Assembly (NCBI GenBank): GCA_900473915.1
Contig: UCNG01000012.1
Span: 1-64,000 of the forward strand
Length of the DNA stretch: 64,000 nucleotides
Reading direction: 5' to 3'
From: Hyphomicrobiales bacterium
GTDB taxonomy: Bacteria > Pseudomonadota > Alphaproteobacteria > Rhizobiales > Rhizobiaceae
The translations under genes and the position numbers were made by a program. Below are positions 1 through 64,000 of the stretch, in pieces; the first letter of the stretch is position 1; each line of letters begins with the position of its first letter. The notes under the pieces are model-generated. The model was not told the DNA's origin, searched no databases, and saw only the letters and a list, made by a program, of their open reading frames with translations.

Positions 1-19
1 GGGTTTGTCAGCGGCCTGA

Positions 20-40
20 GGTCCGGTAGCAAGCCGGACC
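20..40. terminator. Hairpin downstream of rirA
   Basis: A perfect 7-bp stem GGTCCGG/CCGGACC with a 7-nt loop lies about 30 bases past the rirA stop codon. No T-run follows on either strand, so it may be a weak or factor-assisted terminator or an mRNA 3'-end stabiliser. Nothing else in this edge sequence can be assigned. Confidence 0.4.
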
Positions 41-68
41 TATTCGTTCGCGCTTCGGTATCGAGCCG

Positions 69-530
69 TCAGCCCGCCACGCGCTCTTCTTCCATTTCAT
101 CAAGCCCAAGCAGGTGCCGCACATTCGGGCGCGCCTTGACGAGGTCTGCAATGCTGTACTTCATCAGAACACCAAAAAAGGCGTTGAGTGCCTCACGGAG
201 TGCCGAATTGAGCGCACAGCTATCGACCAGCGGGCATTCGGTGGCGTCATTTTCGAAGCACTCCGCCATGGCGAAGTTTTCTTCGGTCACACGCACGACA
301 TCGAAGAGAGAAATGTCCTTGGCCGCCCGACCAAGGCGCACACCGCCGTTGCGACCGCGCACCGTGTTTACCAGCCCATGCTCAACGAGCGGCTGTAGAA
401 TCTTGAACAAGAATAGTTCAGAAACGCCGTAAGCGCGCGCAATTTCGGGAATACGGCTGAGCTTGCCGTCATTGGCAGCGCAGTACATGAGCATACGAAC
501 GGCATAATTCGTCTGGCGGGTAAGACGCAT
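69..530 (-). CDS. rirA: Rrf2-family iron regulator RirA
   Basis: This 153-residue protein is very close to the rhizobial iron regulator RirA, which represses iron-uptake genes when iron is replete by binding DNA through an iron-sulfur cluster. The N-terminal winged helix begins MRLTRQTNYAVRMLMYC, a near-signature RirA sequence. Three cysteines at about residues 91, 99 and 105 match the cluster-binding cysteines of the family. I chose the ATG at 528-530 over the longer frame because an AGGAAC ribosome site precedes it and it matches the usual length. The gene is monocistronic as far as can be seen. An Irr-box-like dyad lies about 210 bases upstream (743-760). The siderophore locus at 12-16 kb is a plausible target. 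Confidence 0.93.
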   Translation of the reverse strand: MRLTRQTNYAVRMLMYCAANDGKLSRIPEIARAYGVSELFLFKILQPLVEHGLVNTVRGRNGGVRLGRAAKDISLFDVVRVTEENFAMAECFENDATECPLVDSCALNSALREALNAFFGVLMKYSIADLVKARPNVRHLLGLDEMEEERVAG

Positions 531-834
531 CACTGTTCCTTTCAACACGTCTCGGAATACTGCATGCCTCAATGCGAAGGCACCGATAATCCGATCCTTG
601 ATTTCGCAATTCCAACCGCAAACGGTTCATCCCTGTTTCGGAACTGCTTCAAAATTCTGGTCGTCTTCGCATGTACGATCCAGACAAGTTCAAGGCTCTG
701 CCGGATCATGCGCTAAAGTAGGGTATTTGTTTCTTAACCCACTTTAGAATCATTCTTAAAATATATGAAGTCTTTTCTCATCTTTAAAGGGGAAAAATTG
801 TTGTTCGCTGCGGCCCCCTTATTCGCCGCAAAAC
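531..834. other. Intergenic region upstream of rirA
   Basis: There is no credible gene here. The half nearest 780 is AT-rich and carries the Irr-box-like dyad at 743-760. The rest is presumably the rirA 5' region. No convincing -35/-10 pair could be fixed. Confidence 0.5.
743..760. promoter_or_regulatory. Irr-box-like (ICE) dyad
   Basis: The dyad reads TTTAGAA-TCA-TTCTTAAA. The Irr/ICE consensus in alphaproteobacteria is TTTAGAA-N3-TTCTAAA; the left arm is identical and the right arm differs by one inserted T. It sits in the AT-rich region between the end of the YbaK gene and rirA, so it could link Irr to rirA expression. Function is inferred from sequence match and position. Confidence 0.5.
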
Positions 835-1293
835 CTACTGGCAGACATCTATCCACTCGGCGCTGACCAGTTCTGCCATTTTGTGAGGAGCGATGCGCAC
901 GGCGCTGTTTGTGGCCCCGGCTGCTGGCACGACTTCCTCGAAACTCTTCAGCGATACATCGCAATAAACGGGCAGGGCGCTAGGCAGGCCAAATGGGCAG
1001 ACACCTCCTACGGGATGGCTGGTTTGCGCAAGTACGCTCTCAGCATCCAGCATGCGCGGCTTGGTTCCAAACTGATCCTTGAATTTGCGATTATCGATGC
1101 GGGCATCGCCACGGGTAACGATGAGAATGGTCTGGTCCTTAGCTGAAAAGGAAAGCGTTTTGGCGATCTGCCCTGGTTCGACACCATGTGCTTCTGCAGC
1201 GAGAACAACAGTGGCGGTGCTTGTTGGAAGTTCAATCACTTCGATTTCAGGCGCTTTCGCCGCAAAAAAGGCCTTTACAGAATCCAGACTCAT
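835..1293 (-). CDS. YbaK/EbsC-type aminoacyl-tRNA deacylase
   Basis: This 152-residue protein belongs to the YbaK/ProX superfamily, whose members hydrolyse mischarged tRNAs (typically Cys-tRNA(Pro)) in trans. Family features visible are an N-terminal segment with a PTSTATVVLAA stretch, the lysine in QIAKTLSF (the conserved catalytic-pocket lysine), a DARIDNRKFK segment and the glycine-rich HPVGGVCPFGLP loop. The ATG at 1291-1293 is chosen because a GGGAAG ribosome site precedes it; the longer frame adds an unconserved extension. It stands alone between rirA and the tRNA-Ser integration site. The exact tRNA specificity cannot be read from sequence. Confidence 0.88.
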   Translation of the reverse strand: MSLDSVKAFFAAKAPEIEVIELPTSTATVVLAAEAHGVEPGQIAKTLSFSAKDQTILIVTRGDARIDNRKFKDQFGTKPRMLDAESVLAQTSHPVGGVCPFGLPSALPVYCDVSLKSFEEVVPAAGATNSAVRIAPHKMAELVSAEWIDVCQ

Positions 1294-1634
1294 AGCTTCC
1301 CTTTTTCTTATTTTGATTATTAAACTCAAGTTTAGGCCGTAATCTGCCGCAGAACAAGACCGACTGGTTTTCTGCGGCGTTTTGGCATGAATTTCTATCA
1401 GATCGAAGCCTCGGTTCGCAACAAGGCCCACACCTTAGATGGGAAGGAGCGGGCGGTCGCCGCCGCTGGTTGCGTTTCCTTATGCCTAGAATACTGGCGA
1501 CTGAAACAGTGCACGTTGACGTTAAAAGAAAAGCTGCTAAGAAGTCACTCGCTGAGCGATTGGTCACAAATCGGTAGCGTGGTTCCGTTTGCTGCTTTTC
1601 CTAAATCTGGGAAAGCGTAATGAAGCAATCGTAT
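1294..1634. other. Intergenic, ancestral 5' flank of tRNA-Ser
   Basis: No supported gene is present; short frames here overlap each other and lack ribosome sites. Before the element integrated, this was the upstream flank of the tRNA-Ser gene, so the original tRNA promoter should lie in the last ~60 bases. No strong consensus promoter could be identified there. Confidence 0.45.
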
Positions 1635-1673
1635 GGAGGGGTGGCCGAGCGGTTTAAGGCACCGGTCTTGAAA
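1635..1673 (+). repeat. attL core: 5' half of tRNA-Ser
   Basis: These 39 bases are identical to the first 39 bases of the intact tRNA-Ser at 9587. Identity starts one base before the tRNA 5' end and stops just past the anticodon loop. The following element sequence still closes a 7-bp acceptor-like stem (1635-1641 with 1700-1706), giving a 72-nt tRNA-shaped outline. The T-arm does not pair and the anticodon stem is mismatched, so it is not a working tRNA. Confidence 0.9.
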
Positions 1674-1792
1674 TTCGGTTATGCCCGTACCCGCCTGTAT
1701 CCCTCCATCCTCAAAAATCCCAGAATATAAGGCTTTGTTGCGGTCACTATCCGCTTTTGTCCTGCCCTGTCTTTGATCTTGCTACCGAGTTG

Positions 1793-1811
1793 GGTAGCAA
1801 AATGGTAGCAA
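1793..1811 (+). promoter_or_regulatory. Paired GGTAGCAA repeats, likely integrase arm sites (left)
   Basis: GGTAGCAA occurs at 1793-1800 and 1804-1811, an 11-bp period. The same pair with the same spacing is found near the other end of the element at 9513-9531. Paired short direct repeats near both ends are typical of arm-type sites bound by the N-terminal domain of tyrosine integrases. The role is inferred. Confidence 0.6.
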
Positions 1812-1890
1812 CCTGTTCGCAGATTGTTCTTCCGGCTTGACCGCCTGTCACGTAGCTGCCAGCCTCGCCATACGAGGGAGGTCTAAAGCC

Positions 1891-2211
1891 ATGAACACAG
1901 AAAAGCTGCGCATTGCCGATCTAGACGAAGACGAACTGATCTCGCTTGCAGATGCGGTTGAGATATTCTTTTCTGGGCGGCTGACGAAATCGTCTCTGCG
2001 GACAGAAGCGGCGAAGGGAAACCTCGAAATCATCCGCATCGCAAATAAGGATTTCGTGACGCGTAACGGCATAAGAAGGATGATTGAAAGATGTCGCGTA
2101 AGAGTAACGCCGACGCTTGAGATTAGCGCACCAGCCGCGAAACCAGGTGTGTCGGCACAGGAAGCTTTGAGGATGCGCCTGAATGGGCCAAAATCAAAGG
2201 AAGCTCGCTAA
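1891..2211 (+). CDS. Excisionase-like small DNA-binding protein
   Basis: This 106-residue protein is the first gene inside the left end of the element. Residues ~15-65 (ISLADAVEIFF ... RRMIERC) look like a MerR/Xis-type winged helix with a conserved recognition segment (LTKSSLRTEAAKGNL). That fits recombination-directionality factors of rhizobial integrative elements. The ATG at 1891 has a GGAGGT ribosome site 8 bases upstream. Position beside attL opposite the integrase supports an excisionase role. A general regulator is the alternative. Confidence 0.6.
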   Translation: MNTEKLRIADLDEDELISLADAVEIFFSGRLTKSSLRTEAAKGNLEIIRIANKDFVTRNGIRRMIERCRVRVTPTLEISAPAAKPGVSAQEALRMRLNGPKSKEAR

Positions 2212-2233
2212 TACACTCCCAGCAGGTCAGCAA

Positions 2234-2416
2234 ATGTCCAAACGTCTCGATATCACCGCCCGGCAAGTCACTGCGATTTGCGAAGGCGCGAAGAAGGCCG
2301 GATGCATTCCCGAAATCAAGATCGGCAATGCTTATATCCGCCTGATCCCGCAGGAACTGTTGAACGACATCTCCGATGAAATCCCTTATGAGGATAAGGG
2401 AAGGGGATACTTTTGA
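2234..2416 (+). CDS. Small element protein of unknown function
   Basis: A 60-residue frame beginning MSKRLDITARQVTAICEG, just downstream of the excisionase-like gene and in the same direction. A longer start at 2183 would overlap the previous gene by 29 bases. The N-terminus looks helical and DNA-binding-like (ARQVTAICEGAKKAG), but I do not recognise a family. Such short basic proteins are common in the early region of rhizobial prophages. Confidence 0.5.
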   Translation: MSKRLDITARQVTAICEGAKKAGCIPEIKIGNAYIRLIPQELLNDISDEIPYEDKGRGYF

Positions 2417-2435
2417 AGCCTCTGACTAACTCCAC

Positions 2436-2459
2436 TTGACGTTGCGTCAGCGCTCTGAC
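2436..2459. promoter_or_regulatory. Overlapping inverted repeats in element intergenic region
   Basis: TGACG-ttg-CGTCA and GTCAG-cgct-CTGAC overlap within 24 bases, upstream of the next small gene. They could form an operator for an element repressor or a small hairpin. No consensus promoter spacing is evident. Confidence 0.25.
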
Positions 2460-2496
2460 AGCTTCACCCTATCGAATATTATCAGGGGTGAAGGGT

Positions 2497-2718
2497 ATGT
2501 TTAAAGAAGGCGCGAGATACAAATTCGCTGTTATTGAAGGCGGCGATGAAGTTACGTTTTGGGGCGTTATTGAGAAGTACGAGCACCCGCTGATTAAGCT
2601 GCAAGACAAGCAGTATGATCTGCCACTACCAGGGGGGCAAAGACAATTAACCAACGTTCCCGGCAAAATAATAAATGTTACATCGTCTCACTTTGTTAGC
2701 GCTGAGGAGCAGGCTTAA
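2497..2718 (+). CDS. Hypothetical element protein
   Basis: A 73-residue frame (MFKEGARYKFAVIEGG...). An in-frame GTG lies three codons earlier at 2488; the ATG is preceded by GGGGTGA-type purine-rich sequence. The protein is predicted mainly beta (KFAVIEGGDEVTFWGVIEKYE), resembling small OB- or SH3-like folds, but no family is recognised. It has same-strand neighbours on both sides and may be co-transcribed with them. Confidence 0.5.
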   Translation: MFKEGARYKFAVIEGGDEVTFWGVIEKYEHPLIKLQDKQYDLPLPGGQRQLTNVPGKIINVTSSHFVSAEEQA

Positions 2719-2722
2719 TCGA

Positions 2723-2968
2723 ATGGGCATTTTCGCACAAATCATCGGAACGCTTGGAATGTTCGCCGGTGTGGTCGCTGCTGCGCTCGGCTTCACGCTG
2801 ACGGGATCGAGTGGCTTCCTGCTTCTGCCATATGGCATTGGCCTATTCGTTTCCGGTATGCTGATTGTGTGCCTCGGTCTTCTTGTCGAGCACGTGCACG
2901 GCATGAGAAAAGCCCAAGAGCGCACCCTTGAGCTTCTGGAAGATCGTATTCGGAAAGAAGCAGCCTAA
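2723..2968 (+). CDS. Small two-span membrane protein
   Basis: An 81-residue protein with two hydrophobic segments (about residues 3-27 and 34-56) followed by a charged helical tail (RKAQERTLELLEDRIRKEAA). No family is recognised. The stop codon overlaps the stop of the convergent DUF3168 gene. In prophages such proteins can be holin-like or superinfection-exclusion factors; nothing here decides between these. Confidence 0.5.
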   Translation: MGIFAQIIGTLGMFAGVVAAALGFTLTGSSGFLLLPYGIGLFVSGMLIVCLGLLVEHVHGMRKAQERTLELLEDRIRKEAA

Positions 2969-3384
2969 GCCTGCTCCACCAGCGCGACGAAATGCAAAAC
3001 ACCATGCGAGGTTATTCCGTCTGGATCACGTAGCGTCTGTGTCATCCGGTGAGTGAAATCCACAAGGCTGTTGACGGATAGCTCTCGCTCCTTATCCAGC
3101 AACGCTCGCCTGACCAGATCGATAATCTTGCGGCACTCCTGAAACCCTATAGCGCGTGACCAAACGTCAAGCTGCATGGTGATTTCAAATCCGGTGATGC
3201 ATGTGGCGTCGTCACTGGTTTCATCGACCGGCCCAAATGAGACATACGGGAACGTTGCTGATGGCTTTCCGTTGGTCAGCGGTACATGGTCATAAACCCG
3301 GCCTCCGATCAGCGCTGACAGTGCAGCATCGTCTTTAAGCCGCGTCACGATAGCGCCCTGAAGCTCGTAAGTTGGTGAAGTCAT
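2965..3384 (-). CDS. Phage DUF3168 tail-completion-like protein
   Basis: This 139-residue protein fits the DUF3168 / HK97 gp10-like tail terminator family that joins the head-tail interface. The N-terminus (LQGAIVTRLKDDAALSALIGGRVYDHVP) and the central FEITMQLDVWS segment are typical. The ATG at 3382-3384 overlaps the stop of the upstream connector gene (TGATG), so the two are translationally coupled. In an intact HK97-type module two further genes usually separate them; they are missing. Confidence 0.7.
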   Translation of the reverse strand: MTSPTYELQGAIVTRLKDDAALSALIGGRVYDHVPLTNGKPSATFPYVSFGPVDETSDDATCITGFEITMQLDVWSRAIGFQECRKIIDLVRRALLDKERELSVNSLVDFTHRMTQTLRDPDGITSHGVLHFVALVEQA

Positions 3385-3911
3385 CACAGCATTCCTCGTT
3401 TATTGGCCTGCTTCGTGCCAAATGCAACGGCTCCGGCAAACTGAGGCGATCTTTGCCAAGTCGAAATCCCTTGCCCAACTCCCTCCATTACCATGACACG
3501 AACTTCTTCCTTACTGAGACCGCCGCCGTTCACACTCACATTGATATTCGGCGCGTTGTTCGTGGTGTTGTTATTTGTCTGGGTCATCCCTGACAGCGAC
3601 GGAATACGGGGCGCGCTTATCGATGCTACGCTAGGTACACCGAACGGTAATTCCTGACCAGAGACGCCTACCAGAACGCCTTCGCGGTTCTCGTACCAGC
3701 TTGCAGCGGTGAGTAGGACGGCTTGCTTCAGAGAGGCCGGAATAGGCTGCTGATCGGTGCCGCCGTAAATCTCCTCGATCTTGAAGCCCAGAAGGCGCTC
3801 AATATGATCCTGCGCGGCCTCAATCGCGTGGTTGATGAGAGCATCGTCAATGGTTCCCATGTCCTCGGTTATTCCGAGTTGGGCCTTCATCAATTCGAGA
3901 TCAACAATCAT
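3384..3911 (-). CDS. Head-tail connector (gp6-like) with odd C-terminus
   Basis: Residues ~1-85 resemble phage gp6-like head-tail connectors (LELMKAQLGITED ... ALINHAIEAAQDHIERLLG ... LKQAVLLTAASWYENRE). Residues ~108-175 are different: an Asn/Thr-rich stretch, then a segment ending SPQFAGAVAFGTKQANKRGML that looks more like the C-terminus of a tape-measure or other tail protein. I read this as a fusion produced by an internal deletion that removed the genes normally between them. The family call for the second half is tentative. Confidence 0.65.
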   Translation of the reverse strand: MIVDLELMKAQLGITEDMGTIDDALINHAIEAAQDHIERLLGFKIEEIYGGTDQQPIPASLKQAVLLTAASWYENREGVLVGVSGQELPFGVPSVASISAPRIPSLSGMTQTNNNTTNNAPNINVSVNGGGLSKEEVRVMVMEGVGQGISTWQRSPQFAGAVAFGTKQANKRGML

Positions 3912-4058
3912 TGAACAATACCTCTCTCAGCGTTCATTAAAACGAGAGCTAATTCGGAATTTTTTCGTAAGTGCCTGCCCGCGCCGGTCCCCAGACGAAG
4001 CCAAAAGTTGATGACCACCCCCTGCTTGTGTATCTTTCTCTTCGAAAAGGAGGAGTGC

Positions 4059-4304
4059 ATGGATAGAGATGAACGAGCTAAGCTTGCGGAACTTGTAAAA
4101 AGCGAGCTGGCGGCCATTGAGGCTGCGGATACGCCAGAGAATGAGGCCCGGATCATTAAGATGGCTGCAGACAAGGGCATAAAAATTACACGGTTGCGGA
4201 AAAAGAATGCGTCGCGGTACAAAATGACTGCGGGCAAAGGAAGCGTTGAGCCTCTGACCTTGCTCGACATCGAGAAGTTTCTCAAAAGAGAGATCACGAC
4301 TTAG
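4059..4304 (+). CDS. Hypothetical element protein, opposite strand to head genes
   Basis: An 81-residue charged, helical protein (MDRDERAKLAELVKSELAAIE...) starting at an ATG with an AGGAGG ribosome site. It lies on the plus strand inside a block of minus-strand structural genes, so it behaves like a 'moron', an extra gene with its own expression. The 3' end overlaps the HNH gene's stop by four bases. No family is recognised. Confidence 0.5.
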   Translation: MDRDERAKLAELVKSELAAIEAADTPENEARIIKMAADKGIKITRLRKKNASRYKMTAGKGSVEPLTLLDIEKFLKREITT

Positions 4305-4657
4305 ACCTTTCCTTTATTGCGGCGTTCCTGGGCCTGCTTGGTACCCGAATGGCAAGGAGTGCACATCGGCTGCCAGTTGGCGCGGTTCCAAAATAGGGCC
4401 ATGTTGCCCTTATGAGCGGTGATGTGATCCACAAGCGCAGCGGGCGCACCGCAACGGATGCATACTGGGTTGGCTGCAAGGTATTCCTTGCGGGCCTTCT
4501 CCCATTCGGCTGTGTATCCACGCTGGCGAGCAGATGGGCGCGTCTTGTCGAAGCGGGCTTTGCGCTCCTTCTGCATTGCGACCATTGCAGCACATGCTTC
4601 ACCGGATCGATGGGCCTTGCCACAGTAGCCACAGACAGAGGGAGCGCGCACCGGCAT
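4301..4657 (-). CDS. HNH endonuclease
   Basis: A 118-residue HNH nuclease. Two zinc-finger-like CxxC pairs (CGYCGK near the N-terminus and CIRCG near residue 67) flank the core LVDHITAHKGN...NWQPMCTPCHSGTK, the HNH/N motif. HNH proteins encoded in the head module of HK97-type phages stimulate terminase cutting during packaging. Here no terminase is present, so the gene is an orphan. The 3' end overlaps the opposing small gene. Confidence 0.85.
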   Translation of the reverse strand: MPVRAPSVCGYCGKAHRSGEACAAMVAMQKERKARFDKTRPSARQRGYTAEWEKARKEYLAANPVCIRCGAPAALVDHITAHKGNMALFWNRANWQPMCTPCHSGTKQAQERRNKGKV

Positions 4658-4658
4658 G

Positions 4659-5045
4659 TTAGGCCACCGGCTTCTCTGCTGCGTTGCCCTTGATCAGCAC
4701 CGCACCGGCAGCAATAGACGTGCCGCTGGCTTTGGTGAGGACAAGGCGCACATAGCGCTTGAAGCCACGATAACCGATCTTGGCCGTGCCATTGGCTGGC
4801 AGGGTAGCCGGGAATGCACCGTGCAGGTGATCCGGGTCTACATCGGTAAACGATCCTGCCGTGGTCTGGTCGCTTTCCTGCACCTTGGCAGAGAAGACAC
4901 CATCACCGACAATCTCGCCCGTGTTGATGACGAATGCAGCGCTTTCAAACCCGATCAGGTCCAGAGCGGCGCTATTCGTGGTGGCGGCGAGTACGGCAGG
5001 CGCTACGGCCTGCACTACTCCGATGTTGTGAGCAATATCACGCAT
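4659..5045 (-). CDS. Phage head-associated protein of unknown function
   Basis: A 128-residue protein immediately downstream of the major capsid gene (11-bp gap). It is Ala/Gly/Val-rich and mostly beta, with motifs LIGFESAAFVINTGEI and YRGFKRYVRLVLT seen in small proteins that follow capsid genes in alphaproteobacterial prophages. A decoration or head-completion role is possible but not proven. Confidence 0.6.
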   Translation of the reverse strand: MRDIAHNIGVVQAVAPAVLAATTNSAALDLIGFESAAFVINTGEIVGDGVFSAKVQESDQTTAGSFTDVDPDHLHGAFPATLPANGTAKIGYRGFKRYVRLVLTKASGTSIAAGAVLIKGNAAEKPVA

Positions 5046-5056
5046 TGGCTTCCTCC

Positions 5057-6202
5057 TTACGCGGTTGCCATCTTCAGCTTGCGAAGAGCTTCGGTGAGGG
5101 TTGGTGCGCCACCGACGCGACGACGAGCGTGGAAGCGGACCATGCCCTTCGTTGCCTGGGTGTATGGATCGCGAAGGATCGACATGCCCACGCGGTCATA
5201 GACGCGGTACGCCTTGTTGAAATCGCCGTAGAAGATCGGGAACGTGCCGTTCGCAGCGTCTGGCATGGTCGGGTCTTCAATGACCGGACGGCCCAGAAGC
5301 GTCGATGGCTGGCCTGCCTGATAGGACGGCTGCCAGAGGTAATTCCCGTTGCCATCCTTCAGGATGCGGACCTTGCCTAGCGTGGTGCCGTTCATGAGCC
5401 AAGAACCGTTATTCCGGTACGCGGCTGGCATGGAGTACATCAGCGCAATCAACTGATCGGCGTTGATGTTGGTGGCGTGGCCGTTGACGATCTCGGCAAT
5501 GCCTGCGGCCTGCTGGATGCCCAGAGGCTTCTTGACGCCATTACCATCGGAGAACGCGGCGTTTTCCTTGACGGCGAACTCCTGCGACAGTTCCGTGGAG
5601 ATTTCGCTTTCAACGTTGATGGCGCTGTCTTCGAGAAGGCGAAGCGACACGTCGATGAAGCAGGCAAGCTCATGAACCGGGATTTCGATCTGACCATAGG
5701 TCATGGTCGTTTCGTCGCGTTCTTCGTCTTCACCTACCCAAGAGGCGGTCGGACGGCCTGTCAGCTTCGGCAGGATGACTTCGCCTGCGCCGGTCGAGCC
5801 AACGCGGACGGCCTGACGGATCGGGGAGATTTCCACGATGCCTTTGATCACTTCCGCCTGAAATTCTGCCGGTGCGAGATATCCACCCTTGGTATCGTCA
5901 CCGACGATCAGGGCGCGCACTTCTTCGGCTTCCATGCGGTTGTCGCCAAGGCGAAGGAAGTTCGTGAATGCACGGCGCTCAAGGCTGATTTCCTGATTGC
6001 CGCTATTGCCACCGGCGGGACGGTTCATACGGGTTTCAAGTTCCGTGACCTGATTGCGCAACTCATCGATACCGGCGAGTTGGGTTTCTGCTGCGGTGCG
6101 GAACTCGGTGAAACCGTTGCGAAGGTCTTCAACGGCCTGCGTTGCTACTGCAAGCGGGTCGTCACCCTCGGAACGAGTTTCGAGAGGCATAAAATGCTTC
6201 AT
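5057..6202 (-). CDS. HK97-family major capsid protein
   Basis: This 381-residue protein is an HK97-fold major capsid subunit. The N-terminal ~105 residues are a coiled-coil scaffold-like delta domain (VEDLRNGFTEFRTAAETQLAG...). Then comes the capsid core with hallmark segments GGYLAPAEFQAEVI, EISPIRQAVRV, SWVGEDEER and the GDFNKAYRVYDRVGM / C-terminal region. The ATG at 6200-6202 overlaps the protease stop and has an AGAGGA ribosome site. The length is normal, so the gene appears intact. The neighbouring protease would remove the delta domain during maturation. Confidence 0.93.
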   Translation of the reverse strand: MKHFMPLETRSEGDDPLAVATQAVEDLRNGFTEFRTAAETQLAGIDELRNQVTELETRMNRPAGGNSGNQEISLERRAFTNFLRLGDNRMEAEEVRALIVGDDTKGGYLAPAEFQAEVIKGIVEISPIRQAVRVGSTGAGEVILPKLTGRPTASWVGEDEERDETTMTYGQIEIPVHELACFIDVSLRLLEDSAINVESEISTELSQEFAVKENAAFSDGNGVKKPLGIQQAAGIAEIVNGHATNINADQLIALMYSMPAAYRNNGSWLMNGTTLGKVRILKDGNGNYLWQPSYQAGQPSTLLGRPVIEDPTMPDAANGTFPIFYGDFNKAYRVYDRVGMSILRDPYTQATKGMVRFHARRRVGGAPTLTEALRKLKMATA

Positions 6203-6747
6203 GGGTTTTTCCTCTTGTCTACGAGAGCGCATTTCGCCTTCCGGCATGCATCAATGAAGGCCGCTGCGCTCTCGGATGAGCGGCCAGAGCTTCGAACAGA
6301 GGTGATCCGGGCACGGCCCGCACTGGGCAGCCCAACGATGGAGATTTCGGCCAGATCGATATCGGTAAGGACGCGAAGGCCATTTGCCGCCCTCTTGTCA
6401 GCGCGGGAGCGGAAGCCGATGGAAAGGCCATTGAGCGCACCGGCTTTCAGGAGGTCGAAAGCCTCTTTGCCGCGTGTCGTCGTGGTGACGATCTTGCCCG
6501 TGACATACAGGCCCTTGTCATCCTCGCGGATTTCGGTCCACACACCGATGATTTCGGACTGGTTGTGGCTCCACAGCATGAGCGGCTTGGTTCCGGCGCG
6601 AATATGCTCCTGAAGCGAGCGACGGAATGCGCCACGCTGCACGGTTTCCTTGTGCGCGTTCGGTTCGTCCCAGATCGCAGCGTAGCCGGTGAAGACGCCT
6701 TCATCGCCAGAGGCTTCAAATCGGGTGGAGAGGTCGAGGCGATCCAT
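6199..6747 (-). CDS. HK97-family prohead protease
   Basis: A 182-residue S78-type prohead serine protease that cleaves the capsid delta domain. Visible motifs are FTGYAAIWDEP near the start, WSHN with the catalytic histidine, GLSIGF with the catalytic serine, and LAEISIVGLPS. The ATG at 6745-6747 is chosen by homology length and tight overlap with the small upstream gene; the longer frame adds a non-conserved leader. The stop overlaps the capsid start by four bases, so the genes are coupled. Confidence 0.9.
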   Translation of the reverse strand: MDRLDLSTRFEASGDEGVFTGYAAIWDEPNAHKETVQRGAFRRSLQEHIRAGTKPLMLWSHNQSEIIGVWTEIREDDKGLYVTGKIVTTTTRGKEAFDLLKAGALNGLSIGFRSRADKRAANGLRVLTDIDLAEISIVGLPSAGRARITSVRSSGRSSESAAAFIDACRKAKCALVDKRKNP

Positions 6748-6920
6748 CAGGACGCCTCCTGCTGAGACTGGAACCAACGGCCCCAAGCCGCCGCAACCTC
6801 GTCAGCCTTCGCCACGAATTCAGGAGGGAAGCAGGCGCGCTCTTCCTCTGTTCCGTCTGCAATGGCGCGGGCCATAGCGATGGCGCTGCTCATGAGGTCA
6901 AGCATCTTCTCATTGTCCAT
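6747..6920 (-). CDS. Small conserved-position head-module protein
   Basis: A 57-residue protein (MDNEKMLDLMSSAIAMARAI...) between portal and protease. It overlaps the portal 3' end by 11 bases and the protease start by one (TGATG). It is mainly helical. Short proteins at this position are common in rhizobial HK97-like modules, but no function is known to me. Confidence 0.55.
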   Translation of the reverse strand: MDNEKMLDLMSSAIAMARAIADGTEEERACFPPEFVAKADEVAAAWGRWFQSQQEAS

Positions 6921-7698
6921 TGGGTTCGTCCTCTTTGTCATCCGGTGTCGGGCTGTCGTTGGGGGCACCGCCGGGAGTGTTCGGATTGATGTGCGGATTG
7001 CCGAATTCGTTGCCGCCTTCATATGGCTCCATATCGAGCCACTGGCGCGCTTCGTTCGGGTTGAGCACCTTGGCGCTAATCAGGCTGGAAATGGCCGTTG
7101 CACGGGCTGTCAGGTCTGCACGGGTGAGGTCGTCGCGGTCGAAGGCGATGCGATAGCGCTTGCGCTCTTCCTTGGAGAGCAATGCGCGGCCAAGACCGAC
7201 CTCAAGGGCCTTCAGCCACGGCTCAAGACAGTAGGTCAGGAACTCGCGGCCCATCTGTTCGGAATTGCTCCACGTGGCCCGATCAAGCTCGAATAGCATC
7301 GAAGGCGGGACACGGAAGGCGCGGGCTATTTCACCGATCTGGAACTTGCGAAGCTCAAGGAACTGGGCGTCAACGCTATTCAGCGTCATAGGCTTCCATT
7401 TGGCACCGTCCCAAAGAACCGCGGTCTTGCCAGCGTTGGCAGCCCCTTCCATGGCTTTGCGCCATGCGAGGAGCATCTTCTTCGCGCCTTCGTCACCGAT
7501 GTTCTTTTCGTTCTCGATCACACCGCCGGGACGAGCACCATACTTGAAGAGGTTGCCTGCATGCTTCTCCATCTCACGCGCTGCGCCAATGGCATCAGCG
7601 GCGAGATTAAGCGGGCATCGATCGAACGTGCCGCGCACCTGAATAATGTCGCGGGCCGGGACCGGCTGGTCCAGCTGCTTGTGCCGATTTTGTATGAG
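6910..7698 (-). pseudogene. Phage portal protein, 5'-truncated
   Basis: The frame encodes about the C-terminal 250 residues of an HK97-type portal (family usually ~400). Recognisable are PARDIIQVRGTFDRCPLNL, the ARPGGVI segment, FQIGEIARAFRVPPSML and ISAKVLNPNEARQWLD. Portal-like coding runs upstream to about 7675-7690 with no proper start codon, then meets a stop at 7699-7701. The N-terminal ~150 residues are gone, together with the terminase genes that normally lie upstream. The junction abuts the AT-rich plus-strand gene at 7723, marking a deletion or replacement. Confidence 0.82.
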
Positions 7699-7722
7699 TT
7701 AGTAACAAGAAGGGTGATACAG

Positions 7723-8355
7723 ATGGTGAAGCCGCGAGAAAATAGAATTCCGATTATGATGTCGGATGAGGAACTTCAGATCGTTGATGATTGGCGCTAT
7801 GAGAACCGAGTGGCGACTAGATCAGAAGCAATTCGAAGGCTTTGCAAGATTGCGCATAGTCTAGATCAAGTAATCCCTAGCGCGACTGACCACGTTGAAT
7901 GGCTAGTTCACGAAGCTCGACAGCTTTATGATTTTGCTTTGGAAAGTCAGGATAGAGCAGCGCGAGGCGAAGAGATAACAATCTCTGATTTTGCTGGATA
8001 TTCTGATAATATACTTCGCAGGGCTGAACTTATTTATATGATATTGTTCAGAGAAAACAACAGAATTGTGCCTCTTTCTGACGAAGGAAAAATGTCCTCT
8101 GCTTTTAGCAACTCCCAAGCAAGTGAGGATCAGATCAGTCGGATTATATCCGCTTACGCCGAGCAAGAAGACCTATACTCTGATGCTACTGCCATTAAGG
8201 TAATCCGAGAAAATATGTCCGAAGATGAGAGGGCCGCCTACAAAAAAATGACGGGGGAACGCAAAATGAGCTTTTGGACTGAAAAAATTGCGGAGTACCG
8301 GCGCACCCTGCCTGCATATTCCGACAAGTCAGACACACAGACCGGAGACGCGTAA
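7723..8355 (+). CDS. Ribbon-helix-helix-like protein with unknown C-terminal domain
   Basis: A 210-residue protein. Residues ~6-45 (NRIPIMMSDEELQIVDDWRY...TRSEAIRRLCKIA) match the ribbon-helix-helix DNA-binding pattern. The remaining ~165 residues are helical and unrecognised. The gene is clearly more AT-rich than the flanking head genes and integrase, suggesting separate acquisition. Its stop codon overlaps the integrase start (TAATG), so it is coupled to integrase and may regulate it. It could be the element's repressor or a cargo gene. Confidence 0.6.
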   Translation: MVKPRENRIPIMMSDEELQIVDDWRYENRVATRSEAIRRLCKIAHSLDQVIPSATDHVEWLVHEARQLYDFALESQDRAARGEEITISDFAGYSDNILRRAELIYMILFRENNRIVPLSDEGKMSSAFSNSQASEDQISRIISAYAEQEDLYSDATAIKVIRENMSEDERAAYKKMTGERKMSFWTEKIAEYRRTLPAYSDKSDTQTGDA

Positions 8356-9509
8356 TGAAAGGTCACATCCGCGAACGCTCGCCCGGTAAATGGGCAATCG
8401 TCCTTGACGTTCCCGATCCAGAAACTGGTCAGCGCCGTCGCAAGTGGCATACCTTCCACGGCACAAAACGGCAGGCCGAAACCGAATGCGCCCGTCTTAT
8501 CGCTGAATTAGACGGCGGAAGCTATATCGAGCCATCGAAAACGACGGTGCGCGATTACTTCACGCGGTGGCTTGCGCATGAGAAGGCGAACGTCTCTCCA
8601 AAGACGCATCAGCGCTATGAAGAATTGCTGCTGAAGAATGTTGCGCCGGTTATCGGGTCGCTCACGTTGAATAAGCTGTCATCTGCTCGCATTGACGGAT
8701 GCTGGCAGAAGCTGCTTGAAAGCGGGCGTAGAGACGGGAAGGGCGGTTTGTCGCCGCGTACGGTGCACTATTGCCGCCGTGTGATGCTGACAGCGATGGA
8801 TCAGGCTCTGAAGTGGAACTTGCTGAAAAAGAACCCCGTGGCGCTAACTCGCCCTCCGAAGGTCGAGCGGGAAACCATGGAGGCTTATACAGCCTCACAG
8901 ACAGCCGTTCTGCTTGACGAACTGAAAGATACGCGGATTTATATTCCCGCGCTCCTGGCGGCGCTCTGTGGTCTTCGCAGGGGTGAAATTCTCGCTCTAC
9001 GCTGGCGCGATGTCGATCTGACTAACGGGCTGCTTTCGATCAAGGAAAGCGCGGAGGAGGTCGGCAAGGAAGTGCGCTACAAGGAAACCAAATCCGGCAA
9101 GGCGCGCACTGTGGCGCTGTCCTCGACTGTGAAGGAAGAATTGAACCGCCACAGGGTAGGGCAGGCGGAAGAGCAATTGAAGCTTGGTATGCGACCGGAT
9201 GACAATTCGTTCGTTGTTGCGCAGATCGATGGGCGACCGCTCAAGCCGACCTCATTGACCCACGAATGGACAAGACTGGTTGCGAAGACATCGTTGCCCC
9301 GCATCCGGTTTCACGATCTCCGGCACTCTCATGCTACCCAGCTTCTCGCTGCTGGTGTCCATCCGAAGATCGCCAGTGAGCGTCTTGGACATTCGACAAT
9401 CGGGATCACGCTCGATCTTTATTCGCACGTAATGCCAGGAATGCAGGCAAATGCTGCGGAGCAAGTTGACGCCGCCATAAAAGCTGCTAAGAAAGCCTCC
9501 GAAAAGTAA
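8355..9509 (+). CDS. int: Tyrosine recombinase, phage-type integrase
   Basis: A 384-residue site-specific recombinase. Residues 1-60 form an Arm-DNA-binding AP2-like domain (GKWAIVLDVPDPETGQRRRKW...). Residues ~64-155 are the core SAM-like domain. The catalytic domain shows R208 in GLRRGEILALRW, K246 in the beta-hairpin, H320-x-x-R323 in FHDLRHSHATQL, H346 in RLGHS and nucleophile Y356 in LDLYSHV. All residues are present, so it should be active. It lies 77 bases from the right att core. The paired GGTAGCAA arm-site candidates begin four bases past its stop. Confidence 0.95.
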   Translation: MKGHIRERSPGKWAIVLDVPDPETGQRRRKWHTFHGTKRQAETECARLIAELDGGSYIEPSKTTVRDYFTRWLAHEKANVSPKTHQRYEELLLKNVAPVIGSLTLNKLSSARIDGCWQKLLESGRRDGKGGLSPRTVHYCRRVMLTAMDQALKWNLLKKNPVALTRPPKVERETMEAYTASQTAVLLDELKDTRIYIPALLAALCGLRRGEILALRWRDVDLTNGLLSIKESAEEVGKEVRYKETKSGKARTVALSSTVKEELNRHRVGQAEEQLKLGMRPDDNSFVVAQIDGRPLKPTSLTHEWTRLVAKTSLPRIRFHDLRHSHATQLLAAGVHPKIASERLGHSTIGITLDLYSHVMPGMQANAAEQVDAAIKAAKKASEK

Positions 9510-9512
9510 TTC

Positions 9513-9531
9513 GGTAGCAAATCGGTAGCAA
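9513..9531 (+). promoter_or_regulatory. Paired GGTAGCAA repeats, likely integrase arm sites (right)
   Basis: GGTAGCAA occurs at 9513-9520 and 9524-9531, the same 11-bp period and orientation as the pair at 1793-1811. They sit between the integrase stop and the right att core. Function as arm-binding sites is inferred. Confidence 0.6.
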
Positions 9532-9539
9532 ACAGCGAT

Positions 9540-9568
9540 TTGACGCTTCTCCCGAAATCGGGATTAGA
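9540..9568 (+). promoter_or_regulatory. Element-borne promoter for tRNA-Ser
   Basis: TTGACG (9540-9545), a 17-bp spacer and ATTAGA (9563-9568) make a good sigma-70-type promoter whose start would be ~10 bases before the tRNA 5' end. It lies entirely on the element side of the att core. The spacer contains a CCCGA-AA-TCGGG dyad. Integration separated the tRNA from its native upstream region, so this promoter probably drives the tRNA now. Confidence 0.55.
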
Positions 9569-9586
9569 AAACAATATCAATTACTT

Positions 9587-9625
9587 GGAGGGGTGGCCGA
9601 GCGGTTTAAGGCACCGGTCTTGAAA
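9587..9625 (+). repeat. attR core: 5' half of intact tRNA-Ser
   Basis: Exact 39-bp copy of 1635-1673. Crossover must have occurred within or 5' of the anticodon loop, because the identity ends there. The element therefore lies on the 5' side of the tRNA gene, unlike most tRNA-targeting elements, which restore the 3' half. Confidence 0.9.
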
Positions 9626-9676
9626 ACCGGCGTGCGAGAGATCGTACCGTGGGTTCGAATCCCACCCCCTCCGCCA
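9587..9676 (+). tRNA. tRNA-Ser(UGA)
   Basis: The sequence folds as a class II tRNA: acceptor GGAGGGG pairs with CCCCTCC, the anticodon stem CCGGT/ACCGG holds loop CTTGAAA with anticodon TGA, and a long variable arm (GCGTGCGAGAGATCGTACC region) marks tRNA-Ser. The T-loop GTTCGAATC is normal. G73 and an encoded CCA follow (9674-9676). The 5' 39 bases are the att core shared with 1635-1673; the 3' half is original chromosome. Confidence 0.96.
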
Positions 9677-10094
9677 TAAAATCATGAATTAATTTTGCAA
9701 AACTTGTTGACGAACATTGATGCTTTTAGTCGATGCCAGTGAAGCTATTAAGCACGTCCTCCCCGCTGCTTAAAACAGTGATGCTATCCGGTTCAGCAAA
9801 TGTTATGGTGCTGCGCCAATTGTGGTCAATATATTGACCCCTAACCTGAGGAGACGTTTTTTAGCCTGTATTCCAGCCATTTCTTTTCTGAATGGATGGA
9901 AGACGAAAGGCAAAATACATATATCCGGAAAGAATGGCAGAGAATATGTCGGCATTTCATCTCTTTTCGGTCGTCCGTACGTCTCAAACGAGGTGGAAGT
10001 TCAAACGGGGGCATGGTTTGCAATTGTTGTTGTCGATGCTCAATGTTCATAACATCCCTGCCGGAGAATCTGGCTGGGCGCGGTCAGAACTGTC
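9677..10094. other. Intergenic region between tRNA-Ser and AraC gene
   Basis: Short frames on both strands overlap each other and show no family resemblance. The region presumably holds the tRNA terminator and the AraC promoter. No strong hairpin or promoter could be fixed. Confidence 0.4.
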
Positions 10095-11126
10095 ATGACC
10101 GCTAACGACATATTCATTTCAACCGCGATGGTTGAAAGCAAGGATCGCACCGATTTCTGGCGGGCCACGACCGGGCCGATTTTTGAGCCATCACCCGTCC
10201 CGGATGAATGGCACACACCGCTGGAGGGCATACTTCGAGCGCGTCCACTCGGTTCTCTGGTGGTGGGATCGACGACATTCAACAACCAAAGTTTCAGTCG
10301 AGATCGCCGGAGCATCGTGCAGGGTGGTCTGGATTATTATTTCGTGCAGATCGCGACCTCAGGCGGCATGAGAGGCGATTTCAACGGAGTCAATGTCAAG
10401 GCGGATGTTGGTGATATCTTGATCACAGATTTGACGCAGACGCTGAGAAGCCAAACCGAAGCGGGTCACAGAGATTCCGTCCTGATCAGCCGCAAACCCC
10501 TCGAAAAAGCTGTTGGATTTAGAAACCTTCATGGGGTCGTTCTAAAGGCGGGACAGCCAATGACCCAATATCTGGTCACCTGCCTCGGTGGGCTCTATGC
10601 CCTCTGCCCTTCGTTGTCCGATGCGCAGGCAGCAGCGGTTGAAGAAGCTGTCATCGGATTGCTGGCGGCCGCGTTAAGGGGAGAAGAATCGGAACAATCC
10701 GATGATTACTCCTCTCCGCTCGGGTTAGTGTTACGGCAGCGGGTACTGGAGTTCATGTCGCAGAACATCCATCTGCCGGAAATGTCTTTGGAACTCATTC
10801 AGCGTCGCTTTAACGTGTCGCGCTCCCATCTTTATCGCGCTTTTGCGGCTGATGGCGGCGTCGCCAAGGTTTTGCGAGATATGCGGCTAGATGCAGCTTT
10901 TCTGGAATTAACCAGGACAGATCGTCCGTCCCGCTTTATTTCGGAGATCGCCTTCAGTTGCGGCTTTTCCAGCAGTAATCAGTTTCTGCGAGGGTTTCGC
11001 GCGCGCTTTGGCGTCACGCCAAGTGAAGCGCGGGAAGCAAAACTTATTTTTCCATCAGGCATGCGACCGAACCCTGATTTGATGGCGTATTTCGTAGGTG
11101 TCCGCAACCAGGCCGTCCAGTTATAG
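10095..11126 (+). CDS. AraC-family transcriptional regulator
   Basis: A 343-residue regulator. Residues ~40-200 look like the AraC_binding_2 sensory domain (SIVQGGLDYYFVQIATSGG ... ADVGDILITDLTQ). Residues ~225-325 hold the two-helix-turn-helix domain (ISEIAFSCGFSSSNQFLRGFRARFGVTPSEARE is typical). The ligand is unknown. Its 3' side is an AT-rich gap and its 5' side the integration locus, so no operon partner points to a target. Confidence 0.88.
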   Translation: MTANDIFISTAMVESKDRTDFWRATTGPIFEPSPVPDEWHTPLEGILRARPLGSLVVGSTTFNNQSFSRDRRSIVQGGLDYYFVQIATSGGMRGDFNGVNVKADVGDILITDLTQTLRSQTEAGHRDSVLISRKPLEKAVGFRNLHGVVLKAGQPMTQYLVTCLGGLYALCPSLSDAQAAAVEEAVIGLLAAALRGEESEQSDDYSSPLGLVLRQRVLEFMSQNIHLPEMSLELIQRRFNVSRSHLYRAFAADGGVAKVLRDMRLDAAFLELTRTDRPSRFISEIAFSCGFSSSNQFLRGFRARFGVTPSEAREAKLIFPSGMRPNPDLMAYFVGVRNQAVQL

Positions 11127-11624
11127 CTATATTCAGGCAGGGCACTAGGATGATCGTCGCGGGGGAAACCTATACATTTGTTGCCGTCAAACATGCGAGG
11201 TTTAGCTTGCGGGCTTGACGGGGCAAGCTCAAAATATTCACAACGTCCCATTGGTGTTAATGCCAATAAAAATCATGAACATTATCGCTACGACGACTGC
11301 AAATAATGCAAGTGATTGAAGGAAAGATAATGTATCTATTTCCATATTCATTATATCCTAAAATATTATATATATAAATAATATCATATTTTATACTAGC
11401 AAAATAATCGACAGTCAATTCAATTGCTGATATGATCGAGAATTATTCGAAATGGTGTATATAGTAATTGTGTAATATACATATATCTGTTTTTGGTATA
11501 ACGATTATCTCAACATTGCCAAAAATATTGTTGCGGATCGATAAAAGGTTCGAAGAAGTTTTGTTCTGGATAATGCGTAGAACAAAATGAATGGAGGGCT
11601 TTCAATGGCTTCGTTTTTATAACT
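11127..11624. other. AT-rich intergenic region
   Basis: About 500 bases, strongly AT-rich at 11340-11500. The only coding candidate is the tiny minus-strand frame at 11238-11351. No repeat, tRNA or clear terminator was found. Confidence 0.5.
11238..11351 (-). CDS. Candidate 37-residue single-span membrane protein
   Basis: The frame starts at ATG (11349-11351), preceded by an AGGAT ribosome-site-like sequence five to six bases upstream in an AT-rich leader. It encodes MNMEIDTLSFLQSLALF followed by a hydrophobic run (AVVVAIMFMIFIGI) and ends NTNGTL. The amphipathic start, single membrane span and short polar tail are like known small membrane proteins. It is too short for automatic callers. 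No family is recognised. Conservation in relatives would settle it. Confidence 0.5.
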   Translation of the reverse strand: MNMEIDTLSFLQSLALFAVVVAIMFMIFIGINTNGTL

Positions 11625-12053
11625 TCAGGAAGCTTCTTCTTCGATCGCATTCTGAGCGACCTGTTCGATACCGCCATTGAAACGTTCTGCAGCGAGTAAT
11701 CCGAGCCAAACGGCGATGAGGCATAGCACAACCGAAAAGCCGATATTGAATAATGCCTTGCTGGGTTGGCCTGCCCGGAGGAGATCCATTGTCTGGAGGC
11801 TGAATGACGAGAAAGTGGTGAAGCCGCCGCACACGCCGACCATGAAGGCGATGCGCCAGATTTCAGGTACAGGAAAGCGGCCTTGTTCCAGTGTCAACGC
11901 GCCGAAAAACGAGATCGCAAACGAACCGACGATATTTATGACGATGGTACCCCAGGGAAGTTCACGGCTTATCGGCAACATCAAGAGGGCCAGCCAGTAT
12001 CGCGCGACGCTTCCGATCGCCCCGCCAAGCGCCACCATGAGAGTTGCTTGCAT
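11625..12053 (-). CDS. crcB: CrcB/Fluc fluoride ion channel
   Basis: A 142-residue four-span inner-membrane protein of the CrcB/Fluc family, which exports fluoride as a dimer. Signatures are [10 protein letters not shown] near the N-terminus, [17 protein letters not shown] with the central Asn, and [13 protein letters not shown], the break-helix Phe/Thr/Ser pore motif. I chose the ATG at 12051-12053 over a TTG six codons earlier. A hairpin lies in the leader at 12082-12103. I could not match the leader to the fluoride riboswitch. Confidence 0.93.
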
Positions 12054-12081
12054 TATTCTATGTCCATTCAATATTGGTTAG

Positions 12082-12110
12082 AGGCTTTGCCATCTGGAAG
12101 CCTGGTTTTT
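12082..12110. terminator. Hairpin in crcB leader
   Basis: AGGCTT/AAGCCT (6-bp stem, 10-nt loop) is followed on the plus strand by GGTTTTT, so it resembles a weak plus-strand terminator. On the minus strand it lies 29 bases before the crcB start and could affect translation. Confidence 0.3.
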
Positions 12111-12300
12111 GCTCCACGCGGCATCGCACTCTTCTCCTGTTTCAATTCAAGCAGGAGTCATCAGCCAATTGCTGGCAGTTTCGGGAGAACCCCATTCCCA
12201 TCACGTATGGCGAAAGCCATCGGGAGATTTATACAGAAAATTGGGACCGCCCGTCAATCTGACGGGGGATGGCAGCGCCCACCGAATTGCAAACCGACAA

Positions 12301-12813
12301 TCAGTTGAGAGCGCCGCTTTTACGGCGGCCCAGACGGCGTTTTGCGGCGTCGCTTGCGCGATAGATGAATGAAGCCGGCGCCGGCAAGGTGCGCCGCATG
12401 AAGGCGACCTTGCGCAGATAGTTTTCGATTTTCCAGGTTGCCCATGTGCCGCCGCGGAAATAGGCAACGTCACCCGCCCGCAAGGTGCGGGTGCCACCGT
12501 CCGCATCGGTGACATGGACTTCGCCTTCAAGGATATAGACGGTTTCGTCCCAACCGAAATACCAGCGGAAGGTGCCTGCGGTGCAATCCCAAACAGCCGT
12601 ATAGGCTGCCCTGTCCTTGCTTGCCGATTGCTCGCTGGAGCGGGCATGCGGATTGCCTTCCAGCACCCAGTCAGGATTGATCGGTGCGGGTTTCAATTCC
12701 ATTTCCATTGCATTGTCGGAGACCACAGCTGGCCCCTTGTGCGCGATGAATATCCCCGGCATGGTTCGAGCGACAGCAATAACTGCACTTGCAAACATAA
12801 ATTTCCAAGCCAT
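12301..12813 (-). CDS. Cupin-domain protein
   Basis: A 170-residue protein with a C-terminal single cupin barrel of the DUF861 / EutQ-like type: WDCTAGTFRWYFGWDETVYILEGEVHVTD, then LRAGDVAYFRGGTWATWKIENYLRKVAFMR. The first ~25 residues are hydrophobic (FMFASAVIAVA) and may anchor or export it. The gene follows the siderophore MFS gene by 88 bases on the same strand, so it may be the third gene of that operon. Substrate unknown. Confidence 0.8.
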   Translation of the reverse strand: MAWKFMFASAVIAVARTMPGIFIAHKGPAVVSDNAMEMELKPAPINPDWVLEGNPHARSSEQSASKDRAAYTAVWDCTAGTFRWYFGWDETVYILEGEVHVTDADGGTRTLRAGDVAYFRGGTWATWKIENYLRKVAFMRRTLPAPASFIYRASDAAKRRLGRRKSGALN

Positions 12814-12901
12814 GATTTCCCCGATTGGCTGCTACCTCTCAGATAGCGGCCAATCGTCAGAATTCGGTTAAAGCATGGGCGAAATCGATCGCTATATGCA
12901 A

Positions 12902-14116
12902 CTAATGCGATGGGCGCACGCGGCAGAGTTTCCACATCAGCGGCGCTGCGAGAATTGCGATAGCGCCGACGCCCGCGAAGAAAGGGCCATATCCGAAATA
13001 TTGTGCCAGATAGCCCGATGCGACACCGCCCGCCATGCTGATCAGAGCATCCATGCACTGGAACAGGGTGAAGTCCACACCGGCCTGTTTCGGGTCTGAC
13101 CAGTGCATAAACTGCGCATAAAGCGCGACGAAACCCAGCGCCACGACGCCGGATGAGCTTGCAACCGCGACCGCGATGAGGGCGAGGCCCGCGTTCTTGT
13201 CGGCGGAATGGAGTGCAAAGAACAGGAAGCACAAAGCCTGCAACAGCAGGGCAGCGACGAGAATGCCGCGAACGCCGAACACGCGAACCAACCAGCCACC
13301 AGCCAGCGCTGCGGCAAGGCCGATGAACATGCTGCCAGCTCCGTTCAAAATTCCGACTGTCGTAAGGTCAAGTCCGGCATCGATAAGAAAGGGACCGAGC
13401 ATTGCCAGTCCGGCCTTTTGCGCAATCACATAGACCGCAGCCGCCGCAAGGCCGCGTCTGATCTCTGGTCGCCGCCATGCTGCAAGCAGGGAAGGGGTGT
13501 GCGGACGGTCTTCGATCTTGTCGCGGCCGCGCGAAAAGAGTGCGAAGGGCAGGCCCAGCAGCACGAGGACTGCCGCCATGGCCCATATGGCCACCTGCCA
13601 GCCCGCTTTGTCGACGAGGACCAGAAAAGCACCCGCACCGATGGCGGACCCGAGATAGGCGCCGCCCACCTGTGCCGCATTGCCCCAACCGTAGTTCTCC
13701 GGCGACAGGCTTTGCACTGCAAAGCCGTCACAGGCAATGTCCATGGTGGCCGTGGCAAAAGCAATGATAGCAAGAATAGTGAGCAGCAGATTGACCTTCC
13801 CAGGATCGACGAATCCGATGGCAAGAAGGCATAGGACGGACAAGATGCCGCCGCCAAGGATGATGGTGGCGGTGCGGGTTTTTCCCGCCGGAGGCAGGCG
13901 GAAACGTTCGACCGCAGGTGCCCAGAGAAATTTGAGCGCCCAGGGCAGAATGATGAGTGAAACAAGGCCGATCTGGTCGAGCGATACGCCATTATCGCGC
14001 ATGATCGCCGGCAAGCCAGTCCACGTCATGCCGCCGATCACGCTTTGGGCGATGTAGAGGCCTCCGATCGTCGCAAACACGGCGATCGGTGACGGTGCTT
14101 TTTCAATCCGTTCCAT
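12902..14116 (-). CDS. MFS transporter, RhtX/FptX-like siderophore permease
   Basis: A 404-residue 12-span major facilitator of the RhtX/FptX/AmpG-like group, which moves ferri-siderophores across the inner membrane without an ABC system. Family-like segments include GLYIAQSVIGGMTWTGLPAIMRDNGVSL near the start, LPWALKFLWAPAVERFR and TATMDIACDGFAVQ. The ATG at 14114-14116 lies 8 bases past the TonB-receptor stop, so the two are one operon. Together receptor and MFS form a complete uptake route. Substrate class is inferred. Confidence 0.85.
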   Translation of the reverse strand: MERIEKAPSPIAVFATIGGLYIAQSVIGGMTWTGLPAIMRDNGVSLDQIGLVSLIILPWALKFLWAPAVERFRLPPAGKTRTATIILGGGILSVLCLLAIGFVDPGKVNLLLTILAIIAFATATMDIACDGFAVQSLSPENYGWGNAAQVGGAYLGSAIGAGAFLVLVDKAGWQVAIWAMAAVLVLLGLPFALFSRGRDKIEDRPHTPSLLAAWRRPEIRRGLAAAAVYVIAQKAGLAMLGPFLIDAGLDLTTVGILNGAGSMFIGLAAALAGGWLVRVFGVRGILVAALLLQALCFLFFALHSADKNAGLALIAVAVASSSGVVALGFVALYAQFMHWSDPKQAGVDFTLFQCMDALISMAGGVASGYLAQYFGYGPFFAGVGAIAILAAPLMWKLCRVRPSH

Positions 14117-14124
14117 AGCGTTGA

Positions 14125-16233
14125 TCAGAAGCGGTAACGCAGGCTGCCGAAGACCTGACGGCCCTCCTGTTGATAGCAATAGCCCGCGGTGCAGACAGGG
14201 TCGCGATTGTCGAAGATGTTCTTGGCATTGACCTGCAACAGAACGCCTTCAAGCTTCGGATTCTGGTAGCCGAAATCATAGGAAACGGCGGCATCGACCA
14301 TGATGCGGGAATCGTTCTTGAAGCTGTTCTGGTCGTCGCCATAGCTGGAGCTGACGTAACGAATGCCGGAACCGAGACCGAGACCCGCAAGCACGCCGTT
14401 CTCGATCTTGTAGTTACCCCAGAGCGATAGCACATCGTTCGGCGTGCCTGAAAGCTCATTGCCGACGGTGCCTTCGGCGCCCTTGTCGATCTTGACCCGC
14501 AAGTGGGTGTAGGACGCGATAATGCCGATGCCATTGTCGAGTGTGGCATTGGCTTCAAGCTCAAAGCCGCGTGAGTTCAGGTCGAGCTGGCGCTGCTTGT
14601 TGATGCCTGAAGACGCATCGAGCACGATGCCGTCCTTCTGGTCGATATCGAACAGCGAAGCGCTGATGACGGCATTGTAGCCGGGAACCTCATATTTGAC
14701 GCCGATCTCTTTTTGCCGTCCGATGGTCGGATTGGCGACGCGCTTGTCGTCGCTCATGACGTCGTCATAGACGAATCCGATATTGGGAGAAAACGAGGTC
14801 GAGTAATTGACGTAGGGAATAAGACCCCATTCCGTCTTGTAAGCGACGCCGATGCGGCCCGAGAACGCGCTGTCGTCCTGTCTGGTATCGGTATAGTCAG
14901 CATCCGTGGTGGTCGATTTCACCCAGTCATAGCGGCCACTTCCGAAGACCGTCAGGTTGTCCCACTCGATCTGGTCATGCGCATAGATGCCGACCTGATT
15001 CATCTTCTGTGCACCGTTAAAGGGAATATCCATTGCACGGATGTCTTCAACGGACACATAGGAAAGGCCGCTATGGACCTTGTAGTCCGACCAGGCATAG
15101 TCGATACCGGCGATCGCCTTGTGGGTCAGGGCACCGGTTTCGAAATCGAACTGCGCCATCGTGTCGACGACAAAATTCTTCATGCGCTCCTTGTAATGTC
15201 CCCAATAGCGGGCAAGATCAATGCTGTCTTCGGGCAGATAATGGCCGCTATATTCGAGGTCGGCATCGACATCGCTGTAACGGACATTCTGGCGAACGGT
15301 CAGGAGATCGTTGAAGCGATGCTCGAATTCGTAGCCGATGCGGCCCTGCTTCTGCACGAAATCATTATAGTTCGGATCGCCTTCATAGAGGTTGGAAACC
15401 TCGCCATAAGACGGATTGTAGAATGCAGCCGTGCCGCCGGTTACTGAGCGGGAAAACTCGCTGAGGAATGTGAAGCGCGTGTCTTCATCCGGCTTTATGG
15501 TGAAGGACGGTGCAATGTAATATTTGTCGTCCGGATAGCCGGGTAGTTCCGTATCGCTTATGCGGCCGAGGCCGGTGATACGATAGAGGAACGTCTTGTC
15601 TTCATTGCCAGGCCCCGACAGGTCGAAAGCTGCCTGATAGCGATTGTGATTGCCGAAAAGCAATTCGACTTCGCGGAACTCTTCTTCCTTCGGGCGCTTG
15701 GTAACGACGTTGACAATGCCGCCGGGGCCGCTGACGCCATAAAGGGAGGAGGCAGGCCCCTTCAGTACCGTTATGCCCTCAATGCCGTAGGGCTCGGTTT
15801 TCAACCAGGCGGATGGGCCATTGATGATGCGCAGACCGTCGCGGAACATACCGGTGTAATAGGCCGGGAAGCCACGCAGATTGAATGCGTCGTAGCGTGT
15901 ATCGAAACCGAAATTGTTGGGATTGGCGCTCGCCGTGTAGCTCAATGCGTCATTGAGCGTGATCGGTTTCTGATCCTCCATCTGGCGCTGGGTGATAACC
16001 GAAATCGACTGTGGAATCCTGACGATATCCGTGTCGATCTTTGTGCCTTCGCGATCCTTCTTGGCCACATAGCCGTCCTGAACGAGGGTGTCGTTGCTCT
16101 GCGACTGGATCGTGACCGTGTCGAGAACGAGTGGCTGCGCGCTATCCTGAGCAAGCGAAATCGCAGTCGAAGCAAGAAGGGCGGTTGAGGCCAAAGCCAG
16201 AGACAGCCGACCGTGACGGGAATTGAAATGCAT
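14125..16233 (-). CDS. TonB-dependent siderophore receptor
   Basis: A 702-residue outer-membrane receptor. A signal peptide ends near SLAQ-DSAQ (residues 1-30). A TonB-box-like stretch (LDTVTIQ) follows. The plug domain has IPQSISVITQRQMEDQKP and FNLRGFPAYYTGMFRDGLR and GPGGIVNVVTKRP. The C-terminal beta-barrel ends in the expected aromatic SLRYRF. The profile fits the FhuA/FoxA/FpvA siderophore class; the ligand is not readable. The ATG at 16231-16233 has a GAGGGA ribosome site. Upstream are two related 15-bp sites (16295-16334). Confidence 0.94.
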   Translation of the reverse strand: MHFNSRHGRLSLALASTALLASTAISLAQDSAQPLVLDTVTIQSQSNDTLVQDGYVAKKDREGTKIDTDIVRIPQSISVITQRQMEDQKPITLNDALSYTASANPNNFGFDTRYDAFNLRGFPAYYTGMFRDGLRIINGPSAWLKTEPYGIEGITVLKGPASSLYGVSGPGGIVNVVTKRPKEEEFREVELLFGNHNRYQAAFDLSGPGNEDKTFLYRITGLGRISDTELPGYPDDKYYIAPSFTIKPDEDTRFTFLSEFSRSVTGGTAAFYNPSYGEVSNLYEGDPNYNDFVQKQGRIGYEFEHRFNDLLTVRQNVRYSDVDADLEYSGHYLPEDSIDLARYWGHYKERMKNFVVDTMAQFDFETGALTHKAIAGIDYAWSDYKVHSGLSYVSVEDIRAMDIPFNGAQKMNQVGIYAHDQIEWDNLTVFGSGRYDWVKSTTTDADYTDTRQDDSAFSGRIGVAYKTEWGLIPYVNYSTSFSPNIGFVYDDVMSDDKRVANPTIGRQKEIGVKYEVPGYNAVISASLFDIDQKDGIVLDASSGINKQRQLDLNSRGFELEANATLDNGIGIIASYTHLRVKIDKGAEGTVGNELSGTPNDVLSLWGNYKIENGVLAGLGLGSGIRYVSSSYGDDQNSFKNDSRIMVDAAVSYDFGYQNPKLEGVLLQVNAKNIFDNRDPVCTAGYCYQQEGRQVFGSLRYRF

Positions 16234-16758
16234 GTGTGTCCCTCGGATCAAAACGCTTCATGTCGCGAGAGCCCCATCTCGACGACATTAAATAGGAGTG
16301 TATCACTCAACTATAAAATGGAGTGTCAATGTCAACAATTAATAGCGAGCAATCGGAGGGGAAAACTCAGGGCAAGCTGGCGGCTGCGATCAATCTGCAA
16401 CACTTTGCTTGCGTCGCCGCAACCCAGTATGGCGGAAGTTGAGTGCCTGCGAACAAAGGTTGCAGGCGTCGTCCGGCAGCGAGACCGGTTGCCTGCCGAT
16501 GGACTCACACTATGGCGGCTTTGCCCAAGCTCGCCACTGCATGGCCGTTTCGCGACGGGTCTAAAGTCGACAGGTGCAAGAGAACCTCTGGCCCTGTCAG
16601 CTTGAGCGCGGTCTGCAGTAATCTTGATGCGAAGGCCAGTATATCCGCAGGATTAGCGCAGTTTTCCAAATTTCATTCGAACTATGGAAAGAACAATCTC
16701 GGTGGGCATTTTCATGCATGCTAGAAGTTGCCGAGTTCGTTTTTTGAGAGGATCCGAC
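16234..16758. other. Intergenic between receptor and flavin reductase genes
   Basis: The first 110 bases hold the receptor promoter and repeats. The rest has several overlapping short plus-strand frames without ribosome sites or family features. I see no RNA gene. Confidence 0.45.
16295..16334 (-). promoter_or_regulatory. Receptor promoter with two related operator-like sites
   Basis: On the minus strand two 15-bp sites TGAnnnTnACACTCC lie 25 bp apart (plus-strand 16320-16334 and 16295-16309); one also contains GAGTG-ATA-CACTC dyad symmetry. The distal one overlaps tandem TTGACA hexamers that could serve as -35. Both sites fit TGA-N9-TCC, one base off the RirA IRO consensus TGA-N9-TCA. Iron control through RirA is plausible but inferred. 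Confidence 0.45.
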
Positions 16759-17319
16759 ATGGGATTAACGGTGACATATCCGGGCGGCAGTGCGCCCCAC
16801 TATATCGATCAGTCGGAGGATATTGAGGTTTCTCCCGGCGAACTGAAGGCAGCAATGCGCCACCTCGCCGGTGGTGTCAGCGTCGTTACAGCGGGTTACG
16901 AGAATGGCCGCACCGGCGCGACAGTGACATCGGCTACGGCTCTTTCGGTCGAGCCGCCGACGATCATCGTCAACATCAATCGCGGTTCGTCAGTCTGGTC
17001 GGCAATTAGCCGCCACAACCATTTCTGCGTGAATGTGTTGTCTTCCGGCCAGCAGGCAATCGCAGATCGTTTTGCGGGCAAAGGTGGCATCAAGGGTGTT
17101 GAGCGCTACGCGAGCGCCGAATGGTATTCGCTTGAAAGCGGGGCGCTGGCGTTGGCGGGCTCACTGGCGTCAATCGATTGCGCGGTCGAAGACGTCATTG
17201 AGCGACACACCCATGCGATCGTGATCGGGCGCGTTCTGAAAATCGTAATCGGCTCGGGTGAACCGCTCCTTTATCACAATGGCGACTATCGCCTTCTCAA
17301 TGCACTTTCAGGCACTTAG
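16759..17319 (+). CDS. Flavin reductase-like FMN-binding oxidoreductase
   Basis: A 186-residue protein of the flavin-reductase-like (DIM6/NTAB, HpaC-like) family, which uses NAD(P)H to make free FMNH2 for partner monooxygenases. Key segments are MRHLAGGVSVVTAG, TGATVTSATALSVEPPTIIVNINRGSS and FCVNVLSSGQQAIADRFAG, ending with HNGDYRLLN. The ATG at 16759 has a GAGAGGA ribosome site. Three flavin-dependent luciferase-like monooxygenases follow within 12 kb, so this is the likely flavin supplier. It converges on and overlaps the Rrf2 gene by 12 bases. Confidence 0.88.
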   Translation: MGLTVTYPGGSAPHYIDQSEDIEVSPGELKAAMRHLAGGVSVVTAGYENGRTGATVTSATALSVEPPTIIVNINRGSSVWSAISRHNHFCVNVLSSGQQAIADRFAGKGGIKGVERYASAEWYSLESGALALAGSLASIDCAVEDVIERHTHAIVIGRVLKIVIGSGEPLLYHNGDYRLLNALSGT

Positions 17320-17772
17320 CTGCGCCCATGCGGGTGCAGAACCGTCATCTTCCAGCCCGCCATTGCGTGCAAACTGTTCGAGCGTCATTGTGTCAAGAAC
17401 GCCAGCGATTGCTTCGCGCACCAGCAGCATGGAACGGCGCACCTGACAGGCGCGATGATCCTCACAGTCGTCGCATGGCTCGTAAGCCGTGCGGCTTGCA
17501 CAGCGGATCGGCGCTAGCGGCCCGTCGAGAACGCGGACGACTTGCCCGATGGTAATCTCGGACGCCGGTTTGGAAAGACTGTAGCCGCCGCCGGGGCCTT
17601 TCTTGGACCGCAGAATCCCGTCATTGCGCAGCTCCAGCAGGATCGCGTCGAGAAACTTCTTGGAAATATTGTTCCGGGCGGCAATTTCGGCGACGAATGC
17701 GCTTTCACCCGGCTCAAGGGCGGCAAGGTGGGCCAGTGCCTTCAGACCATATTTGCCCTTCTTGGTAAGCAT
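17308..17772 (-). CDS. Rrf2-family regulator, CymR/IscR-like
   Basis: A 154-residue winged-helix regulator. The N-terminus MLTKKGKYGLKALAHLAAL and the GPGGGYSLSKPASEITIGQVVRVLDGPLAPI segment are diagnostic of Rrf2. Four cysteines (CASRTAYEPCDDCEDHRAC) lie in the region that holds the iron-sulfur ligands of IscR-type proteins. It is distinct from RirA. Its place beside sulfur-related monooxygenase and transporter genes suggests control of sulfur acquisition, like CymR in Bacillus; this is inference. Confidence 0.85.
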   Translation of the reverse strand: MLTKKGKYGLKALAHLAALEPGESAFVAEIAARNNISKKFLDAILLELRNDGILRSKKGPGGGYSLSKPASEITIGQVVRVLDGPLAPIRCASRTAYEPCDDCEDHRACQVRRSMLLVREAIAGVLDTMTLEQFARNGGLEDDGSAPAWAQLSA

Positions 17773-17866
17773 ACGCGCTCCGCCGATGTTTCGCCGGACT
17801 GCTTTTGCACGAATTCGAGAGAATTAATAGCCTGACATGATTGGCCGGGGGCCGCGCGCACGGGTT

Positions 17867-18100
17867 TCAGCCGATTTCGCGCGATGCGCTCGGTGTGTGA
17901 TAATAGAGCGGGAAGATCACCCCGTAGGGGATCGTCACGACATCGGCCATTTGGTCATCGGTCGGGCGATCATCGTCCGCCTGTTCACGATCTTGGTAAT
18001 CGGCGTGTACATCCGACAGTGCAAAGATGATTGCGCTCCACAGCAGGAACGGAAGTAGCGCGATGGCAATATAGACAAAGCTCATATCCATGTCATGCAT
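17867..18100 (-). CDS. Small membrane protein of unknown function
   Basis: A 77-residue frame with one N-terminal membrane span (about residues 7-28, FVYIAIALLPFLLWSAIIFAL) and an acidic tail. Alternative ATGs at residues 4 and 6 exist, and no strong ribosome site is visible. It is on the same strand as the Rrf2 gene. Possibly real; no family recognised. Confidence 0.4.
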   Translation of the reverse strand: MHDMDMSFVYIAIALLPFLLWSAIIFALSDVHADYQDREQADDDRPTDDQMADVVTIPYGVIFPLYYHTPSASREIG

Positions 18101-18435
18101 GGTGAGCTACCAAACGTTTGTCATCAAGGAACAGGCTTCTCAAAATCGGGTTTTTTGCAGTCGGATTTTGCTTTTAAGAGTTTCACAAGGGACGAGAATA
18201 ATTCCAGCATAGAAATAACACATTGTTTTCATTGATAATTTAAGAATTTTCGACGCAGTCGGTGCTGCAATTTTTAAAGTATATAAAAATTATAGAATTA
18301 CTTTTCTTATCGGCGGGCCGAGGGGTGCTTACGCTGGTCTCCATGGAAAACGGCTAGTTGCATAATGCGTTTGCAGCCCTGCCGGAAACCGCAGAAGGGA
18401 CGCGCGGCGTCGAAACTCTTCCTTGGAGAAATGAC
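18101..18435. other. Upstream region of the sulfur-scavenging cluster
   Basis: AT-rich at 18180-18310, with no supported gene. It probably contains the promoter of the eight-gene plus-strand block that starts at 18436. No specific operator could be identified. Confidence 0.4.
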
Positions 18436-19785
18436 ATGGGTGAACGAAAGCAAATCACGTTTGGCGTCATGCTGCAGGGGGCGGGCGGCCATATGAATGC
18501 GTGGAAGCATCCAAGCGGTCCTGCCGATGCGAGTACGAATTTCGAATTCTTCGTCAATGCCGCACGCAAGGCGGAAGCAGCCGGGATCGCCTTCGCCTTC
18601 GTTGCCGACGGACTTTACGTCAATGAGCAGTCAATACCGCATTTCCTGAACCGCTTTGAACCGATCTCGATCCTCTCGGCACTTGCTGCTTCCACCTCGA
18701 AAATTGGCCTCGTGGGTACGGTATCGACGTCCTACAGCGATCCGTTCACCATTGCGCGCCAGTTCGCTTCGCTGGACCTCATTTCCGGCGGACGCGCCGG
18801 GTGGAATGCCGTGACCTCACCGCTGGAAGGTTCTGGCCGCAATTACGGTCGCCCGCATCCGGAACACGAACTGCGCTATGAAATTGCGGACGAATATCTC
18901 GACGTTATCAAGGGGCTATGGGACTCCTGGGATGACGATGCTTTTGTTCGCGATCGCGAAACCGGCATCTATGTCGATAAAAGCAAATTGCACCGCATCA
19001 ATCACAAGGGACGTTTCTTCAATGTCGAAGGGCCGCTGAATATAAGCCGCTCACGGCAGGGGCAGCCGGTGGTGTTTCAAGCGGGATCATCGGATTCCGG
19101 AATCCGGCTGGCAGGAAAACATGCCGATGCGGTGTTTACGAACGGTGCCAGGATCGAGGAAGTACAGGCTTTCTACCGGCAGGTAAAACAAAGCGCCGTT
19201 GCTCAAGGGCGCAGTTCTTCCGATGTCGGGATTTTCCCCGGTATCGGCCCGATTGTCGGGCGCACGCAGGAAGAAGCTGAGGCAAAATATCAGGCGATCC
19301 GTAATCTGGTTTCGGTCGATGAGGCACTGCTTTATCTCGGCCGCTTCTTCGACCATCACGATTTCAGCATCTATCCGCTCGATGAGCCTTTCCCTGAACT
19401 TGGCGAAATCGGCAGGAACAGTTTCCGCGCCACGACAGATCGCATCAAGAAAACGGCGAGGGAAACCGGCGCAACATTGCGCGAGATCGCGCTTGATGTG
19501 GCAACCCCGCGCACCGCATTTATTGGCACGGCGGAAGCCATTGCTGACGAGCTGATAGATTGGGTGGAGACCGAAGCTGCCGATGGCTTCATTTTGGGCT
19601 TTCCCGTCATTGCGGAAGGCCTGGACGACTTCATCCGATACGTCCTGCCGATCCTCGAAGAGCGTGGCTATTTCACCCCGGAACTGCGCGGTGAAACGCT
19701 GCGCGATCATCTGGGATTGCCGTTCCGCGAAAGCCGCTACTCATCTGTGGCGGAACAACCGGCAAGCAAGGCCGCGCGAGCCTGA
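18436..19785 (+). CDS. Luciferase-like FMNH2-dependent monooxygenase (NtaA/SnaA/DszA type)
   Basis: A 449-residue flavin monooxygenase of the NtaA/SnaA/DszA/YxeK branch. Typical segments are GAGGHMNAWKHP at residues ~15-26, TVSTSYSDPFTIARQFASLDLISGGRAGWNAVTS, and the HxxHRINHKGRFFNVEGPLN and QPVVFQAGSSDSG motifs. The ATG at 18436 has a GGAGAA ribosome site and conserved length. It is followed by an M20 amidohydrolase and GNAT acetyltransferase, the gene set of YxeK-type C-S bond cleavage of N-acetylated S-modified cysteines. The actual substrate is inferred from context only. Confidence 0.88.
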   Translation: MGERKQITFGVMLQGAGGHMNAWKHPSGPADASTNFEFFVNAARKAEAAGIAFAFVADGLYVNEQSIPHFLNRFEPISILSALAASTSKIGLVGTVSTSYSDPFTIARQFASLDLISGGRAGWNAVTSPLEGSGRNYGRPHPEHELRYEIADEYLDVIKGLWDSWDDDAFVRDRETGIYVDKSKLHRINHKGRFFNVEGPLNISRSRQGQPVVFQAGSSDSGIRLAGKHADAVFTNGARIEEVQAFYRQVKQSAVAQGRSSSDVGIFPGIGPIVGRTQEEAEAKYQAIRNLVSVDEALLYLGRFFDHHDFSIYPLDEPFPELGEIGRNSFRATTDRIKKTARETGATLREIALDVATPRTAFIGTAEAIADELIDWVETEAADGFILGFPVIAEGLDDFIRYVLPILEERGYFTPELRGETLRDHLGLPFRESRYSSVAEQPASKAARA

Positions 19786-19797
19786 GGAGCCGGTTTC

Positions 19798-20997
19798 ATG
19801 GATGTCACCTCCCGATCCCGCAACAGGCTCGATGCAGCGAAAGAAAGCATTGGCGCGCATCTCGATGAATTCATAGCGCTTCGCCATGACATTCATCAGC
19901 ATCCGGAGCTTGCTTTCAACGAGCATCGCACGAGCCGTCTCGTTGCTTCAAAACTCGCCTCCTGGGGCTATGACGTCACGACGGGAATTGCAGGAACGGG
20001 TGTGGTGGCAACCCTGGCACGGGGGCGGGGGCAACGCCGTCTCGCGATCAGGGCCGACATGGATGCTCTTCCGATTGAAGAGGTAACTGGGCTTCCCTAT
20101 GCCAGCCGAAACAAAGGTGTAATGCACGCTTGTGGCCATGACGGGCACACGACGATCCTGCTCGCGGCGGCCCGATATCTGGCTGAGGAAGGGAACTTCA
20201 GCGGTACGCTTGATCTTGTCTTTCAACCGGCAGAGGAAATCGGTGCCGGAGCACGCAAGATGATAAGCGAAGGGCTTTTCGAGCAGTTTCCCGCCGATGC
20301 GGTGTTTGGATTGCACAACTGGCCAGGCATCCCCACAGGACAATTCGGGTTTGTCTCCGGGCCGGCTATGGCGTCAGTCGACAAGGCGGTCATCAAGGTC
20401 ATCGGCGAAGGCGGCCACGGAGCCGAACCGCATAATGCGGTCGATCCTATCGTAACCGCCGCGTCAATTATCACCACCCTGCAAAGCGTGGTTTCACGCA
20501 ACGTCGATCCACGCGAAATGGCGGTTGTCACGGTCGGCTCCATCCACGGCGGTGAAGCCTCAAACGTCATCCCTGGTTCGGTAGAGCTTCAACTGACGAT
20601 CCGCTCCTACAGCGAAGATGTGCGGCGCAGATTGCAGATACGCATCCCGGCGCTTGCCCGGGCGCAGGCGGAAAGCTTCGGCGCCGTTGCAGAGGTTGAT
20701 TATAGGCTGGGCTTTCCATCCGTCGTCAACCCGACCGCAGAAACGGCGTTTGCCCGCAAGGTTGCGGTCGATGCCCTTGGCGAAAGCAGTATCGACCAGA
20801 CATTTTTGCCCCGCACCGCCAGCGAAGATTTCGCCTTCATGCTGCAGGCAAAGCCCGGCAGCTACCTTTTCGTCGGTAACGGCGACAGTGCCCCGCTGCA
20901 CAGTGCCGAATACGATTTCAACGACCAGATCATCGCGCCAGCTGCCCTCTATTGGGTGCGGCTTGCCGAAACCTTCCTCAAAGAAAACAGACGGTGA
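19798..20997 (+). CDS. M20-family amidohydrolase (N-acyl amino-acid deacetylase)
   Basis: A 399-residue M20D metallo-hydrolase like HipO, YxeP or YtnL, which removes acyl groups from N-acyl amino acids. Metal and catalytic motifs are IRADMDALPIEE, HACGHDGHTT, PAEEIGAGA and TASEDFAFML; the dimerisation lid with GGHGAEPHNAVDP is present. It starts 12 bases after the monooxygenase and its stop is 5 bases before the acetyltransferase start. The combination suggests deacetylation of a product made by acetylation and oxidation. A plain hippurate-hydrolase role is the alternative. Confidence 0.88.
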   Translation: MDVTSRSRNRLDAAKESIGAHLDEFIALRHDIHQHPELAFNEHRTSRLVASKLASWGYDVTTGIAGTGVVATLARGRGQRRLAIRADMDALPIEEVTGLPYASRNKGVMHACGHDGHTTILLAAARYLAEEGNFSGTLDLVFQPAEEIGAGARKMISEGLFEQFPADAVFGLHNWPGIPTGQFGFVSGPAMASVDKAVIKVIGEGGHGAEPHNAVDPIVTAASIITTLQSVVSRNVDPREMAVVTVGSIHGGEASNVIPGSVELQLTIRSYSEDVRRRLQIRIPALARAQAESFGAVAEVDYRLGFPSVVNPTAETAFARKVAVDALGESSIDQTFLPRTASEDFAFMLQAKPGSYLFVGNGDSAPLHSAEYDFNDQIIAPAALYWVRLAETFLKENRR

Positions 20998-21002
20998 AGC
21001 TG

Positions 21003-21554
21003 ATGAGTGACAGTTTTTTATACACCGGCCCTCTCGATCCCCGTGCAAAGCCGCTCATTGACGAGCTTTTGTATGAATATGACAGCCGATACGGCACCTA
21101 TTTCAACGCGGAAGGTGCGGCGGCGGAAATGAACCGCTATCCGCCCGAAGCGTTCGCACCTCCGAGCGGCAATTTCGTGCTGCTGATCCGCAACGGGGAA
21201 ACCATTGGTGGCGGTGCCTTCAAGGCATTCGATGCGCGCACCGCGGAGTTCAAGCGCATTTGGACACGGTCGGACCTGCGACGGCAGGGATTGGCGCGCA
21301 AGCTGCTGGTCGAACTGGAAGAGCAGGCGGCGAGGCAGGGCTATTCCCGCATCTATCTGACGACCGGTTTTCGTCAACCCGAAGCCGTCAGTCTCTATCT
21401 CAACAACGGCTATACGGCGCTTTTCGATACGGGTGCAGACCCCGAGATTTACAAGACGCTGCCCTTTGAAAAGGAGATCGGCCATCTGGCCGCTTCACCG
21501 GGGCTCGGCACCGATCATCGCATCACGGACGGACAACATATCGCCAGCCGGTGA
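21003..21554 (+). CDS. GNAT N-acetyltransferase
   Basis: A 183-residue GNAT protein. The acetyl-CoA loop RSDLRRQGLARKLLVELEEQA and the following YLTTGFRQPEAVSLYLNNGYTAL (motif B) are typical. The ATG at 21003 is selected by tight spacing after the amidohydrolase; the longer frame overlaps it. In the Bacillus yxe and ytm operons a GNAT protein acetylates S-modified cysteines before oxygenation. This gene occupies the equivalent place, so the same role is proposed. Experimental substrate is unknown. Confidence 0.85.
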   Translation: MSDSFLYTGPLDPRAKPLIDELLYEYDSRYGTYFNAEGAAAEMNRYPPEAFAPPSGNFVLLIRNGETIGGGAFKAFDARTAEFKRIWTRSDLRRQGLARKLLVELEEQAARQGYSRIYLTTGFRQPEAVSLYLNNGYTALFDTGADPEIYKTLPFEKEIGHLAASPGLGTDHRITDGQHIASR

Positions 21555-21591
21555 ACCTCACCGCAAGGCGTGAAGGCCAAGGAATGACCAG

Positions 21592-23379
21592 ATGGCAGTA
21601 ACGACAGAATTCTCGAACGTGCAGATTGCAACCCGCCCGGTGGAGCGCAGGCAGGACTATTCGCGCTACAGGATCGTTCCGGCAAGACATCCGGCGCGTT
21701 TGGCCGGAAGCCTGTTCGCAGCCCTTGTGATCGGGCTTGTGCTCTATTCGATCTTCACCAATCCTCAATGGGGTTGGAACGTTTTTGCAGAATGGTTCTT
21801 TGCCGAACCGGTGCTCGTCGGCCTCGGGCGAACGCTGTTGCTGACGGCCCTCGCTGCTGTTTCAGGCTCCATTCTCGGCACATTGCTGGCGCTGGCGCGT
21901 GTCTCTAGGTCGCCGCTGCTTTCGGGCCTTTCCTGGGGTTACATCTGGCTGTTGCGCTCGATCCCGCTGATCGTATTGCTGCTCATCTTGAACAATCTGG
22001 GTTATCTTTATGCCAACATTACACTGAGTGTGCCGTTCACGGACCAGATATTGTTCAATTATCCCACCGTGCAATTGTTGACGCCGTTTGCAGCGGCCTT
22101 TCTAGGCCTGACGCTGAACCAGTCGGCATTCTTTGCCGAAATCGTGCGCGGCGGTATTCTTTCCGTTGATCAGGGCCAGCACGAAGCTGCGGCGGCGCTC
22201 GGCCTGCCGCGTAACCGCCAAGCCTTGCGGATTGTCTTGCCGCAGGCGATGCGCTCCATCCTTCCGACGGGTTTCAACGAGATCATCGGTCTCGCCAAAG
22301 GCACGTCCATGGTTTACGTGCTGGCCCTGCCGGAACTGTTCTACACGGTTCAGGTGATCTACCGGCGCAATCTGGAAGTTATCCCGCTGCTGATGGTGGC
22401 AACCGTCTGGTATCTGGTCATCATGACCGTGCTTTCGGTGGCGCAATATTACATCGAACGTTATTTCGCCAAGGGTGCGCTTCGCAATCCGGTTTCCCTG
22501 CCGTTCGTGGCATTCCTTCAGCGCTTCAAGCGCCACTCGCTTCCGTTACCGGCGTCAACCGGGCAGGTGCAGCGTGCAGTCCCCGTCGCCGGTTTTCGCG
22601 ATGCCGGTACCGTGTCTGCGGGCGCACCAATCCATATTCATGACATTTCCAAGCGGTTCGGCACGAATACGGTGTTGAAGCATGTGGAACTGTCTATTCC
22701 GGCTGGCAGCGTGACGGCAATTCTTGGTCCGTCAGGTTCCGGCAAGTCCACGCTGCTGCGTTCGATCAATCATCTGGAGCGCGTGGATGAAGGCTTCATT
22801 TCCGTCGATGGCGCATTGGTCGGTTATCGTCAGGATGGAGACACGCTTTATGAGCTGAAGGAGAAGGACATCCTCAAGCGTCGCGCCGATATCGCGATGG
22901 TGTTCCAGAACTTCAATCTCTTTCCGCACATGACGGTGGTTGAAAACATCATTGAAGCACCGATCCAGGTGCGTGGCCTTTCACGCGATGCGGCGGTCCA
23001 GCTGGCGCGCGATCTGCTGGCTCGCGTCGGCCTAGGCGACAAGGCGGAAGCCTATCCGCGCCAATTGTCCGGCGGACAGCAGCAACGCGTGGCGATCGCC
23101 CGGGCATTGGCGTTGCGCCCCAAGGTCATCCTCTTTGACGAGCCGACTTCGGCGCTCGATCCGGAACTGGTTGGTGAAGTTCTCGACGTCATCAAGGAAC
23201 TTGCCCGCACCGGGACCACGCTTGTCATCGTCACGCATGAGATCGGCTTTGCACGTGAAGTGGCCGATACGGTCGTCTTCATGGAAGCCGGGCAGATCGT
23301 AGAAGCCGGTCCGCCGTCCCGCATTTTCAACGACGCGCAGCATCCGCGCACACGTGAATTTCTAGCCAAGGTTCTTTGA
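21592..23379 (+). CDS. Fused polar amino-acid ABC permease-ATPase
   Basis: A 595-residue protein joining two normally separate ABC subunits. Residues ~35-300 are a HisM/TcyL-type permease (several spans; EAA-like loop GQHEAAAALGLPRNRQALRIVLPQAMR). Residues ~343-595 are a GlnQ/TcyN-type ATPase with Walker [10 protein letters not shown] (~378-386), Q-loop MVFQNFNLFPH, signature LSGGQQQRVA (~490) and Walker [11 protein letters not shown] (~515). A ~40-residue linker joins them. A homodimer would carry both permeases and both ATPases. It is flanked by the acetyltransferase and two binding proteins. Confidence 0.92.
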   Translation: MAVTTEFSNVQIATRPVERRQDYSRYRIVPARHPARLAGSLFAALVIGLVLYSIFTNPQWGWNVFAEWFFAEPVLVGLGRTLLLTALAAVSGSILGTLLALARVSRSPLLSGLSWGYIWLLRSIPLIVLLLILNNLGYLYANITLSVPFTDQILFNYPTVQLLTPFAAAFLGLTLNQSAFFAEIVRGGILSVDQGQHEAAAALGLPRNRQALRIVLPQAMRSILPTGFNEIIGLAKGTSMVYVLALPELFYTVQVIYRRNLEVIPLLMVATVWYLVIMTVLSVAQYYIERYFAKGALRNPVSLPFVAFLQRFKRHSLPLPASTGQVQRAVPVAGFRDAGTVSAGAPIHIHDISKRFGTNTVLKHVELSIPAGSVTAILGPSGSGKSTLLRSINHLERVDEGFISVDGALVGYRQDGDTLYELKEKDILKRRADIAMVFQNFNLFPHMTVVENIIEAPIQVRGLSRDAAVQLARDLLARVGLGDKAEAYPRQLSGGQQQRVAIARALALRPKVILFDEPTSALDPELVGEVLDVIKELARTGTTLVIVTHEIGFAREVADTVVFMEAGQIVEAGPPSRIFNDAQHPRTREFLAKVL

Positions 23380-23418
23380 ACCGGCGCTGGAAGAACTGAC
23401 ACAACAAGGAGACGGGAA

Positions 23419-24363
23419 ATGACATTTAACAGAAAGGCGGGCTACTGGACCGCCGGGATTATCGCAACTGCGTTGCTTGGCTCTGCCGCTGCGCACAGCG
23501 AGGGGAAATTTGATCTTAGCCCCGAACAGCCGAACCGGCTGCGCGTCGAGAAGATCGACAAGCGCGTGGAAGAGGTAAAGGATTTCAAATTCGTCAAGGA
23601 CGGTGTTCTGACCATCGGCATCAGCACCAGCGGGCATCTGCCGCTCCATGATTATGCGTCGGATTCCAAGACCGTCATCGGCTACGACGTCGATCTGGCG
23701 CAGATCATCGCCGATAGTCTGGGGCGCAAGCTGGAACTGGTTTCCGTGGCGTGGGCCGACTGGCCGCTTGGCCTTTCTTCGGGCAAGTTCGATGCGGTGA
23801 TTTCGAATGTGACGGTCACGGAAGAGCGCAAGGAGAAATTCGATTTCTCCACCTATCGCAAGGACGAGCTTGGCTTTTATGTGAAGTTCGACAGCAAGAT
23901 CGGCGAGATCAAGTCTCCGGCTGATATTGCGGGCCTCAAGATTATCACCGATGCAGGCACCAATCAGGAGAAAATCCTGCTGGAATGGGACCGCCAGAAC
24001 GTGGCTGCCGGTTTGAAAGCAGTTGAGGTGCAATATTACGATGACGATGCGGTCAAGGATCTGGCCATCCAGAGTGGTCGGGCCGACGCCGTATTCAGCG
24101 TCAATGCGACGCAAGCCTATTCCGCTGGCATTAACGGCAAGACGAGGCTTGCCGGCACGGTGAGCGGCGGCTGGCCGATCACAGCTGAAATCGCCGTCAC
24201 GACGCGCAAGGGAAGCGGCCTTGCTCAGCCGTTGACCAACGTTCTAAACGATCTGATCGCAAGCGGCGCGTATCAGAAGGTTCTCGATACCTGGAACCTT
24301 GGACCAGAAGCCATCACCGAAGCCAAAACCAACCCGCAGGGCCTGCCGAAAAGCGGTTCCTGA
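23419..24363 (+). CDS. Periplasmic amino-acid-type binding protein 1
   Basis: A 314-residue solute-binding protein of family 3 (PBPb). A signal peptide covers residues ~1-28 (ending AAAHSEG). The binding fold shows VLTIGISTSGHLPLHDYASD, YDVDLAQIIADSLG, GKFDAVISNVTVTEERKEKFDFSTYR and DAGTNQEKILL. It is 39 bases downstream of the fused permease-ATPase and paralogous to the next gene. A DLSPEQ...R segment after the signal peptide is shared by both. Ligand presumably a sulfur amino acid derivative. Confidence 0.9.
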   Translation: MTFNRKAGYWTAGIIATALLGSAAAHSEGKFDLSPEQPNRLRVEKIDKRVEEVKDFKFVKDGVLTIGISTSGHLPLHDYASDSKTVIGYDVDLAQIIADSLGRKLELVSVAWADWPLGLSSGKFDAVISNVTVTEERKEKFDFSTYRKDELGFYVKFDSKIGEIKSPADIAGLKIITDAGTNQEKILLEWDRQNVAAGLKAVEVQYYDDDAVKDLAIQSGRADAVFSVNATQAYSAGINGKTRLAGTVSGGWPITAEIAVTTRKGSGLAQPLTNVLNDLIASGAYQKVLDTWNLGPEAITEAKTNPQGLPKSGS

Positions 24364-24398
24364 GCCGAAGGGCGAGGGGCGGGTCAGCTTGAGGGGAC

Positions 24399-24412
24399 GC
24401 GGGCTGGCCCGC
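24399..24412 (+). terminator. GC hairpin between the two binding-protein genes
   Basis: GCGGG-ctgg-CCCGC is followed by ATATTTCTG. It may stabilise the upstream binding-protein mRNA or attenuate the downstream one. The stem is short. Confidence 0.3.
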
Positions 24413-24440
24413 ATATTTCTGTAATCCTGGAGAAAGTTAC

Positions 24441-25370
24441 ATGAGAGCTGGAGCTCTGCTGATTGCTGCCCTTGCATGGGCGACTTTCCCGGTTCTGACT
24501 GCCATGGCTGAGGATGGTTTCGACCTCTCACCCGAGCAGACTGGCCGTATTCACGCAAAGAAGAACGACGCTGCAGTCGCAGCTATTCCCGCCGACTTCA
24601 AATTCGTCACATCCGGCAAATTTACCGTGGCCGTGGCGCCCGGCGGCCCACCACTGGCAACCTATGCCACGGACGCGAGAACCGTTGTCGGTGCCGACCC
24701 GGAATATGCTTCAGCAGTCGCCGAAAGCCTGGGCCTTGAGCTGCAACTTGTTCCAGTCGCGTGGATCGACTGGCCGCTTGGGTTGGCTTCCGGCAAGTAT
24801 GATGCCGTCATTTCCAATGTCGGCGTGACCGAGGAACGCAAGGAAAAATTCGACTTTTCTACATATCGGCAGGGCGTGCACGGGTTCTTTGTCAAGTCGG
24901 ACAGTCCAGTCACCTCCATCAAGGAGCCGAAGGATGCCGCAGGCCTGCGCATCATTGTTGGCGCGGGGACCAATCAGGAGCGCATTCTCGTCAAATGGAG
25001 TGAGGAGAACGTTGCCGCGGGCCTGAAACCGATCGAACTGCAATATTACGACGATGAAGCCGCTAGCCTGCTCGCGCTCCGGTCCGGACGCGCTGACGTC
25101 ATCGTGCAGCCGCATGCGCAGCTCGTTTTCATTGCTGCGCGCGACAAGAATATCAAGCGGGTCGGAACCCTGAGCGCCGGGTGGCCGGATCGTTCCGATG
25201 TCGCGATCACTACTCGCAAGGGCAGTGGTCTGGCCGATGCGCTGACGATTGCCACCAATGGCCTGATTGACGACGGAACCTATGCCGAAATTCTAAAGCG
25301 CTGGCACTTGCAGGAAGAAGCGCTGTCGCGTTCCGAAACCAATCCGCCTGGTCTGCCGAAATTCAACTGA
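24441..25370 (+). CDS. Periplasmic amino-acid-type binding protein 2
   Basis: A 309-residue paralogue of the preceding gene, with a signal peptide ending near AMAEDG. It shares the FDLSPEQ motif, the GKYDAVISNVGVTEERKEKFDFSTYRQ block, the GAGTNQERIL loop and the C-terminal NPPGLPKFN. Two tandem binding proteins feeding one permease suggest two related ligands or affinities. The residues that differ in the ligand pocket cannot be judged by eye. Confidence 0.9.
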   Translation: MRAGALLIAALAWATFPVLTAMAEDGFDLSPEQTGRIHAKKNDAAVAAIPADFKFVTSGKFTVAVAPGGPPLATYATDARTVVGADPEYASAVAESLGLELQLVPVAWIDWPLGLASGKYDAVISNVGVTEERKEKFDFSTYRQGVHGFFVKSDSPVTSIKEPKDAAGLRIIVGAGTNQERILVKWSEENVAAGLKPIELQYYDDEAASLLALRSGRADVIVQPHAQLVFIAARDKNIKRVGTLSAGWPDRSDVAITTRKGSGLADALTIATNGLIDDGTYAEILKRWHLQEEALSRSETNPPGLPKFN

Positions 25371-25405
25371 GCCGACATGAGTTCGTTGCAACTGAAGGAT
25401 TGAAC

Positions 25406-26002
25406 GTGCCAAAAGCTGTCGAATATTTCTTTTCCATCGGATCGCCATGGTCATATCTCGGACTGGATACTCTGGAAGAGCTGGCCTCAAGGCATCTGGT
25501 TGAAATCAAGCCCCATCTGGCCACTATCATCGAGGAGAATGGCGGAATATTCGCCAAAAATCGCCCTGATGCTCGCCGCGCCTATGGCGCTCGTGACCTG
25601 AAGCGGTGGGCCAGATTTCGCGGCAAGCCGCTGCTGCTAGAAAATCGTCCGGCGCTTGGCGACCCGACGCCAGCTTCCTTTTTGGTCATTGCTGCGTATC
25701 TTGACGGGGAAAACTGGTTTCAGCTTGTCCGGGCGTTGCAACATGCTTTCTGGGAAGAGGCGAAGGACATTGGACAGCCTGAAGTCCGCCGTGCTGTCGC
25801 CGATGCTGCCGGCTTCAACGGAGCTTATCTTCTGTCGCGTGAACAGGACGGGGATGTTCAAGAAAAATGGCGAAGTGATCGCGAGACGGCCACCGAAAGA
25901 GGCGTCTTCGGGTTTCCGACCTACATCTACGAGGATGAAATCTACTGGGGACAGGACAATCTCGGCTTCCTGGCAAGCCACCTGCGCGGCGAGATTCCGT
26001 AA
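25406..26002 (+). CDS. DsbA-family / 2-hydroxychromene-2-carboxylate isomerase-like protein
   Basis: A 198-residue thioredoxin-fold protein like kappa-class GST and HCCA isomerase: VEYFFSIGSPWSYLG at the N-terminus with Ser in the active-site position, then an all-helical insertion, and ERGVFGFPTYIYEDEIYWGQDNLGFL with the cis-Pro motif. A GTG at 25406 with GAAGGA six bases upstream is preferred. It is the last gene of the plus-strand block. It may use glutathione on a product of the monooxygenase pathway; that is a guess from position. Confidence 0.8.
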   Translation: MPKAVEYFFSIGSPWSYLGLDTLEELASRHLVEIKPHLATIIEENGGIFAKNRPDARRAYGARDLKRWARFRGKPLLLENRPALGDPTPASFLVIAAYLDGENWFQLVRALQHAFWEEAKDIGQPEVRRAVADAAGFNGAYLLSREQDGDVQEKWRSDRETATERGVFGFPTYIYEDEIYWGQDNLGFLASHLRGEIP

Positions 26003-26020
26003 CCGCAGGCGACGTGAAAC

Positions 26021-26043
26021 GCCACCGGATACTCTCCGGTGGC
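26021..26043. terminator. Bidirectional hairpin between convergent genes
   Basis: A perfect 9-bp stem GCCACCGGA/TCCGGTGGC with a 5-nt loop lies between the stops at 26002 and 26053. No long T-run follows. Position supports a terminator for both sides. Confidence 0.6.
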
Positions 26044-26052
26044 GAAGCATCA

Positions 26053-26505
26053 TCATGCGGCGACAATACCGTCGTTGGGAGCGGGCAGTTCAAAAAGGCG
26101 GGCTCCGTTTTCTGTTCCCTTTTCCTCATAACCGATAATCTTGAACCACTTCACGATATCGGAACGATCAAGCCAGCTTCGCGAATGGACGGGCAGATCG
26201 CCCGCCAGAGCCTGAATCTGCCGTATATGCTGTTTGCAGAAGCGCACGGTGTTTCGGTTGAAGAACTCTTCCTTCGCGGCAAAAAGCGTGTCGGTAGCGC
26301 CTTCGCCCTGGTTCCAGGCGATGATCGCTACCACCTTGTCATTCTGCAGCAAAGCGTGCGCTCGACCCTCCCGCAGATTCATCATCAGATTATCATAAGC
26401 GGTTTTGGTATCCTTGCCGGCGGCGATATACTCAATCGTCATGCGCCTTGAAAGGTCGTGAAAAACGCTTTCAAGATCACCGACAGTCGCTGTGCGTGCC
26501 TTCAT
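26053..26505 (-). CDS. GNAT-like acetyltransferase
   Basis: A 150-residue protein with a GNAT-like outline: MKARTATVGDLESVFHDLSRR at the start, HALLQNDKVVAIIAWNQ in the central strand, and WLDRSDIVKWFKIIGYEEKG near the C-terminus (the NxxxxKxFxKxGY-like region). The acetyl-CoA loop is not obvious, so this is tentative; similar sequences occur in phage genomes. The ATG at 26503-26505 has a strong GGAGGT site. It lies between convergent and same-strand genes with hairpins on both sides, so it is likely monocistronic. Confidence 0.6.
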   Translation of the reverse strand: MKARTATVGDLESVFHDLSRRMTIEYIAAGKDTKTAYDNLMMNLREGRAHALLQNDKVVAIIAWNQGEGATDTLFAAKEEFFNRNTVRFCKQHIRQIQALAGDLPVHSRSWLDRSDIVKWFKIIGYEEKGTENGARLFELPAPNDGIVAA

Positions 26506-26531
26506 TTTTCTGACCTCCCGTCGTTTCACTC

Positions 26532-26554
26532 CTGTCGCGTGAAAAACGCGACAG
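26532..26554. terminator. Hairpin upstream of GNAT-like gene
   Basis: A perfect 9-bp stem CTGTCGCGT/ACGCGACAG with a 5-nt loop. On the minus strand it follows the monooxygenase gene that ends at 26647, so it could terminate that transcript. No T-run. Confidence 0.45.
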
Positions 26555-26646
26555 CGTCATATTGGCCATTTTGAACCCTGGCATTCAACATGAAAAGCCC
26601 CGTACCGGTTCCGGCCTGACGAGAGGAATGCGGTCACGAGGGAAAG

Positions 26647-27651
26647 TCAGGCCGCGATCGCCGATCGTGCCGCCGCCAGTAGCTCGATCGTTCGCAGGCG
26701 ATGCGCACCGTCGGTCAGGGGGCAATCCACCACAAATTCCTCCACGCCGTATTCCCGATGAAGACGATTGAATTGCGCCTGGATTTTTTGCGGTGTCCCA
26801 CGAATGACCCGCGGGGTGCGTTCCTCGATCTTGTAGCGGCTTGCTCCTGCCTGGCGAACATAATCGAGCGCGAGTTCCCTGCTGCCGACATTGACTGCTT
26901 GCCCGCCTTCGATCTCGACGCGGAACAGCCGGATATCGCTCGCGAGTTTCTCGGCCTCTGCTTCAGTCTCTGCCGCGACGATGCCCACGGCGAGAAGTGC
27001 GGATTTGCCGGTCTCCCTGCGGTAAGCATCCAGGGCTCGGGCAATGTCGGCTTCATCGCCATGTAGATGTCCCGCATAGACAAAGTTCCATCCACGCTCT
27101 GCGGCAAGCCTCGCGCTTTCGACGCTGGCGCCAAGCAGAAAGCGCTGAGGCGCTTCAGGCGGGAGGGGATAGGCGGCGAGGCTGTCTTCCGGTTTGGGGG
27201 CTTCCTTGTCAGGGTGGCGCAGAAAACCGTCGAGCTCATCAAGCTGCTGTTCGAAAGAGGGTTTGCGCTCAAGGTCGTATGCGCCCTGCAATGCGCGGGT
27301 TGAGAGCAGCAAACCGCCCGGCGCCTTGCCCACGCCCAGATCTACGCGCCCCGGCGCCAAGGAAGCCAGAAGGTTGAAACTCTCGGCGACCTTATAGGCG
27401 CTATAGTGCTGAAGCATGACGCCCCCGGAGCCGATCTTAATCCGCTCCGTCCGGGCGAGAAGAAAACCGATCAAGATTTCCGGCGCGGAACTCGCGAGGC
27501 CCGGAGTATTGTGATGCTCGGCGACCCAGAAACGCCGAAATCCGGCTTTCTCCGCCAACTGCGCCAGCGCAACCGTGCGGTTCAGTGCATCGTTCGCCGT
27601 TTCATCGCCGTGAATCGGGCTCTTGTCGAGAAAACTCAGGGCGTAGGGCAT
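26647..27651 (-). CDS. Luciferase-like monooxygenase (MsnO8-type)
   Basis: A 334-residue LLM flavin-dependent oxidoreductase. Recognisable are ALSFLDKSPI near the N-terminus, GFRRFWVAEHHNTPGLASSAPEILIG, and GSGGVMLQHYSAYKVAESFNLLASLAPGRVDLGVGKAPGG, the typical group of the luciferase-like MsnO8/YhbW branch. The ATG at 27649-27651 has a GAGGA site. It is divergent from the next LLM gene, with 174 bases between them. Its position next to the sulfur cluster suggests a related role, which is inferred. Confidence 0.86.
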   Translation of the reverse strand: MPYALSFLDKSPIHGDETANDALNRTVALAQLAEKAGFRRFWVAEHHNTPGLASSAPEILIGFLLARTERIKIGSGGVMLQHYSAYKVAESFNLLASLAPGRVDLGVGKAPGGLLLSTRALQGAYDLERKPSFEQQLDELDGFLRHPDKEAPKPEDSLAAYPLPPEAPQRFLLGASVESARLAAERGWNFVYAGHLHGDEADIARALDAYRRETGKSALLAVGIVAAETEAEAEKLASDIRLFRVEIEGGQAVNVGSRELALDYVRQAGASRYKIEERTPRVIRGTPQKIQAQFNRLHREYGVEEFVVDCPLTDGAHRLRTIELLAAARSAIAA

Positions 27652-27825
27652 GGGGTCCTCATTGGAAGGCTTGAACAATGAGTAATCTATAATTTTTATA
27701 TACTATTGAATCGAGCAACGATGTTCCAATATTCCCACGCTCATTAAACGAACATGCCGTGCAAATCGGCAGGCAAGGCAGCACCCTGAAAGGAGAACAT
27801 TCAACAGGTCAGTCGGATTCCTTTC

Positions 27826-28902
27826 ATGCCGTTATCGCATATTGAACATTTCGCATTCCTCACACCCGGAAGCTATCGCGATGACGATCCCGGCAGGGGA
27901 TTGGAGGAAACGCTTCAGCTTCTGGAGCATGGCGAAGCTCTGGGTTATGACAGTGCGTGGGTGCGCCAGCGGCATCTCGAACGCGGCATTTCTTCCGCCG
28001 CGACCTTTCTTGCCGCCGCGACGCAACGGACAGGCAGGATCGGCCTTGGGACCGCCGTCATTCAACTGGGATACGAAAATCCTTTTCGCCTCGCGGAGGA
28101 CCTTGCCACCGTCGATGTGCTTTCGGGAGGGCGCCTGAATATTGGCGTCTCGGCTGGCCCGCCGCCTTTCGCGCAGCTGATTTCCGGCTATACCGATCAG
28201 GCCCCGCAGGCCGATTATGGTCACGGTCGCGCAGAAAAGCTGGCACTGGCCCTCCGCTCGGAACCCTTGTCAGACGCAAGCGAGGCAGGAAATGCCGCCG
28301 GTGCGCAAGTGCCGCGCCTCCGTCCGTTCGCGAGCGGGCTGACCGATAGGCTCTGGTATGGCGGTGGATCGCAAAGCTCGGCGCGCTGGGCAGGGAGGGC
28401 CGGTTTCAATCTTCTGACCGGCAATGTCATCAGCGGCGAGAACACCGATGACTTTCTGGCCGCGCAGCGCGCCCTGATCGAACGCTTTCGCGCCGAGTGG
28501 TTACCTGAGCGGCAGCCGCGCATAGGGTTGGGACGTGTCATTTTGCCGACCGACAGCGCTACCCCCGCGGCGCGGCGTCGCTATGAGGATTATGCAGCGG
28601 AGCGAAACAGACGTGTCGGTGTGCCGCACGGGCCACGGCGCACTCTCTATTTGCAGGATGCGGTTGGCACGGCAGAAGAGATAGTGGAAATACTGGCACG
28701 TGACCCCGTACTGCCGCTCGTCTCAGAATTGCGGCTGGAACTGCCCTATGAGTTCCCCGCTGAAGATTATATCCAGATCATTGAAGATTTCGCTCTTATC
28801 GCACTGTTGTCGCGTCGCCTGCAGCCAAAACCGGTGCTCCGCCACGCTGAACAGGAGAGAATCTCTTCTCGCGAGGCTCGCCGTACTTTGGGATCATTCT
28901 AA
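27826..28902 (+). CDS. Luciferase-like monooxygenase
   Basis: A 358-residue LLM oxidoreductase with IEHFAFLTPGSY at the start, GYDSAWVRQRHLERGISSAATFLAAA, GLGTAVIQLGYENPFRLAEDLATVDVLSGGRLNIGVSAG and RLWYGGGSQSSARWAGRAGFNLLTG. It differs from the other two LLM proteins in the window. The ATG at 27826 has no clear ribosome site right before it; an AAGGAG lies ~35 bases upstream, so the start is uncertain. A strong hairpin follows the stop. Confidence 0.85.
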   Translation: MPLSHIEHFAFLTPGSYRDDDPGRGLEETLQLLEHGEALGYDSAWVRQRHLERGISSAATFLAAATQRTGRIGLGTAVIQLGYENPFRLAEDLATVDVLSGGRLNIGVSAGPPPFAQLISGYTDQAPQADYGHGRAEKLALALRSEPLSDASEAGNAAGAQVPRLRPFASGLTDRLWYGGGSQSSARWAGRAGFNLLTGNVISGENTDDFLAAQRALIERFRAEWLPERQPRIGLGRVILPTDSATPAARRRYEDYAAERNRRVGVPHGPRRTLYLQDAVGTAEEIVEILARDPVLPLVSELRLELPYEFPAEDYIQIIEDFALIALLSRRLQPKPVLRHAEQERISSREARRTLGSF

Positions 28903-28912
28903 TCCCGGGGTA

Positions 28913-28942
28913 GCTTCAGTTCACGGTAATGTGAACTGAAGC
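28913..28942. terminator. 12-bp-stem hairpin after LLM gene
   Basis: GCTTCAGTTCAC/GTGAACTGAAGC, a perfect 12-bp stem with a 6-nt loop, begins 10 bases after the stop codon. A T-rich stretch lies ~12 bases further on. A good terminator candidate. Confidence 0.65.
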
Positions 28943-29174
28943 CGCTTAAAGGTCTTTATTTTGCCGTTTTCGCCGGAGTGCCGGGGCTTTTCAACGCCCA
29001 TCCATGCGCTAGTTCGTGGTGATCCGCAGTTGGTTTGCATCTACTGAGGCACAAGAGATATTTGAACTATGCTGGAGGTATGTGTATCGGGCGTATATGT
29101 TTTCCGTCTGCGTATTGCGGATTTTTTTCGGAAACACCTCAAAAGTCTTACCCACCAATCGGCAGGAAACGACA

Positions 29175-29876
29175 ATGACCGACCTCCCCGGATATCCGAG
29201 TCGTCGCAGTTTTTTGAAAGCGTCCGCAGCTAGTGTGATGCTTTCAGGACTCGCTGTCTCAGCAAAAGCAGAACCGCAAACTCCTCCGGTTCCCCTCGAA
29301 CAATATGAACGCCAATATTTCAATGAGGTCGAATGGGCCTTCATTCTTGCCGCGACAGCGAGACTGATCCCGTCCGAAGGCGATGGCCCTGGCGCCATCG
29401 AAGCCCGTGTTCCCGTATTCATCGATCTCCAGCTTGCAGGCGATTTCGGCCGCGCGGATGACTGGTACATGGTTGGCCCGCACGATCCGTCCGCCGATCC
29501 GACACGCGGCTGGCAGACGCCCCTCAATCCGGCCCAGATTTACCGGCAGGGCATTCCTGCCTTCAACGCATGGTGCGAGCAGAAGTACGGCGCGGCTTTC
29601 TCTGCTTTGACGGCGGAACAGCAGGACGCCGCGCTGACTTCATTGCAAAAAGGCGAGGTCGGCTTGCAGCCTGAACTGCGCGACTTCTTCACGCTTCTCT
29701 TGCAGAACACCAAGGAAGGCTATTTCGCCGATCCGATGTATGGCGGCAATCACGGCATGCAGGCGTGGAGCTATATCGGCTTCCCCGGTGCGCGCGGCAG
29801 CTACAAGGAATGGGTCGAACGCTACAATGTCCGCTACCCGCTGGGTCCGGTTTCGATCAAGGGCGAGAGGGCTTGA
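29175..29876 (+). CDS. Gluconate 2-dehydrogenase subunit 3-type protein (TAT-exported)
   Basis: A 233-residue small subunit of membrane-bound GMC dehydrogenases. A twin-arginine signal SRRSFLKAS begins near residue 9 and cleavage is likely after KAEA. The mature part has the subunit-3 pattern (FILAATARLIPSEGDGPGAIEARVPVFIDLQLAG). It carries the folded flavoprotein partner through the TAT pathway. The ATG at 29175 is favoured because the signal sequence then starts correctly. Two bases separate its stop from the GMC gene. Confidence 0.9.
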   Translation: MTDLPGYPSRRSFLKASAASVMLSGLAVSAKAEPQTPPVPLEQYERQYFNEVEWAFILAATARLIPSEGDGPGAIEARVPVFIDLQLAGDFGRADDWYMVGPHDPSADPTRGWQTPLNPAQIYRQGIPAFNAWCEQKYGAAFSALTAEQQDAALTSLQKGEVGLQPELRDFFTLLLQNTKEGYFADPMYGGNHGMQAWSYIGFPGARGSYKEWVERYNVRYPLGPVSIKGERA

Positions 29877-29878
29877 GC

Positions 29879-31648
29879 ATGGCACGTCAGGAAAAGAAAA
29901 AAGACGTGGTCGTGGTCGGCCTCGGCTGGACCGGCGCCATTCTGTCGATGGAACTGGCCCAGGAAGGGCTTGAAATCGTCGCGCTTGAGCGCGGACATGA
30001 CCAGAACACGGTCCCCGATTTCAAATATCCGAACATGATCGACGAGCTGAAATATGGCGTGCGCCTGAAGATGATGCAGCGCGCCAGCCAGCAGACCGTC
30101 ACGATCCGCCGCAACGCGGACGAGGTTGCCTTGCCCTACCGCAGCTTCGGTTCGTTTCTGCCCGGCAACGGTGTCGGCGGAGCGGGCACGCACTGGAACG
30201 GCCTGAACTGGCGTCCGCAAGCGGAAGAGCTGCGCCTGCGCTCCTACGTAAAGGAACGCTGGGGCGAGCAGATCATTCCCGAAGACATGCTTCTCGGCGA
30301 TTACCCGATCCAATATGACGAACTGGAGCCGTTCTTCGACCGTTTCGAGCGCGTCGCGGGGATTTCCGGCAAGGCAGGCAACATCAAGGGCAAGATCGTT
30401 GAGGGCGGCAACCCGTTCGAGGGCTGGCGTTCCAATGATTATCCGATGCCGCCGATGCATACGACCTGGGACGGACGGAAATTTGCCGATGCGGCCCAAG
30501 GCATGGGGTATCACCCGTTCCCGTCGCCGGGCGGCATTGCTTCGACCGCCTATGTCAATGAATATGGCATGCAGATGGGGCCGTGCAATCACTGCGGTTT
30601 CTGTGAACGCTTCGGCTGCTACCAGTACTCCAAATCGTCACCGCAGACGGCAATTCTCGATGCGCTGAAGCGCATGCCGAACTTCTCTTATCGCACAGAG
30701 TCCGAAGTTCTGCGTGTCGAAATGGCGCCGGACGGCAAGACGGCCACGGGCGTGACCTATTTCGACGAAGCGACGCAGGAAGAAGTCTTCCAGCCCGCCG
30801 ATATCGTCATTCTTGCGTCGTTCTCGCTCAACAATGTGCATCTGGCGCTGCTTTCCGGCATCGGCCAGCCATACGACCCGGTAACAGGCGAGGGCGTCAC
30901 CGGGCGAAACTATGCCTATCAGATGAATGGCGGCGTGACGCTCTTCTTCAAGGATGAGGAGTTCAATCCGTTTATCGGCACCGGCGCGAATGGCATGTGC
31001 ATCGACGACTTCGGTGTCAACCAGATCGATTTCGGACGCGAAGGCTTCATCGGCGGTTCCTACTGGCGCGCAGGCCAGACCAACGGCCAGCCGATCCGCA
31101 GCATGCCGCTGCCGTCTGGAACACCAGCCTGGGGTGGTGCATGGAAGAAGGCCATCGCCGAATGGTACGGCCATGCCATGTCCATCGGCAGCCACGGTTC
31201 GCATATGTCCTACCGGACGAACCATCTCGATCTGGACCCGACCTATAAGGACCGTCACGGCCGTCCGCTGATGCGCATGACCTTCAACTGGAATCCGAAT
31301 GATATCCGGATGACCCAGTTCATGAAGACCAAGATGGAAGATCTGGCCAAGACGATGAACCCAGACCTGATGCAGTCGTCCTTCAAGAAGGAAGGCGCGC
31401 AGTATGACGTGCGCCCATATCAGACGACGCACAACACGGGCGGTCATATCATGTCGGATAATCCGCGTGAGGGCGTGGTCAACCGCTATTCGCAGGCTTG
31501 GGACAAGCACAACGTGTTCCTGACCGGTGCGGGCAACTTCGTGCAGAATACGCAGTACAATCCGACCGGCCTGCTGGGTGGGCTTGCCTATTCGACTGCG
31601 CATGCGATCCGCACGCAATACCTGTCCAATCCGCGTCCGCTGATCTGA
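29879..31648 (+). CDS. GMC-family FAD dehydrogenase, large subunit
   Basis: A 589-residue flavoprotein of the gluconate/2-ketogluconate/sorbitol dehydrogenase type. The Rossmann motif VVVGLGWTGAILSMELAQEG is at residues ~11-30. GNGVGGAGTHWNG is the second FAD motif, and the C-terminal QTTHNTGGHIMSDNP...HNVFLTGAGNFVQNT block carries the catalytic His/Asn region. CNHCGFCERFGCYQ contains a cysteine cluster seen in iron-sulfur-bearing members. It oxidises a sugar acid or polyol in the periplasm and passes electrons to the cytochrome subunit. Exact substrate unknown. Confidence 0.92.
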   Translation: MARQEKKKDVVVVGLGWTGAILSMELAQEGLEIVALERGHDQNTVPDFKYPNMIDELKYGVRLKMMQRASQQTVTIRRNADEVALPYRSFGSFLPGNGVGGAGTHWNGLNWRPQAEELRLRSYVKERWGEQIIPEDMLLGDYPIQYDELEPFFDRFERVAGISGKAGNIKGKIVEGGNPFEGWRSNDYPMPPMHTTWDGRKFADAAQGMGYHPFPSPGGIASTAYVNEYGMQMGPCNHCGFCERFGCYQYSKSSPQTAILDALKRMPNFSYRTESEVLRVEMAPDGKTATGVTYFDEATQEEVFQPADIVILASFSLNNVHLALLSGIGQPYDPVTGEGVTGRNYAYQMNGGVTLFFKDEEFNPFIGTGANGMCIDDFGVNQIDFGREGFIGGSYWRAGQTNGQPIRSMPLPSGTPAWGGAWKKAIAEWYGHAMSIGSHGSHMSYRTNHLDLDPTYKDRHGRPLMRMTFNWNPNDIRMTQFMKTKMEDLAKTMNPDLMQSSFKKEGAQYDVRPYQTTHNTGGHIMSDNPREGVVNRYSQAWDKHNVFLTGAGNFVQNTQYNPTGLLGGLAYSTAHAIRTQYLSNPRPLI

Positions 31649-31659
31649 GGAGAATGGTG

Positions 31660-33012
31660 ATGAAAACTTTTCTTCGCATAATCGGCGTTCTTGTCGTCAT
31701 CGGAATTATCGCGCTGCTGGCCTTCATCTTCGTGCCGATGCAGCTTACCAAGCCGACCAAGGAACTGGCTGCGGACTGGAAACCCGCCGAAGGGCAGGGC
31801 CAATATGTCATGTATGCTTCCGACTGCATGGCCTGCCATACGGCGGAAGGCGGCAAGCCTTTTGCCGGCGGACGCCCGATCGCAAGCCCGATGGGCACGA
31901 TCTTTACGACCAACATCACCCCGGACAAGGAAACCGGCATTGGAAACTGGACGCTCGACCAGTTCCGCGCCGCTCTCTATGACGGCATCCGTGCCGATGG
32001 CGCGCATCTCTATCCGGCAATGCCTTACGAGAACTATCGCAAGCTGACCGAGGAAGACGTCCGCGCGCTGTATGACTATTTCATGCATCAGGTGGAGCCG
32101 GTGAACAATGTCGTTCAGGAAACCAAGCTCGGTTTCCCGTTCAACATGCGTTTCGGCATTCGTGCATGGAACTGGCTGGCTCTTGGTCAGGAAGCGGGCT
32201 TTAAGGCAGCAGGCAAGTCGGAAGCACAGGATCGCGGCCAGTATCTGGTCGAGGGCCCGGCTCACTGTGCCGCCTGCCACAGCCCGCGCAATCCGCTGAT
32301 GGCGCAGAGTGGCGCGCAGGTTGGTGACAAGGACTTCCTCACCGGCGGTGTTGTCGATGGCTGGAACGCACCGACGCTGCGCGGCGAAAACTCAGCTCCG
32401 CAGAAATGGTCCATTGAGGAACTGGCGACCTATCTTGCAACAGGCCGCAACTCCTATTCCACGGCCAATGGCGAAATGGGCCTGGCGGTCGAGCACTCGC
32501 TGCAGCATCTCACCGATGCCGACAATCTGGCGATTGCCGCTTTCCTGAAGGGGATTGACGGCGCGGCTGTGGAAGTGCCGCAGGACTTTGCGGTGAAGGT
32601 TTCCAAGGCTCTGCCGGCTGCCCCGGCTGATGCCGCCGGTGAAGCAACCACAAAGATGCTGACGGAGGCTTCTCCCGAGATGCCGCTTGGCGCGCGCCTC
32701 TATATCGACAACTGCGCCGCCTGCCATTTCGTGACGGGCAAGGGCGCGCCGGGAATCTTCCCAGAGCTTGCCGGGAATGATCTGGTGACGGGCTCGGAAA
32801 CGAAACCGCTGATCTCGATCATCCTGCACGGTGCGGAGGTTCCCTCCACGGCGAAGCGTCCGATGCGTCTGGTCATGCAGGGCTATGCCGACCGCCTGTC
32901 AGATGACGAAGTTGCCGAACTGGCTACCTTTGTCCGCTCCGCATGGGGCAACGGCGCAGGGCCGGTGAAAGCCGCGGATGTCGCAGCGGTCCGCAACAGC
33001 CAGACCCACTGA
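31660..33012 (+). CDS. Tri-heme cytochrome c subunit of membrane dehydrogenase
   Basis: A 450-residue cytochrome with an N-terminal membrane segment (residues ~4-27) and three heme c motifs: CMACH (~56), CAACH (~203) and CAACH (~351). The layout matches the cytochrome subunit of gluconate, sorbitol and aldehyde dehydrogenases, which hands electrons to ubiquinone. Of two in-frame ATGs the one at 31660 has the better GGAG spacing. It follows the GMC gene by 11 bases, completing a three-gene operon. Confidence 0.93.
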   Translation: MKTFLRIIGVLVVIGIIALLAFIFVPMQLTKPTKELAADWKPAEGQGQYVMYASDCMACHTAEGGKPFAGGRPIASPMGTIFTTNITPDKETGIGNWTLDQFRAALYDGIRADGAHLYPAMPYENYRKLTEEDVRALYDYFMHQVEPVNNVVQETKLGFPFNMRFGIRAWNWLALGQEAGFKAAGKSEAQDRGQYLVEGPAHCAACHSPRNPLMAQSGAQVGDKDFLTGGVVDGWNAPTLRGENSAPQKWSIEELATYLATGRNSYSTANGEMGLAVEHSLQHLTDADNLAIAAFLKGIDGAAVEVPQDFAVKVSKALPAAPADAAGEATTKMLTEASPEMPLGARLYIDNCAACHFVTGKGAPGIFPELAGNDLVTGSETKPLISIILHGAEVPSTAKRPMRLVMQGYADRLSDDEVAELATFVRSAWGNGAGPVKAADVAAVRNSQTH

Positions 33013-33022
33013 TGAGAAAGTG

Positions 33023-33046
33023 ACGGCGGAGCGAAAGTTCCGCCGT
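33023..33046. terminator. Hairpin between cytochrome and AraC genes
   Basis: ACGGCGGA/TCCGCCGT, an 8-bp stem with an 8-nt loop, followed by TCTGTTATCT. It sits between convergent genes and could serve both. Confidence 0.6.
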
Positions 33047-33054
33047 TCTGTTAT

Positions 33055-33942
33055 CTACGCTGCTTCAATGTCGCGCATGGGTGGGTTTCCGTAGAAGCGG
33101 CTATATTCGCGACTAAACTGCGAGGGACTTTGATAGCCCACGCGATGGCCTGCCGTACCGGCATCCAGCCGCTCGACCAGCATGAGCCTGCGGGCTTCGT
33201 TCAGGCGGAGCTGCTTTTGATACTGTACCGGTGTCATTGCCGTGATCGCCTTGAAATGATGGTGAAACGACGACGCGCTCATATTGACGTGTTCGGCCAG
33301 CTGTTCGATCCGCAACGGTGCTGCAAAATTCTGGCGAAGCCATGCGATAGCCCGCGCTATACGGTTGGCCTGGCTGTCGGTGGTGGCAATGTTGATCAGT
33401 CGTTCGCCGCCCGGACCCGTCAAAAGGCGATAAAGGATTTCCTGCTCGATCAGGGGCGCCATCACTGGAATATCGTCGGGACTGTCGAGAAGGCGCAGCA
33501 GTCGCAGAACCGCGTCAAGCAATCCCGCAGGCGCGGCATTGACGGTGATCCCCCACTGATCGCCATCGGCCATCATCCGTCTGCGAACATCGACACGGCC
33601 GATCAGGTCGGTCAGTTTTTCGCTGTCGATGGCGAGAGCCAGGCACAGATGTGGCGCTTCCGGGCTCGCTTCAACCACCCGCCATGTTACCGGCAGGTCA
33701 AGCGAAGTCACCAGATATTCGCCCTTGCTGTAGTTGATCGTCTCGGAACCGAGGCGCAGCGATTTTGAACCTTGCAGCACCATGGCGAGGCAGGGCCGAT
33801 AGCTGCTGTGGCACGGTATGCTTGGCGTCGTCCGCCTGCTGATCCCCAGACCTTCGATTGGTGTGCGATATTCACCGTCCTGCCCGGTGAAACGCTCCGC
33901 GAGAGCGGCAAGCTCGTTATAGGTGTCTGTCAGTGACGTCAT
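33055..33942 (-). CDS. AraC-family regulator, YqhC-like
   Basis: A 295-residue regulator with the AraC_N (PF06719-type) sensor: GISRRTTPSIPCHSSYRPCLAMVLQGSKSL...GEYLVTSLDLPVTW. The C-terminal helix-turn-helix contains MSASSFHHHFKAITAMTPVQYQKQLRLNEARRLM and VGYQSPSQFSREYSRFYG. It is divergent from an alcohol dehydrogenase gene. The arrangement mirrors yqhC-yqhD in E. coli, where the regulator senses reactive aldehydes. The two surface cysteines in the sensor are noted, but their function is unknown. Confidence 0.9.
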   Translation of the reverse strand: MTSLTDTYNELAALAERFTGQDGEYRTPIEGLGISRRTTPSIPCHSSYRPCLAMVLQGSKSLRLGSETINYSKGEYLVTSLDLPVTWRVVEASPEAPHLCLALAIDSEKLTDLIGRVDVRRRMMADGDQWGITVNAAPAGLLDAVLRLLRLLDSPDDIPVMAPLIEQEILYRLLTGPGGERLINIATTDSQANRIARAIAWLRQNFAAPLRIEQLAEHVNMSASSFHHHFKAITAMTPVQYQKQLRLNEARRLMLVERLDAGTAGHRVGYQSPSQFSREYSRFYGNPPMRDIEAA

Positions 33943-34124
33943 GGATGATCCGCTTCGGATGAGTTGGAATAAAGCAACTATCTATCACGCTGGCCTGTGT
34001 CGCAATCGTGAAGCGGGCACCTTTGCAGGATCGTGCAAAAAGCTTGCAGGATCGGTCTACCGCTTCCGCGCCTGTTTCCGGCATATTCCGCGTGCCTTTC
34101 CAAATTCAATAAATGGAGTCTATC

Positions 34125-35171
34125 ATGGCCATAGCAAGAGGTTACGCTGCTACGGATGCAGATGAACCGTTGGTTCCGTTCACTTTTGAGCGACGCGAAC
34201 CCAATGCGGATGACGTGGTCATCTCGATCCAGTATTGCGGTGTCTGCCATTCCGACATCCATACCGTTCGCAATGAATGGAAGAACGCCGTTTACCCAAT
34301 CGTTCCGGGGCATGAAATCGCGGGCGTCGTGACCGCTGTCGGCGATGCGGTCACCAAGTTCAAGGTCGGCGATAAGGTCGGCGTCGGCTGCTTCGTGGAT
34401 TCCTGCGTCGGCTGCGCCAGCCGGGATGTCGACAACGAGCAGTATCTCCCCGGTCTCATCCAGACCTACAACACCTTCGATGCGGAAGGAAAGGAACGGA
34501 CGCAGGGCGGCTATTCCGACCATATCGTCGTCAAGGAAGGCTATGTCCTGTCCATGCCCGACAATCTTCCGCTCGATGCCGCAGCTCCGCTGCTTTGTGC
34601 TGGCATCACGCTTTATTCACCGCTGCGCCACTGGAATGCTGGTCCGGGAAAACGGGTCGCCATCGTCGGCATGGGCGGCCTCGGGCATATGGGCGTCAAG
34701 CTTGCCAATGCCATGGGCGCGCATGTGACGGTTCTGAGCCAGTCGCTCTCCAAGAAGGAAGACGGCTTGAAACTTGGCGCTCATGAATATTACGCCACCA
34801 GCGACGAAAGCACCTTCGAGAAGCTGGCCGGTTCGTTCGATCTCATCATCTGCACCGTCGGTGTTGCCATCGACTGGAATGCCTATTTGGGCCTGCTCAA
34901 GGTCAATGGCACGATGGTGGTCGTGGGCGTGCCGGAACATATGGTGCCGGTGCATGCCTTCTCGCTCATTCCGGGCCGCAAGTCGCTTGCGGGATCGATG
35001 ATCGGATCGATCAAGGAAACACAGGAAATGCTGGATTTCTGCGGCCAGCACAACATCGTTTCCGAAATCGAGAAGATCAATATCCAGGAAATCAACGAAG
35101 CCTATGAGCGCGTCCTGAAGAGCGACGTTCGCTACCGCTTCGTGATCGACATGGCTTCGCTGGCAGCATGA
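34125..35171 (+). CDS. NAD(P)-dependent alcohol/aldehyde dehydrogenase, YahK-like
   Basis: A 348-residue zinc-type medium-chain dehydrogenase. The catalytic zinc site CGVCHSD and GHEIAGVV are intact, as are [15 protein letters not shown] and the nucleotide motif GMGGLGHMG. In the structural-zinc lobe ([18 protein letters not shown]) only two of the usual four cysteines remain; the third and fourth are R and L. So it probably lacks structural zinc. The ATG at 34125 has GGAG upstream. The divergent AraC gene likely regulates it, giving an aldehyde-detoxification pair. Confidence 0.9.
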
Positions 35172-35241
35172 CGCATATCGAAGGATGGAGCATTTCCTGT
35201 TTTGATTGAAACACTGGAATGCATGTCTTTATCCTGAAATA

Positions 35242-35280
35242 GCAAAACCCCGACCCGTTTGCGTCGGGGTTTTGCTTTTC
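35242..35280. terminator. Strong rho-independent terminator
   Basis: A perfect 13-bp stem GCAAAACCCCGAC/GTCGGGGTTTTGC with an 8-nt loop is followed by TTTTC. It ends the dehydrogenase transcript and may also act on the opposite strand. Confidence 0.85.
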
Positions 35281-35341
35281 TATCTATTGGTTTTTCCGCA
35301 TTTCCGAACGCAAAACCGTTTTACACTTTTGCTGGAAATGC

Positions 35342-35434
35342 TCAGCGTCTGCGCAGATTTTTCCAAACCAGCGCGGCTGTTACCGTCAGAAAAGCTGCAA
35401 GGATCGTACCCTCGATTATAAAATACCAGTGCAT
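35342..35434 (-). CDS. Candidate 30-residue single-span membrane peptide
   Basis: The frame begins MHWYFIIEGTILAAFLTVTA and ends ALVWKNLRRR: one membrane span and a basic tail on the expected cytoplasmic side. The start (35432-35434) has GGAG nine bases upstream. The WYF...GT.LA..F pattern recalls CydX, the small subunit of cytochrome bd oxidase, but no cydAB is in the window and alignment needs a one-residue gap. It lies between a DUF982 gene and a terminator, in the same direction as the DUF982 gene. Confidence 0.55.
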   Translation of the reverse strand: MHWYFIIEGTILAAFLTVTAALVWKNLRRR

Positions 35435-35446
35435 GAGGGGAAGCTC

Positions 35447-35749
35447 CTATGCCGGAACTCTGCCGCCGCCAGATCGAGTGTTCGATGTCCATGGAATTGC
35501 TGCTTGCGGTTCTTCGAGAATATTTCGCTTGAGGGCGAAGCCGGCTATCGCATGGCGCGCAACGTTCAGAGGTTTGAGACCGTTCTGCGCATCACAGCAC
35601 GCCTTCCATGTCATTTCATAGATGACATCACGGTCGTGCTCCGGCCATTCATAAAGATAGTCTATTGCGTCTTCAACGCAGGCAATTTCGCGAATGAGAT
35701 AGGGGCCGTCCTTAACAAATACAGGACTGTCAAACAAACGGTCGCTCAT
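35447..35749 (-). CDS. DUF982 domain protein
   Basis: A 100-residue protein resembling DUF982, a family found almost only in Rhizobiales: FVKDGPYLIREIACVEDAIDYLYEWPEHDRD...YEMTWKACCDAQNG. The ATG at 35747-35749 is preferred because GGAGG precedes it; the upstream ATG overlaps that site. Function is unknown. A tiny membrane peptide gene follows 12 bases downstream. Confidence 0.82.
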   Translation of the reverse strand: MSDRLFDSPVFVKDGPYLIREIACVEDAIDYLYEWPEHDRDVIYEMTWKACCDAQNGLKPLNVARHAIAGFALKRNILEEPQAAIPWTSNTRSGGGRVPA

Positions 35750-35969
35750 CAGAACCTCCATTTGATCGAACGAAAATGTTAGTGTGACGGCGTCGATTTA
35801 GGAAGCCGCTTTGGTTGTTCAAGTGGCTGGAATAAAAAAGTTTTTAGATTCTGCCGTTAAGACGTCGCATCGCCGGATGCTTGTTCGGCATACCACATTG
35901 CTTATCGCTTATTACAAAGAGCTGAAGTACAGTCTGTCGGGCAGCATCTTGCGGCGGGGGAACGCATCT

Positions 35970-37115
35970 TTGGGATTTGACGAGAATACACTGTTTTTTG
36001 CGGCGGGTATCTGCTCCCTGGCAGTGGCCCTGACGATCCTGAGTGTCTGGTACCAGAATTCCCACGATGGCTTCTTGCTGTGGGGTTGCCTTGGCATGAT
36101 CCTGCTCGGCACGGGGGCTGTGCTTTATTATGCCGGGCCGCTGCCGCTGGCCACGGCCTCCATCGTCGCCTTCAGCCTCGAAAGCGTCGGCTTCATACTG
36201 CTGATACTGGGTTCGCGACAGATTTCGGGCCGCACGGTTCGCTGCCGCTTTTTGATCCTCCTGGCGATCGCCGTCATCTGCGCCACGATACTTCCCATTC
36301 TGGCGGGGCAGACGGGCACCGGCACGGCAATTTTCAACCTGACGTCGGCCCTGTTGCTCCTGATGACGGCGAAGGAGTATTTCCATGTCTATCGCGAGGC
36401 GCCGGTCCCTGTGACAGGCATGATTGCGCTTTATGTCCTGACGGCTATTTCATTCTTTCTATGCGGTGTGGTGATCCTGTATGAACGGCAATGGGTGATG
36501 ACTGCCATCCCCAGCAACTGGGCTGAAAACATCAATGCGATAACGGCAATCATCGGGATTACGGGCATTGGCGCTCTATCGCTGAATTTCACCCAGTCGC
36601 GTATCGCGCGCCGCCATGCCAACGACGCACGCACGGACAGCCTGACCGGATTGCTGAACAGGCGCGCCCTTTACGATGTGCTGACCCACGATGAATTGCA
36701 GCTCGGGGATTCCGTTGTGATCTTCGACCTCGATGCGTTCAAGTCGATCAATGATACGCACGGCCACATTATCGGCGATCAGGTGTTGGGAACCTTTTCC
36801 AATGTCCTGCGCAGCCACGTCAGATGCGAGGCCCTGATTTCGCGTGTCGGCGGCGAGGAGTTCGTGCTGGTCCTGAGGCAGAAACAGAACAGCGAGGTTC
36901 TTGCTTTGGCTGATGCGATCCGCAAAGCCTTTGCAGCGACAATTTTTGAAGCTCTGGCGGGAGATTTTTCTACGACGACCAGTGCAGGCATCGCTTTCTT
37001 TACGCCGGGAGATCGTGACTTCCAGACCGTATTCCACCGGGCGGACGCCGCGCTTTATCGCGCCAAGCATCTGGGGCGCAACAAGGTATGCACAGAGCTG
37101 CACAGCGTCGCCTGA
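35970..37115 (+). CDS. Membrane-bound diguanylate cyclase (GGDEF)
   Basis: The N-terminal ~215 residues hold about six membrane spans. The C-terminal GGDEF domain has RTDSLTGLLNRRALY, IFDLDAFKSINDTHGHIIGDQVLG, and active-site RVGGEEF (GGEEF), so it should make cyclic di-GMP. An RxxD inhibitory site five residues before GGEEF is not evident (EALISRVGGEEF). I chose a TTG at 35970 preceded by GGGGGAA; the frame stays open upstream to a TTG at 35811 and an ATG at 35877, so the start is uncertain. Confidence 0.88.
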   Translation: MGFDENTLFFAAGICSLAVALTILSVWYQNSHDGFLLWGCLGMILLGTGAVLYYAGPLPLATASIVAFSLESVGFILLILGSRQISGRTVRCRFLILLAIAVICATILPILAGQTGTGTAIFNLTSALLLLMTAKEYFHVYREAPVPVTGMIALYVLTAISFFLCGVVILYERQWVMTAIPSNWAENINAITAIIGITGIGALSLNFTQSRIARRHANDARTDSLTGLLNRRALYDVLTHDELQLGDSVVIFDLDAFKSINDTHGHIIGDQVLGTFSNVLRSHVRCEALISRVGGEEFVLVLRQKQNSEVLALADAIRKAFAATIFEALAGDFSTTTSAGIAFFTPGDRDFQTVFHRADAALYRAKHLGRNKVCTELHSVA

Positions 37116-37131
37116 ACGCTCCGATCAGGAT

Positions 37132-37162
37132 GGAAATGGGCCTGAAAATCTGGCCCATTTCC
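37132..37162. terminator. Hairpin between convergent cyclase and ABC genes
   Basis: An 11-bp stem GGAAATGGGCC/GGCCCATTTCC with a 9-nt loop lies between two converging stops. Likely a bidirectional terminator, though no long T-run follows. Confidence 0.65.
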
Positions 37163-37171
37163 GTCAGCTTG

Positions 37172-38776
37172 TCAGGTGCCGAAGCGTTCTTCGCTCAGCG
37201 CCGCCGCCATCAGAGCTTTGGTATAATCCTCGCGCGGATGATCGAAGACCTGTTCGGTGTCGCCCTGCTCGACGATCTTTCCGTTCTTCATCACGATCAC
37301 ATAATCGGACACCGCCCGAACGACCGCCATGTCATGGCTGATGAACAGATAGGACAGCCCATGGTCTTTCTGCAGATCGCGCAGAAGGGTGACGATCTGC
37401 TTCTGCACCGAACGGTCGAGCGCGCTTGTCGGCTCGTCGAGCACGATCACGCGCGGTTTCAGGATCATCGTGCGCGCAATGGCGATGCGCTGGCGCTGGC
37501 CGCCTGAAAATTCATGCGGATAGCGGTTGCGCATGGCCGGATCGAGACCGACTTCCTTCAGCGCTTCCTGCGCACGGCGGTCGCGCTCCTTTGCCGAAAG
37601 GTTGGGTTCGTGGATCAGAAGCCCTTCGGTGATAATGCGCCCGACCGTCATGCGGGGGCTCAGCGAGCCGAACGGGTCCTGAAAAACGAGCTGCAATTCG
37701 CGGCGCTTCGGTCGCATTGCCTGCGGTTCACGCGGCAATTCCTGCCCCAGATAGGCGATGCGGCCCTCGGAGGCGATCAGCCGCAAAATGGCGCGGCCCA
37801 GTGTGGATTTGCCCGAACCGGATTCACCCACAATACCGATGGTCTGGCCCTGCTTCAGCGTCAGGGAGACATTGTTGACGGCTGTGAGATAGTTGGCGGC
37901 GCCCAGCCACGGCTTGCTGATGAGAAAGTTGACCTTCACATTATCGGCGCGAACCAGCACGGGCGCTTCGTCGCCGGGAGGGGCTTTTTCACCTTCCGGT
38001 TCCGCATTGAGCAGCATCTTCGTATAGGGATGCTCCGGCGTGGTAAAGAGTTTCTCCGTATCGTTGGTTTCCACCACTTCGCCGGAGCGCATCACATAGA
38101 CCCGATCCGCAAAGCGCCGCACGATGCCGAGATCATGCGTGATGAAAACCACCGCCATGCCAAGCCGCTTTTGCAGATTGGCCAGGAGATCCAGAATCTG
38201 CGCCTGAATGGTGACGTCGAGCGCGGTCGTCGGTTCGTCGGCGATCAGGATGTCCGGTTCGTTGGCCAGCGCCATCGCGATCATGACGCGCTGGCGCTGG
38301 CCGCCCGACAGCTCATAGGGATAGCTGTCGATGCGACGCTCCGGTTCGGGGATGCCGACGAGCTTCAGCAGTTCAAGAATACGCGGGCGCGCATCCTTCT
38401 TGCTCAAGCCCCGATGATAGCGAAGCGGCTCGGCAAGCTGGTCGCCGATGCGGTAAAGCGGATCGAGCGAGGTCATCGGCTCCTGAAAGATCATGGTGAT
38501 CTTTGCGCCGCGTATCCTGTTCAGCTTCTTTTCGGGCATGCCGATCAGATCGTGTCCACGATAAAGCGCCTGACCGGTTGCCCTGCCGTTCTGGGCCAGG
38601 AGGCCCATCATCGCCATGGTCGTCTGGCTCTTTCCGGAGCCGGATTCGCCCACAATGGCGATGGTTTCACCGGCTTTGACATCGAGATTGATGCCGCGCA
38701 CGGCCTCAACCGGACCATCATGCGTATCGAAGGTGACACGCAGATCACGCACGCTCAGAATGTTTTCGTTCGTCAT
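37172..38776 (-). CDS. Peptide ABC transporter, duplicated ATPase (YejF-like)
   Basis: A 534-residue protein with two full ATPase domains, as in YejF and other fused Opp/Dpp ATPases. Each has Walker A (GESGSGKSQ and GESGSGKST), signature ([12 protein letters not shown] and [12 protein letters not shown]) and Walker B (ADEPTTALD and LDEPTSALD). It powers import of oligopeptides with the two permeases upstream. The start at 38774-38776 is one base past the permease stop codon, giving tight coupling. Confidence 0.93.
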
Positions 38777-38777
38777 C

Positions 38778-39911
38778 TCAGCGATCCTTCGGGTCAAGGC
38801 TGTCGCGCAGGCCATCGCCAAGGAAGTTCAGCGCAAACAGGATGATGGTCAGCGTCGCGGCAGGCCAGATCAATAGCCAGCTGGCGCCGCGCATGTTCTG
38901 GGCGCCTTCGGAAATCAGGAGCCCCAGAGAGGTGAGGGGGTCCTGCACGCCGAGACCGAGGAAGGAAAGAAGGCTTTCAAGCAGGATTGCCTTGGGCACC
39001 AGAAGCGTTACGAAAACGATAACGGGACCGAGTGCGTTGGGAATGATGTGGCGGGTAATGACGCCGCGCCGCGTTGCGCCGAGCGCCTCCGCTGCCTGCA
39101 CGAATTCCTGCCGTTTGAGGCTCAATGTCTGTCCGCGCACGATGCGCGCCATGTCCAGCCATTCCGTCGCGCCGATGGCGATGAAGATGATGAAAATCGA
39201 TCGCCCGAAGAAGACGAGCATCAATATCACAAAGAAAATGAAGGGCAGAGAATAGAGAATATCGACCAGCCGCATCATCACATTGTCTACGCGTCCGCCT
39301 AGATAACCGGAGATCGCGCCATAGGACACGCCCAGAACCAAAGCCATCGCGGAAGCGAGCAGGCCGATGGCAAGCGACATGCGAACGCCGATGAAGATGC
39401 GCGTCAGCAGATCGCGGCCCAGATTGTCGGTGCCGAGCAGGAAATAGTTGCGGCTGACATTGAGCGTCAACTTGCCCGAAAGCCCGTCCTGCGCCAGTTC
39501 AATCCTCGGATTGCCGAACAGGTCGGAACGCTCGAAATAGCGCAGCACGCGCTCGTCCGTTGGGCGTTGCGACGTTACGTTGACCACCAGCGAATTGCCG
39601 GTCAGTTCAGGCTCGCCAGCGGCTTTCAGCCGCGCGCGGGCCAGCACCTGTTCCAGCCCGGGCATGATCGTATCGGCACGCGGATAGGCTTCGAGGCTTG
39701 GGGACACGCGCACGAACTGCGGATAAATCTTGTCATAGGGATGCGGGCTCAGCATGGGGCCGAACACACCCAGAAAAGCCATCAGGAGAAGCACGATGGC
39801 GCTCGCCACGGCGGCCCTGTTCTTGCGCAGGCGCAGCCATGCATCCTGCCAGAGCGAGCGGCTGGGAACTTCCAGCTGGGCTGTTTCGGTCGGCGCAGTA
39901 AGATCAGTCAT
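38778..39911 (-). CDS. Peptide ABC transporter permease (YejE/OppC-like)
   Basis: A 377-residue OppC-type permease, longer than usual because of an ~90-residue periplasmic insertion between the first span and the rest, typical of YejE. The EAA loop is QAAEALGATRRGVITRHIIPNALGP. The GTDNLGRDLLTRIFIGVRMSL entry is typical. The start overlaps the upstream permease stop by eight bases. Forms the channel with the next permease. Confidence 0.92.
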   Translation of the reverse strand: MTDLTAPTETAQLEVPSRSLWQDAWLRLRKNRAAVASAIVLLLMAFLGVFGPMLSPHPYDKIYPQFVRVSPSLEAYPRADTIMPGLEQVLARARLKAAGEPELTGNSLVVNVTSQRPTDERVLRYFERSDLFGNPRIELAQDGLSGKLTLNVSRNYFLLGTDNLGRDLLTRIFIGVRMSLAIGLLASAMALVLGVSYGAISGYLGGRVDNVMMRLVDILYSLPFIFFVILMLVFFGRSIFIIFIAIGATEWLDMARIVRGQTLSLKRQEFVQAAEALGATRRGVITRHIIPNALGPVIVFVTLLVPKAILLESLLSFLGLGVQDPLTSLGLLISEGAQNMRGASWLLIWPAATLTIILFALNFLGDGLRDSLDPKDR

Positions 39912-40827
39912 AGCGAACCCTCGGATCAAGCCATGCATAAAGAAGATCGACGATCAGGTTGAAAGCCACGATGAAGACCGAAATGACGACAACGGTTCCC
40001 ATGACGAGGGTGTAATCGCGGCTAAGCGCGCCCTGCACGAAGTAGCGGCCGATGCCGGGGATGCCGAAGATAGTTTCGACCACGACCGAACCGGTGAGAA
40101 GGCCGGCGGCGGTCGGGCCGAGATAGGAAACGGCGGGAAGCATGGCGGCGCGCAGCGCATGAACGCCCACAACCACGCGGGAAGGCAGGCCATAGGCCCG
40201 CGCCGTGCGCACGTGATTGGCGCGTAATGCCTCGATCGTTGCGCCGCGCACGAGACGCGCAATGACGCCGACCTGCGGCAATGCAAGCGTAAGGACCGGT
40301 AGTATCCAATAGGTTATATTCGCCGAGGACCAGCCGCCCGCCGGAACCCAGCCGAGAATGACACCGAACAGAAGGCTGAGGAGAGGGGCCACGACAAAGG
40401 TCGGCGTGGTGATGCCGAATGTGGCGAGAGCGACAACGAAATAGTCGATCGGTGAATTCTGCTTCAGCGCGGCGAGCGTGCCGAGGAAGGTTCCGATGAT
40501 CGCGGCAAGCGTCAGGCCGAGCGCGCCGAGCACGATCGAAACCGGCAGGCCGGAAGCAAAGAGGTCGTTCACTGTAAAGTCACGCCGGGTAAAGCTCGGC
40601 CCGAGATCGCCCTGCACCAGATTGCCCAGATAAATCAGATACTGCCGCCACAGCGGCGCGTCCATATTATAGGCTTTCTTGAGGTTCTCCAGGATCAGCG
40701 GATCGATCGGGCGTTCCAGATCGAAAGGTCCGCCCGGCGCAAGCCTGATGAGGAAGAACGTCAGCGTGATGATGATGAAAATCGTGGGTATAGCACTACC
40801 CAATCGTCGGAGCGTATAGCCCAGCAT
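39904..40827 (-). CDS. Peptide ABC transporter permease (YejB/OppB-like)
   Basis: A 307-residue OppB-type permease. MLGYTLRRLGSAIPTIFIIITLTFFLIRLAPGGP is the typical start, and ARAYGLPSRVVVGVHALRAAMLP is the EAA loop. The YejB feature of a short first periplasmic loop fits. It is 72 bases from the binding-protein stop, with a hairpin in the gap. Confidence 0.92.
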   Translation of the reverse strand: MLGYTLRRLGSAIPTIFIIITLTFFLIRLAPGGPFDLERPIDPLILENLKKAYNMDAPLWRQYLIYLGNLVQGDLGPSFTRRDFTVNDLFASGLPVSIVLGALGLTLAAIIGTFLGTLAALKQNSPIDYFVVALATFGITTPTFVVAPLLSLLFGVILGWVPAGGWSSANITYWILPVLTLALPQVGVIARLVRGATIEALRANHVRTARAYGLPSRVVVGVHALRAAMLPAVSYLGPTAAGLLTGSVVVETIFGIPGIGRYFVQGALSRDYTLVMGTVVVISVFIVAFNLIVDLLYAWLDPRVRYD

Positions 40828-40843
40828 GTTCTTTTCCCTTCTT

Positions 40844-40871
40844 TGCCGGATCGTCGATGAACGATCCGGCA
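40844..40871 (-). terminator. Hairpin between binding-protein and permease genes
   Basis: A perfect 11-bp stem TGCCGGATCGT/ACGATCCGGCA, loop 6. It follows the binding-protein gene in the operon and probably protects its mRNA while lowering permease expression. Confidence 0.65.
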
Positions 40872-40899
40872 ACCCCTGAGGGTATTTTTGGTTCTGGCT

Positions 40900-42477
40900 T
40901 TATTTGTTGATCGAAAGCCAGCGCGTGGCGTGCGAATTCATGAGGTTATCTTGGTAACCCTGAACGCGGTCGGCAACGAGAGCGGTGGACGAATAATACA
41001 GCAGCGGCACGACGGCCCCGTCGCTGAGCAAAATCTTCTCCGCATCAGCAAGTATTTTCGCCCGTTCTGCGAGATCGGTTGTCGTTGCGGATTTCGCCAT
41101 CAGCGCGTCATAATCCTTGTTCGACCATTCGGCATAATTGAAGTAATTGCCGGTGGTATAAAGCTCCAGGAACGAATTCGGATCGTTGTAATCGCCGATC
41201 CAGCCGTCGCGGGTGATGTCGAACATCCCCTTTTCCTGAAGGTAATTGTAGAAGGTCGTTCCCTCGACCTCATTGAGGGTTGCCTTGATGCCGATATTAC
41301 CCAGCATATTGGCGATTGCCGCCATTGTATTCTTGTGATTTTCCGAAGTGTTGTAGCGCAGGGTCACCGAAAGGCTTCCAGGCTCTACACCGGCTTCCTT
41401 CAGCAATTCCTTGGCCTTGTCCTCACGGTCCAGCACGTCCTCGTCTGCGAAATCCAGCTTCGGCGCATCCTTGACGTAATTCACGATTCCGGGCGGCACC
41501 ATTGAATTGGCTGGCAGCATCACACCGCGCCAGACTTCATTGGCGATGAAGTCACGGTCGACAGCCATTGATATGGCGCGGCGCACACGCGGATCACGCA
41601 GCTTGCTCGACGGCTCGCCTTTGATGTCCGCATAATAGATGCCGAGATAGGGGGCGAGGCGGAACTGGCCGCTCAGGTTCTTCTTCACATAATCCATCTG
41701 CTCGGCTGGAACATCGGAGCAGATGTCGACTTCTTTCGCCTCGAAACGGCGCATGCAGCTTGCACGATCTTCAAAAGGTATCCAGTTCACGGCGTCGATT
41801 TTCACGTTGGAAGCATCCCAGTAATTGGGGTTCTTCTTCATGGAAATCTTGTCGTTGGGATTGAAGCTGACAAGCGTATAGGCGCCATTGGTCACGAGAT
41901 TGCCGGGCAGGGTGAACTTGTCGCCGAATTTCTCGACGGCTTTCCGGTTGAGCGGCAAACCGGTCTGGTGGGTCAGCAATTCGAGAAAATAAGGGGCAGC
42001 GTTCTTGAGGCTTATCTGAAGGGTCTTGTCGTCAAGCGCCTTTACGCCAAGTTGGTCAACCGGTATCTTGCCTGTGGCCACTTCCTCGGCATTCTTGATG
42101 GCATAGAGGACGCTGGCGTAACCGGCAGCCGTCTTGGGGTCCATGATGCGGCGGAAAGTGAACTCGAAATCACCAGCGGTAACGGGATCGCCATTCGACC
42201 ATTTGGCGTTTTCGCGCATGTGGAACGTGTAGGTGAGGCCATCGTCTGAAATATCCCATGAGGCAGCGGCGCCGGGGATGGCTTCGCCCTTCTCGTTCTG
42301 AGCGAGCAAACCTTCATAAAGGTCGCGCAGGACACGGTTTTCCGAAGCGGTGGTGGTGTGATGCTGGTCCAGCGTGGCGGGGTCGGTGTCGTTGCCCCGG
42401 TTAAGCACTGTTTCTGCCGATGCTGCTTGGCTCAACGCCATCAGGCAAACGCCTGTCATCAAAATTCCGCGAACCAT
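40900..42477 (-). CDS. Periplasmic oligopeptide-binding protein 1
   Basis: A 525-residue OppA/DppA-like (SBP family 5) protein. Signal peptide ends at AASAE (~22). Typical segments are LNRGNDTDPATLDQHHT, YTFHMRENAKWSNGDPVTAGDFEFTFRRIMDP and PRVRRAISMAVDRDFI. A conserved cysteine pair (RASCMRRFEAKEVDICSD) is likely a disulfide. It is the nearest binding protein to the permeases. It is clearly paralogous to the next gene upstream. Confidence 0.93.
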   Translation of the reverse strand: MVRGILMTGVCLMALSQAASAETVLNRGNDTDPATLDQHHTTTASENRVLRDLYEGLLAQNEKGEAIPGAAASWDISDDGLTYTFHMRENAKWSNGDPVTAGDFEFTFRRIMDPKTAAGYASVLYAIKNAEEVATGKIPVDQLGVKALDDKTLQISLKNAAPYFLELLTHQTGLPLNRKAVEKFGDKFTLPGNLVTNGAYTLVSFNPNDKISMKKNPNYWDASNVKIDAVNWIPFEDRASCMRRFEAKEVDICSDVPAEQMDYVKKNLSGQFRLAPYLGIYYADIKGEPSSKLRDPRVRRAISMAVDRDFIANEVWRGVMLPANSMVPPGIVNYVKDAPKLDFADEDVLDREDKAKELLKEAGVEPGSLSVTLRYNTSENHKNTMAAIANMLGNIGIKATLNEVEGTTFYNYLQEKGMFDITRDGWIGDYNDPNSFLELYTTGNYFNYAEWSNKDYDALMAKSATTTDLAERAKILADAEKILLSDGAVVPLLYYSSTALVADRVQGYQDNLMNSHATRWLSINK

Positions 42478-42547
42478 TAGAAACTCCCATATGCTTTTCT
42501 AGAAAATGTAAGCCCCAATAAAAAAGAGGCCCTCCGGAAGCACCGAA

Positions 42548-42578
42548 GAAAAAAGGGCTGCGTCAGACAACGCAGCCC
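42548..42578 (-). terminator. Rho-independent terminator after second binding protein
   Basis: On the minus strand a 9-bp stem GGGCTGCGT/ACGCAGCCC with a 6-nt loop is followed by TTTTTTC. It starts 12 bases after the stop of the gene at 42590. It should reduce read-through into the downstream binding-protein gene. Confidence 0.85.
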
Positions 42579-42589
42579 AAGCTGAAAAT

Positions 42590-44167
42590 TTATTGTTTAA
42601 AAGAAAGCCAACGGGTCTTGTGGCTGTCCATCAGGTTGTCGTTCCAACCGTTGATATTTTCCGAAACGAGAGCGCGCGATGAATAATAGAGGATCGGAAT
42701 ATTGCTCATATCGTCAAGCTTCAGCTGTTCGGCTTCTGCCAGTGTCTTGGCGCGCTCGTTGAGATCGGTAATTTTTTCAGCTTCTGCCATCTTCTCGTCG
42801 TAAGCGGCGTTCTTCACCTTGGAATAGTTGAAGCTGACATTGCTCTGGCTGATATAGAGGAAGTTCTGCGGATCGTTATAATCGCCGATCCAGGCCGCGC
42901 GGGCGATATCGAACGGACCGTCTTCACGCAGGAAGTTGAAATAGGTCGCGCCTTCGGTTTCGTTCAGCGAAGCCTTGATGCCGATATTGCCAAGCTGATC
43001 GGCAATGGCCGCCATCGTATTCTTGTTGTTTTCCGAAGTGTTGTAGAGCAGTTCGATCGAAAGCGTGTTTGGCTCGACGCCTGCTTCCTTCAACAGATCC
43101 TTGGCCTTGTCCTCACGATCCAGCATATCGTCGGAATAGTTGAGTTTCGGCGCATCCTTCACATAGTTGGCGATGCCGGGAGGAACCATCGAATAGCCCG
43201 GCAGCATGGTGCCTTGCCAGACCTGACTGGCGATGAAATCGCGGTCAATCGCCATGGAAATCGCCTGTCGGACGCGCGGGTCCTTCAGCTTGCTGTCTGC
43301 GGTCTTGCCCTTCACCGGCAGGTAATAGACGCCGAGATATGGCGCCATGCGGAATTCCTTGGAAAGGTTCTTCTTCACATAGTCCATCTGCTCGGCCGGA
43401 ACGTCGGAGCAGATCTGCACTTCCTTGGCCTCGAAGCGACGCATGCAGCTCGCGCGGTCCTCGAACGGTATCCAGTTGACCGTATCGATCTTCACTTGAT
43501 CCGCTTCGTAGTAATACGGATTCTTCTTCATCACGATCTTGTCGTTCGGCGTGAAGCTTTCCAGCATATAAGCGCCGTTCGTCACCATCTTGCCGGGCGT
43601 GGTGAACTTGTCGCCATTGGCCTCGACACTTTTCTGGTGCAGCGGGAAACCGGTCTGGTGAGTCAGAAGCTCAAGGAAATATGGAGCAGGGGAGTTCAGC
43701 GTAACCTTGAGCGTGTGATCGTCGACTGCCTCGACGCCAAGCTGGTCCGTCGGTGCCTTGCCGGTTGCAATATTTTCGGCGTTCTTGATGATAAACAGCA
43801 TGCTGGCATAGCCGGCCGCTGTCTTCGGGTCCATCAAACGACGGAAGGTGAACTGGAAATCGCCTGCGGTGACCGGATCGCCGTTCGACCATTTCGCGTT
43901 ATCGCGCAGATGGAACGTGTAGACCGTGCCGTCCTCGGAAATATCCCAGGACTTGGCCACGCCGGGAATAGCCTTGCCGTCTGCGTCCTGAATGGTCAGG
44001 CCGTCATAAAGGTCTCGCAGCACGTTGCCTTCGGAGACCGTCGAGGTGCGGTGATGGTCAAGCGTCGCCGGATCGGTGTCGTTGCCGCGGTTGAGAACGG
44101 TTGCGGCTGAAGCGGCACCGGCCAGCGCCAGAAGACACACACCTGTCAGTAGAAATTTACGATACAT
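42590..44167 (-). CDS. Periplasmic oligopeptide-binding protein 2
   Basis: A 525-residue paralogue of the previous gene, with a signal peptide ending near ASAAT and the same core motifs (WSNGDPVTAGDFQFTFRRLMDP, PRVRQAISMAIDRDFI, RASCMRRFEAKEVQICSD). The two are the same length and highly similar, so they arose by tandem duplication. This copy has its own ribosome site (GGAGGGG) and its own terminator, so it may be regulated separately. The ATG at 44165-44167 is chosen for the signal peptide. Confidence 0.93.
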   Translation of the reverse strand: MYRKFLLTGVCLLALAGAASAATVLNRGNDTDPATLDHHRTSTVSEGNVLRDLYDGLTIQDADGKAIPGVAKSWDISEDGTVYTFHLRDNAKWSNGDPVTAGDFQFTFRRLMDPKTAAGYASMLFIIKNAENIATGKAPTDQLGVEAVDDHTLKVTLNSPAPYFLELLTHQTGFPLHQKSVEANGDKFTTPGKMVTNGAYMLESFTPNDKIVMKKNPYYYEADQVKIDTVNWIPFEDRASCMRRFEAKEVQICSDVPAEQMDYVKKNLSKEFRMAPYLGVYYLPVKGKTADSKLKDPRVRQAISMAIDRDFIASQVWQGTMLPGYSMVPPGIANYVKDAPKLNYSDDMLDREDKAKDLLKEAGVEPNTLSIELLYNTSENNKNTMAAIADQLGNIGIKASLNETEGATYFNFLREDGPFDIARAAWIGDYNDPQNFLYISQSNVSFNYSKVKNAAYDEKMAEAEKITDLNERAKTLAEAEQLKLDDMSNIPILYYSSRALVSENINGWNDNLMDSHKTRWLSFKQ

Positions 44168-44697
44168 CTGAGAACCCCTCCGTTGAAATTTTTGAAATGG
44201 CTCGCATCTTATGGATAAGCGCGCCACTTGCAAGAGAACTTATCAACACTTTGACTTGATTAATATATTCACAATTTATCGAGCAATTTAAGCGTCGCGT
44301 TTCGGGTACGGAACCAGGCATTTTCCTCGGATTTACAAGTTGCGGCCCAAGCTGAAAGTGGCCGGAAAACGCCGGAATTTCCGCGATTTGCTGAGTTCGG
44401 ATGGCAGTTGAAATGCGGCCAGAATCGGACCGATTCGCTAAAAGTTACACACATGATTTTCAGAACGAGGCTGTTATGGCCTGTGCCTTGATATTGACGG
44501 CCCGTTTGCGGAAAGGGGCGACATACTGCTTTTAAGCCGCCTGCCTGACCTGATCGGATGCGATGCAGCTAGTTTCTGACACCCATATTGTTGGAAGCTC
44601 TATGGCGCCTGTGAACGGAAACAGGGCGAACCCTTGCAAGGGGCAACCTCTGCTGCATCGTTGCTGTCGTTACATGGGGATCAATTGAATCTGAAGC
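44168..44697. other. Intergenic upstream of peptide operon
   Basis: No supported gene; short frames lack ribosome sites. Bases 44210-44290 are AT-rich and probably contain the operon promoter. No RNA gene was recognised. Confidence 0.4.
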
Positions 44698-45150
44698 CTA
44701 GACTGATGACATAACCAGCAAGTCTCGACGAATTTCATCGCCATTGCCGTTTTTAAGCTGATTCTCAATTTCCGAATGCGTAGCCTTCCATATTGGGACG
44801 GCGGCCGCAAGAGTAGCTTTTCCTTCCGGTGTGAGTTGCAATAACCGCTCACGCCTGTCGTTGGGATTTACGATGATTTCCACCCAGCCCTGCCGCTGCA
44901 ACGGCTTCAGCGCCGCCGTTAGTGTAGTTTGATCCATCGCCAGAAGCTCCGCAACCGGCTTCATTGGAGGAGGCGCTGGGCGATTGAGCGACATCATCAG
45001 TGAGAATTGGCCATTTGTCAGCCCAACAGGACGGAGGGCATCGTCAAAGCGGCGGGCGAGGGCACGCGCAGCGCGCTGAACATGCAGGCAAAGGCAAGTG
45101 TCGCGAACTAAAAGCGTTGTTTCGAAAGGCACATCGTGGCTATTTGACAT
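44698..45150 (-). CDS. MarR-family regulator
   Basis: A 150-residue winged-helix regulator: CLCLHVQRAARALARRFDDALRPVGLTNGQFSLMMSLNRP, MDQTTLTAALKPLQRQGWVEI and the wing NPNDRRERLLQLTPEG are classic. It has cysteines in the N-terminal RDTCLCLH motif, seen in redox-sensing members. It is divergent from the DUF899 gene with an operator-like palindrome between them, so it likely represses itself and that gene. Confidence 0.9.
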   Translation of the reverse strand: MSNSHDVPFETTLLVRDTCLCLHVQRAARALARRFDDALRPVGLTNGQFSLMMSLNRPAPPPMKPVAELLAMDQTTLTAALKPLQRQGWVEIIVNPNDRRERLLQLTPEGKATLAAAVPIWKATHSEIENQLKNGNGDEIRRDLLVMSSV

Positions 45151-45161
45151 GGCTTATTAAT

Positions 45162-45173
45162 ATTGATATCAAT
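45162..45173. promoter_or_regulatory. Palindromic MarR operator candidate
   Basis: ATTGATATCAAT is a perfect 12-bp palindrome, 12 bases from the marR start and in the 88-bp gap between divergent genes. Binding by the adjacent regulator is inferred. Confidence 0.6.
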
Positions 45174-45238
45174 GTAAATCGTCAAGCAAGAAGATTGAAA
45201 TCGACGGGCGGAGCAAAAGCCGGAGGAGGGCTTGCACC

Positions 45239-45964
45239 ATGAACGAGGTCGTATCCCGAGAAGTTTGGCTGGACGCGCGGCGCGCGCTTCTGGCAAGTGA
45301 GAAAGAAGCCACCCATCTGCGCGACAAGGTCAATCGAGAGCGGCAAGCCCTGCCGTGGGTAAAGGTCGACAAGGATTACATGTTTGATACGCCTTCGGGA
45401 CGGAAAACCTTTTCCGATATGTTCGACGGGCGCAGCCAGTTGTTGATCTATCACTTCATGTTCGGGCCTGATTGGGATCAAGGCTGCACGGGATGTTCGT
45501 TCCTTGCGGATAATTTTGACGGTACGATAACTCATCTCAACAATCACGATGTCACGCTTGTTGCCGTTTCGCGCGGACCGCTTGCAAAGCTTGAAGCCTA
45601 CAAGAAGCGAATGGGTTGGCACTTCCCATGGGTTTCGTCGAAAGGCAGTGATTTCAATTTCGATTATCACGTCTCCTTCACGAAGGATGAACTCGAAAAC
45701 AATCGGGTGTTCTATAATTTTGACAAGCTTCCTGCGGAGGATGCTTTCGATGAACTGCCGGGCATGAGCGCCTTCTATAAGGATGAAAGCGGTACGATCT
45801 ATCACACCTATTCCAGCTATGCCCGTGGCATTGAAGAATGGATCGGTACGCTGATGATCCTAGACCGCGCGCCCAAGGGCCGCAACGAAAACGGCACGAT
45901 GCATTTCGTTAAGCGGCACGATGAGTATGAGACGCAGGTTTCCAAACATAGCTGTTGCGGCTGA
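45239..45964 (+). CDS. DUF899 thioredoxin-like protein
   Basis: A 241-residue member of DUF899, a thioredoxin-fold family: ALPWVKVDKDYMFDT, LLIYHFMFGPDWDQGCTGCSFLADNFDG with the CxxC active-site-like pair, and YHTYSSYARGIE. The C-terminus ends KHSCCG. A GGAGGAGGG ribosome site precedes the ATG. It is divergent from MarR and followed by a VOC-family gene, a common pairing in soil bacteria. Enzymatic activity is unknown. Confidence 0.88.
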   Translation: MNEVVSREVWLDARRALLASEKEATHLRDKVNRERQALPWVKVDKDYMFDTPSGRKTFSDMFDGRSQLLIYHFMFGPDWDQGCTGCSFLADNFDGTITHLNNHDVTLVAVSRGPLAKLEAYKKRMGWHFPWVSSKGSDFNFDYHVSFTKDELENNRVFYNFDKLPAEDAFDELPGMSAFYKDESGTIYHTYSSYARGIEEWIGTLMILDRAPKGRNENGTMHFVKRHDEYETQVSKHSCCG

Positions 45965-46000
45965 CCGCCCGAACGACAAATATCCAAGGGAGTACATTCA

Positions 46001-46777
46001 ATGAAAAACGGCGCATCTCCGTTCGTCTGGTACGAACTCATGACCACAGATGCTGACAACGCACAGGATTTTTATACGAAAGTCGTCGGTTGGACAGCGA
46101 AAGACGCTGGCGTTCCCGGCATGAAATATACGCTTTTCGAAGTGCCTGGATGCATGATCGCGGGCATGATGTCGTTAGCGGACATGCCGAAGGAGGACTG
46201 CGACGGCAAACCCGGCTGGATCGGCTATGTCGGCGTAGCGAATGCCAATGAATTCGCGGATAAGGTAAAGGCGGAGGGCGGAAAGGTCTTGAGAGCTCCG
46301 CAGGACATTCCGAACATCGGAAGGTTCGCCATTGTTTCGGATCCACAAGGTGCCGTCTTTGCACTTTTTGAGCCGAAAGACGACATGCCGCCGCCTGCTG
46401 ATTTCGGTTCGCGCAAGCCAGGGCATCCGGGCTGGCACGAACTCTATGCCCAGAATTGCGAGACTGTATTTCCGTTCTACGAGAAGGTGTTTGGCTGGAG
46501 GCTTTCACGCAATTTCGACATGGGGCCTATGGGCAACTACAAGGTGTTCAGCGTCGACGGCGCCGATCACGGCGGCATCATGACCGCGCCTCCCGGCACA
46601 CCGGTCGGCTGGGGTTTCTACTTCATGGTGGAAGGCGTCAAGGATGCAGCCAGCAGGGTCAAGTCTCTTGGCGGAACCGTTCTGCAAGAACCAATGGAGG
46701 TGCCGAACGGCGAGTGGGTTGTTCAATGCAAGGACCCGCAAGGCGTGAGCATCTCGCTTGTAGCGTCGAAACCGTAG
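46001..46777 (+). CDS. VOC-family (glyoxalase-like) protein
   Basis: A 258-residue protein of two tandem glyoxalase/bleomycin-resistance modules: FVWYELMTTDADNAQDFYTKVVGW (first) and PGWHELYAQNCETVFPFYEKVFGWR (second), each ending with DPQG. It resembles hydroxylase-like 27-kDa VOC proteins. It follows DUF899 by 36 bases and is probably co-transcribed. Substrate unknown. Confidence 0.88.
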   Translation: MKNGASPFVWYELMTTDADNAQDFYTKVVGWTAKDAGVPGMKYTLFEVPGCMIAGMMSLADMPKEDCDGKPGWIGYVGVANANEFADKVKAEGGKVLRAPQDIPNIGRFAIVSDPQGAVFALFEPKDDMPPPADFGSRKPGHPGWHELYAQNCETVFPFYEKVFGWRLSRNFDMGPMGNYKVFSVDGADHGGIMTAPPGTPVGWGFYFMVEGVKDAASRVKSLGGTVLQEPMEVPNGEWVVQCKDPQGVSISLVASKP

Positions 46778-46861
46778 GAAATACTGCACTCCGCGATTGA
46801 CTGCCGATACATTTACGATGATTGGATGCTACATCGAAACGTATCGGCGGAAGATCGATCC

Positions 46862-47812
46862 ATGCAGGACAGAAGGGCGCGTCAGTCTCAAAGGTCTGGG
46901 ACTGTTCTCTCGGCAGATGTCGGTGGGTCCTTCATTCGGCTTGCGCGCTCCACGCATCCGGGAAATATCGAGCTTCTCGAAAAGTTGCCCACTCCCGCTG
47001 ACAACTGGGAGGAATTTGGTCGCGCGCTGGAAACCGCGCTGCAGACTCACGCGTCGAATGACGAGTGGCCACTTGCTCTTTCCATCGCCGGTTTGGTCGA
47101 TCCGGATACGACGACTGCTCTGTCGGCAAATATTCCCTGTATTACAGGTCACAGGCTGAGTGTGGAACTTGGCGAGCGATTGCAACGTCGGGTCATCGCG
47201 GCCAATGATGCCGATTGCCTGGCGCTCGCGGAAGCGATCGAAGGGGCCGGGAAAGGACATGACATTGTTTTCTGCGCTGTGCTGGGCACAGGCGTCGGCG
47301 GTGGGCTCGTTGTGGATGGTCGGTTGGTCCGAGGCAAGGGCGGACTGACCGGCGAATGGGGACACGGCCCGATCCTCAACACATCCATAGAGATTAACGG
47401 TCAGGCCGTATCTGTTCCGCGCTTCAATTGCGGCTGTGGGCAAAGCGGTTGTGTCGATACCATTGGCGGCGCGCGCGGGATTGAGAGACTGCATCGATTT
47501 CTGAATGCTGTCGATGCAACCAGCCATATGATTTTACAGGATTGGCTCGCCGGTTGTCAGAAGGCTGCGAGAACAGTCTCCGCCTATCTCCAGCTGGTCG
47601 CCGATCCGCTGGCCGCTGTTGTCAATGTAACCGGCACATCAATCATCCCCGTAGGTGGTGGTCTAGCCACCGCGTCAGAGCTGATTTCTGCCATTGACCA
47701 GGCGGTGAGGACCCGAATCCTGCGAAAGACAGAACAGCCGATAGTCGTCCCCGGTATATTTGGCAGCGACGGCGGTCTGGTGGGAGCAGCAATATTGGGG
47801 CATCAGGCGTGA
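46862..47812 (+). CDS. ROK-family sugar kinase
   Basis: A 316-residue ROK kinase: phosphate-binding LSADVGGSFIRLA at the start, NDADCLALAEA with catalytic Asp, GTGVGGGLVVDGRLVRGKGGLTGEWGH, and the zinc motif CGCGQSGCVDT. Such proteins phosphorylate glucose, N-acetylglucosamine or related sugars. The ATG at 46862 is preferred; an in-frame ATG 12 codons earlier exists. The stop overlaps the GTG start of cutC by four bases. Confidence 0.88.
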   Translation: MQDRRARQSQRSGTVLSADVGGSFIRLARSTHPGNIELLEKLPTPADNWEEFGRALETALQTHASNDEWPLALSIAGLVDPDTTTALSANIPCITGHRLSVELGERLQRRVIAANDADCLALAEAIEGAGKGHDIVFCAVLGTGVGGGLVVDGRLVRGKGGLTGEWGHGPILNTSIEINGQAVSVPRFNCGCGQSGCVDTIGGARGIERLHRFLNAVDATSHMILQDWLAGCQKAARTVSAYLQLVADPLAAVVNVTGTSIIPVGGGLATASELISAIDQAVRTRILRKTEQPIVVPGIFGSDGGLVGAAILGHQA

Positions 47813-48531
47813 GCGTGTTACTGGAAGTCTGCGTGGATAGCGCCGAAGGTCTTCATTCGGCAATTGAAGGCGGCGCGGATCGCATCGAGCTCTGTTCCGC
47901 CCTTGAACTGGGCGGCTTGACGCCCTCGCAATCCTTGATGGAACTTGCTTCACAGGCACCAATCCCGGTGTACGCAATGGTCAGACCCCGCGCCGGCAGT
48001 TTCTGCTTTTCGGCAGCAGACGAAGCCATCATGATGTCCGATATCCGCAACGCAAGAAATGCCGGTTTGGCGGGTGTTGTCGTTGGCGCTTCGCTGAATG
48101 GCGGTTCTCTTGATGTTGCGATGTTGCGGAGGCTGGTTGCAGAGGCACACGGCCTCGGAACGACGCTTCATCGCGTCTTTGATCTGGTTCCCGATATGAA
48201 GACAGCACTAGAACAGGCGATTACGCTCGGTTTCGAACGTATTCTAACGTCCGGTGTGTCACAAACGGCGGAAGAGGGACTGGATAATCTGCGGCTGTTG
48301 GCTGGAATGGCCGCCGGTCGTATCAGCATCATGCCAGGCAGCGGCATTAAGGCCGAGAACATAAGGCGCATTGTGGATGCGACGGGCGTGACGGAAGTAC
48401 ATGCTTCATGCCGTGCACCTGTCCCCGAGACGGATGTTCGCGCTGTCACGTTTGGATTTGCAGCAGAACAATCATTTCGGACATCAGCCCGCCGTGTAAG
48501 TGAGCTGAAGGCCGCAATCGGACATACTTAA
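47809..48531 (+). CDS. cutC: CutC-family protein
   Basis: A 240-residue TIM-barrel CutC protein: LLEVCVDSAEGLHSAIEGGADRIELCSALELGGLTPS is diagnostic, followed by VYAMVRPRAGSFCFS, TLHRVFDLVPD and ILTSGVSQTAEEGLDNL. The name means copper homeostasis, but biochemical function is not settled. The GTG start overlaps the kinase stop (GTGA), so the two genes are coupled. Pairing with a ROK kinase suggests a sugar-related role here. Confidence 0.92.
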   Translation: MSVLLEVCVDSAEGLHSAIEGGADRIELCSALELGGLTPSQSLMELASQAPIPVYAMVRPRAGSFCFSAADEAIMMSDIRNARNAGLAGVVVGASLNGGSLDVAMLRRLVAEAHGLGTTLHRVFDLVPDMKTALEQAITLGFERILTSGVSQTAEEGLDNLRLLAGMAAGRISIMPGSGIKAENIRRIVDATGVTEVHASCRAPVPETDVRAVTFGFAAEQSFRTSARRVSELKAAIGHT

Positions 48532-48615
48532 AGGCCGTTCATTCCAAATTCCGTGTCTATGACAGTGCTGATTTCGCGCACCGGTCAACTCGTGAAAAGG
48601 AAATTTCTCAAACAG

Positions 48616-48651
48616 TTCGGGGTGGCACTTAAACCCTATTGCCACCCCGAA
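48616..48651. terminator. 12-bp-stem hairpin after cutC
   Basis: TTCGGGGTGGCA/TGCCACCCCGAA, perfect stem with a 12-nt loop, 85 bases past cutC. No T-run follows. It may separate cutC from the metA leader. Confidence 0.55.
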
Positions 48652-48747
48652 AGAGATTGAGTAGAAGTGACATCACATCAAGAGTTGGGGCGACGCCCAA
48701 CGCCAACCTGCCTTTCCGGGCAAGGTGGTACTCTCCGCAAAGAGAGG

Positions 48748-48812
48748 ATGTGGCCAAACCGGCAATTATACGGATAAAGCCACTTGCGTCTGCTCCGCTA
48801 CAAACTAGGGAC
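48748..48812 (+). promoter_or_regulatory. SAM-II-like riboswitch upstream of metA
   Basis: Stem GTGGC (48750-48754) pairs with GCCAC (48779-48783) around a 24-nt loop containing CCG...CGG. Downstream comes CGCTACAAACTAGGGACC, close to the CGCUAAA..AGGGACC pseudoknot and ribosome-site strand of alphaproteobacterial SAM-II RNAs. It ends ~10 bases before the metA start, the usual place for translational control. SAM binding would hide the AGGGA ribosome site. Called by eye from memory of the family. Confidence 0.6.
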
Positions 48813-48822
48813 CGACGCGACT

Positions 48823-49743
48823 ATGCCGATTAAAATTCCTGACGATCTGCCAGCAACCAGTGTTCTCCAGGCCGAGGGCGTTATGGTCATGCGCGAAGCA
48901 GATGCCATTCGTCAGGATATTCGCCCGTTGAAGATCGGTCTTCTCAACCTGATGCCGAACAAGGTTACCACCGAGACGCAGATTGCGCGCCTTCTCGGCG
49001 CAACGCCGTTGCAGGTGGAGTTGACCCTTGTTCGGATCACCAATCATGTGGCGCGCCATACGCCTGCCGATCACATGCTGTCCTTCTATCAGCCGTGGGA
49101 AGATGTGCAGGATCAACGCTTTGACGGTTTTGTCATCACCGGTGCTCCGGTGGAACGCCTCGAATTCGAGGAAGTTACCTATTGGGACGAAATGCAGCGT
49201 GTTTTCGACTGGACCCAGACCCATGTGCACCGGACGCTGAATATATGCTGGGCAGCGCAGGCCGCCGTTCATTATTTCCACGGCATGGGCAAGTATGAAC
49301 TGCCGGGCAAGGCCTCTGGCGTCTATAGCCAGCGCAACCTTGCGCCGTCTTCGCCGTATCTCCGGGGATTTTCGGACGATTTCAAGATCCCGGTTTCACG
49401 CTGGACCGAGGTACGCAAGAGCGACATTCCGGCCGATAGCGGGCTGAAGGTGCTGGTCGATAGTCCGGAAACGGGGCTCTGTCTGCTGGACGATCCGCAT
49501 CACCGCTCGCTGCATATGTTCAATCATGTGGAGTACGACACCACGTCGCTTGCAGATGAGTATTTCCGCGACATTCAGGTTCAGCCCGACACCAAGGTTC
49601 CGGCGAATTATTTTCCCGGAGATGATGCGACACGCCAGCCGGAAAACCGCTGGCGGAGCCACGCGCATCTTCTGTTCGGAAACTGGATCAACGAGATGTA
49701 TCAATCGACGCCCTACGACCTGGAAAAAATCGGGAAGCGTTAA
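48823..49743 (+). CDS. metA: Homoserine O-acyltransferase MetA
   Basis: A 306-residue MetA, the first step of methionine synthesis, transferring a succinyl or acetyl group to homoserine. Diagnostic parts are [60 protein letters not shown] with the nucleophilic cysteine, and HPEYDT-like [17 protein letters not shown]. Acyl preference cannot be told by eye. The ATG at 48823 fits the family start and the riboswitch ribosome site. The 3' end overlaps the convergent MFS gene by 56 bases. Confidence 0.94.
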
Positions 49744-50863
49744 GAGCGCACAGCAAGGACAGCGCGACCAGAATACACCCGAACCAGGGAAGGGCGTGGA
49801 AAGATAGGTGCTGCAAAACAAGCCCACCCGTTGCGGTGCCAAGCGCTACGCCCACATGCATGGCTGACAGGTTGATCCCGACACCGGCATCGGATGTTGC
49901 GGGATCGGTCGTGATGAGAAAACTCTGAACCACGGGCGAAATCATCCAGCTGACGCAGGCCCATGCCATCAGCGCTGCGCCAAAAATTGTGCTCGAGCCG
50001 ACTGCAAGCGGTATCGCCGTCAACGCCGTCAGATAGAGAAGCGGTGTCAGTACAATAGCCAGCCGTGGCGACAGTTTGTCGACAAGCAAGCCACCGAGAT
50101 AACCACCGGTCATTCCGGCCAATCCGAAGGCCACCATTGCCCAGATGACCTTGTGAGAGGGAATGTGGACCACTTCCAGAAGGTAGGATGAAAGATAGGC
50201 GAACAATACGAAATGTCCGCCGATCATCAAGATAGAAACCAGTTGGGCTGACCTTAGCCGTGAGGATTTCAGGTGCGGCATATAAGGTGGTAAACCGGCG
50301 GGATTGCGTCCAGTCTTTGGTAACACGCGTAATGACAGGAGGAACACCAGAGCTGCTGCTAATGCCAGACCTAGGAAAACCGCGCGCCAACCCAGCCATT
50401 CGTCGAGGATCATTCCGGTCGGAACGCCAGCCACCATCGATCCACTGATGCCCATGAATATAATCCCGATAGCGCGTCCGCGCATTGCGGGACTAACCAG
50501 TTCTGTGGCGAGCATGGTTGCAATCAGGCAAACGATTGCGCTGGCTGCGGCCATGCCGATCCGCGCGGCAAACAGGATCGCATAATTGGGGCTGATGCAT
50601 GCAATGATATTGCTTGCTATGAAAATGCCCAACGCTGAGACCAGAATGTTTTTCCTCTCGAACTGTGTCGTGAGGATGAGTGCCAGCGGAGCCGTGAGCG
50701 CAAAAGTAATCGAAAAAACGGAAGTCAGTTGTCCGGCGACACTGACGGAAACGCTCAAACCGGGGGCAATGCTCGGAAGAATACCGATGATGATATTCTC
50801 GGCGGTACCAGTGACGAAGGTTGCCAGCGCCAGCACAAATAGCCGGGTGTCCATATTTGCCAT
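49688..50863 (-). CDS. MFS transporter, DHA1-like efflux
   Basis: A 391-residue 12-span permease of the AraJ/PbuE-like drug/arabinose exporter group: [52 protein letters not shown] at the start, [20 protein letters not shown] and the motif C-like [18 protein letters not shown]. The last 56 bases are antisense to the end of metA. Substrate unknown. An ATG at codon 4 is an alternative start. Confidence 0.87.
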
Positions 50864-51016
50864 TCCCTTTCATGGTAACACCATGCGGACAGCAAATGGC
50901 CCGGCATGGCGATGTTGCATGCCGGGTTTCGAGGCAAAGCTTCGGTTATCCCTGATACGGTCTCATAACATTCAAACCAATCCTTGACCAGTTCCGCGCG
51001 CGAGTAGGTCCTGACC

Positions 51017-52084
51017 CTAGCTGGCGGCGCGCGCCAGCCATTTGTGCCAGTCGTCTTCGGAACCATGGAAGACATTCAGGTCGATCTTTCCGTTTACGCC
51101 CTGCGACAGGCCCGACCCGGAATACTGCCAGAAGGTCCATGGACGCCCCGGATAGACTTTGGACGGATGCTGGGCAACGGCGCGCAGCCAGAAAGGATAA
51201 TTGGTGAAAGCACCTTTCAGGTTGTCGTCGTAGAAATCTGGTGCCGTATAGATGATTGGGCGCTTGCCATAATGCTGCTCCAGCTTGTCCATGAAGACCT
51301 GCATCTTTTCCCGCACCTGCGCCGGGGAAGGTCGTCGCTTGCAGGAGGAATCGCCGTTCCATTCGACATCGATGACAGGCGGAAGCGCGTCGGCTTCCTT
51401 GGGAACATTGCGGATGAACCAATCGGCTTGCTGGCTTGCTACGCGACACCAGTAGAAGAAATGGTATGCGCCGCGTTTGATGCCGGCCGCCTTTGCCTCG
51501 CGCCAGTTCTTGCGAAACATGGGGTCCAGATGATCCCCGCCATCGGTTGCCTTGATATAGGCGAAGTTGGCGCCCTGCGTGCGCAGTCTCGCCCAGTCGA
51601 TATCGCCCTGCCAGCGGGATACGTCCACGCCGTGCACTGCAAGCTTGCGCGGCGAAGAGCGTCCGAAATTGATCGGCTTCGCATCGCGGAAGCGATGGCT
51701 GTAGATTCTGGAGCGCTCATGCGGTGCAAGACGCACCGGCGGATAGGCTGCGACTTCGGGAGTCGGTACTGAAATCCGGGCCTGTGGCCTTTCTTGCGGC
51801 TGTGGCTGCGGCGCAACGCGTGCTGGCGGTTCTGCCTTGAATGGACCGGCATCTGGAATAGGGCCTGCCCATGCCAGTACTTCCTCCTGGCTGGCGGCAG
51901 GCATCGGTTGGGGTGCGCTCGCCATTTCACTCAAAGGAGCGGGCGGAACCGGGCGCACCACCGAACTCGTAGTCTCGGCCGAGGTTTTCGACTGGAGCAT
52001 GATGCTGTCGACGCCGGAGCTTGACGTACAGCCCGTCAAAGCGGCGCAGGCAAGGGCAATGACTGATACAACCGAAGAACGCAT
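51017..52084 (-). CDS. GH25 lysozyme-like lipoprotein
   Basis: A 355-residue lipoprotein with lipobox LTGC (~residue 18), a proline-rich linker (~40-125), and a C-terminal GH25 muramidase domain (~145-350). Catalytic acidic residues appear in HGVDVSRWQG and PPVIDVEWNG; YIKATDGGDHLDPMF and WTFWQYSGSG are family segments. It should act on peptidoglycan in the periplasm, anchored to a membrane. The ATG at 52082-52084 is selected for the signal peptide. Monocistronic. Confidence 0.92.
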   Translation of the reverse strand: MRSSVVSVIALACAALTGCTSSSGVDSIMLQSKTSAETTSSVVRPVPPAPLSEMASAPQPMPAASQEEVLAWAGPIPDAGPFKAEPPARVAPQPQPQERPQARISVPTPEVAAYPPVRLAPHERSRIYSHRFRDAKPINFGRSSPRKLAVHGVDVSRWQGDIDWARLRTQGANFAYIKATDGGDHLDPMFRKNWREAKAAGIKRGAYHFFYWCRVASQQADWFIRNVPKEADALPPVIDVEWNGDSSCKRRPSPAQVREKMQVFMDKLEQHYGKRPIIYTAPDFYDDNLKGAFTNYPFWLRAVAQHPSKVYPGRPWTFWQYSGSGLSQGVNGKIDLNVFHGSEDDWHKWLARAAS

Positions 52085-52199
52085 GAGCACCCGTAACGCA
52101 AAACAAATGGGCTGCAACGCTCCTCCCGAGCTAATTGCTAATCAAAGCTTACCGGGAAAAGCTGAATCCAAAGTTTACGAAATTGCTAATGCGAAATCT

Positions 52200-53621
52200 C
52201 TAAATCGACTGTCTGAGGATTTTTATCAAAGCTGTTGCAGATTTCTCCAATGTGGTTTCGTCAAATCCTGAGAAACCGAGAATAAGTCCCTGACGGGGCG
52301 TCAGTTTCGTAAAAAGCGTCGATAGTGGATGAACCTCAATGTCAGCCTTTGCCAGAACGGATGCGAGATGTGTATCACTTTGCCCCTCTGGCAAAGCCAG
52401 CAGCAAGGATAGTCCGGCAGGCGGGGCTTCAATTCGAAACAGGTCCGGTTCACCGGGGGCGAGTGCTGCTATGAGTTTACGGCGGCGCGAGGCATGGATG
52501 CGGCGCATACGTCTTATGTGCTGTGCAAAAGCTCCCGTTTCAATGAAAGCGGCCAGAGCTGGCTGGGCCAGCGGCGATGGCGCGGGAAACAACGTCTGCC
52601 GTAATTCTCGAAATTGAACCACTCTATGCGACGGCACGATCAGGAAGCCGAGCCGCAAGAGGGGCGAGAAGACCTTGGAGAAACTCCCGATATAAAGAAT
52701 ACGGTCGGGGTCCAGCGACATCAGCGCTGGCAGCGGCTGGCCGACATAGCGATGCTCACTGTCGTAATCATCCTCGATAATTATCGCATCACGTTCTCTT
52801 GCCCAGGCAATCAGCTCCAGACGGCGCGCCAAAGTCATGGTTACGCCTGTCGGATGGTGCCGGGCAGGTGTAACAAAAGCACCGCGCGCATTGTCGGCCT
52901 CGTTCCGACCTATAGAAACATCAAGACCTCCGCCGTCAACCGGCACCGGGACGATGTCGAGACCATTGACGCCCAGGATTTTGCGAGCCGGTGGATACCC
53001 TGGTTCTTCCATCCACAGTTTGTTGCCGGGGGCGAACAAGGCTTCCCGGATGAGTGAAAGGGCGTCTGCGCTGCCGCCGGTTATGATGATCTGATCCGGC
53101 GATACGATCATACCCCGCCATTCGTGCAAATGACGCGCCAGCGATGACCGCAGAGGATGGAAACCAAACACATCGTCGCTGTTCAATAGATCGGCTGAAG
53201 GATTGCGCCAGATGCGCCCGAGCAGTTTGCCCCACTGGTCATGCGGGAAATGATCGCTATCGAACACACCAAGCCGAAAGGCTTTGGCTTCTTCACGATG
53301 TAACCGCGGCTGGGTTCTTGCAGGGAGTGGCGATGGGTCGATGGTCAGGCTGGTATCGGGAAGTTCCGCGGAGACATGCGTGCCCGAGCCTTGCCGTCCT
53401 TCCAGATAGCCCTCGGCAATCAATTGGTCAAAAGCGGCGAGAACAGTCGTTCGGGACAGCCCCAGTTCCAGTGAAAGGCTGCGCGTCGACGGCAACCTTG
53501 CGTTCGGCTTCAGGCGACCGGCCAGAACCGCTTGCCTGATCTGATCAACCAGTTGCGCGGTGAGCGAGACATCGCTGGCACGATCAATCCCGAATTCCGG
53601 AAGTGTATTGGAAATTGGCAT
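52200..53621 (-). CDS. MocR/PdxR-type regulator (GntR plus aminotransferase-like domain)
   Basis: A 473-residue fusion. The N-terminal winged helix (SLTAQLVDQIRQAVLAGRLKPNARLPSTRSLSLELGLSRTTVLAAFDQLIAEGYLE) is GntR-like. The C-terminal ~360 residues are a fold-type I PLP domain, with the PLP-lysine region YIGSFSKVFSPLLRLGFLI. Such proteins sense PLP. It is divergent from a pyridoxamine-phosphate-oxidase-like gene, which supports a vitamin B6 or amine-linked role. Confidence 0.92.
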   Translation of the reverse strand: MPISNTLPEFGIDRASDVSLTAQLVDQIRQAVLAGRLKPNARLPSTRSLSLELGLSRTTVLAAFDQLIAEGYLEGRQGSGTHVSAELPDTSLTIDPSPLPARTQPRLHREEAKAFRLGVFDSDHFPHDQWGKLLGRIWRNPSADLLNSDDVFGFHPLRSSLARHLHEWRGMIVSPDQIIITGGSADALSLIREALFAPGNKLWMEEPGYPPARKILGVNGLDIVPVPVDGGGLDVSIGRNEADNARGAFVTPARHHPTGVTMTLARRLELIAWARERDAIIIEDDYDSEHRYVGQPLPALMSLDPDRILYIGSFSKVFSPLLRLGFLIVPSHRVVQFRELRQTLFPAPSPLAQPALAAFIETGAFAQHIRRMRRIHASRRRKLIAALAPGEPDLFRIEAPPAGLSLLLALPEGQSDTHLASVLAKADIEVHPLSTLFTKLTPRQGLILGFSGFDETTLEKSATALIKILRQSI

Positions 53622-53702
53622 TATCTTATTCGATTAAAGTGGTTATTTTCCTAATGCCACTATGCGGGCAGTTTGGCCGAACATAAAGGAGAAATATCGG
53701 CC

Positions 53703-54365
53703 ATGACGAAAGCCCCCACCGAACGCACCCGTGTAAAACGCATTCACGAGCGCGGCGCCTATGACGCAGCCACGGTTCATTCAATCATCGATGCTCAACC
53801 GCTCGCGCATGTGGCCTATGTGTTCAATGGAACGCCTTATGTCACACCGACGCTGGTCTGGCGCGAAGGCAATTTCATCTATTGGCATGGATCATCCGCA
53901 AGCCGAATGCTGGAAAGCTGCGATGAAGCCGAAGTCTGTGTGAGCTTTACATTGCTCGACGGGCTGGTCCTGGCCCGCTCGGCATTTCATCATTCGTGCA
54001 ATTATCGCTCGGTCATGGCTTTCGGGACCGCGCGTAAAGTTTCGGATGTGACGGCGAAAGAACATCACTTGCGCAGTTTCGTAAACGGTCTTTTTCCCGG
54101 CCGCTGGGAAGGCTTGCGCCCGATGATGGCAAAGGAGTTGAAGGCCACCATGCTTCTCGAACTGGAGCTGAACGAAGCCTCGGCAAAGGTTCGTTCTGGC
54201 CCACCGAAGGACGACGATGCCGATTATGCGCTACCGATCTGGGCAGGCGTCATTCCCATGTCCACGCAGATCGGCGCGCCGATCGATGACGGACGTGTTT
54301 TGCCGGGCGTCGCCGCGCCGCAAGGCGTTACGCAGTTCGGATATGTGGCGGAGGCCGCCGAATAA
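53703..54365 (+). CDS. Pyridoxamine 5'-phosphate oxidase-like flavoprotein
   Basis: A 220-residue FMN-binding split-barrel protein of the PNPOx-related family: KRIHERGAYDAATVHSIIDAQPLAHVAYVFNGTPYVTPTLVWREGNFIYWHGSSASRM is characteristic, as is FHHSCNYRSVMAFGTARKV. The ATG at 53703 is preceded by AGGAG. It is divergent from the MocR/PdxR-like regulator and is its likely target. It may be a B6-related enzyme or a general flavin oxidoreductase. Confidence 0.88.
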   Translation: MTKAPTERTRVKRIHERGAYDAATVHSIIDAQPLAHVAYVFNGTPYVTPTLVWREGNFIYWHGSSASRMLESCDEAEVCVSFTLLDGLVLARSAFHHSCNYRSVMAFGTARKVSDVTAKEHHLRSFVNGLFPGRWEGLRPMMAKELKATMLLELELNEASAKVRSGPPKDDDADYALPIWAGVIPMSTQIGAPIDDGRVLPGVAAPQGVTQFGYVAEAAE

Positions 54366-54377
54366 ACAACCGCGACT

Positions 54378-54794
54378 TTAAGCAGGTCCGAGAAAGAGAT
54401 GCGTCTCGGACTTTGCGATACCATCCATCGCCCGGATACCTGTTACAAGCCGGTGAAATTCATTCATGTTGGGAACCTCGATCTCGGCGATCAGGTCCCA
54501 CGTTCCGTTGGTGGTGTTTACTGCTGAAAATCCGGGATTTTTACGCAATGTCGCGATCACGCTTTTGATGTTTCGCCCGGTGAGTTCGATCATCATGATG
54601 CCGCGGATCATGTCGGTCGACCCGTGATCCTTCAGTCGAACCGTAAAGCCTGCAATCACGCCTGAAGCTATCAGGCGTTCCATCCGGCTCTGGATCGTGC
54701 CCCGCGCTACCCCAAGAATGCTCGCAAGCGTCGGGATTGACGCGCGTGCGTTGATACGCAGTTCCGAGATTAATCGCTGGTCCAGATCATCCAT
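54378..54794 (-). CDS. Lrp/AsnC-family regulator
   Basis: A 138-residue regulator with DNA-binding LDQRLISELRINARASIPTLASILGVARGTIQSRMERLIASGVIAGFTVRL and a RAM effector domain (MMIELTGRNIKSVIATLRKNPGFSAVNTTNGTWDLIAEIEVPNMNEF). It converges on the PNPOx gene and is divergent from the amino-acid transporter operon at 55 kb, so it may control that operon. The start at MDDLDQ is preferred. Confidence 0.9.
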   Translation of the reverse strand: MDDLDQRLISELRINARASIPTLASILGVARGTIQSRMERLIASGVIAGFTVRLKDHGSTDMIRGIMMIELTGRNIKSVIATLRKNPGFSAVNTTNGTWDLIAEIEVPNMNEFHRLVTGIRAMDGIAKSETHLFLGPA

Positions 54795-55153
54795 CACCAC
54801 ACCGCCATTTTGACGATTTCGCCAATCTGATTGCGTTTATCGCAGATTACTGGACATTTCTATACATAAATGGCGTTTTCGTTGATCCTTTGCTCCGTTA
54901 GCGTGCCTAAAAACAAACAAGCCGGATAAGCAGCACGCAACCGGCAAGGGGAATTCGGAGGTGGATCGATGGCGCTTTTCTTCTGCCGCTCCTGGCTAGC
55001 CGGGGCGCGACGATCTTTTCCGTTCCGAATAGGTTTTCCCGAGAAATTTGCCGCCGCCTGTCGGGCGTCGACAATCTGGAAAGATGCGCCACATCGCGCG
55101 CTCGGAACGGGCATCGCCCGTGATCGCGTTACGATCACTTAGGAGAAAATGAA
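54795..55153. other. Intergenic between Lrp gene and amino-acid transporter operon
   Basis: The first 100 bases are AT-rich and likely contain divergent promoters. The second half holds a 57-codon frame with a ribosome site (54969-55142). No hairpin or RNA gene was recognised. Confidence 0.45.
54969..55142 (+). CDS. Candidate 57-codon small gene upstream of transporter operon
   Basis: The ATG has a perfect GGAGGT site (54957-54962) six bases upstream, and the stop TAG overlaps the AGGAG ribosome site of the binding-protein gene. The peptide starts MALFFCRSWLAGARRSF, is basic, and has two cysteines. Translation through this frame would influence the next gene's start, so it could be a leader peptide. 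No family is recognised and the frame may be chance. Confidence 0.35.
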   Translation: MALFFCRSWLAGARRSFPFRIGFPEKFAAACRASTIWKDAPHRALGTGIARDRVTIT

Positions 55154-55930
55154 ATGAAAACCCTTCTATCTTCACTCATTGCAGCTGGTGTCGGCGCTTT
55201 GATGATGCTTGCACCTGCCCATGCCGACGATCTCGAAAAGGTCAAGCAGAGCGGCGAATTGCGCATCGGCATGAGTGGCGTTTTTCCGCCTTTCAGCTTT
55301 GTCGACGGCCAGAATCAGGTTGTCGGCTTTGACGTCGATATCGGCGCCGAAATCGCCAAGCGTCTCGATGTTAAGTCGGTTGTCGTAACCACGGCTTTCG
55401 ACGGTATCATTGCCGGGCTGCGCGCGGGCAAGTTCGACGTCGTCGTCGGCAGCATGAGCATCACGCCGGAGCGCGAAAAGGCCGTCGACTTCGCTGGCCC
55501 TTACTATCGCGGCGGGCGCGGCATCTTCGTGACGGAAGCTTCCCCGGTCAAGTCCATGGATGAATTGAAGCAGGGCAAGACCATTGCCGTGACGCTTGGC
55601 GAAACCAGCGACAAGTGGGCGCGCGAGCAGGGCGGCTGGACGGTTCGTACCTATAAGGGCATTCCGGAATTGCTACTCGAGCTTCGCTCGGGCCGCGTCG
55701 ACGCCATTGCGTCGGATGATATTCCGATCCTGATCGCTATCAAGGAAAGCGGCGAAAAGGTTCGCCAGCTCGATACGCCGGAGCTTCAGGGCACCGACAA
55801 TGTCGGCATCGCTCTGCGCAAGGGGAATCCCGAACTGAAGGATGCGATCAACAAGGCCCTCGATGACATGAAGGCCGACGGCACCTACGAGAAAATCTCG
55901 ATGAAGTGGATCGGTCGCGACATCCGCTAA
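55154..55930 (+). CDS. Polar amino-acid ABC transporter binding protein
   Basis: A 258-residue PBP family 3 protein with a signal peptide ending at AHA-DD (~24). Typical parts are GELRIGMSGVFPPFSFVDGQNQVVGFDVDIGAEIAKRL, AGKFDVVVGSMSITPEREKAVDFAGPYY, and SGRVDAIASDDIPI. It is the first gene of a five-gene operon. Ligand is an amino acid or opine-like compound, unresolved. TAGGAG ribosome site. Confidence 0.92.
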   Translation: MKTLLSSLIAAGVGALMMLAPAHADDLEKVKQSGELRIGMSGVFPPFSFVDGQNQVVGFDVDIGAEIAKRLDVKSVVVTTAFDGIIAGLRAGKFDVVVGSMSITPEREKAVDFAGPYYRGGRGIFVTEASPVKSMDELKQGKTIAVTLGETSDKWAREQGGWTVRTYKGIPELLLELRSGRVDAIASDDIPILIAIKESGEKVRQLDTPELQGTDNVGIALRKGNPELKDAINKALDDMKADGTYEKISMKWIGRDIR

Positions 55931-55943
55931 CCCCATGAAACCC

Positions 55944-55979
55944 TTGCCGGGGCGACAGTTAGAATGAACGTCCCGGCAA
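55944..55979 (+). terminator. Hairpin between binding-protein and permease genes
   Basis: TTGCCGGG/CCCGGCAA, 8-bp stem with a 20-nt loop, 14 bases after the binding-protein stop. No T-run. It probably protects the upstream mRNA and keeps the binding protein in excess over the permeases. Confidence 0.5.
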
Positions 55980-56019
55980 CATATCTTTCCGGCTTGGTTG
56001 TCCAGACAGGAAAGGGGAG

Positions 56020-56670
56020 ATGATGAATTTCTCTTTGATGGCGGAGGTCTTTCCATATTTTCTGGAGGCCGCCCTGGTTACCGTCGAAATCTCGGCGCTT
56101 GCCATTCTTATCGGTTTGACTGTCGGTGCACTTGCCACAACCGCGAAACTGTCGCGCTTCTGGCCATTACGGTTCATCGGAACGGCTTACGTCAGCGTGT
56201 TTCGCGGCACACCGTGCCTGCTGCAGCTTTTCGTTCTTTATTTCGGCGGACCGCAGATCGGCATCAATCTTGAACCTTTCGCAGCCGGTGCCATCGGTCT
56301 CGGGCTCAATATCGGTGCTTATTACGCCGAAGCCATGCGAGGCGCCATTCTGACAGTGGATGCCGGTCAGAACGAAGCCGCCCGTTCCATCGGCTTCAGC
56401 AGTGGGCAGTCCGTGCGCTTTGTGGTGCTGCCGCAGGCAGCCCGGCTGATGATCCGCTCTCTCGGGGTCAACACCGTGATGCTGATCAAGGGGTCCGCCC
56501 TGGTTTCGGCGATTTCCGTCGTTGAATTGACCTATACCGCCCAACGTTTCATCGGCTCAACCTATCGTCCGTTTGAGATTTTCGGCATCGCCGCCGCCAT
56601 TTACATGGTCCTCATCTATATCGTTGCACGCTTCGTCGATTTTCTCGAAGCCCGCTACGCGCTCAAATAG
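56020..56670 (+). CDS. Polar amino-acid ABC permease 1
   Basis: A 216-residue HisQ/HisM-type permease. VFRGTPCLLQLFVLYF and the EAA loop QNEAARSIGFSSGQSVRFVVLPQAARLM are typical. An ATG one codon later is equally possible. It is separated by 11 bases from the second permease. Confidence 0.92.
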   Translation: MMNFSLMAEVFPYFLEAALVTVEISALAILIGLTVGALATTAKLSRFWPLRFIGTAYVSVFRGTPCLLQLFVLYFGGPQIGINLEPFAAGAIGLGLNIGAYYAEAMRGAILTVDAGQNEAARSIGFSSGQSVRFVVLPQAARLMIRSLGVNTVMLIKGSALVSAISVVELTYTAQRFIGSTYRPFEIFGIAAAIYMVLIYIVARFVDFLEARYALK

Positions 56671-56681
56671 GCGGTGATTTC

Positions 56682-57338
56682 ATGCAACTCGATTTTTCCA
56701 TCGTCCCGCCCTATACCGAACTCCTGATGACTGGCGTCTGGTGGACGCTTATCATCGCAGTTTCGTCATCCATCGTCAGCTTCTTCGGCGGCATCGCCTT
56801 TGCCTTGCTTGTTCTCTACGGACACTGGCTGGTGCGTTATCCTATCCGCTTCTTCATCTGGCTTTTCATGGGGACCCCGCTGCTTTTGCAGCTCTTCCTG
56901 CTCTATTACGGCCTCTCGCAGATCGGCATCAACATTCCCGCCGTGTGGACCGGCATTATCGGCCTTGGCCTGCATTTTGCGGTCTATAATTCCGATTTGT
57001 TTCGCACAGCGATCCTGACCGTCGATCCGGGGCAGAATGAGGGCGCCCGTTCGTTGGGTTTCGGCAACGCTCAGACCTTGCGCTACATCATCGTGCCGCA
57101 AGCCGTTCGCAATGCGCTGCCGCAGGTGGGTAATAATCTGATTGCTCTTCTGAAAGACACGGCGCTTGTGTCGGTAATCGGCATTACCGAGCTGGTTCAC
57201 GCATCGCAGCAGGCGATCAGCGAAACCTACAGCCCGTTTGAATTCTATATCACTGCCGCAGTGATCTTCTACGTACTCAATCTCATCCTGGAAGCCGGAT
57301 TGCACTGGATGGAAAAGAAAGTCGAGGCTTACCGATGA
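56682..57338 (+). CDS. Polar amino-acid ABC permease 2
   Basis: A 218-residue HisM-type permease with [21 protein letters not shown] and EAA loop [30 protein letters not shown]. It pairs with permease 1 as a heterodimer. Its stop overlaps the ATPase start by four bases (ATGA). Confidence 0.93.
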
Positions 57339-58099
57339 GCAACAGCAAACCCATGGTGGAAGTGCGCGACGTCCACAAGGCTTATGGCGCGCTTGAGGTT
57401 CTCAAGGGCATCAACCTGTCGGTCGAACGCGGCCAGATCATCGCCATTATCGGTCCTTCCGGTTCCGGTAAAAGCACGCTGCTTCGCTCGATCAATCATC
57501 TCGAAACAGTCAATTCAGGCCAGATACTGCTGGATGGTGTTCAGATAAACCAGCCATTGAGCGGACGTGCGTTCGAGCGGCATATCAATGCCGTGCGCCA
57601 GCAAATGGGCATGGTTTTCCAGCACTTCAACCTGTTTCCGCATCTCAATGTGATGGAGAACATCACGCTTGGGCCTATCAAACTGAAGGGCAAGAGCAAG
57701 CAGGAAGCACAGGAACTGGCCGTTTCGCTTTTGAAGAAAGTCGGTCTCGCCGATAAAGCTTCAATGTATCCGTCGCGTCTGTCGGGCGGGCAGAAGCAGC
57801 GTGTTGCCATCGCCCGCGCGCTTGCCATGCAGCCGAAAGTCATGCTGTTCGACGAAGCCACTTCCGCGCTTGATCCGGAGCTGGTGGAGGAAGTCAATCA
57901 GGTCATGAAACAGCTCGCGCAGGAGCATATGACCATGCTGATCGTGACCCATGAAATGCGCTTTGCCGCTGAAGTTTCCGACAAGGTGCTGTTCATGGAC
58001 AAAGGCGTGGTGGTCGAGGAAGGCAAACCGGACGTAATCTTCACCAACCCGGAAAATGAAAGAACGAGAGCGTTCCTGAGAAAGCATCTCAACCAGTAA
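57335..58099 (+). CDS. Polar amino-acid ABC ATPase (GlnQ-like)
   Basis: A 254-residue ATPase with Walker [11 protein letters not shown]-loop [14 protein letters not shown], signature [12 protein letters not shown], Walker [13 protein letters not shown] (an Ala replaces the usual Pro in DEPTS), and H-loop VTHEMRFA. It energises the two permeases. Confidence 0.94.
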
Positions 58100-58180
58100 A
58101 TCGACGCTAAATCAGATTGTGAAGACCCGTCTGTGCCTCACCCAGGTACGGAGGCGGGGAACTATTGAGCGAGGAAGACC

Positions 58181-59836
58181 GTGGCAAGCCAAAATGAATG
58201 GAACCCGACGGAACGGGTGCGAGAACTCTCCTATCGCATGGTAAGATGGCCGAGTGAGACCGGGACACCTGACGAGGCATCGTTTGGTCCGAAGCTTGCC
58301 GAGCTTTTGCGCGAGATTCCCTATTTCCAGAAAAATCCTGACGACATTGCCGTTGTCGACAGTCACGGTTCGCCGATGACCAAGAATGTTATTGCGGTGG
58401 TTCGCGGTAGCGGACGACGGACTTTGGCGCTGGCTGGTCATTTCGATGTGGTGGAAACCGCCAATTATCGTGATTTGAAGCATCTGGCTTTTGAACCGGA
58501 CGCCTTGCTGGAAGGGCTTCTGGCAGATCTTACCAGTCGCACGCTCGCACCGAACGAGGAAAAGGCTCTCGCCGATTTTCAGAGCGGGAACTATATCCCC
58601 GGACGCGGCATGCTCGACATGAAGAGTGGGGTCGCCGCCGGTATCGCAGTATTGGAACGTTTCTCGCTGCAGCCGGATCGCGAAGGCAATTTGATCCTGT
58701 TCGCTACCCCTGACGAAGAGCGCGGATCGCGTGGAATGCGCAGCCTGCGCGACGCCCTGCCGGAACTTGCCGAACGCTGGGGTCTCGATATCGTCGCTGG
58801 TATCAATCTGGATGCAACAAGCGATCAGGGTGACGGCGCGGAAGGCCGTGCCATCTATCGTGGTACCATCGGCAAACAGCTTCCCTTTGCTTTCGTGGTT
58901 GGGCAACCGTCCCATGCGAGCTATCCGTTCGAAGGTGTCAGCGCGCATCTCATTGCGTCGGAAATCATGCGGGCAGTCGAAGCCAATGCGGCTCTCTGCG
59001 ACACGGGTGACGGGGAGGTTTCGCCGCCGCCTATCTGCCTTGAAGCGCGGGATTTCCGGGGCGGCTATGAAGTCACTACGCCGGAACGGACGTGGGTTGC
59101 GTTCAACTGGCTGACCCATTCCGTCTCGCCTGACGCGTTGTTCCAGCGGTTCAAGGCGGTTGTCAGCGAGGCGCTGGATCGTGCAATCACGCATTTCAAT
59201 GTCGAGGCGGACCGGTTTGCAAAGCTGGTTGGCAGCGAGGCGAATGTCAATCACAAGGGCCGAATTCTGACCACAGCGGAGTTACGCGAGGAGGTTCGGC
59301 GCGTCGGCGGTGATGCGGCGCTGGAACGGATCGCGGTGCTGGAGGCTGAACTTTCAAGCAGCGACAACCCGCTTCTCATTACGCGCGAACTTGTGGACCG
59401 TATGGTCGCGGAGGCGCGCATTACAGGCCCGACGGTGATTATCGGCTTTGGAAGTCTCGTCTATCCGCATGTTCGCATGGGAGCTGAAACGGCAGAGGAA
59501 CAGCGTTTTGCTGAAGCTCTGGAAACCGCACGTTTGGAGGCAGAGCATCAGTTCGATACGACAATCCGATATCGTGAAATCTTTGCCGGTATCTCCGATA
59601 TGAGCTTCTTCGGTCATATGCCGGATGCGACGGATAGTGAAGTTATCGCGGCCAATACACCGGCGGCTCAGTTCATAGACCGTGCCAATCCGAAGGCGCT
59701 TTCATATCCCGTAGTGAATATCGGTCCATGGGGTCGCGAGTACCATCAGCGGCTGGAACGGGTCTACGCTCCCTACGCCTTTACGGTGCTGCCGCAGTTT
59801 CTTTATGGCATAGCCGCACGCTTCCTGAAGCCCTAG
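58181..59836 (+). CDS. M20-family metallopeptidase, RocB-like
   Basis: A 551-residue protein of the M20/M25/M40 superfamily similar to RocB (arginine utilisation): LALAGHFDVVE, GRGMLDMKSGVAAGIAVLERF and FATPDEERGSRGMRSL are the metal-site motifs, and GQPSHASYPFEGVSAHL is the lid entry. A GTG start with GAGGAAG upstream is used. It follows the transporter by 81 bases and likely hydrolyses the imported compound, such as an N-acyl amino acid or dipeptide. The exact reaction is unknown. Confidence 0.85.
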   Translation: MASQNEWNPTERVRELSYRMVRWPSETGTPDEASFGPKLAELLREIPYFQKNPDDIAVVDSHGSPMTKNVIAVVRGSGRRTLALAGHFDVVETANYRDLKHLAFEPDALLEGLLADLTSRTLAPNEEKALADFQSGNYIPGRGMLDMKSGVAAGIAVLERFSLQPDREGNLILFATPDEERGSRGMRSLRDALPELAERWGLDIVAGINLDATSDQGDGAEGRAIYRGTIGKQLPFAFVVGQPSHASYPFEGVSAHLIASEIMRAVEANAALCDTGDGEVSPPPICLEARDFRGGYEVTTPERTWVAFNWLTHSVSPDALFQRFKAVVSEALDRAITHFNVEADRFAKLVGSEANVNHKGRILTTAELREEVRRVGGDAALERIAVLEAELSSSDNPLLITRELVDRMVAEARITGPTVIIGFGSLVYPHVRMGAETAEEQRFAEALETARLEAEHQFDTTIRYREIFAGISDMSFFGHMPDATDSEVIAANTPAAQFIDRANPKALSYPVVNIGPWGREYHQRLERVYAPYAFTVLPQFLYGIAARFLKP

Positions 59837-59859
59837 CTGTTACGCACGACGCGATGTCC

Positions 59860-60837
59860 TCACTTTGCCTGATTGACGGTTATAGCGATCATGTGGAGGA
59901 CATCGTCCGCGCTGCAACCGCGTGAGAGGTCGTTCGCGGGTTTCGCCAGCCCCTGAAGCACGGGGCCGATCGCCTGCGCACCGCCAATGCGCTGTGCGAT
60001 CTTGTAGCCGATATTGGCGGCCTCCAGATTGGGAAAGACGAAGACATTGGCATTGCCGTTCAACGGGGAATACGGTGATTTTGCGTGGCTGATCGCCTCC
60101 ACAAAAGCCGTGTCGAATTGCAGTTCGCCATCGATGCACAGATCAGGTTTCCGATCTCGAACCGTTCGTGTTGCCTGAACCACCTTCGACACGCGTTCAT
60201 GCGCGGCACTGCCGCCGGTGGAGAAGGATAGCATGGCGACGGCGGCGTCTTTTTCGGTCAGTTGGGAGTAGGATTCCGCCGACTGCATGGCGATATCGGC
60301 AAGCTGTGCGGAATCCGGTTCCACCACGAGCCCGCAATCGGCAAAGATGAAGGCGCCTTTCTTCTGATGATGCGACTGGCAAAGCAGCATCAGGAAAAAA
60401 CTGGAAACAAGCGATGCACCTTCGGCCTTGCCGATGATCTGCAGCGCGTGGCGTACCACGTCTGCTGTCGTCGCAACCGCACCTGCAACCGTCCCGTCCG
60501 CATCGCCTTCACGCACCATCATGGCGGCAAAACCCAGCGGTGACTTTGCCATGGCTTCGGCCTGTTCTTCCGTCGTGCCCTTGGCCTGACGCAGCCGATA
60601 GAGCTTATGCGCATAATCAGCGCTTTTGTCCGATCTCGTGGGATCGATGATCTCGATGCTTGATCCGTCGATCTGCCTGCCAATAATATCCGGCGAACCA
60701 AGCAGCGTGATACGGGCAATGCCTTCGCGCTCGGCACGCAGCGCCGCGTCGATGACACGCGGGTCTTCGCCTTCGGCCAGCACGATATGGCGCGGGTTGG
60801 AGCGGGCCTTCTCGAAAATCTTTTCCAGTGGCAGCAT
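59860..60837 (-). CDS. pta: Phosphate acetyltransferase
   Basis: A 325-residue short Pta, converting acetyl phosphate to acetyl-CoA. Landmarks are HIVLAEGEDPRVIDAALRAEREGIARITLLG, KSPLGFAAMMVREGDADGTVAGAVATTADVVRHALQIIG, SFSTGGSAAH and the C-terminal FPNLEAANIGYKIAQRIGGAQAIGPVLQGLAKPANDLSRG. The ATG at 60835-60837 has GGAG upstream. It follows xsc, whose product is acetyl phosphate, so it completes taurine-carbon assimilation. Confidence 0.94.
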   Translation of the reverse strand: MLPLEKIFEKARSNPRHIVLAEGEDPRVIDAALRAEREGIARITLLGSPDIIGRQIDGSSIEIIDPTRSDKSADYAHKLYRLRQAKGTTEEQAEAMAKSPLGFAAMMVREGDADGTVAGAVATTADVVRHALQIIGKAEGASLVSSFFLMLLCQSHHQKKGAFIFADCGLVVEPDSAQLADIAMQSAESYSQLTEKDAAVAMLSFSTGGSAAHERVSKVVQATRTVRDRKPDLCIDGELQFDTAFVEAISHAKSPYSPLNGNANVFVFPNLEAANIGYKIAQRIGGAQAIGPVLQGLAKPANDLSRGCSADDVLHMIAITVNQAK

Positions 60838-60887
60838 GGATGTATATTTCTCCGGAATTGCCGGGAGGAAACCTCCCGGCATAATCG

Positions 60888-62663
60888 TCAAACCGGCATC
60901 TGCTGACGCATGTCGGCCTTGCTGATACCAGCCACAACGACCGGCTTTTTCATCGCATCGCGGCGGAAAGGTTCGCCCAATTCCTGATTGAGCACGACTT
61001 CGATGAAGGTTGTCACACCCTTGGCCTGCTCGTCGATCGCCGTTTGCAGGGCTTCGGTAAGCGCCTGCTGGCTGTCGACGGTCACGCCCTTCAGCCCGCA
61101 ACCATCGGCCACCTTGGCATAGCTGAGGTTGGGGTTGAGCTCGGTACCGACGAAGTTGTTGTCATACCACAGCGTTGTGTTGCGCTTTTCTGCGCCCCAT
61201 TGATAGTTGCGGAAAATGACCATGGTGATGGCTGGCCAGCCTTTGCGGCCGATGGAGGTCATTTCGTTCATCGAGATGCCGAACGCTCCGTCGCCGGCAA
61301 AGCCGACCACCGGCGTGTCGGGTTGCCCGATCTTCGCGCCGACGATGGACGGGAAGCCGTAACCGCAGGGGCCGAACATCCCTGGCGCCAGATATTTGCG
61401 GCCATGTTCGAACGTCGGATAGGCGTTGCCGATGGCACAATTATTGCCGATATCCGTCGACATGATCGCATTTTTCGGCATGGCCGCCTGAATGGCCCGC
61501 CATGCCTGACGCGGCGACATGCGGTCTTTCTCGCGCTCGCGCGCATCCGCGTTCCATTGCGTGCCTGGATCGTCATCCTCGTGATCCATGGACGAAAGCT
61601 GCTGCAGCCAGGCGGATTTGCGCTGATGGATGAGTTGCTTGCGCTCCTCTCGGCCTTCATTTCCGGCATTGGCGCCGAGCTGGTCCAATATCTGCTGCGC
61701 GACCTGCTTGGCATCGCCGCAAATGCCAACCGTGATCTTCTTGGTCAGTCCGATCCGATCCGGGTTGATATCGACCTGAATGATCCTGGCATCTTTCGGC
61801 CAATAGTCGATACCGTAGCCCGGCAGGGTCGAGAACGGGTTGAGGCGGGTGCCGAGTGCCAGAACCACATCCGCTTTCGCGATCAGTTCCATCGCGGCCT
61901 TGGAGCCGTTATAGCCGAGCGGGCCGACCGAAAGCCGGTGACTGCCGGGGAAGGCGTCATTATGCTGATAGCCGCAACAGACCGGCGCATCGAGCCTTTC
62001 GGCAAGCGCAATGGATTCCGGGATTGCGCCGCCGATGACGACACCGGCACCGTTGAGAATGACCGGGAATTTTGCTTCCGTCAGAAGCTTTGCAGCCTCC
62101 GTAATCGCCTCGCGCCCGCCGCTCGGACGCTCCAGACGCACAATCTGCGGCAGATCCACATCGATCACCTGCGTCCAGAAATCACGCGGAACATTGATCT
62201 GCGCTGGAGCGCAGCCGCGCCAGGCCTTTTCAATCACACGGTTCAGCACTTCCGGAATGCGGGTCGCATCCCGTACCTCTTCCTGATAGCAGACCATTTC
62301 TTCAAACAGCGCCATCTGGTCCACTTCCTGAAAGCCGCCCTGACCGATGGTCTTGTTGGCGGCCTGCGGCGTCACCAGCAGCATGGGCGTGTGGTTCCAG
62401 TAGGCGGTCTTGATGGCGGTGACGAAGCCTGTCACGCCCGGTCCGTTCTGGGCGATCGCCATGCCCATCTTGCCGGTCACCCGCGTATAGCCGTCGCAGA
62501 TCAGCGCCGCATTCGTCTCATGTGCGCAGTCCCAGAAGGTGATGCCCGCCTTTGGAAACAGATCGGAAACCGGCATCATGGCCGATCCGATAATCCCGAA
62601 TGCATGCTCTATTCCATGCATCTGCAAAACCTTTACGAAGGCTTCTTCCGTCGTCATTTTCAT
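60888..62663 (-). CDS. xsc: Sulfoacetaldehyde acetyltransferase
   Basis: A 591-residue ThDP enzyme that converts sulfoacetaldehyde plus phosphate to acetyl phosphate and sulfite. The N-terminus (MTTEEAFVKVLQMHGIEHAFGIIGSAMMPVSDLFPKAGI) is diagnostic for Xsc. The ThDP-binding GDGAFGISMNEM...N segment and the QINVPRDFWTQ stretch agree. Two nearby ATGs at 62663 and 62657 are possible starts. It lies 22 bases past the taurine-dehydrogenase gene and 50 before pta. Confidence 0.95.
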   Translation of the reverse strand: MKMTTEEAFVKVLQMHGIEHAFGIIGSAMMPVSDLFPKAGITFWDCAHETNAALICDGYTRVTGKMGMAIAQNGPGVTGFVTAIKTAYWNHTPMLLVTPQAANKTIGQGGFQEVDQMALFEEMVCYQEEVRDATRIPEVLNRVIEKAWRGCAPAQINVPRDFWTQVIDVDLPQIVRLERPSGGREAITEAAKLLTEAKFPVILNGAGVVIGGAIPESIALAERLDAPVCCGYQHNDAFPGSHRLSVGPLGYNGSKAAMELIAKADVVLALGTRLNPFSTLPGYGIDYWPKDARIIQVDINPDRIGLTKKITVGICGDAKQVAQQILDQLGANAGNEGREERKQLIHQRKSAWLQQLSSMDHEDDDPGTQWNADAREREKDRMSPRQAWRAIQAAMPKNAIMSTDIGNNCAIGNAYPTFEHGRKYLAPGMFGPCGYGFPSIVGAKIGQPDTPVVGFAGDGAFGISMNEMTSIGRKGWPAITMVIFRNYQWGAEKRNTTLWYDNNFVGTELNPNLSYAKVADGCGLKGVTVDSQQALTEALQTAIDEQAKGVTTFIEVVLNQELGEPFRRDAMKKPVVVAGISKADMRQQMPV

Positions 62664-62685
62664 GGCGCATACCTTTCCTTGCAAT

Positions 62686-64000
62686 TCACAAAATTTCGTC
62701 TTTCAGCGCATACCAGCGATACATGGCGCGCTGGCCTATGCGCCTGAATGGCGTCAACATGCCGTAGCTCGGCAATTCGGAGGTGAAGATCGGCAGGTCC
62801 AGGCCCTGTCCGCGACCGGCCATGAGCTGCGCGACGCGGCGTCCGGCCTGTGCTGAATACATGACGCCGTTGCCGCCATAGCCCATGGCATAATAGATTT
62901 CCTGTGCCGGGTCGGGCCGATAGATGCGGGGCATCATGTCGTGGCTGACATCGACCCATCCCCACCATGAATAATCGATCTCGATGCCGGTGAGCGCCGG
63001 GAATTTCCGGTAGAGACCGGAAAGCAGCAAGTCGTAGTGTTTCGGGTTCGGTGCATCGGCCCCGGTAATGGCGCTGCGACTGCCGATCTGCATCCGCCCA
63101 TCGGGGAGAAAGCGGTAGTAATAGCGAAGCGTGCGCGTGTCCGTCAACGGAATGCCGGTCTTCGGACCACAAGCCTCGATTTCATCCGGCGTCAGCGGGC
63201 GTGTCACGACCGAGTTCGACAAGACCGGCATCAGCCGATAGCGGGTCAGCGGATGCAGGTCGGGCGATGTATAACCAGCCGTTGCAAAACAGACCTGCCG
63301 CGCCTTGACCGTCCCGTTCGGCGTGTTGAGATGATAGACATTGCCGTTCTTGCGGCAACTCAGCACCGGGCTTGCCGTGTGCACCTTCGCGCCCAACTTG
63401 CGGGCAAGCCTGAGATAGCCGAAGGCGAGCTTTGCAGCATGGATGCCGATGCCGTCCGGTTCGTACATTGCGCCGCGGGCTTCCTGATCGCGGATGAAAT
63501 CGCGGTGGATTTCCTCGCGGCCCACCATGCGGGTGCCATAGCCGAAAACCTCGTTCAGCAGGCGGGATTCCTTCTCCAGTGCGGGAAGCACTTTGTCGCG
63601 ATGGGCGATGTAAAGATGGCCGCCATCCTGCGGATCGCAGTCGATTTCCGGCTCCGCGATCAGGGCGCGAAAGAGATCGAACCCTTCGGCGATTTCCCGG
63701 TGCAGCTTGCGTGCCACATCCACGCCCCAGCGCTCGATCCATTGGGAGCGCTTGAGCCGGCCAGCGGAAATCTGCGCCTGCCCGCCATTGCGGGTGCTAC
63801 ACCCCCAGGCCACGCCGTTCGCCTCCAGAACCGTCGCCTTGATGCCGTGGTCGCGGGCGAGGTGGATCGCGGCAGAAAGCCCGGTATAGCCTGAACCAAC
63901 GACCACAACATCGGCATCGACATCACCGCGAATGGGGCCATCGTCTTCGGGCGCGGGGCCAGCCGTGCCGATCCAGTAGGTTGGCGCATAGTCGCGGCCT
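62686..64000 (-). CDS. tauY: Taurine dehydrogenase large-subunit-like FAD oxidoreductase (partial)
   Basis: The open frame continues to the window edge, so the start is outside. The visible part has an N-terminal GRDYAPTYWIGTAGP..., then the FAD motif VVVVGSGYTGLSAAIHLARDHG, and CSTRNGGQAQISAGRL; the C-terminus contains AMGYGGNGVMYSAQAGRRVA. This is the DAO family of amine dehydrogenases. Position directly before xsc and pta fits TauY, which oxidises taurine to sulfoacetaldehyde. The TauX partner is not in the window. Confidence 0.82.
   Translation of the reverse strand, partial: GRDYAPTYWIGTAGPAPEDDGPIRGDVDADVVVVGSGYTGLSAAIHLARDHGIKATVLEANGVAWGCSTRNGGQAQISAGRLKRSQWIERWGVDVARKLHREIAEGFDLFRALIAEPEIDCDPQDGGHLYIAHRDKVLPALEKESRLLNEVFGYGTRMVGREEIHRDFIRDQEARGAMYEPDGIGIHAAKLAFGYLRLARKLGAKVHTASPVLSCRKNGNVYHLNTPNGTVKARQVCFATAGYTSPDLHPLTRYRLMPVLSNSVVTRPLTPDEIEACGPKTGIPLTDTRTLRYYYRFLPDGRMQIGSRSAITGADAPNPKHYDLLLSGLYRKFPALTGIEIDYSWWGWVDVSHDMMPRIYRPDPAQEIYYAMGYGGNGVMYSAQAGRRVAQLMAGRGQGLDLPIFTSELPSYGMLTPFRRIGQRAMYRWYALKDEIL

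Follow-up and report, generated by a model that had tools for sequence, protein, structure and literature searches.

The gene cluster described here, which lies in a 64,000-nucleotide stretch of a contig from a soil-type Hyphomicrobiales bacterium that was analysed as a whole (the window), is probably a proteobacterial version of the cmo pathway for S-alkylcysteine salvage, by which cysteine would be regained from S-alkylated cysteine. The assignment draws on the gene set, the grouping of its central monooxygenase with CmoJ, the clade membership of a second flavoenzyme (O8), conserved linkage and co-occurrence, all of which were observed directly; the reactions proposed are modelled throughout on Bacillus subtilis (PMC10863075, PMC12757645). 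Because the monooxygenase is a CmoJ homologue, the ytm/cmo S-alkylcysteine pathway is a better model for the cluster than the breakdown of S-(2-succino)cysteine (2SC). An earlier, sequence-only reading had proposed salvage of S-modified cysteines via acetylation, oxygenation and deacetylation, and both homology and the conserved linkage speak for this broader idea.

Gene content and conservation of the cluster

Every gene named in the sequence-only reading was found where that reading had placed it (Table 1). By ORF coordinates, the seven co-directional plus-strand genes between 18436 and 26002 lie 5–77 bp apart, an operon-like layout. The acetyltransferase, the M20 deacetylase and the cystine-type ABC importer are all present in the cluster as families, with the TcyN and cystine-binding models scoring below cut-off.

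Table 1. Predicted genes of the cluster, with the principal evidence for each.
Feature	Coordinates	Strand	Evidence
Flavin reductase	16759..17319 (alternative start 16684)	+	PF01613, 131 bits
Rrf2-family regulator	17308..17772	-	PF02082, 129.7 bits; above TIGR00738 cut-off; four Cys
Small ORF, hydrophobic N-terminus	17867..18100 (counted from translation)	-	Resident gene, also in cluster-less genome G416
CmoJ-type C-S monooxygenase, NtaA/DmoA family	18436..19785	+	TIGR03860, 515.9 bits (cut-off 279.7); YtnJ clade
M20 N-acetylcysteine deacetylase candidate (SndA/YxeP-like amidohydrolase)	19798..20997	+	TIGR01891, 353 bits (cut-off 154)
GNAT acetyltransferase candidate (SnaA role)	21003..21554	+	PF00583, 53 bits
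Fused permease-ATPase, amino-acid/cystine-type ABC importer	21592..23379	+	PF00528 and PF00005
Binding protein 1, family 3	23419..24363	+	PF00497; top NCBIfam model is cystine binding protein, below cut-off
Binding protein 2, family 3	24441..25370	+	PF00497; top NCBIfam models below cut-off
DSBA/kappa-GST/HCCA-isomerase-like protein	25400..26002	+	PF01323; 0 Cys
Unclassified 158-aa gene	26053..26529	-	Also at this site in G416
CmoO-type flavin monooxygenase candidate (O8), diverged lineage	26647..27678	-	MsnO8 family, TIGR03558, 343 bits (cut-off 167)
LLM2, third luciferase-like monooxygenase, unnamed subfamily	27826..28902	+	PF00296

Linkage was counted in the best 80 of at least 588 confirmed loci (below, the best 80 loci), and the counts therefore describe close relatives. 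In all of the best 80 loci, a MsnO8-family gene stands directly upstream of CmoJ, a GNAT gene of at least 55% identity lies within -4 to +8 kb, and an ABC importer gene is present. The M20 gene is linked to CmoJ in 67 of these 80 loci and LLM2 is present in 65, some loci being incomplete; the DSBA/kappa-GST-like gene was found in 22, a relative of the flavin reductase (45% identity or more) in 11, an Rrf2 gene in 7 (all 7 with the flavin reductase), and the 158-aa gene near the cluster in 4, all titled Brucella. Most of these genes are found again near the monooxygenase in the best 80 loci, so the gene set is more than a chance assembly. Many Rhizobiales and Burkholderiales have the order O8-CmoJ-M20-GNAT-ABC-SBP-SBP-LLM2, and the arrangement of the window is therefore not unusual as such; the earlier judgement that the gene order is not a standard one holds for the displaced CmoO candidate but not for the core.

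In one sample of 297 genomes, homologues of CmoJ and O8 were found in exactly the same 25 genomes (in one of these, G570, on different contigs), and LLM2 matches at E ≤ 1e-60 in 18, all 18 with CmoJ, counts that are inflated by relatedness and block transfer. An O8 gene within 1.5 kb was lacking for 2 of the 26 CmoJ matches in this sample, in which a control gene from the window flank shared 3 of its 24 genomes. Shared genomes for the DSBA gene numbered 12.

Identity of the monooxygenase

The monooxygenase is 57% identical to B. subtilis YtnJ (CmoJ) over 421 aa. In a tree that combined 24 of the best 80 loci with the window enzyme, YtnJ and 35 further rows, a 29-row clade with an SH-aLRT value of 100 unites it with YtnJ and leaves 32 other TIGR03860-type rows outside; the rows picked as outgroup were not separated from the rest by any single branch, and some long branches join in the outer part of the tree. 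By sequence, the enzyme is a CmoJ homologue.

Its family name, NtaA/DmoA, could point to an ordinary nitrilotriacetate-, EDTA- or alkanesulfonate-type enzyme with unrelated neighbours, and the top-scoring PDB entry is 3sdo (661 bits), for which 'Nitrilotriacetate monooxygenase' is the deposited title only. YtnJ, however, scored 552 bits, far above DszA (269), EDTA monooxygenase (214) and SsuD (32), and it also outscored alkane monooxygenase among the named solved enzymes; the linkage to GNAT and ABC genes in all of the best 80 loci, and to M20 in most, speaks against unrelated neighbours. These functions were rejected on the PDB scores despite the title of the top entry, and this explanation is extremely improbable. 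The clustering with alkanesulfonate or nitrilotriacetate enzymes that had been named beforehand, together with expression unresponsive to sulfur source, as fatal to a salvage model was thus not seen in the scores, but 3sdo does rank above YtnJ.

The sequence-only reading, which also named the ytm/ytn operon as similar, put its emphasis on a yxe/scm-type 2SC pathway; in such a pathway this enzyme would act as YxeK. GNAT, monooxygenase, M20 and amino-acid ABC families are indeed common to scm, and among the solved relatives listed, which include no YtnL structure, the M20 protein comes closest to YxeP (1ysj, 248 bits). PMC9706529 defines yxe/scm by the clustering of three or more of YxeK, L, MNO, P and Q; the L-, MNO- and P-like families of the window are equally parts of the cmo operon. 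As a stand-in for YxeK, a paralogue (L087, genome G005) was chosen by gene context, being adjacent to a YxeQ-type (MmgE/PrpD) gene and to an ABC importer; it is 44.7% identical to the window enzyme and falls outside the CmoJ clade, and the exclusion of YxeK from that clade is that of L087. A family scan recognised no YxeQ-type or lyase gene among the cluster genes. According to PMC9706529, YxeK acts on N-acetyl-2SC directly, yet an O8 gene is present in all of the best 80 loci and in all 25 CmoJ genomes. YxeK and 2SC were rejected as the main reading on CmoJ clade membership and the position of L087, and such a pathway appears very unlikely here.

The CmoO candidate and the origin of the locus

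On family, context and co-occurrence, O8 is likely the CmoO sulfoxidase partner of CmoJ. Two trees were built from 38 and 31 of the best 80 loci, to which the window copy and 16 further rows were added; 7 of these rows are generic paralogues, and several of the remaining 9 are CmoJ-linked whole-genome copies. Rows shorter than 280 aa and identical rows were excluded. In both trees the window O8 falls within a clade of CmoJ-linked O8 enzymes (in the 31-locus tree with bootstrap/SH-aLRT values of 100/99 for 34 rows and 97/95 for 8 rows), and the generic MsnO8 paralogues stand outside it. One of the "two additional luciferase-like monooxygenases" noted earlier is thus probably the CmoO partner; the other, LLM2, stands as an addition with no counterpart in the Bacillus operon.

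The window O8 is only 44–61% identical to the CmoJ-adjacent O8 copies. Its closest relatives, in genomes G003 and G584, belong to another module, where LLM2, a second GNAT and other luciferase-like genes accompany them; the CmoJ cluster of these genomes lies elsewhere and carries an O8 of its own. The window is unusual in the displaced position of its CmoO candidate and in the lineage of that enzyme, which is found as a separate module in these two genomes. In a close relative without the cluster (G416), the corresponding stretch is continuous, and in the window it is interrupted by three separate blocks; the small ORF between Rrf2 and the monooxygenase and the 158-aa gene have counterparts in G416 at 70% and 92% identity, respectively.

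The separate module and the three blocks would also suit a mosaic, made of a CmoJ core block and parts (flavin reductase, O8 and LLM2) of a second organosulfur module, in which O8 would work for LLM2 or on some other substrate, and CmoJ would either draw on a CmoO encoded elsewhere in the genome or act on sulfoxides directly. The position of O8 in the clade of CmoJ-linked enzymes argues against this; the view here is that of the 64-kb window, outside which a second CmoO elsewhere in the genome would lie. We consider the mosaic unlikely and retain O8 as the likely partner of CmoJ.

Accessory enzymes, importer and regulator

The alignment of the M20 protein with YxeP suggested by the sequence-only reading bore out the relationship, with HACGHD, QPAEE and two further His residues aligned. 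These are presumably the metal ligands. The ATPase half of the fused permease-ATPase is nearest to the TcyN model (318 bits, below the cut-off of 406). Solved relatives of the DSBA/kappa-GST-like protein are HCCA isomerases and GST kappa; it was rejected as a thiol redoxin, as it has no Cys. No redoxin CmoI (YtnI) was recognised among the cluster genes by the family scan, the sole thioredoxin-fold gene being this Cys-free one. The 158-aa gene had no Pfam or PHROG match, and none of the NCBIfam models listed for LLM2 reached its cut-off (the highest was TIGR04027, 111 of 413 bits).

The regulator scored above cut-off for TIGR00738 (106.8 vs 73.3 bits) and PF02082 (129.7 vs 30 bits), which upholds the earlier Rrf2 label; its cysteines are at positions 91, 100, 103 and 109. 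The accompanying CymR label was rejected: at 81.9 bits against a cut-off of 195 for the NF047409 equivalog, the protein is not CymR by this model test. A search for palindromic operators upstream of Rrf2-linked genes gave AT-rich sites with no convincing sharing; these exceeded three shuffled controls per width, several of the inputs being near-identical.

Proposed pathway

By analogy with B. subtilis, an S-alkylcysteine, possibly as its sulfoxide, would be imported by the ABC importer and N-acetylated by the GNAT enzyme. The CmoO-type enzyme would then oxidize the thioether to the sulfoxide, and the CmoJ-type enzyme would break the C-S bond, with an aldehyde and N-acetylcysteine sulfenic acid as the products. 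Reduction of the latter would yield N-acetylcysteine, from which the M20 enzyme would release cysteine by deacetylation. The flavin reductase may supply FMNH2 to the flavin monooxygenases, and the Rrf2 protein is the probable controller of cluster expression. A further, doubtful possibility is that LLM2 is a dedicated third monooxygenase of S-adduct salvage, with no Bacillus counterpart, acting for example on S-substituents beyond the reach of CmoO-CmoJ or on the released aldehyde, and that two separate modules are fusing in the window, with a diverged CmoO replacing the original.

Comparison with known systems

Judged by title, the literature searched for CmoJ or equivalent terms described no proteobacterial cmo cluster. 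The present assignment would extend the two-flavoenzyme, Pummerer-type cysteine dealkylation known from B. subtilis to soil and plant-associated Proteobacteria, with a definite set of genes, offers a candidate CmoO for these organisms, and ties a flavoenzyme family without assigned function, LLM2, to the pathway.

Like the B. subtilis cmo (ytm) operon, the cluster has a CmoJ homologue, a second, CmoO-type luciferase-like flavoenzyme, a GNAT, an M20 deacetylase candidate and a cystine-type ABC importer with two binding proteins. It differs in gene order, in the fusion of permease and ATPase, and in its extra LLM2, kappa-GST-like protein and flavin reductase; no CmoI, RibR or YtnM was recognised in the window cluster, and an Rrf2 gene adjoins it where B. 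subtilis has the LysR-type YtlI.

In the second organosulfur module of Brucella pituitosa (L121), which lies apart from the CmoJ core, O8b, GNAT2, LLM2, another luciferase-like gene, a TIGR03860 gene, a flavin reductase and an NMT1-type ABC importer are found. Among the loci compared, this module has the closest relatives of the window flavin reductase (80% identical, beside the O8/LLM2 genes), LLM2 (79%) and O8 (71%); neither the GNAT nor the TIGR03860 gene of the module occurs in the window cluster. The p42c cluster of Rhizobium etli CFN 42 (L195) and similar rhizobial loci share with the window the families LLM-CmoJ-M20-GNAT-ABC-SBP-SBP-LLM-DsbA, there in one direction. At these loci CmoJ is preceded on its own strand by a luciferase-like gene, taken as O8 from its position, and followed by an MsuE-type FMN reductase; the window has its O8 downstream on the other strand, and its reductase, of the PF01613 family, lies upstream.

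With yxe/scm of B. subtilis the cluster shares its strategy and the GNAT/monooxygenase/ABC/M20 set, but the window monooxygenase is in the CmoJ clade, a CmoO-type enzyme is present, and no YxeQ-type or 2SL-type gene was recognised, which cautions against naming such clusters S-(2-succino)cysteine pathways. The cluster is best read as a variant of the known cmo (ytm) pathway rather than of the 2SC (yxe/scm) pathway.

Gene content of the cluster

Seven plus-strand genes with gaps of 5-77 bp (by ORF coordinates) form the core of the cluster, with a flavin reductase gene and an Rrf2 gene upstream and two luciferase-like genes downstream, one on each strand. Every gene named in the sequence-only reading was found where that reading had placed it.

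Features of the window referred to in the text
Feature	Coordinates	Strand	Content or match
Prophage-type genes	5057-9509		Major head protein, portal protein, integrase
TonB-dependent receptor	14125-16251	-	Scores above the cut-off of ferrioxamine B receptor model PRK14049 (1012 bits, cut-off 904); adjoins an MFS transporter
First block absent from G416	16463-17866		Flavin reductase, Rrf2
Second block absent from G416	18177-26034		CmoJ to DSBA-like
Plus-strand series	18436-26002	+	TIGR03860 monooxygenase, M20, GNAT, fused permease-ATPase, two binding proteins, DSBA/kappa-GST-like
CmoJ-type monooxygenase	18436-19785	+	First gene of the series
Third block absent from G416	26630-29055		O8, LLM2
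O8	26647-27678	-	MsnO8-family luciferase-like enzyme
LLM2	27826-28902	+	Third luciferase-like monooxygenase
MetA-type homoserine acyltransferase	48784-49743		Acetyl-type model 459.7 bits (cut-off 460.5); succinyl-type model 402.9 bits (cut-off 495)
Sulfoacetaldehyde acetyltransferase Xsc	59860-63906	-	998 bits (cut-off 676); with phosphotransacetylase and FAD oxidoreductase; together a set of taurine/sulfonate type, with the salvage cluster about 31 kb away

Assignment of the monooxygenase

Against solved structures, the window monooxygenase scored best with 3sdo (661 bits), whose entry title is nitrilotriacetate monooxygenase, and next with B. subtilis YtnJ (552 bits). Lower matches were 7e36_B of the NTA monooxygenase family (299 bits), DszA (269), riboflavin lyase (230), EDTA monooxygenase (214), an entry titled dimethyl-sulfide monooxygenase (212), alkane monooxygenase (200) and SsuD (32). 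In a 61-row tree, a clade of 29 rows (SH-aLRT 100) united the window protein with YtnJ, every one of the 24 cluster homologues included and three more rows; the remaining 32 rows lay outside it. The alignment with CmoJ (YtnJ in B. subtilis) suggested as a check in the sequence-only reading gave 56.8% identity across 421 residues.

YxeK was represented by a stand-in (L087), a paralogue picked by gene context and not the YxeK sequence itself, from a genome titled Agrobacterium tumefaciens (G005, which also holds locus L034). The stand-in gene directly adjoins an MmgE/PrpD (YxeQ-type) gene and an amino-acid ABC importer, and no GNAT or M20 gene was found beside it among ten ORFs scanned. Its product shares 44.7% identity with the window protein and falls outside the CmoJ clade of the 61-row tree.

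Linkage and co-occurrence of a candidate CmoO

As set out in an excerpt of PMC10863075, the salvage substrate is N-acetylated, oxidized by CmoO to the sulfoxide and cleaved at the C-S bond by CmoJ, after which reduction and then deacetylation give cysteine. In the best 80 of 588 loci, ranked by closeness to the window monooxygenase, an MsnO8-family gene lies immediately 5' of the monooxygenase gene on the same strand in all 80. At the identity limits of the script, GNAT and ABC genes are also near it in 80/80 loci, M20 in 67 and LLM2 in 65. The DSBA-like gene was counted in 22 loci, a flavin reductase in 11 and an Rrf2 gene in seven; some loci end at contig ends, so that all counts below 80 are minima. 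No such gene lies upstream of the window monooxygenase; the minus-strand gene downstream is the one place in the window that matches O8 strongly. In a 48-row tree its product falls within a clade of CmoJ-linked enzymes (34 rows, 100/99; 8 rows, 97/95), set apart from generic MsnO8 paralogues (100/100); the nearest row is L111 from Brucella pituitosa (72%).

Co-occurrence was scored, with limits fixed in advance, in one draw of 297 genomes from the family of a Rhizobium genome (G001). CmoJ (E<=1e-150) was found in 25 genomes, and therefore the pathway is carried by a minority of these genomes; O8 (E<=1e-60) was found in the identical 25. LLM2 (E<=1e-60) was present in 18, all within the CmoJ set, and the DSBA-like protein (E<=1e-50) in 19, of which 12 were inside and 7 outside. 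The control, a flanking GMC oxidoreductase (E<=1e-200), was present in 24 genomes, 3 of them in the CmoJ set. Hypergeometric tails against this set were 6.7e-37 (O8), 1.6e-23 (LLM2), 2.5e-10 (DSBA-like) and 0.33 (control), values that overstate the evidence because relatedness and block transfer are ignored. Of the sample's 26 CmoJ matches, 24 had an O8 <=1.5 kb away; the others were in G570, where the two are on different contigs, and in G362, where a second, 56% CmoJ match has a second O8 about 8 kb off. The minus-strand O8, regarded as an extra module in the sequence-only reading, is likely the CmoO of the cluster.

The M20, DSBA-like and Rrf2 proteins

The M20 protein and YxeP have conserved motifs in common; N-acetylcysteine is deacetylated by B. 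subtilis ScmP, YhaA and YtnL alike, according to an excerpt of PMC12757645. The DSBA-like protein was considered as a CmoI-like redoxin and rejected, because cysteine is absent from it and its similarity is to HCCA isomerases and GST kappa; a glutathione-linked part in sulfenic acid reduction is speculation. Assignment of the Rrf2 protein as CymR was also rejected, as its score is below the CymR cut-off. Screening the upstream regions of Rrf2-linked genes for palindromic operators yielded AT-rich sites that the inputs did not convincingly share; scores exceeded those of three shuffled controls at every width, with several of the inputs near-identical. In four Agrobacterium loci (L034, L036, L038, L040) an Rrf2 gene adjoins the O8-CmoJ genes divergently; unlike in these, a small gene sits between Rrf2 and CmoJ in the window.

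Rhizobium etli CFN 42 plasmid p42c encodes a CmoJ with 81% identity to that of the window, in a cluster of the order LLM-CmoJ-M20-GNAT-ABC-SBP-SBP-LLM-DsbA-MsuE. On this plasmid, an alpha/beta hydrolase gene and a gene annotated as gamma-glutamylcyclotransferase lie past the cluster (11848-13000), the latter by about 2 kb and at this one locus only. Gamma-glutamylcyclotransferase belongs to glutathione catabolism, and would fit with glutathione conjugates as a source of S-alkylcysteine.

Possible mosaic composition

B. pituitosa (G003) has a CmoJ cluster with its own O8, and about 21-27 kb from CmoJ it carries relatives of the window O8 (71%), LLM2 (79%) and flavin reductase (80%), in a module that also holds a second GNAT, another luciferase-like gene, a TIGR03860 gene and an NMT1-type ABC importer. 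The same O8-GNAT-LLM2 neighbourhood occurs in G584, about 315 kb from the CmoJ gene; the O8 and LLM2 ORFs of the window, by contrast, point away from each other across 147 bp and have no GNAT between them. Many luciferase-like monooxygenases are packed into a roughly 30-kb region of B. pituitosa (G003:C2:604000-642000), which also encodes flavin reductase, GNATs and ABC importers and, in addition to the CmoJ gene, has four TIGR03860 places above cut-off and one below.

A genome whose GMC protein is 99% identical (G416) is colinear with window 9768-44270 and lacks three blocks (see table), a comparison compatible either with their acquisition in the window or with their loss from G416. CmoJ, O8 and LLM2 had no match in G416 at the thresholds used. 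A small ORF and a 158-aa gene between the absent blocks are kept there; the latter and the DSBA-like gene are also close together in 4 of the best 80 of 588 loci, all titled Brucella, which hints at an older linkage of the two.

Comparison with known clusters

Plasmid-borne relatives were also observed. Pantoea agglomerans pCB1A (source Allium cepa) carries an MsnO8-M20-CmoJ-SBP-GNAT-permease-ATPase-SBP cluster, and 83 Pantoea plasmid records match the window monooxygenase at E<=1e-60; onion is a plant rich in S-alkylcysteine sulfoxides. On a Paenibacillus cellulosilyticus plasmid (4862-14085), four monooxygenase relatives (35-39% against the window protein) alternate with genes for extracellular binding proteins and for an NADPH-dependent oxidoreductase.

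A search of openly licensed papers found no description of a proteobacterial cluster of this type. For B. subtilis, an excerpt of PMC3862929 lists two monooxygenase genes, ytmO and ytnJ, with genes for an N-acetyltransferase (ytmI), a redoxin (ytnI) and an aminohydrolase (ytnL). The proposed salvage cluster is real; the Bacillus template on which it had been modelled is in part wrong, and the novelty of its gene order was rated too high. What makes the window cluster a variant is its displaced and diverged probable CmoO and its CmoJ-restricted LLM2, together with the genes for a kappa-GST-like protein, a flavin reductase and an Rrf2 protein.
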